Positions 1 through 40,826 of a stretch of 40,826 nt of DNA are shown piece after piece (within the stretch, counting starts at the first letter, position 1; each line of letters starts with the position of its first letter). The translations under genes were made by a program, and so were the position numbers. Origin of the DNA: Aliiruegeria lutimaris (lineage in GTDB: Bacteria > Pseudomonadota > Alphaproteobacteria > Rhodobacterales > Rhodobacteraceae); assembly GCF_900099935.1 (NCBI RefSeq), contig NZ_FNEK01000045.1, positions 1-40,826 of the forward strand, written 5' to 3'. The notes under the pieces are model-generated. The model saw only the letters and a program-made list of their open reading frames with translations. It was not told where the DNA came from and made no database searches.

Positions 1-46
1 GCCAAACCTAGAAAAGCCCCAATAACTCTCTATACAAAAAATACAA

Positions 47-77
47 AAAGCCCCGCCCAAAAAATGGCGGGGCTTTC
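47..77. terminator. Rho-independent terminator hairpin upstream of fdhD
   Basis: An 11-bp perfect stem (AAAGCCCCGCC / GGCGGGGCTTT) encloses an 8-nt A-rich loop. The stem ends in T on the plus strand and is preceded by A runs, so it could act in both directions. It most likely ends a gene lying before the window and separates it from the fdhD operon. Confidence 0.8.
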
Positions 78-167
78 TGTATTCCAAAACGGAAATTTTA
101 GTACAATTCGCTTGCCCCTATCGTTCCTGTGGTTCCATCTTGCGGAACGCGCACAGGAGAACGTGAA

Positions 168-1058
168 TTGGCACGATTGCAGGACCTGCCCGAACTCGAC
201 CTCGCCCCGACTCCGGATGACGAACGTCTGACGGCTTCGGTCCAGGGAACGAACCAGTCCGGTGAGACGACCGAACTTCGCGTCGTGACGGAACGTCCGC
301 TTACGATCTATCTGAACGCGCGGGAAATCGTGACGGCGATGACGATCGGAGACCATCCGGACTTGCTGGCGATCGGCTTCCTCAGGAACCAGGGAATGAT
401 TCCGGAGAATGTGGGCGTCACGGGCGTAGATTACGACGACGATCTCGGCGTGGTCGTGGTACGGACGGACCGGGAGACGGATTTCGAAGAGAAACTGAAG
501 AAGAAAACCCGTACCAGCGGATGCGCCGTGGGCACGGTCTTTGGCGATATGATGGACGGGCTGGAAGGGCTTCGCCTGCCGAAAAGCGAGGTCCGAACCA
601 GCTGGCTCTATACGCTTTCCAACAAGATCAACCGCATTCCATCGCTCTATCTCGAAGCCGGGGCGATTCACGGTACGGTTCTGTGTGTCCAGGATAAGCC
701 ATTGACCTACATTGAAGATGTTGGGCGCCACAATGCCGTGGACAAGGTGGCTGGCTGGATGTTCCTGAATGCGACCGACCCGACGGACAAGATCCTCTAC
801 ACCACCGGGCGCTTGACCTCGGAAATGGTCTTGAAAACCGCCCATATGGGAATTCCCGTTCTTGTCTCCCGATCCGGCTTTACAGCCTGGGGGGTGGAAC
901 TGGCGCGCCAGTTCGGGATGACATTGATCGGAAGACTGCGCGGAAAGCGGTTCATCTGCGTGAGTGGACAGGAACGCGTTGTTTTCGATGCCGACCCCGC
1001 GGATATCGCTGATGAGAACCGGACCCATCGACGCAAGGGCGCCGAGAAGGATGAGTGA
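168..1058 (+). CDS. fdhD: Formate dehydrogenase accessory sulfurtransferase FdhD
   Basis: FdhD passes sulfur from a cysteine desulfurase to the bis-MGD cofactor and is needed for active formate dehydrogenase; it acts in the cytoplasm. The protein is 296 residues from the TTG at 168, which has an AGGAG seven bases upstream. A GTG at 129 is in frame but lacks a ribosome site, so I prefer TTG. The family motif GRHNAVDK lies at about residues 186-193, and the following TTGRLTSEM block is also typical. The mobile loop that usually carries CxxC has only one cysteine here (about C119, in SGCAVG). It heads an overlapping chain fdhD-mobA-mobB-moeA. The assignment is firm; the reduced cysteine loop is an observation, and its effect on activity is unknown. 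Confidence 0.95.
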   Translation: MARLQDLPELDLAPTPDDERLTASVQGTNQSGETTELRVVTERPLTIYLNAREIVTAMTIGDHPDLLAIGFLRNQGMIPENVGVTGVDYDDDLGVVVVRTDRETDFEEKLKKKTRTSGCAVGTVFGDMMDGLEGLRLPKSEVRTSWLYTLSNKINRIPSLYLEAGAIHGTVLCVQDKPLTYIEDVGRHNAVDKVAGWMFLNATDPTDKILYTTGRLTSEMVLKTAHMGIPVLVSRSGFTAWGVELARQFGMTLIGRLRGKRFICVSGQERVVFDADPADIADENRTHRRKGAEKDE

Positions 1059-1680
1059 GGCGGCGAACATAGCGGCGGTGATCCTGGCCGGTGGCCTTGC
1101 CCGGCGAATGGGCGGCGGCGACAAGCCATTGCGGGAAATCGGGAACCGCAAATTGCTGGATATCGTGATCGAACGCCTCGCCCCGCAGGCGTCTCCGATC
1201 GCCCTCAACGCGAACGGTCCGTCGGAGCGGTTCGCGGCATTTGGTCTTCCGGTGATCCCGGACTCCATGCCCGGCTATGTTGGGCCATTGGCCGGCGTGC
1301 TGGCTGGGCTGGATTGGGCGGTGGAACTGGGGGCGAGCCATCTGGTTTCCGTCGCGGCCGACACGCCATTCTTCCCGCGTGACCTGGTCGAACGCTTTCG
1401 TTCCGAAAGGGGGACGGCAGAGATCGTTCTCGCCGCGACTCCGCATCCGTCGAAGGGTCTCTTGCGCCAGCCCACTTTCGGCCTGTGGCCCGTTGCACTG
1501 CGGGAGGATCTTCGCCAAGCGCTTGAAAACGGTGTGCGAAAGGTGGTTCAGTGGACCGATGTCCATGTCACTGCCGAGGTCGTCTTCGATGCGCCCGAAG
1601 GCAGGGACCCGTTTTTCAACGTCAACACGCCGGCGGATCTCGATATTGCCCGGCGTCGCTTCGAAGAGGAAAAAGTTTGA
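1051..1680 (+). CDS. mobA: Molybdenum cofactor guanylyltransferase MobA
   Basis: MobA joins GMP to molybdopterin to make the MGD form of the cofactor used by DMSO-reductase-family enzymes such as the FdhA encoded downstream. The 209-residue protein starts at ATG 1051, overlapping the fdhD stop by 8 bases, with GAGAAGG just upstream. The nucleotidyltransferase signature (VILAGG...RMGGGDK) occupies residues 10-25. An open extension to 964 runs inside fdhD and has no support. The length is close to other bacterial MobA proteins (about 190-210). The TTG of mobB overlaps its stop, so translation is probably coupled. Confidence 0.93.
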   Translation: MSEAANIAAVILAGGLARRMGGGDKPLREIGNRKLLDIVIERLAPQASPIALNANGPSERFAAFGLPVIPDSMPGYVGPLAGVLAGLDWAVELGASHLVSVAADTPFFPRDLVERFRSERGTAEIVLAATPHPSKGLLRQPTFGLWPVALREDLRQALENGVRKVVQWTDVHVTAEVVFDAPEGRDPFFNVNTPADLDIARRRFEEEKV

Positions 1681-2189
1681 AGGTATACGGCGTAACAGGC
1701 TGGAAAAACTCGGGAAAGACCGGCCTCATGGAGCGATTGATCACGGATATGACGGAGTTCGGCCTGCGTGTTTCGACGGTGAAACACGCCCACCACCGTT
1801 TGGACGTGGATCAACCCGGCAAGGATAGCTACCGCCACCGTGCTGCCGGCGCGGAGCAGGTCATGTTGGTAACGCACAAACGTTGGGTGCTCATGGACGA
1901 GTTGCGCGACCATGCCGAGCCGCCGCTGGAAGAGATGCTGGACAAAATGCGTTCCGTGGATCTGGTTCTGATCGAAGGCTACAAGCGGGATCGCCACCCC
2001 AAGATCGAAGCCTGCCGGATGGCGACCCGGCAACGGTTGATCGCGATCGACGACCCGACCATTCAGGCTGTGGCGACGGATTCTCCGGAGGAGGTTCGGG
2101 CGCAATTGACAGATGACCGGCTGATTTTCCATCTGGACGATACGGTGCAAATCGCAGCGTTCATCCGAAAGGAATGTGGTTTCGCATGA
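1677..2189 (+). CDS. mobB: Molybdopterin-guanine dinucleotide biosynthesis protein MobB
   Basis: MobB is a GTP-binding P-loop protein thought to assist MobA. The 170-residue product begins at a TTG (1677) that overlaps the TGA of mobA in a TTGA arrangement, with an AGAGGAA ribosome site before it. The first residues read KVYGVTGWKNSGKT, which holds the Walker A loop at about residues 8-15. The later VDLVLIEGYKR segment is typical of the family. The open frame continues upstream to 1551, but that part is antiparallel-frame noise inside mobA. It sits between mobA and moeA and overlaps moeA by four bases. Confidence 0.92.
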   Translation: MKVYGVTGWKNSGKTGLMERLITDMTEFGLRVSTVKHAHHRLDVDQPGKDSYRHRAAGAEQVMLVTHKRWVLMDELRDHAEPPLEEMLDKMRSVDLVLIEGYKRDRHPKIEACRMATRQRLIAIDDPTIQAVATDSPEEVRAQLTDDRLIFHLDDTVQIAAFIRKECGFA

Positions 2190-3448
2190 TTTCGCCGCCG
2201 AAGCTCCGGAACGATTGCTTCGCGCTTCCGCCGGGAGTGGACTGGATCCCGATGGAGACCGCGCTCTCCACGTTGCGCGACCGTATGACCCCTGTCGTCG
2301 GCCAGCGGGTACTCCCCGTGGATCAGGCGGCGGGCATGGTCCTGGCGGCGCCGGCCCAGGCGCAGCGGAACAATCCACCGGCGGATAATTCGGCGGTGGA
2401 CGGGTTTGGGTTTGCGGGCCCCGTTCCGGACGGTCCGGTTGAAATGGCGCTGGTTGAAGGCCGCGCGGCGGCTGGCGTGCCATATGGCGGTAACGTGCCG
2501 GTGGGAATGGCCATTCGCATTCTGACCGGAGCCATTCTGCCCGAAGGTGTGGATAGCGTCGTGTTGCAGGAAGACGTGGCCCGCGAAGGCGAGCGGATTG
2601 CCTTCAATGGTCCCTTGAAGAAGGGTGCGAACCGCCGGCTTGCCGGCGAAGACGTGCGCGCTGGCCAACCGCTTTTGCCCGCAGGACACCGGTTGCAGCC
2701 ACAGGACATTGGCTTTCTCGTCGCGTCGGGCATTTCGGACGTGACTGTTTTTGAACGGCTTCGGGTCGGCGTGCTGTCGAATGGCGACGAGGTTGTCTCA
2801 GCTGGCGACTCCGCCCCGGAAACACTCGGGCCGGGAGCCATTTTCGACGCGAACCGACCGATGCTGTTGGCGCAGCTGACGCAATGGGGCTTTGAAGCCG
2901 TGGATCTCGGCTGTGCCTCGGATGCGCGCGATGACCTGCGGGGCCGGCTCGACAGGGCAGCGACGGAAGTGGATGCAGTCCTGACATCCGGCGGTGTCTC
3001 CACCGGGGACGAAGACCATGTCTCCGCGCTTCTGCGGGACGAAGGGCAGATTACGTCGTGGAGGATTGCCATCAAGCCGGGGCGCCCGCTGGCGCTCGGG
3101 CTTTGGAAAGGGGTTCCGATTTTCGGCTTGCCGGGAAACCCGGTCGCCGCCTTCGTCTGTACGCTGCTCTTTGCGCGTCCCGCGTTGGAAGTTCTGGCCG
3201 GGGGGCAATGGAGGCAGCCGCAGGGCTTCGACGTGCCGGCGGCGTTCGAGAAACGCAAGAAACCGGGCCGCGCGGAGTTCCTGCGCGCACGTATCGGCTC
3301 GGATGGGCGGGTGGAGGCCTTCTCCAGCGAAGGATCCGGGCGGATTTCTGGGCTCAGCTGGTCTACCGGTCTCGTCGCTTTCGACGAGGCGGAGCGGCAT
3401 GTGACACCCGGCGATCCGGTGCGTTTCCTGCCCTATGCCGGATTCTGA
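2186..3448 (+). CDS. moeA: Molybdopterin molybdenumtransferase MoeA
   Basis: MoeA inserts molybdate (or tungstate) into adenylylated molybdopterin. I chose the ATG at 2186, in an ATGA overlap with mobB and 11 bases after AAAGGA; this gives 420 residues, while ATG 2174 would add four residues but lies on top of the ribosome site. Family features are the early PADNSAVDGF segment, the central substrate domain with VVLQEDV, the SGGVSTGDEDH motif of the MoaB/MogA-like domain, and KPGRPLALG followed by GLPGNPVA. The protein is full length. It ends the fdhD-mobA-mobB-moeA chain, 147 bases before tupB. Confidence 0.95.
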   Translation: MISPPKLRNDCFALPPGVDWIPMETALSTLRDRMTPVVGQRVLPVDQAAGMVLAAPAQAQRNNPPADNSAVDGFGFAGPVPDGPVEMALVEGRAAAGVPYGGNVPVGMAIRILTGAILPEGVDSVVLQEDVAREGERIAFNGPLKKGANRRLAGEDVRAGQPLLPAGHRLQPQDIGFLVASGISDVTVFERLRVGVLSNGDEVVSAGDSAPETLGPGAIFDANRPMLLAQLTQWGFEAVDLGCASDARDDLRGRLDRAATEVDAVLTSGGVSTGDEDHVSALLRDEGQITSWRIAIKPGRPLALGLWKGVPIFGLPGNPVAAFVCTLLFARPALEVLAGGQWRQPQGFDVPAAFEKRKKPGRAEFLRARIGSDGRVEAFSSEGSGRISGLSWSTGLVAFDEAERHVTPGDPVRFLPYAGF

Positions 3449-3535
3449 TTGTCACGCCTCCAAAGCATCTGTTTCGGATCGCGCGGGCGGTCGCTCTCCA
3501 GCTGCTGCGCCATTGGCCTGGATTTTCTCTGGCAT

Positions 3536-3557
3536 CCTGTCGGGTTCTGCCGATAGG
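3536..3557 (+). other. Weak hairpin between moeA and tupB
   Basis: CCTGTCGG pairs with CCGATAGG (one G-T pair) around a 6-nt loop in the 147-base gap between moeA and tupB. No T tract follows, so it is not an obvious terminator. It could be part of a leader of the tungstate operon, but I do not recognise a riboswitch fold. Confidence 0.3.
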
Positions 3558-3595
3558 GTCGCACTAAGGGGTGAGGGCGAGCACGACATTTTTCC

Positions 3596-4300
3596 ATGAA
3601 CGATATATTGCAAGGGCTTCTTGAAGCCGGCCGCTTGGTCGTAACGCTCGATCCCGATCTGATTGAAATCTCGATACGTTCACTGGAAGTGACCCTGAGC
3701 GCTGTGCTGATTTCCTCGCTGCTCGGGATCCCCTTTGGCGCCTGGCTGGCGGTGAAACGGTTTCGCCACAGGCGTGCGGCGATTGCGGTTCTGAACGCGT
3801 TGATGGGGCTTCCGCCGGTCGTAGTGGGGTTGGTTGTCTACCTGATGTTGTCGCGCTCCGGGCCCTTTGGGGTGTTCGGCCTGCTGTTCACGCCGGCGGC
3901 GATGATCATTGCTCAGGTGATCATACTGACCCCGCTCATTGCGTCGATTGCCCATCAGGCGATGCGTGAGATGTGGGCGGAGTACCACGACCTGCTGATT
4001 TCGCTCAACACAACCCGGTGGCAGCGGATCAAGGCGCTGGTCTGGGACGGGCGGCGCGCGCTGCTGACGGCGTCGCTGGCCGGGTTCGGGCGTGGCATTG
4101 GCGAGGTGGGGGCGATCATGATCGTCGGCGGCAATATCGACAACGCGACGCGGGTTTTGACGACGGCCATTGCACTGGAGACCGGCAAGGGCGATTTCGC
4201 TCTCGCCCTCGGGCTCGGCTTCGTGCTTATCGGGCTGGCAATTGCCGTCAACTGGCTGATCCATATCCTGTCGCGCACGGAGGTGAGCGGCCAATGGTGA
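3596..4300 (+). CDS. tupB: Tungstate ABC transporter permease TupB
   Basis: This is the membrane permease of a TupABC-type tungstate importer. The 234-residue protein has about five or six hydrophobic segments, including LSAVLISSLLGIPFGAWLAV near the start and a C-terminal FALALGLGFVLIGLAIAV. The EA-type cytoplasmic loop is GFGRGIGEVGAIMIVGGN (about residues 164-180), typical of tungstate/molybdate permeases. No strong ribosome site precedes ATG 3596. The gene overlaps tupC by 7 bases. Placed directly after cofactor genes and near fdh, it suggests that tungsten supply serves the formate dehydrogenase. A molybdate role is possible, but the set tupB-tupC-tupA and the sequence favour tungstate. 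Confidence 0.9.
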   Translation: MNDILQGLLEAGRLVVTLDPDLIEISIRSLEVTLSAVLISSLLGIPFGAWLAVKRFRHRRAAIAVLNALMGLPPVVVGLVVYLMLSRSGPFGVFGLLFTPAAMIIAQVIILTPLIASIAHQAMREMWAEYHDLLISLNTTRWQRIKALVWDGRRALLTASLAGFGRGIGEVGAIMIVGGNIDNATRVLTTAIALETGKGDFALALGLGFVLIGLAIAVNWLIHILSRTEVSGQW

Positions 4301-5013
4301 CGCAGACCATCCTGCCGCTCCGGCTCCGAGATGCGCGTGTACGCAAGAACGGGCGGGTCATTGTCGGGCCGGTTGACTACGAATTGCCGGCGGACGGTTT
4401 CACGATCGTGATTGGCCCGAACGGTGCCGGCAAGACGACGCTCCTGCGCATGATGCATGGCATGGAGCGACTCGCCTCCGGGGCGGTCGAATGGCAGGTG
4501 GCGGAGAAACGGGCACGTGAGCGGCAGGCGTTCGTGTTCCAGATCCCGGTCATGATGCGCCGCAACGTGTTGGAGAACGTCGCCTATCCGATGCAATTGC
4601 ATGGCAGTTCGCGGAAACAGGCGCGGGCCGAGGCGGCGCGCTGGCTTGAGCTGATCGGTTTGGCCGAGGCGGCCGAGCGCCCGGCGCCCGTTCTGTCAGG
4701 TGGAGAGCGGCAGAAGCTTGCACTGGCGCGCGCCTTGATCCGCAAGCCGGAGATCCTGTTCCTGGACGAGCCCTGCGCCAGTCTTGATGGACGGGCCATG
4801 CGCGAAATCGAGGCGGTGCTCCAGAGCGCGCATTCGGAGGGAACACGGATCGTGATGTCCACACATGACATGGGGCAGGCGCGGCGGCTGGCCAGCGATG
4901 TCCTGTTCGTTCATCGCGGTCGGATCCATGAGGACGGCCCGGCTGCACGTTTTTTTGAGCATCCACAAACGCCCGAAGCACGGGCATTTCTGCAGGGAGA
5001 TATCGTGGAATGA
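4294..5013 (+). CDS. tupC: Tungstate ABC transporter ATP-binding protein TupC
   Basis: This ATPase powers the TupB permease. The ATG at 4294 follows a strong GGAGGTGAG site inside the end of tupB and gives 239 residues. Walker A is GPNGAGKTT (41-49), the Q-loop glutamine is about Q83, the signature is LSGGERQ (134-140), Walker B is ILFLDEP (154-160) and the switch histidine is H191. No extra regulatory C-terminal domain is present, unlike ModC with its molbindin domain, which fits TupC. Its stop overlaps the tupA start (ATGA), so tupBCA is one coupled unit. Confidence 0.92.
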   Translation: MVTQTILPLRLRDARVRKNGRVIVGPVDYELPADGFTIVIGPNGAGKTTLLRMMHGMERLASGAVEWQVAEKRARERQAFVFQIPVMMRRNVLENVAYPMQLHGSSRKQARAEAARWLELIGLAEAAERPAPVLSGGERQKLALARALIRKPEILFLDEPCASLDGRAMREIEAVLQSAHSEGTRIVMSTHDMGQARRLASDVLFVHRGRIHEDGPAARFFEHPQTPEARAFLQGDIVE

Positions 5014-5819
5014 AAAAGCTGTTCTTGAGTGCCATGTTGATGGCCTTTGCCGCCGGGGCAGCCGGAGCCGACGTTATGAAGATGGCGGTCACGACTTCCT
5101 TTCACAATTCCGGCCTGTCGGAGATCCTGTTGCCCGAGATCAAGGCAGATCTGGATCTTGAGGTGCAATTGCTCGTTGTCGGCACCGGCCAGGCGATCCG
5201 GCTGGGCGAGGCGGGCGATGTCGATGCGATCCTGGTGCATTCGCGCCCGGCTGAAGAGAGGTTCCTGGCAGAGGGCTACGGCACGCACCGCACCGAGATC
5301 ATGTATAACGATTTCGTCCTGATCGGTCCGGCGGACGATCCGGCGGGGATTGCCGATGCCGGGAGCGCGACCGCGGCACTGGTGGCGATCTCGGAGCAGA
5401 AAATTCCCTTTGTCAGCCGTGGTGACGATAGCGGGACGCACAAGATGGAGCTGTCGCTTTGGGACGGGGCCGGTGTGGGCGAGGACGTGCGCCAGGTCGA
5501 ATGGTACAAGCAAGCCGGATCAGGCATGGGCGCGACGCTGAACACGGCGAGCGGGTTGAATGCCTACGTGATGTCTGACCGGGCGAGCTGGCTGAAATTC
5601 GGCAACAAGGGCGATCTGGAGCTGCTCTTTGCCGGTGATCCGGTGCTGTTCAACCAATATGCCTATCTGCCGGTGAACCCGGAGAAGCACCCCCATGTGA
5701 AGGCGGATCTGGCCGGGAAGCTGGAAGCCTGGCTGGTCTCGGACCGGGCAAAGGCGCTGATTGACGGTTATCGGCTGGAAGGGGAGCAGCTCTTTACCTT
5801 TAACGCGGGCCAGAACTGA
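5010..5819 (+). CDS. tupA: Tungstate-binding periplasmic protein TupA
   Basis: This is the substrate-binding component of the tungstate importer. A Sec signal peptide covers about residues 1-20 (KKLFLSAMLMAFAAGAAGA). The mature protein begins with the family block TTSFHNSGLSEILLP, the oxyanion-binding region that reads TTTST-DSGL in many TupA proteins; here several of those hydroxyl residues are replaced. Other family segments are YNDFVLIGP and FVSRGDDSGTHKME. The total of 269 residues is usual. The ATGA overlap with tupC gives the start. Tungstate rather than molybdate is inferred from the family, and the altered first motif leaves some doubt about ligand preference. Confidence 0.88.
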   Translation: MKKLFLSAMLMAFAAGAAGADVMKMAVTTSFHNSGLSEILLPEIKADLDLEVQLLVVGTGQAIRLGEAGDVDAILVHSRPAEERFLAEGYGTHRTEIMYNDFVLIGPADDPAGIADAGSATAALVAISEQKIPFVSRGDDSGTHKMELSLWDGAGVGEDVRQVEWYKQAGSGMGATLNTASGLNAYVMSDRASWLKFGNKGDLELLFAGDPVLFNQYAYLPVNPEKHPHVKADLAGKLEAWLVSDRAKALIDGYRLEGEQLFTFNAGQN

Positions 5820-5828
5820 GGCCGGTGC

Positions 5829-5872
5829 GGGGGGCTGTCTGCCCCCCAAGCCTCCCGGCGAGGCCGGGAGGC
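5829..5872. terminator. Double hairpin between convergent tupA and the DUF6505 gene
   Basis: Two perfect stems stand side by side: GGGGGGC/GCCCCCC with a 5-nt loop (5829-5847), and GCCTCCCGGC/GCCGGGAGGC with a 3-nt loop (5850-5872). The tail CCCCCCGAGGATGTATTT resembles the tails of the elements near 21.1 kb and 29.1 kb. It fills the 91-base space between two genes that end toward each other, so a bidirectional terminator is the likely role. Confidence 0.7.
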
Positions 5873-5910
5873 GCCCCCCGAGGATGTATTTCGAAATAGG
5901 AAGGCGTGGC

Positions 5911-6390
5911 CTATTCGTCCGGCGTGATATGCACGGCGAATTGATCGAGGCTGGCCTCTTCACTTTTGATCGACCGGAATTGCTCGCGGATACCGGCCTC
6001 GGTGAGGCTGCGGGCGACGGTGAGCAGGGTGTTTGGGGCGTGCTCCTCGCAGAGATCGATCATCTGGGCGAGCTCTTCCTTCGCGACGGGCAGGGCGGCG
6101 TCGAGGGAAGGGGCGCCGTAGAGATCGACGAAATGCCGGGCGAGAGTGCGTTCGAGCGTTGCGAGTTCGTCCGGTTCGATCCGGGCTACGGCGACGAAGG
6201 TCACTCGGCCGAAAGTTTCGCAGCCGAGCCAGCCATTGGCGAAGGCCTGGCGCGGCTTGCCGGTGAGGTCGGCCTCGGTCCAGTTGGAAAACTCGAAACC
6301 GCCGCTCAGGCACCATTCGCCGGTGCGGGCCGGGTTTGCGAAGACCTGCATGTCGCTTTCGTCGAGATGGATGGCGCGTGCCAGTTTCAT
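5911..6390 (-). CDS. DUF6505-like protein of the formate dehydrogenase locus
   Basis: A 159-residue soluble protein of unknown function. The start is ATG at 6390 (reading MKLARAIHLDESD), after AGGA, and it overlaps the upstream ligase-like gene by four bases. The middle segment RQAFANGWLGCETFGRVTFV looks strongly conserved, and I associate it with the DUF6505 family found beside fdh genes in Rhodobacterales; this is memory of the family, not a search. There is no signal peptide, membrane segment or metal motif. It is the last gene of the leftward operon mrp-ligase-like-DUF6505. A role in maturing the dehydrogenase is inferred only from position. Confidence 0.75.
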   Translation of the reverse strand: MKLARAIHLDESDMQVFANPARTGEWCLSGGFEFSNWTEADLTGKPRQAFANGWLGCETFGRVTFVAVARIEPDELATLERTLARHFVDLYGAPSLDAALPVAKEELAQMIDLCEEHAPNTLLTVARSLTEAGIREQFRSIKSEEASLDQFAVHITPDE

Positions 6391-7097
6391 GTCCTGTTCT
6401 CCCCTTCCAGGATCGTGCTGAGCGGCAGGACATGGGTTGAATCGTCCGTTCGGAGCAGCATGCCGAAATCTTCGTCCGTCCCGAGAAATCTGCCGGAAAG
6501 CGCCCCGCGCGTCACGTCTTCGCCGATGCCGTCCGCGATGCCCTGCCATTGAGCATGCAGCGGGCGATTGCCGTCCTCTTCCAGCGTGTTGAGCCAGACA
6601 AGCGTGTGGCGGACCCAAGCCTCCAAGAGGCGTAGCGGTTCGACCTCGGCGCAGCCTTCGTCGATGAGGCTGGTTGTCTCATGCGATGGATCGCCGGTAG
6701 GCAGCAGCAGGATTTCGAGGCCGACCACGAGCCAATCGGGGTGCGCGGCGGGGGCCGCGGTGGAAGCCGCCGCGCGTAGGCGCCCGCATCCCGCGCCATT
6801 GACGCGAATGCCACCATCCCACGCCAGGTGCACGGCGACCTCCGGCGGGGCGAGCGCGCCAAGCGCGTTCTGGAAGCCGACACCGCAGGCGATGAAGGCG
6901 GACATGGCCTGTTCCAGGGGCATTTCGGGGGCCAGAACGATGGCCGCCTTGAGCGTGTCGGCGCCGATATTGTAGGCCACGAGACCGGAGTCGCAGCCCA
7001 GCAGCGCCTGAGCACAGGCCTTGGCGAACGGGTCGGTCGCGCCACTGACCGGGTGGCCGTGAAAGAGCGGCGGAAAGACGGGAAGGTCGGGCGTCAC
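6387..7097 (-). CDS. Biotin/lipoate protein ligase-fold protein with C-terminal DUF4444-like domain
   Basis: A 236-residue protein starting at GTG 7097 (GTGA overlap with the mrp stop, GGAGG five bases upstream). The N-terminal two thirds resembles the BPL/LplA/LipB catalytic fold; the diagnostic strand pair is LAWDGGIRVNGAGCGRLR (about residues 91-108). In true biotin ligases this region reads KWPND...(R/K)K-xxG, with the second lysine catalytic; here both lysine positions are non-lysine. The C-terminus (SGRFLGTDEDFGMLLR, about 201-216) matches the small DUF4444-type domain. A longer open frame to 7526 runs antisense-like through mrp and is rejected. It may bind an acyl or cofactor ligand without ligating it; real function unknown. 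Confidence 0.75.
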   Translation of the reverse strand: MTPDLPVFPPLFHGHPVSGATDPFAKACAQALLGCDSGLVAYNIGADTLKAAIVLAPEMPLEQAMSAFIACGVGFQNALGALAPPEVAVHLAWDGGIRVNGAGCGRLRAAASTAAPAAHPDWLVVGLEILLLPTGDPSHETTSLIDEGCAEVEPLRLLEAWVRHTLVWLNTLEEDGNRPLHAQWQGIADGIGEDVTRGALSGRFLGTDEDFGMLLRTDDSTHVLPLSTILEGENRT

Positions 7098-8155
7098 GCG
7101 TTGCCTCCGTCGATCAGGCTGCGCGCGACTGCTCGGAAGGCCATGGATTGCGGCGCGGTCGGGTTGGAGGCGACTATGGGAGCGCCGCCATCGGCAGCCA
7201 TGCGAATATCCATTGATAGCGGGATCTCGGCCAGCAGCGGCACGCCGAGCTTCTCGGCCTCCGCCCGCACGCCGCCATGGCCGAAGACATGTTCCTCGTG
7301 GCCGCATTGCGAGCAGATATGGGTGGACATGTTTTCGATCATGCCAACGATTTTCACGTTCAGTTTGTTGAACATGTCGATCCCCTTGCGGGCGTCGAGC
7401 AAGGCGATGTCCTGCGGGGTGGAGACGATCACGGCGCCGGTCACATGGGCCTTTTGTGCGAGCGTCATCTGTACGTCGCCGGTGCCGGGCGGAAGATCCA
7501 CGATCAGCACGTCGAGCGCGCCCCATTGCACCTGCGTCAGCATCTGTTGCAGCGCACCCATCAGCATCGGGCCGCGCCAGACAACTGCCTCGTCCTCCTG
7601 TGTCATCAGCCCGAGCGACATCATGGTCACGCCATGGTTGCGCATCGGCAGGATCGTCTTGCCATCGGGCGAGGAGGGGCGGCCGGAGACGCCCAGCATG
7701 CGCGGTTGCGAGGGGCCGTAGACATCGGCGTCCAGCAGGCCCACGCGGCGCCCCTCGGCGGCGAGCGCCACGGCGAGGTTTGCGGCGACCGTGGATTTGC
7801 CGACGCCGCCCTTGCCGGAGGCGACGGCGATGATGCGCTCGATGCCGGGGATCTTCTGCGGCCCTTTGGGCTCCGCGGGGCGCTGCGGTTTCAGGTCTGG
7901 TGGCGCGGAGGCGGAGTGGGCCGTCATCACCGCCGAGACCTGCCCGACGCCGTCCAGCGCTTTCAGCGCGGCCTCGGCCTCGGCCCTGACCACTTCCATC
8001 GCCTTCGCGCTTTCGGGAGCGACCTCCAGGACGAAGCGAATATATCCCTGCTCGACATTCAGTGCCCGCACGGCTCCGGCCGACACGATGTCCGCCCCGC
8101 CGGGGAGCGAGAACTTCCGCAATACTTCCAGAACCGCCTCGCGGGAAATGGTCAT
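7094..8155 (-). CDS. Mrp/NBP35-family Fe-S carrier ATPase (ApbC-like)
   Basis: A 353-residue P-loop ATPase that in related proteins holds a bridging [4Fe-4S] cluster and passes it to apoproteins. The N-terminal MIP18/DUF59-like domain spans about residues 1-80 (MTISREAVLEVLRK at the start). The deviant Walker A is GKGGVGKST (114-122), a switch segment LLDADVYGPSQPRMLG follows, and the cluster CxxC is C281/C284 in HICSQCGHEEHVFG. I start at ATG 8155; the open frame reaches 8203 without a better site. It heads the operon with the ligase-like and DUF6505 genes, divergent from a cytochrome. Serving the Fe-S-rich formate dehydrogenase is a reasonable inference, but housekeeping use cannot be excluded. 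Confidence 0.92.
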   Translation of the reverse strand: MTISREAVLEVLRKFSLPGGADIVSAGAVRALNVEQGYIRFVLEVAPESAKAMEVVRAEAEAALKALDGVGQVSAVMTAHSASAPPDLKPQRPAEPKGPQKIPGIERIIAVASGKGGVGKSTVAANLAVALAAEGRRVGLLDADVYGPSQPRMLGVSGRPSSPDGKTILPMRNHGVTMMSLGLMTQEDEAVVWRGPMLMGALQQMLTQVQWGALDVLIVDLPPGTGDVQMTLAQKAHVTGAVIVSTPQDIALLDARKGIDMFNKLNVKIVGMIENMSTHICSQCGHEEHVFGHGGVRAEAEKLGVPLLAEIPLSMDIRMAADGGAPIVASNPTAPQSMAFRAVARSLIDGGNA

Positions 8156-8274
8156 CTTTAAATTACCTCGTCTTTTCTGTGTCTTGTGTGGTCTGCAGGG
8201 CATGTGGTTGACGGAATGTCGGCGCGCACCCTACCCTTGAGGCGCGCAAACTGCGAGCAGGAAAGGGAGGAGAC
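8156..8274. promoter_or_regulatory. Divergent promoter region between mrp and the lobe-cytochrome gene
   Basis: A 119-base gap between two diverging genes must hold both promoters. TTGACG near 8212 could be a -35 element for the rightward gene, whose start at 8275 has a strong AAGGGAGGAG site. I see no clear regulator box. Confidence 0.35.
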
Positions 8275-9027
8275 GTGCGACTTGGCCGTTTGGCAATTGT
8301 CGTTGCCATTGCGTTTGGCAGCGCCCTGGCGGTGCAGGCAGAGGAGCGGCGCCTGTTCATGGCGGCCCCGTCCGAGTTGGTTGAAACCGGGTTCCTGAAG
8401 CACCTGTTGCCGCGCTTTTCGTTGAAGAACAGCATCCCCATAACGCTCGTGGCGCCGGGAGAGCCTGCGCAGGCAACATTCGCTCCCGAGGGGGATGTGC
8501 CGGTATTCGCGCAGGAGGAAAGTCTGTGGTTCGTCGCCCTCTCGCCGGAGGCCGGTGACAATCCGCATCTGCGGAAGTTCCTCGACTGGCTTGGCAGCGA
8601 TGCCGGAACGCGTGCGATCGAAGGGTTTGCCGGGCCGCCGGTCTTCTCGGCCGCCGCCGTCATTCAGGTCGGCGCCGAGGCGGAGGAAATCTCTGGCGAT
8701 CTTGCGCGCGGCGCGGAATTGTCGCTCAGGCATTGCGGGCGCTGCCACGTGATCGGGCCGCAGAATGCCATGAACGGGGTTGGGTCCACACCGTCCTTTG
8801 CCGTGCTCCGGACGCTGGAGAACTGGCACGACCGTTTCACGGCCTTCTATGCGCTCAAGCCGCATCCCTCCTTCACCCAGGTAGAAGAGATCACGCCTCC
8901 CTTCCCGGCGGGCCTGCAGCCGACGCTCGCACCAGTGGAACTGACGTTGGACGAACTGGCCGACATTACTGCCTATGCCGCCAGCCTCTCGCCGGCCAAT
9001 CTGGGCGCACCGATCCAGCATCAGTGA
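8275..9027 (+). CDS. Cytochrome c fused to a shortened TupA/PBP-like lobe
   Basis: A 250-residue exported protein starting at GTG 8275 after GGGAGGAG. Residues 1-22 form a signal peptide. Residues about 27-125 resemble the two ends of a tungstate-type binding protein: LVETGFLKHLLPRFSLKN corresponds to the NSGLSEILLP block of TupA, and NPHLRKFLDWLGSDAGTRAI resembles its C-terminal helix; the middle lobe is missing. A class I-like cytochrome c domain follows with one heme site, CGRCH (C154-C157-H158). The last residues overlap the convergent Fe-S gene by 7 bases. It probably carries electrons near the formate dehydrogenase; whether the lobe binds anything is unknown. Confidence 0.8.
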   Translation: MRLGRLAIVVAIAFGSALAVQAEERRLFMAAPSELVETGFLKHLLPRFSLKNSIPITLVAPGEPAQATFAPEGDVPVFAQEESLWFVALSPEAGDNPHLRKFLDWLGSDAGTRAIEGFAGPPVFSAAAVIQVGAEAEEISGDLARGAELSLRHCGRCHVIGPQNAMNGVGSTPSFAVLRTLENWHDRFTAFYALKPHPSFTQVEEITPPFPAGLQPTLAPVELTLDELADITAYAASLSPANLGAPIQHQ

Positions 9028-10985
9028 TCGCGGCGCTTGCTCAGGTAGTCATCCGTTGTCCGCACGCGCGGGCGGTCCGCGCCGGCAAACGGGTTGTCCT
9101 GCGAATGGTACTGGGCGCGGACGCGGCAGTCGTCGCACATGCGGATCATGCGGGTCGCCTCCGGGGTGGCGAACATCGGGTTCTTGCCTTCGAGTTTCTC
9201 GATGATCCGTTCGATGGTCGAACGCACGCCGAAGGGCGCGCCGCATTCGATGCACTCAAAGGGCTCTTCTTCGCGCAACACCTGCTGGCCGAGCGCGGCG
9301 TCGCTGAGATCCATGCGCGGTTGCAGGGCGATAGCATCTTCCGGGCAGATCGTGACGCAGAGTCCGCATTGAAGGCAGGCATCTTCCTGAAAGCGCAGTT
9401 GCGGGCGGTCCGGATTGTCGCCAAGCGCGCCCGAAGGGCAAAGCGAGGCGCAGGAGAGGCAGAGCGTACAGGTGTCGTCATTCACCTCGACCGTGCCATA
9501 GGGGCTGGAAGCGGGCAGCGGCAGCGGTTCGGTTGCGTCCGGGTTGAGCGCCTTGGCGGCGAGTCGGGCCACTTGCCGGCGCGAGCCGAGCGGCAGGATG
9601 GGGGCGGGCGGTTGCACCGTTTCAGCGCCGTAAAGCATCGCTTCCAGCGCTTCCGGCTCTGCCGGTTCCAGCAGGCGCATCGCGGGCGACGGCCCGCCAA
9701 GCGCCTGGGCGAGCGCGTGTTCCTGCTGCAGCGCCTCGCGTTCCGTGCCCGGGGCGAGCAGCACGTCCACCGCGCCGAAGCCGCAGGCAAGGGCGGCGAG
9801 CATCTCGGCATGGCCGAAGCCCGAGACCCGTTCCAGATCCATCGGGATCACATCCGCCGGCAATCCGCGCCCGTAGCGGGCGGAAAGCGAGATCATCTCG
9901 CTGCCAAAGTCACGGTCATGCACCAGCAGGCGGGGAATAGCGCCCCCGGCCTTCGAAAAGCTCTCGGCGAGCCGCGCGATTCGAGACATCAGGGCCGCGA
10001 TGGGCGGATCTTCGAAGGAAATCGCCCCCGATGGGCAGCGCGCGGCGCAGGAGCAGCAACCGGCACAGACCAGCGGGTCGATATCGACATGTTCGCCATC
10101 GGGGCGGATCGCACCGGTCGGGCAGAGGTCGAGACAGTTGCGGCACCCTTCCTGCTCGGCACGGGAATGGGCACAGAGCAGCGGGTCCAGGCTCAGGTAG
10201 AGCGGCTTTTCAAACGTGCCGACCAGTTGGGAAGCGTCCAGGAGCGCGGCTTCGACGGCGGGTGCGCTTTTCGGGTCCGCCCGCAGGTAGCCCTCGCGCT
10301 TGTCGGGCGCGGGAAAGAGCGGCGGTTGGCTTGCCGGGCGCAAATCCAGGATCACGTCGCAGGCGGTGCGTGCGCCGTCGCGCGCGGGGCCGAAGGCGAA
10401 GGCGCCACGCCCGCCGGGTTCCAATTGCTGCAGGGCGTCGATCTCGAGCACGAAATGGCCAAGAGCACCCTCTGCACCCCGTAACTGGCCGCAGACCACG
10501 TCGAAGCGGCGGGTTGTCGGGAGCTCGGCCGGCTGCGCCAGCAGGACGGTGATCGCCAGCGCGCCGGAGAGCTGCTCGGCGGCGTGAAAGGCAATCTCGG
10601 GAGCGCCGAGCACGAGGCACGTGCCCTCGGAGGCAATGTCCATCGTTCGGACGGCAGGTGCCGGGCTCATCGCGTCGGCCAGCAGCGCGGCCATTTTCGG
10701 GCCTGCCTTGTCGGCCTCGTCCGACCAGCCGGCCCGGTCGCGCAGATCCACGAAGCCGGGCGCGTCGACGCCCAGATCGGACGCGATCTCCTCGAAGCGT
10801 TCCTGTTCCTGTGCGCAGGCGATGATCGCATCGCCGCGCATGATCGCCTTCTCGGCAAGCGCCAGCTCCGCTCCGCATAAATGGGAATGCAGGCGGGAAC
10901 AGCTGGTTTCCCCAACCGTGGCCAGCGCATCTGCGTCGGGCGCCTGGCTGCCAAGGCAGCTGCACAGGATCACTTTCTCGGGCAT
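9021..10985 (-). CDS. Large 4x[4Fe-4S] ferredoxin-type protein of the fdh locus
   Basis: A 654-residue soluble protein with four ferredoxin-type clusters: C271-C281-C284-C288, C307-C310-C313-C317, C506-C509-C512-C516 and C537-C540-C543-C547. Two further pairs (C578/C581 and C617/C620) could hold zinc or another cluster. The N-terminus has CSC (8-10), and the region between the cluster pairs (about 340-460) resembles the MvhD/HdrA-like delta fold, though weakly. No signal peptide, so cytoplasmic. ATG 10985 has AAGGAGGAG upstream. It is transcribed toward the cytochrome gene. Proteins like this accompany FDH loci in Rhodobacterales; an electron-transfer or maturation role is inferred. Confidence 0.85.
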   Translation of the reverse strand: MPEKVILCSCLGSQAPDADALATVGETSCSRLHSHLCGAELALAEKAIMRGDAIIACAQEQERFEEIASDLGVDAPGFVDLRDRAGWSDEADKAGPKMAALLADAMSPAPAVRTMDIASEGTCLVLGAPEIAFHAAEQLSGALAITVLLAQPAELPTTRRFDVVCGQLRGAEGALGHFVLEIDALQQLEPGGRGAFAFGPARDGARTACDVILDLRPASQPPLFPAPDKREGYLRADPKSAPAVEAALLDASQLVGTFEKPLYLSLDPLLCAHSRAEQEGCRNCLDLCPTGAIRPDGEHVDIDPLVCAGCCSCAARCPSGAISFEDPPIAALMSRIARLAESFSKAGGAIPRLLVHDRDFGSEMISLSARYGRGLPADVIPMDLERVSGFGHAEMLAALACGFGAVDVLLAPGTEREALQQEHALAQALGGPSPAMRLLEPAEPEALEAMLYGAETVQPPAPILPLGSRRQVARLAAKALNPDATEPLPLPASSPYGTVEVNDDTCTLCLSCASLCPSGALGDNPDRPQLRFQEDACLQCGLCVTICPEDAIALQPRMDLSDAALGQQVLREEEPFECIECGAPFGVRSTIERIIEKLEGKNPMFATPEATRMIRMCDDCRVRAQYHSQDNPFAGADRPRVRTTDDYLSKRRDH

Positions 10986-11290
10986 GTCTCCTCCTTGGCC
11001 GGCAAATGCGGGCCTCGAACCGCTCGCGTAAAGCCAAGAGGTAAACGTGAAAATATCGCCCGGTAAAGCGATAAGCCGGCAAAACTCACGGAAACCTGAA
11101 AAAGCAATCTTGATTGATTTAATAGGTTTTGAATGTGTTTATGTGTTTTCCATCAAATGATTGATTGAAGTCCCATTTTGCACCCAAAGCGCAAAAAAAC
11201 CTTGGCTTGGAGCGTATTTCGAACAATTCTGACCGGTAAAGTCGTCAACTCGCGCAAAACAGGGGCGGCTTCAGGGAGGACAAAAATTCA
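10986..11290. promoter_or_regulatory. AT-rich divergent control region of the fdh structural operon
   Basis: This 305-base gap holds no gene. It contains TTGATTGA twice (11110-11117 and 11161-11168, 51 bases apart), an ATCAA-4-TTGAT dyad at 11152-11165 that also matches the IHF consensus except its first base, and a TTTTGC-9-GCAAAA dyad at 11176-11196. Its base composition is far more AT-rich than the flanking genes. AGGGAGGA just before 11291 is the ribosome site for the DUF3305 gene. These look like binding sites for regulators of the formate dehydrogenase operon, but none is a clear match to a named regulator. Confidence 0.55.
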
Positions 11291-11842
11291 ATGCAGCAGC
11301 CGTCTGTCTGCTTGCCCCTTGGGATCGTGATCCGAAGGGTGCCGGGTAAAACGCGTTGGGTGCGTCACGTGTGGAAGGCGGTTGACCTTCTGCCCGGGGC
11401 GGGTCCGGCGGCGTGGAAAGTGCTGCGCGAAGAGGGCGAAGCGGTGGAATATCATGCCGCGACCGTGACCCTGGAGCTGTGGCGGACGGACACCGAAGCC
11501 TACCTTTCCGCCCTGTCTGCCCGCGTGCCCTCCATTGGCGTGATCATGTCGAACGACCCGGACAGGCCGCAGGTGCTGCTGGCCACGGCGTCGCCCTATG
11601 AAACGCAGGACTACCTCGACAGTGGCGAAGAGCTGGTCGAGCTGGTGCCGATGCCCGAGGGACTGGTCGCGCTGATCCGCGATTTCGTCGAGGAACACCA
11701 CACGGAGGAAGCCTTCGTGAAGCGCCGTCGCGACCGGGAGCGGACCGATCGCAAGGTCGACGGTGTCGGCGATGCGCGTATTCCGCAGCTGACCGATGTC
11801 TATCGCTCGCCCGCAGGCCGCAAGGCGGGGAGGCTCCATTGA
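11291..11842 (+). CDS. DUF3305 protein
   Basis: A 183-residue soluble protein starting at ATG 11291 after AGGGAGGACAAAAATTCA. The family is of unknown function and is repeatedly found as the first gene of formate dehydrogenase operons in Alpha- and Betaproteobacteria. Diagnostic parts are the start LPLGIVIRRVPGKTRWVRHV, a middle region ELWRTDTEAYLSAL, and the basic tail FVKRRRDRERTDRKVDGVGD. There is no metal motif or signal peptide. It overlaps the DUF3306 gene by four bases. A chaperone or maturation role is inferred from linkage only. Confidence 0.88.
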   Translation: MQQPSVCLPLGIVIRRVPGKTRWVRHVWKAVDLLPGAGPAAWKVLREEGEAVEYHAATVTLELWRTDTEAYLSALSARVPSIGVIMSNDPDRPQVLLATASPYETQDYLDSGEELVELVPMPEGLVALIRDFVEEHHTEEAFVKRRRDRERTDRKVDGVGDARIPQLTDVYRSPAGRKAGRLH

Positions 11843-12462
11843 CCAGCGGGGATTTCTGGAGCCGCCGAAAGGCAGCGGTCGCGGCGGAGACCGAGGCAGA
11901 ACAGGTCGCATTGCAGGTCGAGCAGGACGAGCAGGCACATGCCGCGCTCGCGGAGCGACCGGACGAGGAGATCCTCGATGAGCTTGGCCTGAAGGATCCC
12001 GATACGCTGGAGGCCGGAGACGATTTTGCCGCTTTCATGAAAGCTGCGGTGCCGGAACGGCTGCGCCGCCGGGCGCTGCGGCGGCTCTGGCTGTCCAACC
12101 CGGCGCTGGCCAATCTCGATGGCATGGTCGATTACGGCGAGGATTTCACGGACGCCGCCATGGTCGTCGCCAACCTCCAGACCTCCTACCAAGTCGGCAA
12201 GGGCATGTTGAAACATGTCGAGGCGCTCGTTGCGCAAGAAGAAGACGCCGAGGGCGTCGCCGATTCGGAGCCCCTCGAAGATGCGCCACTGGAAGATGCT
12301 GTCGCTTTTGCCGACATCCCGGCGGCCGAGCCAACGACCACCCTGTCCGAAACCGACCCGTCCGACACCACGAATGCAACGGAAGAACCGGAGGAAGCCG
12401 ACCTCGCTTCCACCGATGACGCCCCGCTGCCCCGCCGCCGCATGCGCTTTGAATTTACCTGA
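11839..12462 (+). CDS. DUF3306 protein
   Basis: A 207-residue protein starting at TTG 11839, overlapping the DUF3305 stop (TTGA), with GGGGAGG in front. The family hallmark is the start FWSRRKAAV, followed by a segment that turns into PERLRRRALRRLWLSNPALANLDG (positions about 73-96; only its ends are notable) and DYGEDFTDA. The C-terminal 70 residues are acidic and low in complexity and end in a basic RRRMRFEF tail. It is always paired with DUF3305 near FDH genes. Its function is unknown; helping cofactor or subunit assembly is a guess from context. Confidence 0.87.
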   Translation: MTSGDFWSRRKAAVAAETEAEQVALQVEQDEQAHAALAERPDEEILDELGLKDPDTLEAGDDFAAFMKAAVPERLRRRALRRLWLSNPALANLDGMVDYGEDFTDAAMVVANLQTSYQVGKGMLKHVEALVAQEEDAEGVADSEPLEDAPLEDAVAFADIPAAEPTTTLSETDPSDTTNATEEPEEADLASTDDAPLPRRRMRFEFT

Positions 12463-12481
12463 CGAAGAGACCGAAAACCGA

Positions 12482-13087
12482 ATGTCCGCTGCCCAAGATA
12501 TCTCCATTTCGCCAGAGGACCGCCTGCGCGCGGATCTCTACGACTTCCTGAGTGCCCTTCTGGCGGCTCCGCCCGATGCGGCGCTACTGGAGAAGGCCGC
12601 CGCGCTCGGCGGCGATGAGACCGATCTCGGCCGGGCGATCGGAAGCCTGTCCCGCGTTGCGCAGGCGGTGACGCCCAAGGCTGTGGAGTCGGAATTCAAC
12701 GCGCTGTTCATCGGTTTGGGGCGGGGCGAATTGCTGCCCTATGGCTCTTATTACATGACCGGGTTCCTGAACGAGAAGCCGCTGTCCAAGCTGCGAGACG
12801 ACATGGCCGCGCTTCAGATCGCACGGGCGCCGAATGTCTTCGAGCCGGAAGACAATATCGCCAGCCTCATGGAGATGATGGCCGGCATGATCATGGGCCG
12901 CTTCGGCCCGCCAGCTACGTTGGAGCGGCAAAAGGAGTTCTATTTCCGTCACATCGCGCCCTGGGCCAGTCACTTCTTTGGTGACCTCGAGGGCGCGCAG
13001 AATTCGATTCTCTACGCGCCGGTCGGCTCCGTCGGCCGCGCTTTCATGGAGATCGAGAGCCAGGCTTTCCGCATGAGCGGCGAGTGA
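12482..13087 (+). CDS. TorD-family molybdoenzyme chaperone
   Basis: TorD/DmsD-type chaperones bind the Tat signal of a molybdoenzyme and hold it until the cofactor is in place. The 201-residue helical protein starts at ATG 12482 (MSAAQDISISPEDRLRADLY), 19 bases after DUF3306; the ribosome site is weak (GAAGAGA). Family features are FNALFIGLGRGELLPYGSYY in the middle and the C-terminal FYFRHIAPWASHFFGDLE. The open frame extends to 12215, but that part overlaps DUF3306 and has poor codon use. Its client is presumably FdhA or the small Tat peptide, both encoded next. Confidence 0.9.
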   Translation: MSAAQDISISPEDRLRADLYDFLSALLAAPPDAALLEKAAALGGDETDLGRAIGSLSRVAQAVTPKAVESEFNALFIGLGRGELLPYGSYYMTGFLNEKPLSKLRDDMAALQIARAPNVFEPEDNIASLMEMMAGMIMGRFGPPATLERQKEFYFRHIAPWASHFFGDLEGAQNSILYAPVGSVGRAFMEIESQAFRMSGE

Positions 13088-13134
13088 AACCGCAACCGGC
13101 CGGGCAACTGGCCCCCAACCAAGGAGCAAACACC

Positions 13135-13320
13135 GTGCCCGAGCAAGCCAAGGAAACGAACCGCCGCGACTTTCTGAAAGCCGCCGCCCTGTCCGTTCCC
13201 GCTGCTGCCGCCGCTGCCACCGTCGCCCCGCAGGAAGCTGTGGCCGACGAGGTTACCGGCGAGACGCGTATGCAGGACACCGCGCATACCCGCGCCTATT
13301 ACGACACCGCCCGGTTCTAG
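13135..13320 (+). CDS. Small Tat-signal protein of formate dehydrogenase regions
   Basis: A 61-residue protein consisting mainly of a Tat signal: NRRDFLKAAALSVPAAAAA with the RR pair at about residues 10-11. I start at GTG 13135, ten bases after AAGGAG; an in-frame ATG at 13084 overlaps the torD stop and lacks a site of that quality. It belongs to the short family described as the formate dehydrogenase region Tat target, found between the TorD-like gene and fdhA. The mature part is only about 30 residues and polar. Its role is not established; it may assist export or act as a small subunit. Confidence 0.85.
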   Translation: MPEQAKETNRRDFLKAAALSVPAAAAAATVAPQEAVADEVTGETRMQDTAHTRAYYDTARF

Positions 13321-13441
13321 GATTCAGATCGGACAGTGAAAGATAATCCCGACGGCGACTGGTTGCGTGACGTCCGACTGCCCAAGGAAAGAAATTCGTA
13401 CCAAGCGATTCCTGTTTCGGGAGAGCAAGGGAGGGAAAGAA

Positions 13442-16400
13442 ATGCTCAGGAAAAAGACCAACGGGGTTGCGAGACGCCCCCAGCGGACAAGTATCCTCAC
13501 TTCGGCGGCTGAGAAGACCGTCGATCGCCGCACATTTCTGCGCGGCTCCGGTCTGGCCATTGGTGGCCTCGCCGCGTTGGGCGCCACTGGAGGAACGGTA
13601 ACGCGGGCGGATGCCCAGTCGTCCGTGGATGGCGCCGTCCAATCCGTGAAATCCGTCTGTACCCATTGTTCGGTGGGCTGCACGGTTATTGCCGAAGTGC
13701 GAAACGGCGTCTGGATCGGGCAGGAGCCCGGCTGGGACAGCCCGTTCAACCTCGGCTCGCATTGTGCCAAGGGTGCCGCGGTTCGCGAGCACGCCCATGG
13801 CGAGCGCCGGCTCAAGTACCCGATGAAGAAAGAGGGTGGCGAGTGGAAGCGCATCTCCTGGGAGCAGGCGATCAACGAGATCGGCGACGGGATGATGAAG
13901 ATCCGTGAAGAGAGCGGACCTGACAGCGTCTACTGGCTCGGCTCGGCCAAGCACAACAACGAACAGGCCTACCTGTTCCGCAAGTTCGCCGCCTATTGGG
14001 GTACGAACAACGTGGATCACCAGGCCCGTATCTGCCACTCCACCACCGTTGCGGGTGTTGCGAATACATGGGGCTACGGCGCCATGACCAACTCCTACAA
14101 CGACATCCACAATTCCAAGGCGATCTTCATCATCGGCGGCAACCCGGCCGAGGCGCACCCGGTGTCGCTTCTGCACGTGCTGCGGGCGAAGGAGAACAAC
14201 AACGCTCCGCTCATCGTCTGCGACCCGCGCTTCACGCGCACGGCTGCGCATGCCGACGAGTACGTGCGGTTCCGTCCGGGTACCGACGTCGCGCTGGTCT
14301 GGGGCATCCTCTGGCACATTTTCGAGAATGGCTGGGAGGACAAGGAGTTCATCCGCACCCGTGTCTGGGGCATGGACCAGATCAAGGAAGAGGTCGCCAA
14401 GTGGAACCCCGAAGAGGTTGAGCGCGTTACCGGCACGCCGGGCTCGCAGCTCAAGCGGGTTGCCCGCCAGCTTGCCAATAACCGCCCTGGCACCGTGATC
14501 TGGTGCATGGGGGGCACGCAGCACACCAACGGCAACAACAACACCCGCGCCTACTGCATCCTGCAGCTCGCGCTGGGCAACATGGGCACCTCCGGCGGCG
14601 GCACCAACATCTTCCGCGGCCATGACAACGTGCAGGGCGCGACCGATCTCGGCGTGCTGTCGCACACGCTGCCCGGCTATTACGGCCTTGCGGGCGGTGC
14701 CTGGGCACACTGGGCTCGGGTTTGGGGTGAGGATCTCGATTGGCTGAAGGGTCAGTTCGAGACCGTCAAGGGCTCCGACGGCAAGGACAAGAACCTGATG
14801 AACCTGACGGGCATCCCGGTGTCCCGCTGGATCGACGGCGTCCTGGAAGATCCCGAGAACACCGATCAGCCCAACGCGGTGCGTGCCATGGTGCTCTGGG
14901 GTCACGCCCCCAACTCGCAGACCCGGATGCCGGAGATGAAGACGGCGATGGAGAAGCTCGACATGCTCGTCGTGGTGGACCCGTTCCCGACCGTTTCCGC
15001 CGTGCTGCATGACCGCACCGATGGCGTCTACCTGCTGCCGGCCTCGACCCAGTTCGAGACGCGCGGCTCGGTGACGGCCTCCAACCGCTCGATCCAGTGG
15101 CGCGATCAGGTCATGGACCCGCTCTTCGAGAGCCTCCCCGACCACGTTATCATCGCCAAGTTCGCCAATAAGTTCGGTTTCGCAGACCGGTTCTTCCGCA
15201 ATATCGAGATGGAAGACGCCGAGACGCCGAATATCGAAAGCGTGACCCGCGAGTTCAACAGCGGCATGTGGACGGTGGGCTATACCGGGCAGAGCCCGGA
15301 GCGGATCAAGCTGCACATGGCCAACCAGCACACGTTCGACCGGACGACGCTGCAGGCCATTGGCGGCCCGGCCGACGGCGACTACTACGGTATGCCCTGG
15401 CCTTGCTGGGGAACGGCCGAGATGGGCCATCCCGGTACACCGAACCTCTATGACATGTCCAAACCTGTCTCCGAGGGCGGCCTCACGTTCCGTGCCCGCT
15501 TCGGCGTGGAGCGCGATGGCGACAACCTTCTGGCAGAAGGTGTCTATTCGGCGGGTTCCGAGATCCAGGACGGCTATCCCGAGTTCACCATGGCGATGCT
15601 CCATGATCTCGGCTGGGACCAGGACCTGACAAAAGCCGAGTGGGCGGTGATCCAGGCCGTGGCAGAAGGCAGTTTCGAAGGCGTGGAGGCGCTGAACCTG
15701 GCCGATGCGGACTACGAGGATGGCGAGACGCCCGATGCGATCGAGGCGATCTGGTCCACCTCCGGCGAAGCCATCGGCAAGGTCAACTGGAAGACCGACC
15801 TGTCGGGTGGCATCCAGCGGGTCGCGATCGCGCATGAATGCGCGCCCTTCGGCAATGCCAAGGCGCGGGCTGTCGTGTGGACCTTCCCGGATCCGGTGCC
15901 ACTGCACCGCGAGCCGCTCTATACGAACCGGCGGGACCTGGTGGCGGATTATCCGACCTACGAGGACCGGAAGTTCTATCGCCTGCCGACCATGTATGCC
16001 TCGATCCAGAAGAACGACTTCTCCAAGGATTTCCCGATCATCCTCACCTCCGGCCGCCTGGTCGAATATGAAGGTGGGGGCGACGAAACCCGGTCCAACC
16101 CGTGGCTCGCGGAACTCCAGCAGGACATGTTCGTCGAGATCAACCCGAGGGACGCCAACAATCTCGGCGTGCGCGATGGTGCGCAGGTCTGGGTCGAAGG
16201 TCCAGAGGGTGGCAAGGTCAAGGTCATGGCGATGGTCACGCAACGGGTGGGCGAGGGCGTTGCCTTCATGCCCTTCCATTTCGGCGGCCATTTCCAGGGC
16301 ATCGACCAGCGGGACAAATACCCCACGGGCGCGGATCCATACGTGCTGGGCGAGAGTACCAATACTGCCCAGACCTATGGCTACGACTCGGTCACCCAGA

Positions 16401-16444
16401 TGCAGGAGACCAAGGCGACTCTCTGCAAGATTTCGCCGGCATAA
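13442..16444 (+). CDS. fdhA: Formate dehydrogenase catalytic (alpha) subunit, Tat-exported, Cys-type
   Basis: The enzyme oxidises formate to CO2 at a Mo- or W-bis-MGD centre in the periplasm. The 1000-residue protein starts at ATG 13442 after GGGAGGGAAAG. A Tat signal has RRTFLR at 29-34. One [4Fe-4S] cluster is bound by C73, C76, C80 and C108. The metal ligand is C198, followed by H199 (ARICHSTT), in the place where FdnG-type enzymes carry selenocysteine. The C-terminal molybdopterin-binding domain includes ILTSGRLVEYEGGG and FMPFHFGG. No in-frame TGA is present. The nearby tup genes suggest tungsten use, but this is inference. It forms a complex with FdhB and FdhI. Confidence 0.96.
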   Translation: MLRKKTNGVARRPQRTSILTSAAEKTVDRRTFLRGSGLAIGGLAALGATGGTVTRADAQSSVDGAVQSVKSVCTHCSVGCTVIAEVRNGVWIGQEPGWDSPFNLGSHCAKGAAVREHAHGERRLKYPMKKEGGEWKRISWEQAINEIGDGMMKIREESGPDSVYWLGSAKHNNEQAYLFRKFAAYWGTNNVDHQARICHSTTVAGVANTWGYGAMTNSYNDIHNSKAIFIIGGNPAEAHPVSLLHVLRAKENNNAPLIVCDPRFTRTAAHADEYVRFRPGTDVALVWGILWHIFENGWEDKEFIRTRVWGMDQIKEEVAKWNPEEVERVTGTPGSQLKRVARQLANNRPGTVIWCMGGTQHTNGNNNTRAYCILQLALGNMGTSGGGTNIFRGHDNVQGATDLGVLSHTLPGYYGLAGGAWAHWARVWGEDLDWLKGQFETVKGSDGKDKNLMNLTGIPVSRWIDGVLEDPENTDQPNAVRAMVLWGHAPNSQTRMPEMKTAMEKLDMLVVVDPFPTVSAVLHDRTDGVYLLPASTQFETRGSVTASNRSIQWRDQVMDPLFESLPDHVIIAKFANKFGFADRFFRNIEMEDAETPNIESVTREFNSGMWTVGYTGQSPERIKLHMANQHTFDRTTLQAIGGPADGDYYGMPWPCWGTAEMGHPGTPNLYDMSKPVSEGGLTFRARFGVERDGDNLLAEGVYSAGSEIQDGYPEFTMAMLHDLGWDQDLTKAEWAVIQAVAEGSFEGVEALNLADADYEDGETPDAIEAIWSTSGEAIGKVNWKTDLSGGIQRVAIAHECAPFGNAKARAVVWTFPDPVPLHREPLYTNRRDLVADYPTYEDRKFYRLPTMYASIQKNDFSKDFPIILTSGRLVEYEGGGDETRSNPWLAELQQDMFVEINPRDANNLGVRDGAQVWVEGPEGGKVKVMAMVTQRVGEGVAFMPFHFGGHFQGIDQRDKYPTGADPYVLGESTNTAQTYGYDSVTQMQETKATLCKISPA

Positions 16445-16457
16445 GGAGGAATGAAGA

Positions 16458-17051
16458 ATGGCTAGATCCAAGTTTCTCTGCGACGCCGAGCGCTGCATTG
16501 AGTGCAATGCCTGCGTCACGGCGTGCAAGAACGAGCATGAAGTGCCCTGGGGCATCAACCGCCGCCGCGTGGTGACCATCAATGACGGTCAGCCCGGCGA
16601 ACGGTCGATCTCGGTGGCCTGCATGCATTGTTCGGACGCGCCCTGCATGGCCGTCTGCCCGGTGGATTGCTTCTACCAGAACGAGGAAGGGGTCGTGCTT
16701 CACAGCAAGGACCTCTGCATCGGCTGTGGTTATTGCTTCTACGCGTGCCCGTTCGGTGCGCCGCAATACCCGCAGGCGGGCAATTTCGGTTCCCGCGGCA
16801 AGATGGACAAATGCACCTTCTGCGCCGGTGGCCCGGAGGAGACCCACTCGAATGCCGAGTTCTCCAAATACGGCCGCAACCGGATCGCCGAGGGCAAGCT
16901 GCCCATCTGCGCCGAGATGTGTTCCACCAAGGCGCTGCTGGCCGGCGACGGCGATGTCGTCTCCGCCATTTACCGCGAGCGCGTGGTGGCCCGTGGCTTC
17001 GGCTCCGGCGCCTGGGGTTGGGGCACCGCCTACGACCAGAAGGGCGGCTGA
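16458..17051 (+). CDS. fdhB: Formate dehydrogenase iron-sulfur (beta) subunit
   Basis: The 197-residue beta subunit carries electrons from FdhA to the membrane subunit. It has 16 cysteines in four cluster motifs: C13-C16-C19-C23, C55-C58-C63-C67, C87-C90-C93-C97 and C119-C122-C151-C155. This spacing matches FDH/DMSO-reductase-type beta subunits. It has no signal of its own and is expected to ride out with FdhA through Tat. It lacks the C-terminal membrane anchor helix of FdnH. ATG 16458 follows AAGGAGGAATGAAG, 13 bases after the fdhA stop. Confidence 0.95.
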   Translation: MARSKFLCDAERCIECNACVTACKNEHEVPWGINRRRVVTINDGQPGERSISVACMHCSDAPCMAVCPVDCFYQNEEGVVLHSKDLCIGCGYCFYACPFGAPQYPQAGNFGSRGKMDKCTFCAGGPEETHSNAEFSKYGRNRIAEGKLPICAEMCSTKALLAGDGDVVSAIYRERVVARGFGSGAWGWGTAYDQKGG

Positions 17052-17070
17052 GGCCACTTTCCAAAGGTAA

Positions 17071-17122
17071 GGGATGCCCGGCTCGGGCATCCCGCGCGTT
17101 CCCCGGCTCGTACCGGGGAACG
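17071..17122 (+). other. Two consecutive strong hairpins between fdhB and fdhI
   Basis: GGGATGCCCG/CGGGCATCCC (10 bp, 3-nt loop, 17071-17093) is followed at once by CGTTCCCCGG/CCGGGGAACG (10 bp, 6-nt loop, 17097-17122). Neither is followed by a T run, so complete termination is unlikely. In the middle of an operon they could slow decay of the upstream fdhAB message or reduce transcription into fdhI. Confidence 0.75.
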
Positions 17123-17185
17123 TATTGATCCATTTTCATTTCGGGCGTGCTCCTGCGCGCCTCGCAAAACCCGAGTGAGACCCGG

Positions 17186-18424
17186 ATGTCCGAGAGAAAA
17201 AGCGGATTTGGCGGCTTCGTGCTTGTCTTCGCGATCATCGTGATAGCGGCCTTCGTTCTGAGCCTGTTTGCGCCGAATTCCGACCAGACCGACCCCGCCA
17301 CGCTGCAGGCTGCCCGCGAAGCGACCGGCGGCGCGCAGACCCGCGAAGACATCATGGCTCGCCAGCGCGGCGAGCAGGTGGACCTCGATTTCCGCCGGCA
17401 GGCGCTGGGTGACCCGTCACAGGCCGCTGACATCACCGGCCAGCTTGGCACGCTTGGGGGCGTTTCGGACGCCGAGATGTTCCGCGCCCTGCGCTATGGC
17501 ACGGCCGATGTGACCGCCTCCGCCAGCACGCCGGGCGCCGATGTTCTCATTCAGGATGGCGGCATGCACTGGCTGATCCTGCGCGACTACCGGCTGGCCA
17601 AATATGGCGGCTGGCTGCTTTTGGGCATGATCGGCTTGCTGGCCGTGGTTCTCCTGCTGTTCGGCCGTGTGCCGATTGCCGGTGAACGTACCGGCCGCAC
17701 GATCCTGCGTTTCGGCCATTTCGACCGCTGGATGCACTGGACCACTGCCGGTTCCTTTGTGCTTCTCGGCCTCACGGGACTCGTCTCAATGTATGGCCGT
17801 CCCTTCCTGATCCCGATCATGGGAAAGGAGGCCCATGCCACGCTCGCCCTCTGGTCCAAGCTGATCCACAACAATGTCAGTTGGGCCTTCATGTTGGGGG
17901 TGACGCTGATTTTCTTCAAATGGGTTCGCTACAACATCCCCAACTGGAACGACGTCAAATGGCTGATGGTGTTTGGCGGGCTGTTCGACCATTCGATCCA
18001 CCCGCCGGCGGGCAAGTTCAATGCCGGCCAGAAGCTGATCTTCTGGTCTGTCATCGCGCTGTCCATCGCCATCGTGGCGAGCGGGCTGAGCTTGCTCATG
18101 CCCTTCAACGCTCCGGTCTTCACGCCCGTCTTTGCCTGGATCAACGATACCGGCCTGCTCGGCACGCTTGGCCTGTCCAATCTGCCCACCCCGCTCGCCC
18201 CGCAGCAGGAGATGCAATACACGCAGCTCTTCCACGCGTCTGTCGCCTTTGGCTTCATGGCGATGATCATCGGCCATATCTATATCGGCACGGTTGGCAT
18301 GGAGGGCGCCTTCGACGCAATGGGCACGGGCTATGTCGAGGAGCAATGGGCGCGCGAACACCATTCGATCTGGCTTGACGAGGTAAAGGCCAAGGAGGCC
18401 GCCTCGCAGGCACCCGCCGAATAG
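17186..18424 (+). CDS. fdhI: Formate dehydrogenase cytochrome b (gamma) subunit
   Basis: The membrane subunit takes electrons from FdhB and passes them to quinone through b hemes. I start at ATG 17186 (412 residues); the frame stays open to 17147 without a good site. Residues about 10-29 form one membrane helix, then a periplasmic region of about 100 residues, then about five helices, beginning with GGWLLLGMIGLLAVVLLLFG. Candidate heme histidines lie in FGHFDRWMHWTT and in FHASVAFGFMAMIIGHIYIG. The soluble insert between helix 1 and helix 2 makes it longer than E. coli FdnI (217 residues), as is common for the FDH3-type gamma subunit. Confidence 0.92.
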   Translation: MSERKSGFGGFVLVFAIIVIAAFVLSLFAPNSDQTDPATLQAAREATGGAQTREDIMARQRGEQVDLDFRRQALGDPSQAADITGQLGTLGGVSDAEMFRALRYGTADVTASASTPGADVLIQDGGMHWLILRDYRLAKYGGWLLLGMIGLLAVVLLLFGRVPIAGERTGRTILRFGHFDRWMHWTTAGSFVLLGLTGLVSMYGRPFLIPIMGKEAHATLALWSKLIHNNVSWAFMLGVTLIFFKWVRYNIPNWNDVKWLMVFGGLFDHSIHPPAGKFNAGQKLIFWSVIALSIAIVASGLSLLMPFNAPVFTPVFAWINDTGLLGTLGLSNLPTPLAPQQEMQYTQLFHASVAFGFMAMIIGHIYIGTVGMEGAFDAMGTGYVEEQWAREHHSIWLDEVKAKEAASQAPAE

Positions 18425-19723
18425 ATGCTGCGCGCGGCTTTGATCGCCGGGCTCTCGCTTGCCCCGCCACTGGCCGGGGCGGGAGAGTTCTTCACGCTTG
18501 AAGGCCATGGCGGGCCGGTCAAGGGCATCGCAGCCGGGCCGCAGGGAGAGATCCTGACCGCGAGCTTCGACAATTCGGTCGGGCTATGGCGCGGTGGCGA
18601 ACCGCTCTGGCTGGAGGGGCACGCGGCCGCGGTGAACACGGTGGCCTTTGTCGATTCCAACCGTGCCGTCTCGGCGGGCGATGATTTCGCGCTCTTCCTG
18701 TGGAACCTTGAGACAGGGCAGGGGCAACGGCTGGGCAGCCACAAGGGCAAAGTCATGTCGCTGGCGGTCTCGCCCGGCGGACAGACGATCGCCTCGGCGA
18801 GCTGGGATGGCTCCATCGGCATTTGGGATCTTGAGGATCCGGGCGTCGAGGCGCGTTTCTTCACCGGACACGATGCCGGCGTGAACGCGGTGGCCTTTTC
18901 CGAGGATGGCGAGACGCTCTATTCCGGCTCTGCCGATGGCACGCTCCGGCTCTGGCGCGTGGCCGATGGCACCGCGCTTGGGCAACTGGCCAATAACGGC
19001 TTCGGGATCAACACGCTGGTGCTCAACGAGACCGCTGGTTGGATCGCCTATGGCGGGGTCGATGGCGCGACCAAGGCGCTCTCGCTGTCCGACGGCTCGG
19101 TGATTGCAGACCTCACTCTGGACCGCCGCCCGATCCTTGGTATGGCTCCCGGACCCGGAAAGCGCCTGCTCGCTGTGGGCGATGGTGAGGGGTATATCTC
19201 GCTGATCGACACCGAAACCTGGCGCTTCACGCTCGATTTTCGCGCCACCCTGCGTGGCCCCGTCTGGGCGCTGGCCTTCTCGCCTGATGGCGGGAATGTC
19301 CACGCCGGCGGGTTGGACGATGCGATGTTCTCCTGGCCGGTGGAAGGCGCGGGCGAACGGCCGCAGATGGTCGAGGGCGAACGCAGTTTCCTCGCCAGCG
19401 GCGATGATGTTTCCAACGGCGAGCGACAGTTCCAGCGCAAATGCTCGATCTGCCATACGCTTGGTCCCGGGGAAAATCGCCGCGCCGGGCCGAGTCTGCA
19501 TGCGCTGTTCGGGCGCCGCGCCGGGACCGTGCCGGGCTACAGCTATTCCGAGACCCTGGAAGATTCCGAGATCGTCTGGGGGCCGGAAACGATTGATGCG
19601 CTGTTCGACCTTGGGCCCGAGGTCTATGTCGCGGGAACGAAAATGCCGATGCAGAGGATCGTCAAGGCGCAGGACCGGGCCGACCTGGTCGATTTCCTGC
19701 GCGAGGCGACCCGGGGAGAGTAA
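18425..19723 (+). CDS. WD40 beta-propeller fused to a C-terminal cytochrome c
   Basis: The 432-residue exported protein starts directly after the fdhI stop (TAGATG). A signal peptide covers about 1-19. About seven WD40-like repeats fill residues 22-305, marked by LEGHAAAV, GSHKGKVMSL, TGHDAGVNAV and the strand ends SVGLW, ALFLW, SIGIW and TLRLW. A class I cytochrome c follows, with CSICH (C340-C343-H344) and the methionine ligand in GTKMPM (M407 or M409). The fusion directly behind the membrane subunit suggests a periplasmic electron acceptor or a docking partner of the formate dehydrogenase. The specific redox partner is not known. Confidence 0.9.
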   Translation: MLRAALIAGLSLAPPLAGAGEFFTLEGHGGPVKGIAAGPQGEILTASFDNSVGLWRGGEPLWLEGHAAAVNTVAFVDSNRAVSAGDDFALFLWNLETGQGQRLGSHKGKVMSLAVSPGGQTIASASWDGSIGIWDLEDPGVEARFFTGHDAGVNAVAFSEDGETLYSGSADGTLRLWRVADGTALGQLANNGFGINTLVLNETAGWIAYGGVDGATKALSLSDGSVIADLTLDRRPILGMAPGPGKRLLAVGDGEGYISLIDTETWRFTLDFRATLRGPVWALAFSPDGGNVHAGGLDDAMFSWPVEGAGERPQMVEGERSFLASGDDVSNGERQFQRKCSICHTLGPGENRRAGPSLHALFGRRAGTVPGYSYSETLEDSEIVWGPETIDALFDLGPEVYVAGTKMPMQRIVKAQDRADLVDFLREATRGE

Positions 19724-19726
19724 AAG

Positions 19727-19852
19727 ATGAGATCCTTCATACTGGCCTGTGTAACCATTGTCGTCGTCGCTGTCGGCGGGCATTACGTGATCGACGAGTT
19801 CGACCCGATAGGCCCGAGCGGTAGCCCCAACGCATCGGTGCGACTGGACTGA
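19727..19852 (+). CDS. Small 41-residue membrane-anchored peptide
   Basis: ATG 19727 lies three bases after the WD40-cytochrome stop, with GGGGAGAG upstream. The product is MRSFILACVTIVVVAVGGHY at the N-terminus, one hydrophobic helix of about 18 residues, and a short polar tail ending SVRLD. It has no cysteine motif apart from one Cys within the helix. Position, spacing and ribosome site argue that it is a real gene that short-ORF cutoffs would miss. The helix could be a membrane anchor or a signal peptide. Function unknown; a small subunit of the formate dehydrogenase complex is one possibility. Confidence 0.6.
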   Translation: MRSFILACVTIVVVAVGGHYVIDEFDPIGPSGSPNASVRLD

Positions 19853-19949
19853 CGCGACGCTGAATCGCGTTGCATCGGGGCGGCTGCGGGAGGAAAGTGG
19901 CATCGAGCCTGCCGGGTTGCTCCGGCGGGGCCCTATCCGGAGATCTCCC

Positions 19950-20981
19950 ATGAGCTATGTCGCGCATCCCGACCGTTATTCCCGCATGGAATACCGCCGC
20001 TGTGGCCATTCAGGCCTGAAACTCCCAGCCGTTTCGCTTGGCCTGTGGCACAATTTTGGCCACGATACCCCGCACCGCACCAAGCAGGAGATCTGCCGGA
20101 CGGCCTTCGACCTCGGGATCACCCATTTCGACCTCGCCAACAATTACGGCCCGCCCCCGGGCTCGGCGGAGGAAGCCTTTGGCGAGATCCTGAAGACGGA
20201 TTTCCGCGATCACCGGGACGAGCTGATCATTTCTTCCAAGGCCGGCTACCTGATGTGGCCGGGACCGTATGGCGAATGGGGCAGCCGCAAGTACCTGATT
20301 GCGAGCTGTGACCAGAGCCTGAAACGGATGGGGCTCGACTATGTCGATATCTTCTATTCGCACCGCTTTGACCCGAACACGCCGCTAGAGGAGACGATGG
20401 GAGCGCTGGCCGATCTCGTGATTGCCGGCAAGGCGCTCTATGTCGGTCTGTCCTCGTACAATTCCGAACGCACCCGCGAGGCGGTCGGCCTTCTGGAGGA
20501 TATGGGCGTGCCCTGCCTTATCCACCAGCCGAGCTATAGCCTGCTCAACCGTTGGGTGGAGCGCGACGGGCTAAAGGAGACGCTGCAGGAACTGGGCGTT
20601 GGATCCATCGCTTTTTCGCCGCTGGCACAGGGGATGTTGACGACGAAATACCTGGGCGGTGTGCCGGAAGGGAGCCGGGCAACCAAGGGGGGCAGCTTCC
20701 GTGATGGCTTCCTGACCGAAAGCGCACTGGATTCGGTCCGGGCGCTGAACGAGGTCGCGCAACAGCGCGGACAGACGCTCGCACAGATGGCAATTGCCTG
20801 GGTGCTGCGCAAGGAGGATATCACTTCCGCGCTGATCGGGGCCAGCAAGCCCGAGCAGGTTGTCGATTGCGCCGGGGCCGTCGGCAATCTCCACTTCACG
20901 GAAGAGGAGTTGGCAGAGATCGACCGGCTGTCCTCCGAGGAGGACATCAATATCTGGGCGCAGTCTTCCGAAGGCGTCTGA
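19950..20981 (+). CDS. Aldo/keto reductase, YghZ/MgrA-like (L-glyceraldehyde 3-phosphate reductase group)
   Basis: A 343-residue NADPH-dependent reductase of the KCNAB/YghZ subgroup. The start at ATG 19950 (MSYVAHPDRYSRMEYRRCG) has GGAGA seven bases upstream; the frame is open to 19917. The catalytic tetrad is D61, Y66, K97 and H138 in FDLANNYG, SSKAGY and FYSHRFD. The C-terminal NADPH-binding SALIGASKPEQV is present. In E. coli the YghZ enzyme reduces L-glyceraldehyde 3-phosphate and methylglyoxal; the substrate here is not certain. It has its own space of about 100 bases behind the fdh operon and is not clearly part of it. Confidence 0.9.
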   Translation: MSYVAHPDRYSRMEYRRCGHSGLKLPAVSLGLWHNFGHDTPHRTKQEICRTAFDLGITHFDLANNYGPPPGSAEEAFGEILKTDFRDHRDELIISSKAGYLMWPGPYGEWGSRKYLIASCDQSLKRMGLDYVDIFYSHRFDPNTPLEETMGALADLVIAGKALYVGLSSYNSERTREAVGLLEDMGVPCLIHQPSYSLLNRWVERDGLKETLQELGVGSIAFSPLAQGMLTTKYLGGVPEGSRATKGGSFRDGFLTESALDSVRALNEVAQQRGQTLAQMAIAWVLRKEDITSALIGASKPEQVVDCAGAVGNLHFTEEELAEIDRLSSEEDINIWAQSSEGV

Positions 20982-21004
20982 GAAGCCATCCTGGAATTGA
21001 GAAT

Positions 21005-21165
21005 AACGGTTCGGAGGTCGGCTGCGAACCGTTTGCGGACGGTCGGGGGGCGTTGCCCCCCGCGCTCATGCGAGCGCTCCCCTCAGGATATTTGAGGAAA
21101 GAGGAAGCCTCAAAACGACAGAGTATTTCCTCTTTCTGAAAGTATCCCCGCCGGAGGCACGATCC
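21005..21165. repeat. Compound palindromic element between convergent genes (copy 2)
   Basis: The gap 20982-21238 holds four nested dyads: AACGGTTCG/CGAACCGTT (21005-21033), GGGGGGC-3-GCCCCCC (21045-21061), GCGCTC-4-GAGCGC (21062-21077), and a long pair of 21-nt arms (21086-21106 with 21127-21147, 17 of 21 pairing). The 37 bases at 21129-21165 match 29166-29202 at 33 positions. It lies between the ends of two convergent genes and probably terminates both. Confidence 0.75.
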
Positions 21166-21238
21166 TCAGGAGCGTTCGAGCGTATGAAACGCGTGCGATC
21201 GAGTGGCAGAAAGAGACTGTCTCGCGATCCTTTCGGCC

Positions 21239-22657
21239 TCAATTGGCTCCCAGGACGTTCCCCGCGCCCGAATTGAGCGCGTCGAGCGCGGCTCGCCGCC
21301 CGGAGAATTGTTTTCTTGCATTCTGGTAGGCTTCGCGTGCCTTTTCCGTCTGCCCGAGATTGACATAGGAGCGCACGAGCATGATCCAGCCGTCGAGGTT
21401 GTCCGGGTTTTCTTCGAGCTTCGCGGCGAGCCCGGCGACCATGCCGTCGATCATTTCGTCCTGCTCGTCGCGGCTAAGCTGAGAGATCGCGGCGACCTGT
21501 TCAGCGTCCGGGCCGGACACGCCGGGGCCACGGTCGAGCATGTCAAGCCCGAGGGCGCGGGCGGTTTCTTCGAATTTCTGCAGCACGAAGGGCGCGGCTC
21601 GGAAATGGTTCCGGCCTTCATCGAGCGCGGCGAGCGCGCCGTCGCTGTCGCCAGCGCCCGATCGCAAGGTGGCCAGTTCGATCCAAGCCTTGTAATCGGC
21701 GGGGTCGGCGGCAAGGCCCGCTTCGAGTTCGGCGATACGCGTCGTGCTGTCCACCGGGGCCGTGTCGCCGGACGCCGCAATCTCGGCCGGGGTGGCGTCA
21801 GGAAGATAGGTACGAAGATCCTGTTTGAGAAACCGCGCCATGTTGACCATGTCGCGACGCACCATCGGGATCCAGCCGGCGCCCTCGGGCGAGTCTGCAA
21901 GCAGCATGCCCCAATCTTCGAGCGCACCCTGGAAATTCTGCGCCTGCGCCTTGGCCAGCGCCAAGTAGTATCGGGCACGTGGTTCCGGTGTCGTCGCAAG
22001 CACTTGCTCGAAGATGATCCGAGCCGCTGGCGGGACCTTGTTGCCATTGGCCTTGGTCATGGCCTCGGCATAGCTGGAGAGCACCTCGGGGTCGTTCTCC
22101 GACAACTCGGCAGCGCGGCCATAGGCTTCGGCTGCTGCGCCCAGGTCGCCGACAGCCGTGTAGGACTTGGCAAGCAACCACCAGGTGTCGAGATCCTCGG
22201 GGGTCTGCTCGGCGGCATCGACCAACAGTTGTATGGAGCTAGCAATACTGCCGGCGGCGGCCTGTTGGGTGAGCATCTCCGAGCGGCGTGCGGCGAACGG
22301 CTGATTCGGTGCTTCGGGCGTGCCGAGCGCGAGATAGCTGCCGAGCGCGGCCAGGATGACCATCGCGGAAATGCTCAGAGCGGCGGGCACGGAGCGATGG
22401 CTCATGAAAAAGCCCTGATCCATGCGGCGCGCGGCGGCGAGCGCGCGGCGTTCAATCTCCTGCCGGGCGGCGTCGCATTCGACGGGGCTGATGAGACCGG
22501 CCTCGCGGTCGCGTTCGACCTCGTCGAGTTGGTCGCGATAGATCGAGATCGTGCTGTCGGCAGCTTCCATTTCCATGGCGCCTCGGCGCAGGAAGGGGTG
22601 GGCGATCCAGAACCCGCAAAGGATGACGAGAAGCGTGGCGACTGCCCAGAAGATCAT
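21239..22657 (-). CDS. ccmI: c-type cytochrome biogenesis protein CcmI (NrfG/CycH-like)
   Basis: CcmI presents apocytochrome c to the CcmF-CcmH heme ligation complex. The 472-residue protein has an N-terminal membrane helix (about 1-18), a coiled segment SIYRDQLDEVERDREAGLI, a second helix around 89-108, and a periplasmic TPR region (about 120 to the end) with units such as DLGAAAEAYGRAAEL and LGQTEKAREAYQNARK. This is the CcmI1/CcmI2 layout. It overlaps ccmH by four bases (ATGA). It is the last gene of the fnr-ccmF-ccmH-ccmI operon. Confidence 0.9.
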   Translation of the reverse strand: MIFWAVATLLVILCGFWIAHPFLRRGAMEMEAADSTISIYRDQLDEVERDREAGLISPVECDAARQEIERRALAAARRMDQGFFMSHRSVPAALSISAMVILAALGSYLALGTPEAPNQPFAARRSEMLTQQAAAGSIASSIQLLVDAAEQTPEDLDTWWLLAKSYTAVGDLGAAAEAYGRAAELSENDPEVLSSYAEAMTKANGNKVPPAARIIFEQVLATTPEPRARYYLALAKAQAQNFQGALEDWGMLLADSPEGAGWIPMVRRDMVNMARFLKQDLRTYLPDATPAEIAASGDTAPVDSTTRIAELEAGLAADPADYKAWIELATLRSGAGDSDGALAALDEGRNHFRAAPFVLQKFEETARALGLDMLDRGPGVSGPDAEQVAAISQLSRDEQDEMIDGMVAGLAAKLEENPDNLDGWIMLVRSYVNLGQTEKAREAYQNARKQFSGRRAALDALNSGAGNVLGAN

Positions 22658-23154
22658 GAACGGGTCTCCTCCAGTAGGCGGCGGGCTTCGGCCGTCTCTT
22701 CCTCGGTCAGTTGAGGCAGCGGATTGGCCGGTTTCGGGCGTCCTCGCAGGTAGCTGAACATGGCGAGCGCGCCGAGAGCAATGAAGCCTATCGGAGCAAG
22801 CCAGAGCAGGGTCGTCTGGGCGGAAACGGGCGGTTCCAGCAGGACATAATCGCCGAAGCGGGAGCGGACATATTCAAGCACTTCCGCGTCGGAGTCGCCC
22901 GCCACCATGCGTTCACGCACGACGACGCGGAGATCACGGGCGAGCCCGGCATTGGAATCGAAGATCGACTGGTTCTGGCAGACAAGGCAGCGAAGCTCGC
23001 GGCCGATATCGCGGGCGCGGGCTTCCTTTGCCGGATCGTCGAACATTTCGGCGGGATCGAGCGCAAGCGCTGTCGTGGCAAATAGACACAGGCTGGTGGC
23101 AAGCAGTGCAGATCGAAACCCGCGCGCGTTTCTGTCATTTCGACCGTATTGCAT
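22654..23154 (-). CDS. ccmH: c-type cytochrome biogenesis protein CcmH (Ccl2/NrfF-like)
   Basis: CcmH handles the reduced CXXCH cysteines of apocytochromes before heme attachment. The 166-residue protein has a signal or anchor at about 12-31, the hallmark RCLVCQNQSI (C56, C59) and a C-terminal membrane helix (TLLWLAPIGFIALGALAMF). It is the short, single-domain form as in Rhodobacter Ccl2, without a fused TPR domain, which is supplied by CcmI. ATG 23154 is nine bases after ccmF and follows AGGATACGAG. The conserved cysteines are intact. Confidence 0.93.
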   Translation of the reverse strand: MQYGRNDRNARGFRSALLATSLCLFATTALALDPAEMFDDPAKEARARDIGRELRCLVCQNQSIFDSNAGLARDLRVVVRERMVAGDSDAEVLEYVRSRFGDYVLLEPPVSAQTTLLWLAPIGFIALGALAMFSYLRGRPKPANPLPQLTEEETAEARRLLEETRS

Positions 23155-23163
23155 TCTCGTATC

Positions 23164-25140
23164 CTACTCCGCGGGTTGCGCGGCCGGCCTGCGCGGCGCG
23201 GGGGCACCGATGCGCAGGCGGCGGTCGGCGAGCGAGATCAGCGCCGCGACTGTGATCAGCAGTGCGCCGGTCCACATCCATGGAACGCCGGGGTTGTAGT
23301 AGTAGCGGGTGACATAACCGCCGCGCCCGTTGGCGTCGCCCAGAACGGCATATAGGTCGCCATGCCAGAGCGTCTCGATGGCGGCCTCGGTCGTCGGTTG
23401 CCGCTCCACCGGGTAGAAGCGCCGCTCGGGCTCCAGCGTGGTCACATGAATGCCGTTCCGGGTGACATCGACCTTGGCAAAGGTAGTCTGGTAATTCGGG
23501 CCGTTGCCGGAGCGCACGTCATGCAACGTGAATTCATACGGGCCGACGGAGACGGGCGTCCCGGCGGTCACGGTCTGGATGGCTTCGGTACTCCAGACCG
23601 AAACGGCGATGACACCCGCCGCGGCAATGGCGAGGCCCGCATGGCCGATATACAGGCCATAGGCCGAAGCGGGCAGGCCGGCGGCGCGCCTAAGCGCGGT
23701 GAGCGCGCTTGCCTTCGGCAGTCCGATGCGGCGGGCGTAATCGAGCAGCGTGGCGGTGGCGAGGAAGCTCGCGATGAAAGCGCCGAGCAGGCCGACGGCG
23801 TCGCGCAACCCGAGCCCGAGCGCGAGCGCGGCGGTGATGGCCAGAGCCAGTCCGGTTGTCAGCGTGCTCCGCCGGATCACGTCCGCCCGGTTGGCACGTT
23901 TCCACGCCATGAAGGGGCCGATGCCGGCGATCAGCATGGTGAAACCGAAGATCGGCAGGAAGGTCTTGTTGAAATACGGCGCGCCGACCGAGATCTTCGA
24001 GCCGTTCAGCAACTCGAGGAAGAGCGGGTAGAGCGTGCCGACAAAGACCACGCCACAGGCTGCCACCAGCAGCAGGTTGTTCAGCAGCAAACCTGTTTCG
24101 CGCGAATAGAGCGCGAAGACCCCGCCATCGCTCAACTTCGGCGCGCGCCAGACATAAAGCGAGAGCGCGCCGCCAATGGCGAGAGTCAGCAATAGCAGGA
24201 TGAAGGCGCCGCGTTCGGGATCCGTCGCGAAGGCATGGACGGAGGTCAGGATGCCGGAGCGGACGAGGAAGGTGCCGATCAGCGACAGCGAGAAGGTCAG
24301 GATCGCCAGCAGGATGGTCCATTTCAGCAGCGCGTTGCGCTTCTCGACCACGATTGCCGAATGCAGCAGCGCGGTTCCGATGAGCCAGGGCATGAACGAG
24401 GCGTTTTCCACCGGGTCCCAGAACCAGAAGCCCCCCCAGCCCAGCTCGTAATAGGCCCACCAGGAGCCGAGCGCGATGCCGGCGGTGAGGCCCGACCATG
24501 CGAGCAATACCCAAGGGCGCATCCAGCGCGCCCAGGCGGGGTCCACCCGGCCGGTGATGAGGGCCGCGACGGCAAAGGAGAAGGCGGTCGAGAAGCCGAC
24601 ATAGCCCAGGTAAAGCAGCGGCGGGTGAAAGGCGACGCCGGGGTCCTGCAGGAGCGGGTTCATGCCCTGCCCATTGATCGGCGCATTGGCGAGCCGCTCG
24701 AACGGGTTGGAGGTGAGCAGGATGAACGCGTAGAAGCCGACGCCGATCATCGCCTGCACCGCGAGCACGGTGGCGCGCATGACGACCGGAATGACGCCGC
24801 CGAAAACCGAGATCAGCACCCCGAAAAGCGACAGCATCAGCACCCAGAGCAGCATCGAGCCCTCGTGGTTGGCCCAAACGCCGGAGACTTTGTAGAGCAT
24901 CGGCTTGGAGGAGTGCGAATTGGCCGCGACGGTCATGACGGAGAAGTCCGAGACCACGAACGCCCAGGTCAGCGCGCCAAAGGCCAGTGCGGTGCCGAGG
25001 AACTGGACCTGTGCCGCGGTATCGGCGGTTCTCATCGCGGCGGGCGAACCATGCGCGGTGCCCCAGAGCGGCACGGTGGCCTGTACAACTGCCGCGATCA
25101 GGGCAATGCAGAGGGCAAGATGCCCAAGCTCGACAATCAT
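23164..25140 (-). CDS. ccmF: Heme lyase CcmF (Ccl1/NrfE-like)
   Basis: CcmF joins heme to apocytochrome c on the periplasmic side of the membrane. The 658-residue polytopic protein (about 15 helices) has the tryptophan-rich WWD signature GWGGFWFWDPVENASFMPWL at about residues 222-241 and the periplasmic region before the last helix. The length is usual for full CcmF. It overlaps the end of the FNR-type gene (ATGA), so both are co-translated. ccmE is absent upstream, whereas in many Rhodobacterales the housekeeping ccmF follows argC-ccmE. This points to a second, dedicated copy, though that is an inference. Confidence 0.94.
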   Translation of the reverse strand: MIVELGHLALCIALIAAVVQATVPLWGTAHGSPAAMRTADTAAQVQFLGTALAFGALTWAFVVSDFSVMTVAANSHSSKPMLYKVSGVWANHEGSMLLWVLMLSLFGVLISVFGGVIPVVMRATVLAVQAMIGVGFYAFILLTSNPFERLANAPINGQGMNPLLQDPGVAFHPPLLYLGYVGFSTAFSFAVAALITGRVDPAWARWMRPWVLLAWSGLTAGIALGSWWAYYELGWGGFWFWDPVENASFMPWLIGTALLHSAIVVEKRNALLKWTILLAILTFSLSLIGTFLVRSGILTSVHAFATDPERGAFILLLLTLAIGGALSLYVWRAPKLSDGGVFALYSRETGLLLNNLLLVAACGVVFVGTLYPLFLELLNGSKISVGAPYFNKTFLPIFGFTMLIAGIGPFMAWKRANRADVIRRSTLTTGLALAITAALALGLGLRDAVGLLGAFIASFLATATLLDYARRIGLPKASALTALRRAAGLPASAYGLYIGHAGLAIAAAGVIAVSVWSTEAIQTVTAGTPVSVGPYEFTLHDVRSGNGPNYQTTFAKVDVTRNGIHVTTLEPERRFYPVERQPTTEAAIETLWHGDLYAVLGDANGRGGYVTRYYYNPGVPWMWTGALLITVAALISLADRRLRIGAPAPRRPAAQPAE

Positions 25141-25913
25141 TTGGGAACCTCGTGCAGAATGCTCGGGCCGCCGGGGACCACTTCGGAACGATAGACTTGT
25201 GGCGTCGGAATGGCGACCGGCAGGCGGCGGTCGAGTTCGGCAAGGTCGGGAATGATGAATTCGGAGGGCGAGAGGAATTTCACCAGCTTGGATTTCTTGA
25301 GCCGCGACAGGATCCTGCTGACGGTCTCCGAGTTCAGCCCGAGATAGTCGGCGATATCCTCGCGCGACATCGGCAGGGAGACGACCGGCTGTGTCTCGAG
25401 CGTGGCGCCGGCCCGCGCCGCCATTTCGGCGAGAAACAGCGTCACCCGCTCAACCGAGTCCAGCCGGCCGAGCGTGGTCAGGTGCGACTGGGAACGTTCG
25501 AGGCGGCGGTGCACCACATGGAAGGAGAGGGCGAGGAAAGCCGGGTCCGCATGGAGCTCCTTGGCGCGTGTCCCGAGGTCGATCTCGCAGATCAGGCAGT
25601 CGCTCAGTGCTTCGAGCCAGTTCTGGGTGCCGGGCCCGGCCATAAGCGAGCAGATCGTCTCGCCCTTGGTCTCAAGGCTCACGATCTGCCGTCGTCCGTC
25701 TGCGAATGACGTGCAGGAGGCGGCAGTGCCATGCACCACGATCCAGAACTTCAAGCAGGCATTGCCCTCGTTTGCATCCAGCCGGTCACCGCGCTTGAGC
25801 GCATGTTTGACCCGGATTGCATTCTCAGGCTGCGGCGGCAGAAACGTGCACATCACCTGTTGGCAGGAGCCGCACTTCGACGAGCCGTCGACGACGTTGT
25901 GTTTTCTCAACAT
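25137..25913 (-). CDS. FNR-type transcriptional regulator with four candidate [4Fe-4S] cysteines
   Basis: A 258-residue Crp/Fnr-family regulator. The N-terminus has C14-x2-C17-x4-C22, and a central cysteine, C109 in LICEIDL, aligns with C122 of E. coli FNR, so an oxygen-labile cluster is likely, although the N-terminal spacing is one shorter than in FNR (x5). The HTH (about 182-205: MSREDIADYLGLNSETVSR) carries E196, S199 and R200, the FNR contacts for TTGAT half-sites. The ATG at 25913 has no clear ribosome site. It is co-transcribed with the heme-lyase genes and divergent from the multiheme cytochrome gene. It probably controls both. Confidence 0.9.
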   Translation of the reverse strand: MLRKHNVVDGSSKCGSCQQVMCTFLPPQPENAIRVKHALKRGDRLDANEGNACLKFWIVVHGTAASCTSFADGRRQIVSLETKGETICSLMAGPGTQNWLEALSDCLICEIDLGTRAKELHADPAFLALSFHVVHRRLERSQSHLTTLGRLDSVERVTLFLAEMAARAGATLETQPVVSLPMSREDIADYLGLNSETVSRILSRLKKSKLVKFLSPSEFIIPDLAELDRRLPVAIPTPQVYRSEVVPGGPSILHEVPK

Positions 25914-25979
25914 TATTTTGCACTGTTCGCGAGTTCGGAAAGCTTTTGACTTTAGTACAGTTCGAAAGGGTGCCGTGCC

Positions 25980-25993
25980 TTGCTCTGGATCAA
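25980..25993. promoter_or_regulatory. FNR-like box (TTGCT-CTGG-ATCAA)
   Basis: TTGCTCTGGATCAA matches the FNR consensus TTGAT-4-ATCAA at nine of ten positions and lies in a longer dyad (CCTTG...CAAGG). It is 66 bases upstream of the FNR-type gene and 170 bases upstream of the multiheme cytochrome gene, in the 250-base divergent gap. The recognition residues E-xx-SR of the neighbouring regulator fit this site, so autoregulation plus control of the cytochrome is plausible. Confidence 0.6.
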
Positions 25994-26163
25994 GGCTTCA
26001 AGGGATTTCCTGTCAAAGCGCTACGATTCGACGGTCTGCAGCGATTGCAATCAGTAAGCATTCCAGTTTTGGCAAGTGTTTTAAACCTGACAAATGTCAG
26101 GGAACGGTCGTTCACGTCCGCGTTATCTGGGGTCAGAAGTCTATTTTTCAGCCAGGGGAGGAC

Positions 26164-28542
26164 ATGTTCGTGAGACGCATATTCCTGATACTGACCCTGC
26201 TTCTTGGGTCCGCCGGCTTCGCGGTGGCCCAGGATAACGCGGCGGCGGAAGCCGAACCGATGACGGTCAGTGCCGAGCTGGCAGCCGAAAAGGGCTGCCT
26301 TTCATGCCATGAAGGCATCGAGAAATTCACCGAAGGCGTCATGATGGAGACCATCGAGGCGCTGGGCGGCGACTATGACGATGCAGCTGGCTGTACCGTC
26401 TGTCACGGCGGCAACGTGCTTGGTACCACGGTCGACGAGGCCCATTCCGGTGCACATGCCACGATGATCGAAGACGGTGGCCCGCAGATGTTCTACCCCG
26501 ATCCCGGCTCCGTCTGGATTGCGGACAACACCTGTGGCCAGTCCGGTTGTCACGAGGGTTATGCCGAGCGTCTGACCAAGTCGCTGATGAACACCGAGGC
26601 CGGCAAGTTGCAGGGCAACCTGTGGTCCTGGGGCGTGCTCGACACGCATCGCTCGGTCTACGGCAACTATGACCTGGTGGACGAGGACGGCTATGTCCCG
26701 ACCGTCGGTACGGATGCCTACAAGGAATACATGGTCGCCTTTGCCGAGTCGCACCCCGACCAGATGCCTGACTCGATGGAGCAGGTGCCTGAAGTGGATG
26801 TCGACCAGATTTCCGAGCACCCGAATCTTGCCGGTATCACCTATTCGCGCCAGCAATGTCAGCGGTGCCACGTTGGCGTGAACGGTCGCGAAAAGCGTGG
26901 TGACTACCGCGGCGCCGGCTGCTCCTCCTGCCACGTTCCCTATTCGAACGAGGGCTTCTACGAGGGCAGCGACCCGACCATTGCCAAGGACCAGCCCGGC
27001 AAGCTGCTGACGCACCAGTTGCAGGCCACGCGCAAGTCCAAGGTCAAGCATGGCGATCTGGAGTATTCCGGTATTCCGAACGAGACCTGCTCCTCCTGCC
27101 ACAACCGCGGCAAGCGGATCGGCGTGAGCTACCAGGGTATCATGGAATTCCCGTATGGGTCGCCCTACAGCCCGACCGGTGGCAAGCAGCCTGCGCTGCA
27201 CACCAAGAACTACCTGTTCATCAAGGACGACCTGCACCATCAGGTCCAGTCGCGCGAAGGCAACCCCGACGGCGGTATGCTTTGCCAGGACTGCCACACC
27301 ACCGTGGACATGCACGGCGACGGCAACATGCCCGGCACGACCCTTGCCCAGGTGGAGATTGAGTGCGAGGACTGCCACGGCACCGTTGGCCAGTTCCCGT
27401 GGGAGCTGCCGCTGGGCTATGGCGAAGAGTTCCAGCAGGAAATCGCTGCGGATGCGCGCGGCCTTGCCGACGACATCACCGATGAGCAGTACTTTGCGCA
27501 GGTCTATGACGCAGAGGACGGCTACTTGCTGACCGCACGCGGCAACCCGTTCGGCAACGTGGTGAAGAAGGGCTCCAAGGTCATTCTGCACTCCGCGTCC
27601 GGTATCGACTTCGAGATTCCGGTGCTGAAGCAGATCGCGATGGACGGCACCTGGAAGTCGCCGAACGCCGAAGTGGCCATGATGTCGGTTGGCAAGCACA
27701 TGGAAAGCATGGAATGCTATGCCTGTCACGCCGACTGGGCGCCGCAATGCTACGGCTGCCACATCACCGTGGACTATTCGGAAGGCAAGACGGATGTCGA
27801 CTGGATCACCAATGCCAATGCGCGTGAGCCCAACGGTCTGACGGCGGATGCGCCGCTCGGCACCAACGGTCTGACGAGCGCCGGCAAGGTCTCCGAGACA
27901 CGCTCCTACCTGCGTTGGGAAGAGCCGACCCTCGGGATCAACGGTGAAGGCCGCGTTTCGCCGCTCATGCCGGGCTGCCAGGTCATCACCACGGTGATCG
28001 ACAAAGAGGGCAACACGGTTGCGCATAACGAGATCTGGATGACGCCGGATGCCGGTGGCACCAAAGGCCTCGACCATGCCGCCGTGCAGCCGCACACGGC
28101 TGGCCGTCTGGCACGGACCTGCGAGAGCTGCCACAACAACCCGAAGGCGCTGGGCTATGGCATCAGCGGCGGTCGTTTCCTGAGCGACTATACCAAGGGC
28201 TTCGTGGTGGATCTGGAAACCGCTGGCGGGGAAATCATCCCGGGTCAGCACCAGTTCCAGTCGCAACCGATTCCGGAACTCGACCACGATCTCAGCCGGA
28301 TCGTGACCGAGGATGGGCAGCAGCTCGTGACCATCGGGTCGCACTGGCCGCTGACCGGTCCGCTGCCGCAGGAGATGCGCCAGAAGATGGAGCGCACCGG
28401 CCTGTGTATGGGTTGCCACCAGAACATGACGAACGAAGAGCTGTGGAATAAGGTCAACAGCCCCGAATTCGTCAACAACGAAGAGCACCAGGATGTGATG
28501 GATCAGGCGATCCACGCCCTGGCCGAAAAGAAATCCGAGTAA
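26164..28542 (+). CDS. Twelve-heme-motif c-type cytochrome (11 CXXCH + 1 CX4CH)
   Basis: A 792-residue exported protein; the signal peptide is about 1-22. I start at ATG 26164 after GGGGAGG; the frame is open to 25402 but overlaps the divergent gene. Heme motifs start at C45, C77, C124 (CGQSGCH, a CX4CH motif), C232, C253, C309, C374, C401, C518, C529, C653 and C748. There is one further cysteine, C605. No CX15CH or CXXCK site is seen. I do not recognise a named family; it is not a typical HAO, OTR or NrfA. Possible roles are a multiheme reductase of a nitrogen or sulfur oxyanion or an electron conduit. Divergent from fnr-ccmFHI and followed by a Rap1a-like gene. Confidence 0.9.
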   Translation: MFVRRIFLILTLLLGSAGFAVAQDNAAAEAEPMTVSAELAAEKGCLSCHEGIEKFTEGVMMETIEALGGDYDDAAGCTVCHGGNVLGTTVDEAHSGAHATMIEDGGPQMFYPDPGSVWIADNTCGQSGCHEGYAERLTKSLMNTEAGKLQGNLWSWGVLDTHRSVYGNYDLVDEDGYVPTVGTDAYKEYMVAFAESHPDQMPDSMEQVPEVDVDQISEHPNLAGITYSRQQCQRCHVGVNGREKRGDYRGAGCSSCHVPYSNEGFYEGSDPTIAKDQPGKLLTHQLQATRKSKVKHGDLEYSGIPNETCSSCHNRGKRIGVSYQGIMEFPYGSPYSPTGGKQPALHTKNYLFIKDDLHHQVQSREGNPDGGMLCQDCHTTVDMHGDGNMPGTTLAQVEIECEDCHGTVGQFPWELPLGYGEEFQQEIAADARGLADDITDEQYFAQVYDAEDGYLLTARGNPFGNVVKKGSKVILHSASGIDFEIPVLKQIAMDGTWKSPNAEVAMMSVGKHMESMECYACHADWAPQCYGCHITVDYSEGKTDVDWITNANAREPNGLTADAPLGTNGLTSAGKVSETRSYLRWEEPTLGINGEGRVSPLMPGCQVITTVIDKEGNTVAHNEIWMTPDAGGTKGLDHAAVQPHTAGRLARTCESCHNNPKALGYGISGGRFLSDYTKGFVVDLETAGGEIIPGQHQFQSQPIPELDHDLSRIVTEDGQQLVTIGSHWPLTGPLPQEMRQKMERTGLCMGCHQNMTNEELWNKVNSPEFVNNEEHQDVMDQAIHALAEKKSE

Positions 28543-28551
28543 TATCGGAAC

Positions 28552-28580
28552 GCCCGGCCGCTCCTCGCGGGTGGCCGGGC
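28552..28580 (+). other. Hairpin between the multiheme cytochrome and the Rap1a-like gene
   Basis: GCCCGGCC pairs with GGCCGGGC around a 13-nt loop, followed by TTGTCTCTTG, not a clean T run. In a 67-base gap between two same-strand genes it may be a weak terminator or attenuator that lowers the downstream gene. Confidence 0.5.
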
Positions 28581-28609
28581 TTGTCTCTTGAACTCGGGGG
28601 AACACCGAC

Positions 28610-28975
28610 ATGCGCAAGACCTTGATCTTCACACTTGCCGCCATGGGGCTGGCCACGGTTGCCGCGGCGGATTCCCACATGGCTTCCGGCTACAGCGCCA
28701 AAGACCTGCTTCAACCCTGTTTCGACGCGGATAATGACGCCCGTGACGGCATCTTCGCAGAGATCGAATGCGAGCAATACATGCTTGGCTTCGTCGGAGC
28801 GCTGAAGGCAGCCGGTGCGATGGATGGCATCTGTCTGCCGGAACAGAACGTCGCCGATGAGGTGCGTTGGTCCTATATGCGCTGGATCCACGAATCCTAC
28901 ACCGCGCGCACGAAGCTTGCGGCCGAAGACGCCGTGTTTGGCTCGCTAAAGGACAATTTCGGCTGCTCGAACTGA
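28610..28975 (+). CDS. Rap1a/Tai-like periplasmic protein
   Basis: A 121-residue exported protein starting at ATG 28610 after GGGGGAAC. The signal peptide is about 1-20 (RKTLIFTLAAMGLATVAAA). The mature domain has the spacing of the Rap1a/Tai family: LLQPC (about residue 36), IECEQYMLGFVGA, a GICLPEQNV segment, and the final FGCSN, so four cysteines that would form two disulfides. In Serratia the family member is an immunity protein against a T6SS amidase; most stand-alone copies are of unknown function. No effector is adjacent here. Co-transcription with the multiheme cytochrome suggests a periplasmic helper, but that is a guess. Confidence 0.75.
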   Translation: MRKTLIFTLAAMGLATVAAADSHMASGYSAKDLLQPCFDADNDARDGIFAEIECEQYMLGFVGALKAAGAMDGICLPEQNVADEVRWSYMRWIHESYTARTKLAAEDAVFGSLKDNFGCSN

Positions 28976-29002
28976 GCCAGCGGAAGCAACAAGAAGAGGA
29001 AG

Positions 29003-29025
29003 GGCCCGGCAATGCCGGGCCTTTT
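29003..29025 (+). terminator. Rho-independent terminator after the Rap1a-like gene
   Basis: GGCCCGGC-AAT-GCCGGGCC is followed by TTTT, 28 bases after the stop codon. This is a canonical terminator for the multiheme cytochrome operon. Confidence 0.85.
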
Positions 29026-29084
29026 CAGTTTCGGCGTCTGGTCCGGTTTCGGGTGCCGGCCTTGAAAATTCCAATGCGCAGGAA

Positions 29085-29202
29085 GGGGGGCTTTGCTCCC
29101 TGCGCTCCTGCGAGCGCTCCCCCAAAGGTATTTGGAGAAAGATGATCGGGGTTGGTACCGATCATCCTCTTTCTGGAAATATCCCCGCCGGCGGCATGAT
29201 CC
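29085..29202. repeat. Compound palindromic element between convergent genes (copy 3)
   Basis: It has the same layout as the element at 21.0-21.2 kb: a G run with an imperfect partner (29085-29100), GCGCTC-4-GAGCGC (29102-29117), then GGTATTTGGAGAAAGATGA paired with a distal arm (29127-29149 with 29158-29184). It occupies most of the 310-base gap 28976-29285, between the Rap1a-like gene and the convergent FAD oxidase, after the terminator. No gene is seen in this gap. Confidence 0.75.
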
Positions 29203-29285
29203 AAAGGACCGATGACGCCAGCGTCCGAATGGCCGGTGCTTTCCTTGGGACGACCAACTTGTTGCGCTGGTCCCCCCGCTCCAAA

Positions 29286-30692
29286 TCAGGGCAGCACCTT
29301 GCCCGGGTTCATGATGCCCTGCGGGTCCAGTGCGGCCTTGATTTGCCGCATCACCGCCAGCGCCACCGGGTTCTTGCGCCGCCGCATCGAGGCCAGCTTG
29401 GTCAGACCGATCCCGTGTTCGGCAGAAAAGGACCCGCCTAGCGCGATCGCCAGCTCCTCGACTTCCTCCAGGATCCGGTCGAGAAGCGCATCGTCGTACC
29501 GCGACGGTTGCGCGGTGTAGTGAATATTGCCGTCGCCAAAGTGGCAGACGCACATCGAGGTCATGTCCTCGTCCAACGCCTTCATGCGCGGTTCGATCTT
29601 TTCGAGGAACTCGGCAACCCGGTCCAACGGCACGCAGACATCGGTATTGACGAAGGGCGGGTTTTCCAGCGCCACTTCGGCATTGCCCTCGCGGATCGCC
29701 CACATCGCCGCACGCTGGGTCTCGTTCTGTGCAACCACCGCGTCCAGGACGCTTTCCTCTTCAAGCATCCCACCGAGCACTTCTTCCAGATAGGCCACCA
29801 CCGGAAGCGTGCCGTCATCGCCCGGGATGGCGTCGCGTGCAGCTGTTGCGCCGATCTCGACAAGGATATTCACGTCATAGGTCTCATCGAAAGGCGAACG
29901 CATGCCGTCGAAATGCGCGGTGATCGCGTCAATGGTGGGACCGGGCATGTATTCGAAGGCTTCCACTGCGCCGCCCGTGGCCGATTGCAGTCGGTTCAGC
30001 ATGACCAGCGCATCGTCGAGCGAGGGCACGGCGACCATGGCCGTGGCATAGGCGGCGGGCTTGGGAAACAGCTTCAGCGTGGCGGCGGTGATGATGCCGA
30101 GCGTGCCTTCGGCGCCGATGAACAGATCCTTCAGGTCGTAGCCGGAATTGTCCTTGTGCAGAGCGGTCATCAGGTCCAGCACCTCGCCCGAGGGCAGCAC
30201 GACCTCCAGCCCGAGGCAGAGTGCCCGGGTGGAGCCGTAACGCACCACGTTGGAGCCGCCGGCATTGGTCGACAGGCACCCGCCCAGCATCGCCGAGCCG
30301 CGCGCGCCAAAGATCAGCGGGAAGATGAGCCCATGCGGGTCGACGGCTTCATGCATCTTGTCGAGCACGACGCCTGCCTCGACCACCGCCACGCGCGCCT
30401 CCTTGCGGATCTCGCGCACGGCGTTCATTCGCTCCAGCGAGACCATGAGCGCGCCCTCGCTATAGGTGCCACCGCACAGGCCAGTATTGCCGCAGACCGG
30501 CACGATGGGAACGCCCTCGGCCGCCGCGGCCTTGACCACGGCGGATACTTCTTCCGTCGAGGTGGGTCGGACGACGGCGATGGGCGTGCTGGGGTAGACG
30601 CCCGTCCAATCCGTGCTGTAGCGGGCGCAATCCTCGCCGGTGAGCACATGGGCTGGGCCGACAATCTGGGCAAGTCTTTCGATCAGGGTCAT
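29286..30692 (-). CDS. FAD-linked 2-hydroxyacid oxidase/dehydrogenase (GlcD/D-lactate dehydrogenase type)
   Basis: A 468-residue flavoenzyme of the VAO/PCMH family. It starts at ATG 30692 (MTLIERLAQIVGPAHV), one base after the esterase stop. The FAD-binding N-terminal domain has PVCGNTGLCGGTYSEG and GGCLSTNAGGSNVVRYGSTR; the C-terminal domain has CHFGDGNIHY (metal/substrate site) and SAEHGIGLTK. This layout fits D-lactate, glycolate or D-2-hydroxyglutarate dehydrogenases; the substrate cannot be settled from sequence. No signal peptide or Fe-S domain. The frame stays open to 31058, antisense-like through the esterase gene, which I reject. It appears to be co-transcribed with the esterase. Confidence 0.88.
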   Translation of the reverse strand: MTLIERLAQIVGPAHVLTGEDCARYSTDWTGVYPSTPIAVVRPTSTEEVSAVVKAAAAEGVPIVPVCGNTGLCGGTYSEGALMVSLERMNAVREIRKEARVAVVEAGVVLDKMHEAVDPHGLIFPLIFGARGSAMLGGCLSTNAGGSNVVRYGSTRALCLGLEVVLPSGEVLDLMTALHKDNSGYDLKDLFIGAEGTLGIITAATLKLFPKPAAYATAMVAVPSLDDALVMLNRLQSATGGAVEAFEYMPGPTIDAITAHFDGMRSPFDETYDVNILVEIGATAARDAIPGDDGTLPVVAYLEEVLGGMLEEESVLDAVVAQNETQRAAMWAIREGNAEVALENPPFVNTDVCVPLDRVAEFLEKIEPRMKALDEDMTSMCVCHFGDGNIHYTAQPSRYDDALLDRILEEVEELAIALGGSFSAEHGIGLTKLASMRRRKNPVALAVMRQIKAALDPQGIMNPGKVLP

Positions 30693-30693
30693 T

Positions 30694-31383
30694 CTAGTCT
30701 CGGTCAATTCGATCCAGCAGCAACGCGACCTTTGGGCCGAGCGCGGCGACGATCTTGCTGACACCCGCAGCATTTGGGTGCAATCCGTCCGGTTGCAGAT
30801 AAGTCGCTGCGGCGGACGGATCGCCCTCAACGGCCAGCCCGGCAAAGAAATTGTCGGCGTGAAGCGTGCCGAATTCCTCGGCGAGTTCGGGATACATGTT
30901 GTCGAAGGCGGCCTTGTAGTCGGGTCCGTAATTGCCGGGCGCCTGGATGCCCACAAGAAGAACCTCGACCCCGGCCTCGCGGGCCGCGACGAGGATGCCG
31001 CGCAGGTTCTCGCGCGAATTGGCCGGGTCGATGCCGCGCAGCATGTCATTGCCACCAAGCGCCACGATCATGCCGCGTATTTCAGGCGTAAGCGTCCAGC
31101 CAACGCGGGACAGCCCGCCGGCGGTCGTGTCGCCGGAGACGCCGGCATTGGTGATCGAAACGTCGTGCCCGTTGTCGCGCAACCAGGCTTCGAGCTGTGG
31201 CGCGAAGCCTTCCTCGGGCGGCAGGCCGTAGCCCTGTGTCAGGCTGTCGCCGAGGGCCGCGAGATTCACCGGTTCGGCCCAGGCCGGCAGCGCCAGCAGG
31301 AGAGCCGCAGCAAGCACTGCCTTGCGGACTGCGCCAACTGCCCCATATGCAAGGTTGAGAAGCAATTTGGAGGCCCGGCCCAT
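30694..31383 (-). CDS. Periplasmic GDSL esterase/lipase, TesA-like arylesterase
   Basis: A 229-residue SGNH hydrolase with signal peptide to about residue 36 (RKAVLAAALLLALPAWAE). Block I is ALGDSLTQGYG with nucleophile S47, block II glycine is about G85, block III GGND ends with N112, and block V is DGLHPN with D199 and H202, so the catalytic set is complete. The ATG at 31383 lacks a clear ribosome site, and a TTG six codons later is an alternative. Its start overlaps the start of the divergent ABC gene (CATG). TesA-like genes next to YbbA/YbbP-type transporter genes are common in proteobacteria. Confidence 0.9.
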   Translation of the reverse strand: MGRASKLLLNLAYGAVGAVRKAVLAAALLLALPAWAEPVNLAALGDSLTQGYGLPPEEGFAPQLEAWLRDNGHDVSITNAGVSGDTTAGGLSRVGWTLTPEIRGMIVALGGNDMLRGIDPANSRENLRGILVAAREAGVEVLLVGIQAPGNYGPDYKAAFDNMYPELAEEFGTLHADNFFAGLAVEGDPSAAATYLQPDGLHPNAAGVSKIVAALGPKVALLLDRIDRD

Positions 31384-32077
31384 GACAGACACGATCTTGT
31401 CCCTGCGTGACGTGACCTTGGCATTGGATGGCAATGCCGGCCGGGTCGAAATCCTGCACGGGATAACGCTCGATCTGCGCGAGGGCGAAACTCTTGGGCT
31501 TGTGGGGCCGAGCGGGTCCGGCAAGTCGTCGCTCCTGATGGTGATGGGCGGGCTGGAGCGCGCCTCATCGGGGACAGTCACTGCGGCGGGGCATGATCTT
31601 TCCGCGATGGGGGAAGATTCGCTCGCCCGGTTTCGACGTAATCATATGGGCGTGGTCTTCCAGAGTTTCCACCTAATTCCAACGATGACGGCGCTTGAAA
31701 ACGTCGCAACCCCCCTGGAACTGGCCGGGCGGCGCGATGCTTTTGACCGTGCGGCGGAAGAGTTGGAGGCGGTCGGCCTCGGTGTGCGGCTGGATCACTA
31801 CCCCGCCCAGCTTTCGGGCGGCGAGCAGCAGCGCGTGGCGCTGGCGCGGGCGGCCGCGCCTCGGCCGCGCATCCTGCTGGCCGATGAGCCGACCGGTAAT
31901 CTCGACGGCACCACGGGGGAGGCGATCATGGATCTGCTCTTCGGGCTGCGCGACCGGCATGGGGCGACGCTGGTGCTGGTGACCCACGCACCCGAGCTTG
32001 CCGAACGATGCGACCGGATCGTGCGCCTCGTCGATGGCCGGGTCGATGGCGAAGCCGCGGCGGGAGCGGCAGCGTGA
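31382..32077 (+). CDS. ABC transporter ATP-binding protein, YbbA/LolD-like
   Basis: A 231-residue ATPase of the MacB/LolD group. The start is ATG 31382, nine bases after TTGGAGG. Walker A is GPSGSGKSS (about 42-50), followed by a Q-loop in VVFQSFHLIPTMTALENV, signature LSGGEQQR, Walker B ILLADEPTGNLD and H-loop VTHAPEL. It pairs with the large FtsX-like permease next to it (GTGA overlap). Systems of this kind extract lipids or act as mechanotransmission exporters; the exact cargo is unknown. Confidence 0.92.
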   Translation: MTDTILSLRDVTLALDGNAGRVEILHGITLDLREGETLGLVGPSGSGKSSLLMVMGGLERASSGTVTAAGHDLSAMGEDSLARFRRNHMGVVFQSFHLIPTMTALENVATPLELAGRRDAFDRAAEELEAVGLGVRLDHYPAQLSGGEQQRVALARAAAPRPRILLADEPTGNLDGTTGEAIMDLLFGLRDRHGATLVLVTHAPELAERCDRIVRLVDGRVDGEAAAGAAA

Positions 32078-34596
32078 GTTTCGCCAACGCATTGCGCATC
32101 GCGCGCCGGGAGTTGCGCGGGGGGCTTCGCGGCTTCTGGGTGCTCCTTGCGTGTCTTGCGCTTGGCGTGGCCGCGATCGCCGCTGTCGGCTCGGTGCGGG
32201 CCGGGATCGAGGCTGGGCTGGCACGTGAAGGCTCGGTGCTGCTCGGCGGCGATGCCGAGATGACATTCACCTATCGCTACGCGCTGCCCGAGGAGCGCGC
32301 CTGGATGGAGGAGAATGCCGAGCGGGTCTCCGAGATCGTCGATTTCCGCTCCATGGCCGTGGTCGGCGAGGAGCGTGGGCTGACGCAGGTCAAGGGGATC
32401 GACGACGCCTATCCGCTCTATGGCAAGGTTGTGCTGGAACCGGACATGACGCTGCAGGCCGCGATGGACGGGCAGGACGGCTTGCCCGGCGCGGTCATGG
32501 AGCGCGTTCTGGCGGACCGTTTGGGCCTCTCGCCCGGCGCGCAATTCCGGCTGGGCACGCAGGATTTCGTGTTGTCGGCCGTGCTGGCGCAGGAGCCGGA
32601 CAATGCCGGGGACGGCTTCGGCCTCGGGCCGCGCACGCTTTTGCGCACCGAGGCGTTGGCCAATTCCTCCCTGCTGGAACCGGGGACGCTCTTCGAGACG
32701 CGCTACCGGCTGCAATTTCCGGAAGGCGCCGATCTGCACGTGCTGAAGGGCGCGGCGGAAGGGCAGTTCCGGGACGAGGGCCTGCGCTGGCGCGACAGCC
32801 GTAACGGCGCGCCGGGCGTGGCGCGCTTTGTCGAACGGCTGGGCGCGTTTCTCGTGCTGGTTGGGCTGGCGGGGCTGGCCGTGGGCGGGGTTGGCGTCTC
32901 GGCGGCGGTGCGGGCCTACCTGGAGGGCAAGCGCGAGGTGATCGCCACTCTCAAGACACTCGGGGCCGAGAGCCGGACGATTCTGGCCGCCTACCTGTTC
33001 CAGATCGGCGCGCTTGCCGTGCTCGGCATTGCCATCGGCCTGCTGCTGGGCGGGCTTCTGCCGCTGCTCTTTGCCCCGGTGATCGAGGCCCGCCTGCCGG
33101 TGCCGGCGGAATTCCGGCTCTATCCCGGGCCGCTGGCCGAGGCGGCGCTTTACGGCGCGCTGACGGCGTTGCTCTTCACGCTCTGGCCACTGGCGCGGAC
33201 CGAGGAGATCCGGGCGGCGACGCTCTTTCGCGATGTCGTCTCGTCCCGGTTCGGCCTGCCGGGACCGCGTTACGTTATCGTGACGCTGCTTCTGCTGGCC
33301 GCGCTTGTCGGTGCCTCGGCGTCGCTGTCCGGTGTGCCGGAGTTGGCGCTCTATGCCGCCGCCGGGGTCGCGGGCTCGCTGCTGCTGCTCGTTCTCGCTG
33401 CTCTCGGCATAAGGGCACTTGCCCGGCGCGCGGCCCGTATGCCGCTCCTGCGTGGCTGGACGCCGCTGCGGCTGGCACTTGGCGCGGTCGGTGGGCCGGG
33501 GACAGAGGCGACCTCGGTCGTGCTCTCGCTCGGGCTGGGTCTGACGGTTCTGGCCAGCGTCGGGCAGATCGACTCGAACCTGCGCAGCGCCATCGCGCGC
33601 GACCTGCCCGAGGTCGCGCCCTCCTATTTTGTCGTCGATATCCAACCGGGACAGCTCGACGGTTTCCTGGAACGGGTCGAGAACGATCCGGCCGTGAGCC
33701 GGGTCGATACCGCGCCGATGCTGCGCGGCATTGTCACCCGCATCAACGGCCTGCCGGCGCGTGAGGCGGTCGGCGAGCATTGGGTTATTCGCGGGGATCG
33801 GGGTGTGACCTATGCCGCGCAACCGGATGCACGCACCACGGTCATCGCCGGCGAATGGTGGCCGGAGGATTATTCCGGTCCGCCCCAGGTGAGCTTTGCC
33901 GCCGAGGAGGCCGAGGAGATGGGGCTGAAGCTCGGCGACGAGATGACGATCAACATCCTTGGCCGGGACATCACGGCGACGATCACCAGCTTCCGGGAGG
34001 TCGATTTCTCCACTGCCGGCATCGGTTTCGTCCTGACGATAAACCCGGCTGCGGTTGCCGGTGCCCCGCATAGCCATATCGCCACGATCTATGCCGCGCC
34101 GGAGGCGGAGGCGGCGATCCTGCGCGACCTCGCCAAGACCTATCCCAACATCACCGCGATCCGGGTGCGCGACGCCATCGACCGGGTCAGCGAGGTGCTG
34201 GCCGGGATCGCCGCGGCCATCACATATGGAGCGGCGGCGACGCTGGTGACGGGCGTCGTGGTGCTGATCGGCGCGGCTGCGGCGGGCGAACGGGCGCGGG
34301 TTTTCGAGGCGGCGGTGCTCAAGACGGTGGGCGCGACGCGCTGGCAGGTGCTGAGCTATTTCGCCATCCGTTCGGCGCTTCTGGGGGCTGCGGCGGGCAG
34401 CGTGGCAATCCTCTGCGGCGGGCTGTCAGGATGGGCGGTGATTACCTTCGTCATGGAGACGGATTTCGCCTTCGAGCCGATCTCGGCGCTGGCGATCGTT
34501 ACCGGGGGCGTGTTGGCGACCTTGCTGGCCGGGCTTGGCTTTGCATGGCGTCCACTGGCAACCCGTCCGGCACGAGTCCTGCGCGCGCGCGAATAG
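32074..34596 (+). CDS. FtsX-like ABC transporter permease, YbbP-like
   Basis: An 840-residue membrane protein starting at GTG 32074, in a GTGA overlap with the ATPase gene. It has an N-terminal membrane helix (LLACLALGVAAIAAVGSVRA), a periplasmic domain, a block of helices beginning around residue 260 (GAFLVLVGLAGLAVGGVGVS), another pair of helices in the middle, a second periplasmic domain, and a C-terminal FtsX domain (TLVTGVVVLIGAAAAGERAR, then the last helices). This is the duplicated-FtsX YbbP form. Together with the ATPase it forms one exporter, next to the TesA-like esterase. Confidence 0.9.
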   Translation: MSFANALRIARRELRGGLRGFWVLLACLALGVAAIAAVGSVRAGIEAGLAREGSVLLGGDAEMTFTYRYALPEERAWMEENAERVSEIVDFRSMAVVGEERGLTQVKGIDDAYPLYGKVVLEPDMTLQAAMDGQDGLPGAVMERVLADRLGLSPGAQFRLGTQDFVLSAVLAQEPDNAGDGFGLGPRTLLRTEALANSSLLEPGTLFETRYRLQFPEGADLHVLKGAAEGQFRDEGLRWRDSRNGAPGVARFVERLGAFLVLVGLAGLAVGGVGVSAAVRAYLEGKREVIATLKTLGAESRTILAAYLFQIGALAVLGIAIGLLLGGLLPLLFAPVIEARLPVPAEFRLYPGPLAEAALYGALTALLFTLWPLARTEEIRAATLFRDVVSSRFGLPGPRYVIVTLLLLAALVGASASLSGVPELALYAAAGVAGSLLLLVLAALGIRALARRAARMPLLRGWTPLRLALGAVGGPGTEATSVVLSLGLGLTVLASVGQIDSNLRSAIARDLPEVAPSYFVVDIQPGQLDGFLERVENDPAVSRVDTAPMLRGIVTRINGLPAREAVGEHWVIRGDRGVTYAAQPDARTTVIAGEWWPEDYSGPPQVSFAAEEAEEMGLKLGDEMTINILGRDITATITSFREVDFSTAGIGFVLTINPAAVAGAPHSHIATIYAAPEAEAAILRDLAKTYPNITAIRVRDAIDRVSEVLAGIAAAITYGAAATLVTGVVVLIGAAAAGERARVFEAAVLKTVGATRWQVLSYFAIRSALLGAAAGSVAILCGGLSGWAVITFVMETDFAFEPISALAIVTGGVLATLLAGLGFAWRPLATRPARVLRARE

Positions 34597-34614
34597 GCAC
34601 GGTTTACTGGCAAG

Positions 34615-35538
34615 TCAGCGCTGCATCACCTGATGCGCGGCCGAGAGCCCTTCGGCGAGATAGTCCACATATTTCTGCGGCCGCTGTACCGCCTTTCCAA
34701 ATCCGGGGAAGGGGGAAAGGGACGCTTCGGGGGCCGGGTCGAGATAGAAGTTGATCGCCTGCCGCCGGTGCTTGGGCGATTGGACGCGATGCGGCGTGGC
34801 GGCATATTTTCCGCCGGTCCAGCACTCCAGAGCGTCTCCCAGCAGGATGATGAAGCTGTCGCTATCCGGTTTGACATCGATCCAGTCGCCGTTGCGGAGC
34901 TTTGCCTGCAATCCCGGCTGGTCATCGGTCAGCAGAAGCGAAATCGAGCCGAAATCCGTGTGGGTCCCCGCGCCTGTTTCGGCGTCCGAACCCGTGCCGG
35001 GCGGATAGGTGATCAGGCGCAGCGTGGCCAGCGGATCGACAAAGAGCGGATCGAAACAATCCGGCGCTAAACTCAACTCGGCAGCGAAAGCGCGATGCAG
35101 CGCAAGCCCGAGTTCCAGAACAGCGTCGTAATAGGACAGCATCGTGTCCCGGAAGCCGGGTATGGCAGGCCAGGGGGTCTGGGTTCGAAAGCGTTGGCGG
35201 GTGGCCACGCGCGGATCCGTTCGGGGAAGTTCCAGCCCGATATTGAAGGCCTCGCGCCGTTCCAGCACGCTGGAGCCGTCGGCAAGGCGCTCCACGCCCA
35301 GCCTTGCCCAGCCGCGATTATGCGGGCCGGCCTGCATGGCGAGCGTGCGTTTCTCGGCTTCGGTCAGGTCGAATACGGAGGTGGAGCCGGTGAAGGCATC
35401 GCAAATGAGCTCTGGGTCTATACCATGGTGGGTCAGCCGGAAAAGGCCCGGTCCGCTTATGGCGGCCGAAAGGTCCGAAATGAAACCTTCCCTGTCCGTC
35501 GCTTCGGAAAAACGACGCCAGTCGAGCTTTGGGATCAT
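34615..35538 (-). CDS. 2-oxoglutarate/Fe(II)-dependent dioxygenase, isopenicillin-N-synthase family
   Basis: A 307-residue cytoplasmic oxygenase. The iron triad is H193, D195 (in GTHTDFGS) and H250 (ATPHRV), with R259 or R260 for the 2-oxoglutarate or substrate carboxylate. The N-terminal DIOX_N-like domain is present (FISDLSAAISGPGLFRLTHHG). ATG 35538 follows AGAAGGACG. It is convergent with the YbbP-like gene (18-base gap) and divergent from mnmH. Members act on varied small molecules; no substrate is evident here. A GTTACTGTAAC palindrome 19 bases upstream may be an operator. Confidence 0.87.
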   Translation of the reverse strand: MIPKLDWRRFSEATDREGFISDLSAAISGPGLFRLTHHGIDPELICDAFTGSTSVFDLTEAEKRTLAMQAGPHNRGWARLGVERLADGSSVLERREAFNIGLELPRTDPRVATRQRFRTQTPWPAIPGFRDTMLSYYDAVLELGLALHRAFAAELSLAPDCFDPLFVDPLATLRLITYPPGTGSDAETGAGTHTDFGSISLLLTDDQPGLQAKLRNGDWIDVKPDSDSFIILLGDALECWTGGKYAATPHRVQSPKHRRQAINFYLDPAPEASLSPFPGFGKAVQRPQKYVDYLAEGLSAAHQVMQR

Positions 35539-35556
35539 GAAATTCGTCCTTCTCCC

Positions 35557-35567
35557 GTTACTGTAAC
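35557..35567. promoter_or_regulatory. Palindrome GTTACTGTAAC in the dioxygenase/mnmH divergent gap
   Basis: A perfect 5+1+5 palindrome sits 19 bases upstream of the dioxygenase start, where a promoter would be expected. It could be an operator for a TetR-like repressor. No regulator gene is nearby, so the assignment is weak. Confidence 0.35.
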
Positions 35568-35685
35568 GCTCTACATTTATAGGCTGGAACTCAAGGGCCT
35601 ATCTGGCGTGGACCGGAGCATTTTCTCAGGAATACGTTTGCGCGTGGTGCTTTTACTCGCCCATTGCCTGCGATAAGAGGCGGTC

Positions 35686-36777
35686 ATGGCCTATGAACTT
35701 CCTGACCTTTCGGCGCCTTTGGAACTGCCCTTCGACGACGTGATCGACGTGCGTTCGCCGGATGAATTTGCCGAAGATCACCTGCCCGGTGCCATTTCCC
35801 TGCCGGTTCTCGATAACGAGGAACGGGCAATTGTCGGCACGATCTACAAGCAGGAAAGCCCGTTCAAGGCGCGCAAGGTCGGCGCGGCGCTGGTGGCGCA
35901 GAATGCGGCCCGGCATTTGCAGGGTCCGCTGGCCGACAAGGATGGGGCCTGGCAGCCGCTGGTCTATTGCTGGCGCGGCGGACAGCGGTCTAACTCGCTG
36001 GCTTCGATCTTCAAGCAGGTCGGTTGGCGGGCGGATGTGTTGACGGGGGGTTACCAGACCTATCGCCGGGCCGTGGTGGCGCAGCTTTACGATCACGAGC
36101 TTCCACATCGCTTCGTGCTGATCGACGGAGACACCGGTACTGCCAAGACCGAGATCCTGCATTTGGTCGCTGCGCGTGGCGGACAGGTTCTGGATCTTGA
36201 AGGGCTGGCGAACCATCGCGGCTCCGTGCTCGGGCCGCGCCCCGGCGGGCAGCCGAGCCAGAAGATGCTGGAGAGCCGTCTTGTGGCCGCGCTTGCCCGG
36301 CTGGACCCGGCAAGGCCGGTTCTGGTCGAGGCAGAGAGCAGCAAGGTGGGCGATCTGCTGGTGCCGCCGGCTGTCTGGCAGGCGATGCAGGCGGCGCCGC
36401 GTATCCGGATGCAGGCCAGTGTAGAAGACCGGGCGAAATACCTGGCCCGTGCCTATGCCGACATTTCGGCGGATCGGGACGAGTTGAAGGATATCCTGTC
36501 GCTGCTTGTCCGGCTGCAGGGCCACGAGCGGGTGAACAGCTGGAAGGAGATGGTCGATGAGGGCCAGTTCGAAGCGCTGGCGCTGGACCTCGTGACCCTT
36601 CACTACGACAGCCGCTACGCGAAATCGCGCAGCGTTGCGGGCGAGCCGGCGGTGCGTATGGACATTGCCCTGTCTACTGACGGGCTCGCCTCCGCCGCCG
36701 ACCGGGTGCTGGAAGCGGTCGAAAGACTGCGCGGCGCCGGTTCACAGAACGGTCAGGAAGGCCGGACCCTCAACTAG
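35686..36777 (+). CDS. mnmH: tRNA 2-selenouridine synthase MnmH (SelU)
   Basis: The enzyme replaces sulfur by selenium in the wobble 2-thiouridine of tRNAs for Lys, Glu and Gln, using selenophosphate. The 363-residue protein has an N-terminal rhodanese domain with the DVRSPDEFAEDHLPGAISLP segment and catalytic C95 in CWRGGQRS, and a C-terminal P-loop domain (GDTGTAKT, 148-155). ATG 35686 is preceded by AAGAGGCGGTC. It overlaps the convergent selD fusion by 36 bases. Selenophosphate from that neighbour is its substrate. Confidence 0.94.
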   Translation: MAYELPDLSAPLELPFDDVIDVRSPDEFAEDHLPGAISLPVLDNEERAIVGTIYKQESPFKARKVGAALVAQNAARHLQGPLADKDGAWQPLVYCWRGGQRSNSLASIFKQVGWRADVLTGGYQTYRRAVVAQLYDHELPHRFVLIDGDTGTAKTEILHLVAARGGQVLDLEGLANHRGSVLGPRPGGQPSQKMLESRLVAALARLDPARPVLVEAESSKVGDLLVPPAVWQAMQAAPRIRMQASVEDRAKYLARAYADISADRDELKDILSLLVRLQGHERVNSWKEMVDEGQFEALALDLVTLHYDSRYAKSRSVAGEPAVRMDIALSTDGLASAADRVLEAVERLRGAGSQNGQEGRTLN

Positions 36778-38919
36778 GCTGCCGATCTGGCGGGCATCGA
36801 AACCCGCGTCTAGAAGGGCGCGCAATATGCCTTGGGCCTCGCCTTGCCCCACCGCCGCCAACAGGCCGCCGGCCGTCTGCGGATCGAACAGCAACTCCGC
36901 GCGAGGGTCTTCGGGCAGCAGCATTCGTCCGGAAACATCCCGGTTCGCGGGGGCGAGCGTGGAACGGATTCCGTCCGCCGCCAATGCCACCGCGCCACGA
37001 TAGAAGCCGATATCCTCCAGCCGGATCTCGGCACCCAACTCCGAAGCATCACAGATGGCCAGAAGATGCCCGGCCAGACCGAAACCGGTGACGTCGGTCA
37101 TGGCATGGGCGCCGGCGAGGATGCGCGCGGCCGTGCCCTGTGGCCGTGCCATCGAGGCAAGCGCGTCCAGAACATCCGCCCCGTGCGCCCTGCCTTGCAT
37201 TTCGCCGGCAAGGATCGTGCCCGTCCCAAGCGGCTTGGTCAGGATCAGCGCGTCGCCGGGGCGGCCGCCGGCCAGCGTGACCGGCGGGGTGGGGCGCAGG
37301 CCGGTCAGGGTGAAGCCGATGCTGCACTCCGCGCCGGTGCTGGTATGACCACCAACGAGGTCCGCGCCTTCGGCCCGGAATACCTCCGTCGCCGCGCCCA
37401 GTATCTCGCCCAGCGTCTGCTGCTGGAGCGCGCCGCGCATCGGCGGCAGGGTGACATTGGCCAGCGCCACCTGCGGCGCGGCGCCCATCGCCCAGATATC
37501 GCCGAGCGCATGGACGGCCGCGATCCGGGCGAACAGGGCCGGATCCTCGGTGAAGGCGCGCAGATGATCCGTGGTCAGAACCTGGAACCCGTCGCCTGTG
37601 GACAGTATCGCGGCATCGTCCCCCGGCAGGCTGGCCACCTCCGGACGCATGGGCGCGGGCAGCTTTGCCAATGCCTGCTGCAACTCCGATCCCGCCACCT
37701 TCGCGCCGCAGCCGCCGCAGAGCGGTTGGTCGCCATGGAGTTCGTCCAGCCCCTTGGCCCGGCGCGGGGGCAGGGGCGGCGCGGGCATGCGCGGCAAATC
37801 CTGCATCTTGTGCATGAACCGCCGGTCGATCCAGTCCTTCCACCGCCAGAGCCACGGCCCGGACAGGGTCACGCCACTCCTGTCGGCCAGCGCCGCCTTG
37901 TCGCCGAGCGATACCAGCTTGAGGTAGTCCTTTTGCGGACGGAAGCGGCGCAGGCTCCCGCCCGCAAGGGTGGCGCGAAGGTTCTGGAACAGGATCGGCG
38001 CCGCGCGCACGGCATAGACGCCCGCCTTGGGGCGCGGCGCAAAGCTCAGATCGGCGCAGTCGCCGCTGGCGAATATCTCGGGCGCGCTCAGGCTCCGCAG
38101 GTGCCGGTCGACGCTGAGGTAGCCCGCCGCGTGCTGCAAGCCGGTCTCGGCGATCCAGTCATGTGGCCGCGCACCGGCACAGCCGAGCACGAAAGACGCC
38201 TCGATTTGGGCGCCCGAGACAAGCTCGACTCCCGTCGCCGTGACCTTCGCGACAGGCGCTTGCTCGTGGAGGATGATGTCGTCCTGCCGCAACCGCTCGA
38301 AGAGAGCGGACCGGCTGTCACCGGATATTCCGTCCAGCGCCCGAGCCGAATCCACGATCTCGATCCGTGCCGGTTGGCCGAGCGCGCCGCTGCGGTGACG
38401 CATCGCCAGCGCAAGCTCGACGCCCGCGATCCCGGCTCCAATGATGCAGATTTGGGGGGCAACCGCGCCTGCCCGCAACCGATCGCACCACGTATTCCAT
38501 GCGAGGGCGAATCCGTCGAGCGGCTTCGCCGGAACACCATGTTCCGCAAAGCCCGGGATCTGCGGAATGTCCGTCGTGATGCCGATATCGACCGCCAGGG
38601 CGTCGTAGCGAAGGCGGGTTCCGTTCGACAGTTTGACTTGCCGGTTCTCCGTGTCGATCCCCGTGGCCGTCGTGTCCACGAAGCGAGCGCCGGCGAAACG
38701 GGCCAGCCGTACAAGGTCGATCTGCAGCTCGCTCCGGTCATAATGCCCAGCAATATGGCCCGGCAACATGCCGGAATAGAAGGCAACAGGACCGGGGTTG
38801 ATCAGCGTGAGGCGCGCGCCCGGAAGCGGATCCATCCCCCACATCCGTAGCAGGAGGGCATGGCTGTGCCCGCCGCCAACGAGCACGAGGTCCCGGGTCA
38901 GGGGTAATGGCAGATGCAT
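36742..38919 (-). CDS. selD: Selenide, water dikinase SelD fused to an N-terminal NADH-dehydrogenase-like flavoprotein
   Basis: A 725-residue fusion. Residues about 8-375 form a pyridine nucleotide-disulfide oxidoreductase of the NDH-2 type with FAD motif VLVGGGHSH (12-20) and NAD(P) motif IIGAGIAGVE (159-168). Residues about 388-725 are SelD, which makes selenophosphate from selenide and ATP; its active segment is LCGGCGAK (C401, C404, K407), with cysteine rather than selenocysteine. Downstream blocks DVTGFGLAGHL and AELLFDPQTAGGLL are typical. ATG 38919 follows GGAGA. The flavoprotein half is thought to supply reduced selenium, an inference from fusion. It faces mnmH tail to tail with a 36-base overlap. 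Confidence 0.94.
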   Translation of the reverse strand: MHLPLPLTRDLVLVGGGHSHALLLRMWGMDPLPGARLTLINPGPVAFYSGMLPGHIAGHYDRSELQIDLVRLARFAGARFVDTTATGIDTENRQVKLSNGTRLRYDALAVDIGITTDIPQIPGFAEHGVPAKPLDGFALAWNTWCDRLRAGAVAPQICIIGAGIAGVELALAMRHRSGALGQPARIEIVDSARALDGISGDSRSALFERLRQDDIILHEQAPVAKVTATGVELVSGAQIEASFVLGCAGARPHDWIAETGLQHAAGYLSVDRHLRSLSAPEIFASGDCADLSFAPRPKAGVYAVRAAPILFQNLRATLAGGSLRRFRPQKDYLKLVSLGDKAALADRSGVTLSGPWLWRWKDWIDRRFMHKMQDLPRMPAPPLPPRRAKGLDELHGDQPLCGGCGAKVAGSELQQALAKLPAPMRPEVASLPGDDAAILSTGDGFQVLTTDHLRAFTEDPALFARIAAVHALGDIWAMGAAPQVALANVTLPPMRGALQQQTLGEILGAATEVFRAEGADLVGGHTSTGAECSIGFTLTGLRPTPPVTLAGGRPGDALILTKPLGTGTILAGEMQGRAHGADVLDALASMARPQGTAARILAGAHAMTDVTGFGLAGHLLAICDASELGAEIRLEDIGFYRGAVALAADGIRSTLAPANRDVSGRMLLPEDPRAELLFDPQTAGGLLAAVGQGEAQGILRALLDAGFDARQIGSLVEGPAFLTVL

Positions 38920-39069
38920 GCGTATCTCCGGTTGCGTCGACCGACTGAAACAGAGGCCCGGGACAAGGTAAAGGGCACGGAGTTTCCCGGTTGAAGGCGG
39001 CATAAGTTGGAGTGCCGAGCGGTGCTTTGCCATGCCATGTGGAATCTGCCAAAAACCGTATCTTAGCTC

Positions 39070-39098
39070 TTGACCCTCCCCGGCATCTCCTTTAGTTC
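39070..39098 (+). promoter_or_regulatory. Promoter of tRNA-Met
   Basis: TTGACC (39070-39075) and TAGTTC (39093-39098) are 17 bases apart, and the second ends 15 bases before the tRNA. The -35 box is near consensus; the -10 is weak. Confidence 0.55.
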
Positions 39099-39113
39099 CC
39101 GCCCACGCTTTGG

Positions 39114-39190
39114 GGCGGAGTAGCTCAGCTGGTTAGAGCAGCGGAATCATAATCCGCGTGTCGGGGGTTCAAGTCCCTCCTCCGCTACCA
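39114..39190 (+). tRNA. tRNA-Met (anticodon CAT)
   Basis: A 77-nt cloverleaf with encoded CCA. Acceptor 5' GGCGGAG pairs with CTCCGCT (first pair G-T). The D arm is GCTC-AGCTGGTTA-GAGC, the anticodon stem GCGGA/TCCGC encloses ATCATAA with anticodon CAT, and the T arm is GGGGG-TTCAAGT-CCCTC (imperfect at one end). The sequence looks like the elongator tRNA-Met of Rhodobacterales; tRNA-Ile2 also has CAT, but it is the less likely choice. It marks the boundary between conserved and accessory DNA. Confidence 0.93.
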
Positions 39191-39219
39191 ACAAAATCAA
39201 ATAGTTATGCCGAAGTTAC

Positions 39220-39248
39220 GCCGCAGTCTCTGCGGCCTTTTTCGTTTT
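39220..39248 (+). terminator. Terminator after tRNA-Met
   Basis: GCCGCAG-TCT-CTGCGGC is a perfect 7-bp stem followed by CTTTTTCGTTTT. It begins 29 bases after the tRNA. Just downstream, GGGGGACAT is repeated in tandem (near 39250-39270). Confidence 0.85.
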
Positions 39249-39339
39249 GGGGGACATATGGGGGACATTGGATTGTCGTGATCCCCGAGAAAGTGGTCTT
39301 CTTTGACGAACACACTCAATCGCAATGGGAGCAATATCG

Positions 39340-39471
39340 ATGGACGTGATTGATCGCCTAGACGAGTACCTAACATCCGAATCGGCTCCAGAAGAATCCA
39401 TGGCCATCTCTGATCTGGATGGCTTCCTGACCGGTCTAGGGCGCGGTGCCGCAAGCGGTGCGAAGCGATAG
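39340..39471 (+). pseudogene. Truncated UPF0149/YecA-like gene
   Basis: ATG 39340, eight bases after GGGAG, opens a 43-residue frame: MDVIDRLDEYLTSESAPEES followed by MAISDLDGFLTGL. This is the conserved N-terminus of UPF0149/YecA-family proteins (which go on for about 150-200 residues). After FLTGL the frame degenerates and stops at 39471. In another frame, 39459-39554 reads CEAIDAYHRKREALRFAKER and ends RHIRRFGSDE, so two gene pieces seem joined by deletion. The 5' end is intact, the rest is lost. Confidence 0.6.
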
Positions 39472-39813
39472 ATGCCTATCACAGGAAGCGCGAGGCTCTT
39501 CGGTTCGCAAAAGAAAGGGTCAGGCATATTCGCAGGTTCGGATCTGACGAGTAATCCCAAAAGAAAAGCCCAGCCGGAACGGGGCTAGCTATAGCTAAGG
39601 ATTGCAGAACTGCTATTCGGAATTCGAGTGGATTCTGTGCGGCTGACGGCCTAGCGCTTCCGCATGGCAAGGCTACCAGAGGGCCGCTGATTACATTTGT
39701 CGCTCTTCTGCCGACAACTGAGCAAGGGCTGCAGACACGCGGCGGTCAGACCACCAAGGCAAAGATGGAAGGCTTGATTGCCCTAACTTCGGGCTCTTTC
39801 GCAACCGCAGTCA
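39472..39813. other. Gene-poor debris with a gene 3' end and palindromes
   Basis: There is no convincing complete gene in this 342-base stretch. The plus frame ending at 39554 (tail FAKERVRHIRRFGSDE) looks like the C-terminus of an unidentified protein without a start. After it come an AGCCC...GGGCT hairpin (about 39568-39587) and a perfect palindrome TAGCTATAGCTA (39586-39597). The rest shows nothing I can name. Confidence 0.5.
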
Positions 39814-40305
39814 TCATCTGGAGCAAAAACTTGACCGGCAGGCGTTGTCTGGCAAACTCCCGATCACACGGCACGCCACTTGGGGAATGTCGGGTAGAGT
39901 AAGTAGCGCTGCTGTGGGGGGCTCAACTCTTTTATCGTCAAGCAGGTCGAGCGCATCTCCGGTGCTCACATCGACGCCGTTCGCCGCCGTTGCCGCCTTT
40001 TGCTGGCCGAGAAGCTTGGCGCCCTTGCGCATCTGCAATTCTGCGCGCTGTTCGCCCTCAACGATTGCATTGATCGCCGCGTTATCCGCCGCCTTTGCAC
40101 TGGCCTCCGCAGCCTTCGCAGCCGCGTTGCCTTGCTGGACCGCGCCAACCGCGCCCATGATACCTGCACCGGCCTGTGCCAACACACCGAGCTTTGCCAT
40201 TGCGCCCATTGCGCCCCAGGTTCCGGCAGCGGCCCCAGCCGCACCGGCCCCGCCGCCGAGCATTGTTCCGACAGCCGGAAGGGCTGCGAGTAGTGGTCCA
40301 CACAT
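39814..40305 (-). pseudogene. Phage virion/tail-type protein, 3' end probably scrambled
   Basis: ATG 40305 with AAGGA eight bases upstream opens a 163-residue frame. The Gly/Ala-rich N-terminus (MCGPLLAALPAVGTMLGGG), the helical middle (AAAKAAEASAKAADNAAINA) and the motif LLGQQKAATAANGVDVSTGD with ALDLL are like small tail or internal virion proteins of tailed phages. After LLDDK (near 39940) the sequence no longer resembles that group and ends in a Cys-rich tail, so the end is probably from another DNA piece. The frame is uninterrupted but the protein is unlikely to be native in full. Confidence 0.55.
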
Positions 40306-40307
40306 AT

Positions 40308-40514
40308 TTAGGATTCCTTTTCCTGAGTTCCTGGAGCCGGAATATTTCCGGACTCCACGCGAGCAACGAACTGCTCGACGGTTTCGCTCGGTTCTCGCTC
40401 GACCTTGCATCCATCGACCCAGGCGAGCTTGATATTCTCATTCTCTTGTGCGTCGCCGAAGCTACTGATGACGAAGACAATCAGTCTTTCCTTGCTCCCG
40501 CCTTCGAGCTGCTT
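40308..40514 (-). pseudogene. Phage gene fragment cut near an IS element
   Basis: An open frame of 68 residues without ATG, GTG or TTG in its first 50 codons. It reads KQLEGGSKERLIVFVISSFG then DAQENENIKLAWVDGCKVER and has natural-looking composition. Its stop codon lies three bases ahead of the phage-type gene start, as in a phage operon. The 5' end runs out close to the presumed left end of the insertion sequence, so the gene may have been split by it. Confidence 0.5.
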
Positions 40515-40541
40515 TCAGTCTCCACGTCTGGGTGCGAACCC

Positions 40542-40558
40542 TCCGACTTCCAGTCGGA
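40542..40558 (+). other. Subterminal hairpin of the IS left end
   Basis: TCCGACT-TCC-AGTCGGA is a perfect 7-bp stem with a 3-nt loop. IS200/IS605 transposases recognise such hairpins as single-stranded DNA near the element end. Assignment rests on position about 95 bases before tnpA. Confidence 0.6.
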
Positions 40559-40584
40559 TCGGCTTCAGCGCGAAGAATCAGCTT

Positions 40585-40654
40585 ATGCTCTTATCCTCCC
40601 GAAAATGAGCCGCCCGGTCAGGGCAAAGGCTCATTTTCGGGAGGATAAGAGCAT
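40585..40654 (+). promoter_or_regulatory. Perfect 27-bp stem-loop covering the tnpA ribosome site and start
   Basis: The arms 40585-40611 and 40628-40654 are perfectly complementary with a 16-nt loop. The right arm contains GGGAGG and the first two bases of the ATG at 40653. In mRNA the ribosome site would be buried. In IS200 a similar 5' hairpin represses transposase translation. Confidence 0.85.
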
Positions 40655-40826
40655 GCAATACGACACGGGCAAGCATTGCGTCTTCTATCACCGCTACCAC
40701 ATCGTCTGGTCGACGAAGTACCGCTTTAAGGTGCTGACCGGCACCTTGCGGCTGCGGGTCCGCGACATTTGCCGCCAGGTGTGCCGGGAGAATGAGGTCG
40801 AAATCTTGCGCGGGGTTCTGTCGAGC
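40653..40826 (+). CDS. tnpA: IS200/IS605-family transposase TnpA, N-terminal part
   Basis: The first 58 codons of a small Y1 (tyrosine) transposase. The N-terminus has YHRYHIVWSTKYRFKVL, which corresponds to the YHIVWVTKYR-type strand of the family, followed by a helix RVRDICRQVCRENEVEIL and RGVLS. The HUH motif and the catalytic tyrosine lie beyond the window end. ATG 40653 follows GGGAGGATAAGAGC. The frame is intact as far as visible. Confidence 0.85.
   Translation, partial: MQYDTGKHCVFYHRYHIVWSTKYRFKVLTGTLRLRVRDICRQVCRENEVEILRGVLSS

Follow-up and report, generated by a model that had tools for sequence, protein, structure and literature searches.

The window analysed here is the whole 40,826-nucleotide stretch of Aliiruegeria lutimaris (GCF_900099935.1, contig NZ_FNEK01000045.1, positions 1-40,826, forward strand). 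Translation and profile searches placed an fnr-ccmF-ccmH-ccmI cluster (hereafter, the module) divergent from the gene of a 12-heme c-type cytochrome, with a 250-base gap (25914-26163) common to fnr and the cytochrome gene. On the minus strand lie fnr, a Crp/FNR-family regulator (25137-25913), a ccmF paralogue (23164-25140), ccmH with its LRCLVCQ motif (22654-23154), and ccmI (21239-22657), which profile searches identified as a TPR protein and, by homology, an apocytochrome chaperone. A 4-base overlap joins fnr to ccmF and likewise ccmH to ccmI, and ccmH and ccmF are 9 bases apart. On the plus strand, the cytochrome gene runs from an ATG at 26164 to a stop at 28542 and encodes 792 amino acids with a signal-like N terminus (judged by eye), 11 CXXCH sites and one CX4CH site (C124-H130; 26533-26553, plus strand). 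It is followed by a gene for a small Rap1a-domain protein (28610-28975, plus strand; 33.2 bits, cut-off 27.7), whose N terminus also looks signal-like by eye. A sequence-only reading of this DNA had described the chained genes facing the cytochrome and the 12 heme motifs, and both descriptions hold. It had also reported that ccmA-E and ccmG are absent from the window. This was borne out by tblastn with CcmA, B, C, D, E and G of relatives, where two ABC-ATPase matches to the CcmA query (30-35% identity) were the only hits; thus, no ccmA-E or ccmG was found there. The span given in that reading, 25137-28975, omits ccmF, ccmH and ccmI (21239-25140) and includes the Rap1a-domain open reading frame, which it did not name.

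We surveyed the neighbourhoods of cytochrome relatives, near and distant, for the best 80 of 127 matches. Within this set, a relative of the Rap1a-domain protein lay downstream of the cytochrome in 46/48 near loci. Outside the cassette, no family among those listed (the top 28, with many antisense ORFs) occurred in more than 8/40 near loci; an ABC ATPase family reached 8/40 and a LysR-like family, assigned by eye, 6/40.

The regulator carries an N-terminal Cys cluster (C14, C17 and C22, conserved in 30/38, 33/38 and 34/38) and C109 (35/38). We take an N-terminal cluster with an internal fourth Cys to be the FNR [4Fe-4S] pattern. The common gap contains an FNR-like box (25980-25993) that scores 9/10 against the consensus, and TTGN8CAA was present in 30/38 gaps, compared to 1.8 expected from mononucleotide shuffles. 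Scores against the curated regulator models were below threshold (FixK, 79 against 300 bits; FnrL, 65 against 300; Fnr, 55 against 228). The regulator and the common gap look FNR-type, and the regulator may sense oxygen. Control by low oxygen, as the sequence-only reading supposed, is probable given this regulator and this box.

We read the module as an extra CcmFHI lyase set because ccmF, ccmH and ccmI each occur a second time in the genome, alongside a single ccmE; ccmA, ccmB, ccmC and ccmG are at another locus. Two or three CcmFs were found in 26/27 genomes searched from module-bearing relatives, and none or one in 11 near genomes that have the cytochrome without a divergent module. A 2.8 Mb MAG (G038, locus L051) has the module and only one CcmF; the cytochrome sequence there looks interrupted close to its end. 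There was no CcmF match in 5/44 genomes (locus L033, three Desulfobacterota-type loci and a planctomycete locus); a cytochrome of this kind can thus exist without CcmF. In the CcmF tree, the 31 module rows grouped together without exception (SH-aLRT 100) and separately from the 38 other CcmFs. The WWD-type motif and four His of CcmF were conserved in 31/31 module rows. Together with the LRCxxC motif of CcmH and the N-terminal domain and TPR of CcmI, these features mark the module CcmF-CcmH-CcmI as a predicted System I heme-lyase complex.

The full module was present in 30/38 near cytochrome loci with at least 5 kb upstream, absent in its divergent form from the other 8/38, and unmatched in all 32 distant loci, of which 18 extend 5 kb upstream (best 80 of 127 matches). 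Its frequency in the near loci indicates a linkage beyond chance. The sequence-only reading had held that its proposal would fall if such cytochromes were commonly found without the module; this is partly the case, in the 8 module-less near loci and the distant loci. Of those 8, two are part of the genome's single ccm operon, one is accompanied by ccmI only and five have neither. At a further locus (L040), fnr was present with no ccmF match in 3.2 kb of upstream sequence. Among 394 genomes of the family, the cytochrome was found in 8, the module CcmI in 9 and both in 8, a near-exact co-occurrence. In a sample of the class, the cytochrome occurred in 4/385 genomes and CcmI matches in 18/385; two of the latter (G000 and G254) were full-length and high-scoring, both in genomes with the cytochrome, and the other 16 (140-172 bits, partial) are read as ordinary CcmI. 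The remaining two cytochrome genomes of this sample are G619 and G548. By its coordinates, G619 is apparently the record of locus L054, where a divergent fnr-ccmF-ccmH runs to the contig end. The second CcmFHI set, the separate CcmF clade and the near-exact co-occurrence all agree with the earlier proposal that the module is dedicated to the protein as a whole.

A second CcmFHI set could instead be a general low-oxygen lyase boost for all anaerobic cytochromes, merely parked beside one of them. The FNR-type regulator and FNR-like box are consistent with this explanation, as are the intact key residues of the module CcmF and one genome (G244) that retains ccmF-ccmH-ccmI without the cytochrome and without an adjacent fnr. 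However, the module CcmI tracks one rare protein across the family genomes, which is not expected of a general booster, and we consider this explanation unlikely.

Maturation genes adjoin the cytochrome in other arrangements as well. In L038 and L053, fnr, the cytochrome gene and the small gene are flanked by ccmC and ccmE within a ccm operon, and no CcmF other than that of the operon was found in the genome. Three loci (L033, L037 and L045) have ccmI alone beside the cytochrome, and that of L037 is the only ccmI found in its genome. In 22/23 Chloroflexota and Planctomycetota loci with room, a TPR protein is encoded downstream of the cytochrome; the Chloroflexota TPR protein scores under the CcmI-type TPR cut-off. 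Identity to the window's protein is mostly 53-59% for the Chloroflexota cytochromes themselves (L055 onward), and across phyla the family shows strong conservation.

Distances across 23 genomes showed a weak correlation between the cytochrome and the module CcmF (Spearman 0.38), compared to 0.33 between the cytochrome and the housekeeping CcmF and 0.76 between the two CcmFs. Tight co-evolution of cytochrome and module CcmF is therefore unsupported. This weak correlation and the sporadic distribution (8/394 family and 4/385 class genomes) would suit a cassette in which cytochrome and ccm genes travel together with no functional specificity. Such hitch-hiking is improbable, since the common gap keeps a conserved FNR-like box and the ties to maturation genes take several different forms.

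The cytochrome falls in the ExtM-related superfamily, with significant homology over ~450 residues (221.4 bits) and 12 heme sites, and is well below the cut-off of the ExtM equivalog model NF040943 (221.4 bits, cut-off 800). An AlphaFold2 model was of middling quality (pLDDT 68.7, pTM 0.72). Foldseek with this model gave no match in the PDB at E 0.001 or better, and sequence searches of the PDB with the cytochrome gave nothing convincing. The protein might perhaps act in low-oxygen respiration, either as a terminal reductase or as an electron relay. In the window's protein the CXXCH and CX4CH sites account for all 12 CH pairs and the sole other Cys is C605, so we rejected a hidden long-spacer heme motif. 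This non-heme Cys was conserved in 79/79 rows covering the position and was also invariant in cytochrome relatives without the module.

Most module loci carry CXXCH at every readable site of the cytochrome. The third site is CXXCH in 26/33 module loci and CX4CH in 7/33, namely the window and six close relatives (best 80 of 127 matches). At the other 11 sites every readable module row has CXXCH, except for one site in one aberrant row (L051). CX4CH also occurs at the first site in 8/31 readable distant loci, none of which has a module match and 7 of which have 5 kb upstream. L066, with only 0.7 kb of upstream sequence, carries CX4CH at the third site. Handling of C124-H130, one of the two tasks suggested in the sequence-only reading, fails as the reason for the module because 26/33 module loci have CXXCH there. 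The client also lacks the conserved atypical heme motif that a SirEFG-type lyase would need. An NrfEFG-like lyase for the CX4CH site could claim the window and its six relatives, together with a CcmF that passes the NrfE-named model PRK10369 (465.8 against 394) but not TIGR03145 (620 against 927.3), scores taken without an ordinary-CcmF control; with CXXCH at the third site of most module loci and CX4CH in distant loci without a module match and in L066, we regard it as highly improbable. We rejected NrfA as a hidden client in the 29 genomes tested, where no convincing NrfA was found; two short matches covered 43 and 58 of the 438 profile positions, and one scored barely above the cut-off (24.2 against 24.1 bits). 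As the heme sites are mostly ordinary, the private lyase copy probably exists for a reason other than an odd site.

Dedicated lyases are described in the sources consulted. In Shewanella oneidensis, the SirEFG/SirEFGH proteins are a CcmF/CcmH/CcmI-type set encoded beside SirA, with the regulator SirR, itself under CRP (PMC6976685). The module resembles SirEFG as an extra set beside one multiheme protein with its own regulator. It differs in that SirA has an atypical CX12NKGCH motif, whereas the cytochrome here has CXXCH in most module loci, and in its divergent FNR-type regulator and the lack of a ccmG/sirH-like gene in the window. The NrfEFG proteins of Escherichia coli are likewise CcmF/CcmH/CcmI paralogues tied to one multiheme cytochrome, but they serve the CXXCK site of NrfA (PMC12285233), of which the 29 genomes searched here gave no convincing example. 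In methanotrophic archaea, a CcmF2 clade is described as always adjoining ANME MHC-B and as a proposed dedicated lyase, owing to size or modified motifs (PMC9012536). This is also a CcmF paralogue clade paired with one large multiheme cytochrome; CcmF2 is archaeal and beside an S-layer cytochrome, whereas here a CcmFHI set comes with its own FNR-type regulator. ExtM of the Geobacter sulfurreducens ext cluster has 12 hemes and 68.3 kDa, and the selenite/tellurite phenotype described there belongs to the extI mutant, not to ExtM (PMC5877670). The cytochrome here shares the heme number and the homologous region, but it is longer and no ext porin or rhodanese was seen beside it. In those accounts, an odd heme-binding motif is the reason given for the experimentally studied dedicated lyases (NrfEFG, SirEFG, NrfI and CcsA1) (PMC6976685, PMC12285233). 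Our literature searches returned no description of such a module paired with such a cytochrome.

Overall, we consider it likely that the locus encodes a System I heme-lyase module that is regulated by oxygen and specific for one client, the ExtM-related cytochrome. The FNR-type regulator and one common divergent promoter would control the extra CcmF-CcmH-CcmI and its client, an exported 12-heme cytochrome with the small Rap1a-domain protein as partner. Heme would come from the shared CcmABC/CcmE supply of the genome. The module CcmI would bind the apocytochrome and hand it over to the module CcmFH, which would attach heme at CXXCH sites of the ordinary kind. The TPR chaperone would read the client chain, and specificity would lie there and not in an odd heme motif. 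The module may act only or mainly on the 12-heme cytochrome, and the Rap1a-domain protein may belong to the system. That CcmI or another TPR protein adjoins the cytochrome in other lineages suggests CcmI as the specificity factor. Counting against a client-specific reading are the cytochrome relatives without the module, G244 with the module genes and no cytochrome, and the weak distance correlation; in addition, a review states that System I recognises little beyond CXXCH (PMC3601427).

We put forward only tentatively the wider proposal that System I lyases can be adapted to a client instead of to a heme motif and that a TPR adaptor was coupled several times independently to one deeply conserved 12-heme cytochrome family, as an FNR-controlled CcmFHI module, as CcmI alone, within a ccm operon or as the Chloroflexota TPR protein. 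A dedicated set beside a cytochrome with ordinary sites in most module loci offers a testable case for what else a System I lyase recognises; the relatives include several named strains, among them Roseibium aggregatum and Tropicimonas isoalkanivorans, which carry the module.

The module in the window formed a compact divergent cassette, with 250 bases separating its minus and plus arms. On the minus strand, fnr (25137-25913), ccmF (23164-25140), ccmH (22654-23154) and ccmI (21239-22657) were chained by 4-base overlaps or a 9-base gap. The plus strand carried the gene for the 792-residue 12-heme cytochrome (26164-28542; 11 CXXCH sites and one CX4CH site) and, downstream of it, the gene for a 121-residue Rap1a-domain protein (28610-28975). 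Both proteins had signal-like N termini by eye. The cytochrome scored 221 bits against the ExtM profile (cut-off 800); ExtM of Geobacter sulfurreducens is likewise reported as a 12-heme protein (PMC5877670). Elsewhere in the window, a WD40 beta-propeller fused to a monoheme cytochrome c domain (18425-19723) adjoined formate dehydrogenase genes, which occupied positions 1-18424 together with FdhD/MobA/MobB/MoeA-like ORFs and a putative tungstate transporter. These names were mostly read off translations, a profile search covering the dehydrogenase alpha subunit alone.

The A. lutimaris genome (5.81 Mb, 193 contigs, estimated 100% complete) contained the second ccmF/ccmH/ccmI set that the sequence-only reading of a dedicated module presupposed, so the module set is extra. 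A further CcmF and CcmH were encoded on contig 64 and a further CcmI on contig 137; the two CcmFs were 53% identical. We found ccmA, ccmB, ccmC and ccmG on contig 121 (tblastn) and one CcmE, on contig 151. From this single CcmE and the location of ccmA, ccmB, ccmC and ccmG, we infer that the module must draw on the heme supply shared across the genome. Two or three CcmFs were found in 26 of the 27 module-bearing relatives' genomes searched, the one with a single CcmF being G038 (locus L051, 2.8 Mb). Near genomes with the cytochrome and without the divergent module had none or one (n = 11, some with short upstream sequence: G023, G024, G026, G027, G028, G029, G031, G032, G033, G034 and G039). 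Genome G030 (L039, upstream missing) had two CcmF fragments. Across all 44 genomes searched, whose completeness is unstated, five had no CcmF match.

The CcmF phylogeny also agreed with a dedicated set. When 72 CcmFs were placed in a quick maximum-likelihood tree, with SH-aLRT support only and no bootstrap, 31 module CcmFs formed a single clade (SH-aLRT 100) apart from 38 others. Its sister was the CcmF at L054, another cytochrome locus (support 98). A third clade of six CcmFs from Rhodobacteraceae-type genomes was also recovered (support 100; L106, L117, L119, L121, L124 and L097). At L117, L119, L121 and L124, ccmF of this clade occurred with ccmG-, ccmH- or ccmI-like ORFs and had a response regulator and a sensor kinase close by (named by eye); the stretches read there yielded no multiheme cytochrome.

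We scanned contigs for relatives of the cytochrome and used the best 80 of 127. The 48 near loci were mostly alphaproteobacterial, with five labelled otherwise (including Chromatiales, Thiotrichales, Dehalococcoidia and Thermus/Deinococcus MAGs). The 32 distant loci came from Chloroflexota, Desulfobacterota-type genomes and one planctomycete. The full divergent fnr-ccmF-ccmH-ccmI was present at 30 of the 48 near loci; because only 38 of these have at least 5 kb upstream, the fair count is 30/38. At L023 and L054 the module began and the contig then ended. Relatives of the Rap1a-domain protein lay beside the cytochrome at 46 of the 48 near loci; this protein is possibly a subunit or chaperone of the cytochrome.

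The remaining near loci showed several arrangements. At L038 and L053, a ccm operon that held the sole CcmF found in that genome enclosed fnr, the cytochrome gene and the small gene that accompanies it, with ccmC on one side and ccmE on the other (CcmE named by Pfam, the rest partly by reading and tblastn). Downstream of the cytochrome, ccmI stood alone at L037, which has at least 5 kb upstream and whose genome yielded no other ccmI, and at L033 and L045, which have shorter upstream sequence. No ccm match was found near the cytochrome at L032, L035, L036, L041 and L043 (all with at least 5 kb upstream); L036 retained fnr. L040 had fnr, and ccmF was not found in its 3.2 kb of upstream sequence.

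Among 394 genomes of the family, the cytochrome occurred in 8, the module CcmI in 9 and both in 8. Among 385 genomes of the class, 4 had the cytochrome, 2 of them with a full-length, high-scoring module CcmI. These counts are of species, not independent events. The exception in the family sample, G244 (L139), had ccmF (76% identical), ccmH and ccmI; the cytochrome was not found in the genome, nor an fnr match in the 19 kb stretch read. A loss or a different client is possible there. Cytochrome and module went together at most near loci and in the family sample. Against a strict pairing, the cytochrome stood without the module at several near loci, and none of the 32 distant loci, 18 of which have 5 kb upstream, yielded a module match. 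Mapped on the cytochrome tree, presence of the module required five changes, and starred branches forced at least four of these; the module was therefore gained or lost more than once. Also against the dedicated reading, over 23 genomes cytochrome distances correlated weakly with those of the module CcmF (0.38) and scarcely less with those of the housekeeping CcmF (0.33); the two CcmFs correlated at 0.76.

An odd heme motif fails as the reason for the private lyase. The sequence-only reading had proposed that the module may handle either the CX4CH site, C124-H130, or the whole protein. Among the 33 module loci, we observed CX4CH there in the window and six close relatives and CXXCH in the other 26, which strongly contradicts the first option. 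The other 11 sites were CXXCH in every readable module row, except at one site in the aberrant L051. Of the 31 readable distant loci, 8 carried CX4CH at the first site; in L066 it was the third site that had it. None of these nine loci had a module match (seven with 5 kb upstream). Cys605 was not bound to the module either, being invariant in all 79 rows covering it, including loci without the module.

The regulator conserved C14, C17, C22 and C109 in 30, 33, 34 and 35 of 38 rows, respectively, which we take to be the pattern of [4Fe-4S] FNR proteins. It scored far under the curated FixK, FnrL and Fnr cut-offs. TTGN8CAA occurred in the divergent gap at 30 of 38 loci (mononucleotide shuffles: mean 1.8, maximum 7), including the window (motif match at 25980-25993). 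The FNR-box consensus, TTGATN4ATCAA, was fitted at nine or all ten of its positions by 23 of 38 gaps (shuffles: mean 0.18, maximum 3). Five of the 38 loci (L036, L038, L040, L048 and L053) have fnr and either lack divergent ccm genes or have too little sequence.

Among the 23 Chloroflexota/Planctomycetota loci with room (L055-L079, L083; three further loci lacked room), 22 encoded a TPR protein downstream of the cytochrome and on its strand; this is a raw count with no chance baseline for TPR gene frequency. The queries came from two of the 22, and 20 of the matches started within 450 bases. The planctomycete match had just 28% identity. Both Chloroflexota proteins read had an N-terminal hydrophobic stretch by eye, and that of L056 scored 31.5 bits on the CcmI-type TPR profile (cut-off 42); we class both simply as TPR proteins. 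The structural route, an AlphaFold2 model compared with the PDB by Foldseek, added nothing. CcmI and SirG have published roles as apocytochrome chaperones (PMC6976685). Because of these roles, the ccmI-only loci and the downstream TPR proteins, we infer that the specificity of the module lies in its TPR chaperone.

Dedicated heme lyases as such are already known: NrfEFG for a CXXCK site (PMC12285233), SirEFG for a CX12NKGCH site (PMC6976685) and, as proposed, CcmF2 beside ANME MHC-B (PMC9012536). Unlike these, the module combines a CcmFHI set and an FNR-type regulator of its own on a shared gap; its client is ExtM-related, with CXXCH sites in most module loci. Among the titles and abstracts of published open-access papers listed by our searches, none described it. 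On our reading, the module is a System I lyase specific for one client. Its CcmI would bind the apo form of the 12-heme cytochrome, and its CcmFH would attach heme supplied by the shared CcmE.

The distant loci hint at a possible role for the cytochrome. At L085 (Desulfobacterota), it followed three other proteins: a tetraheme cytochrome, an Fe-S protein resembling DsrO (162 bits, below the cut-off of 200) and a membrane protein resembling DsrP (384 bits, above the cut-off of 350). Related families recurred in 6-8 distant loci. These data suggest that the cytochrome may exchange electrons with the quinone pool and perhaps act as a reductase.
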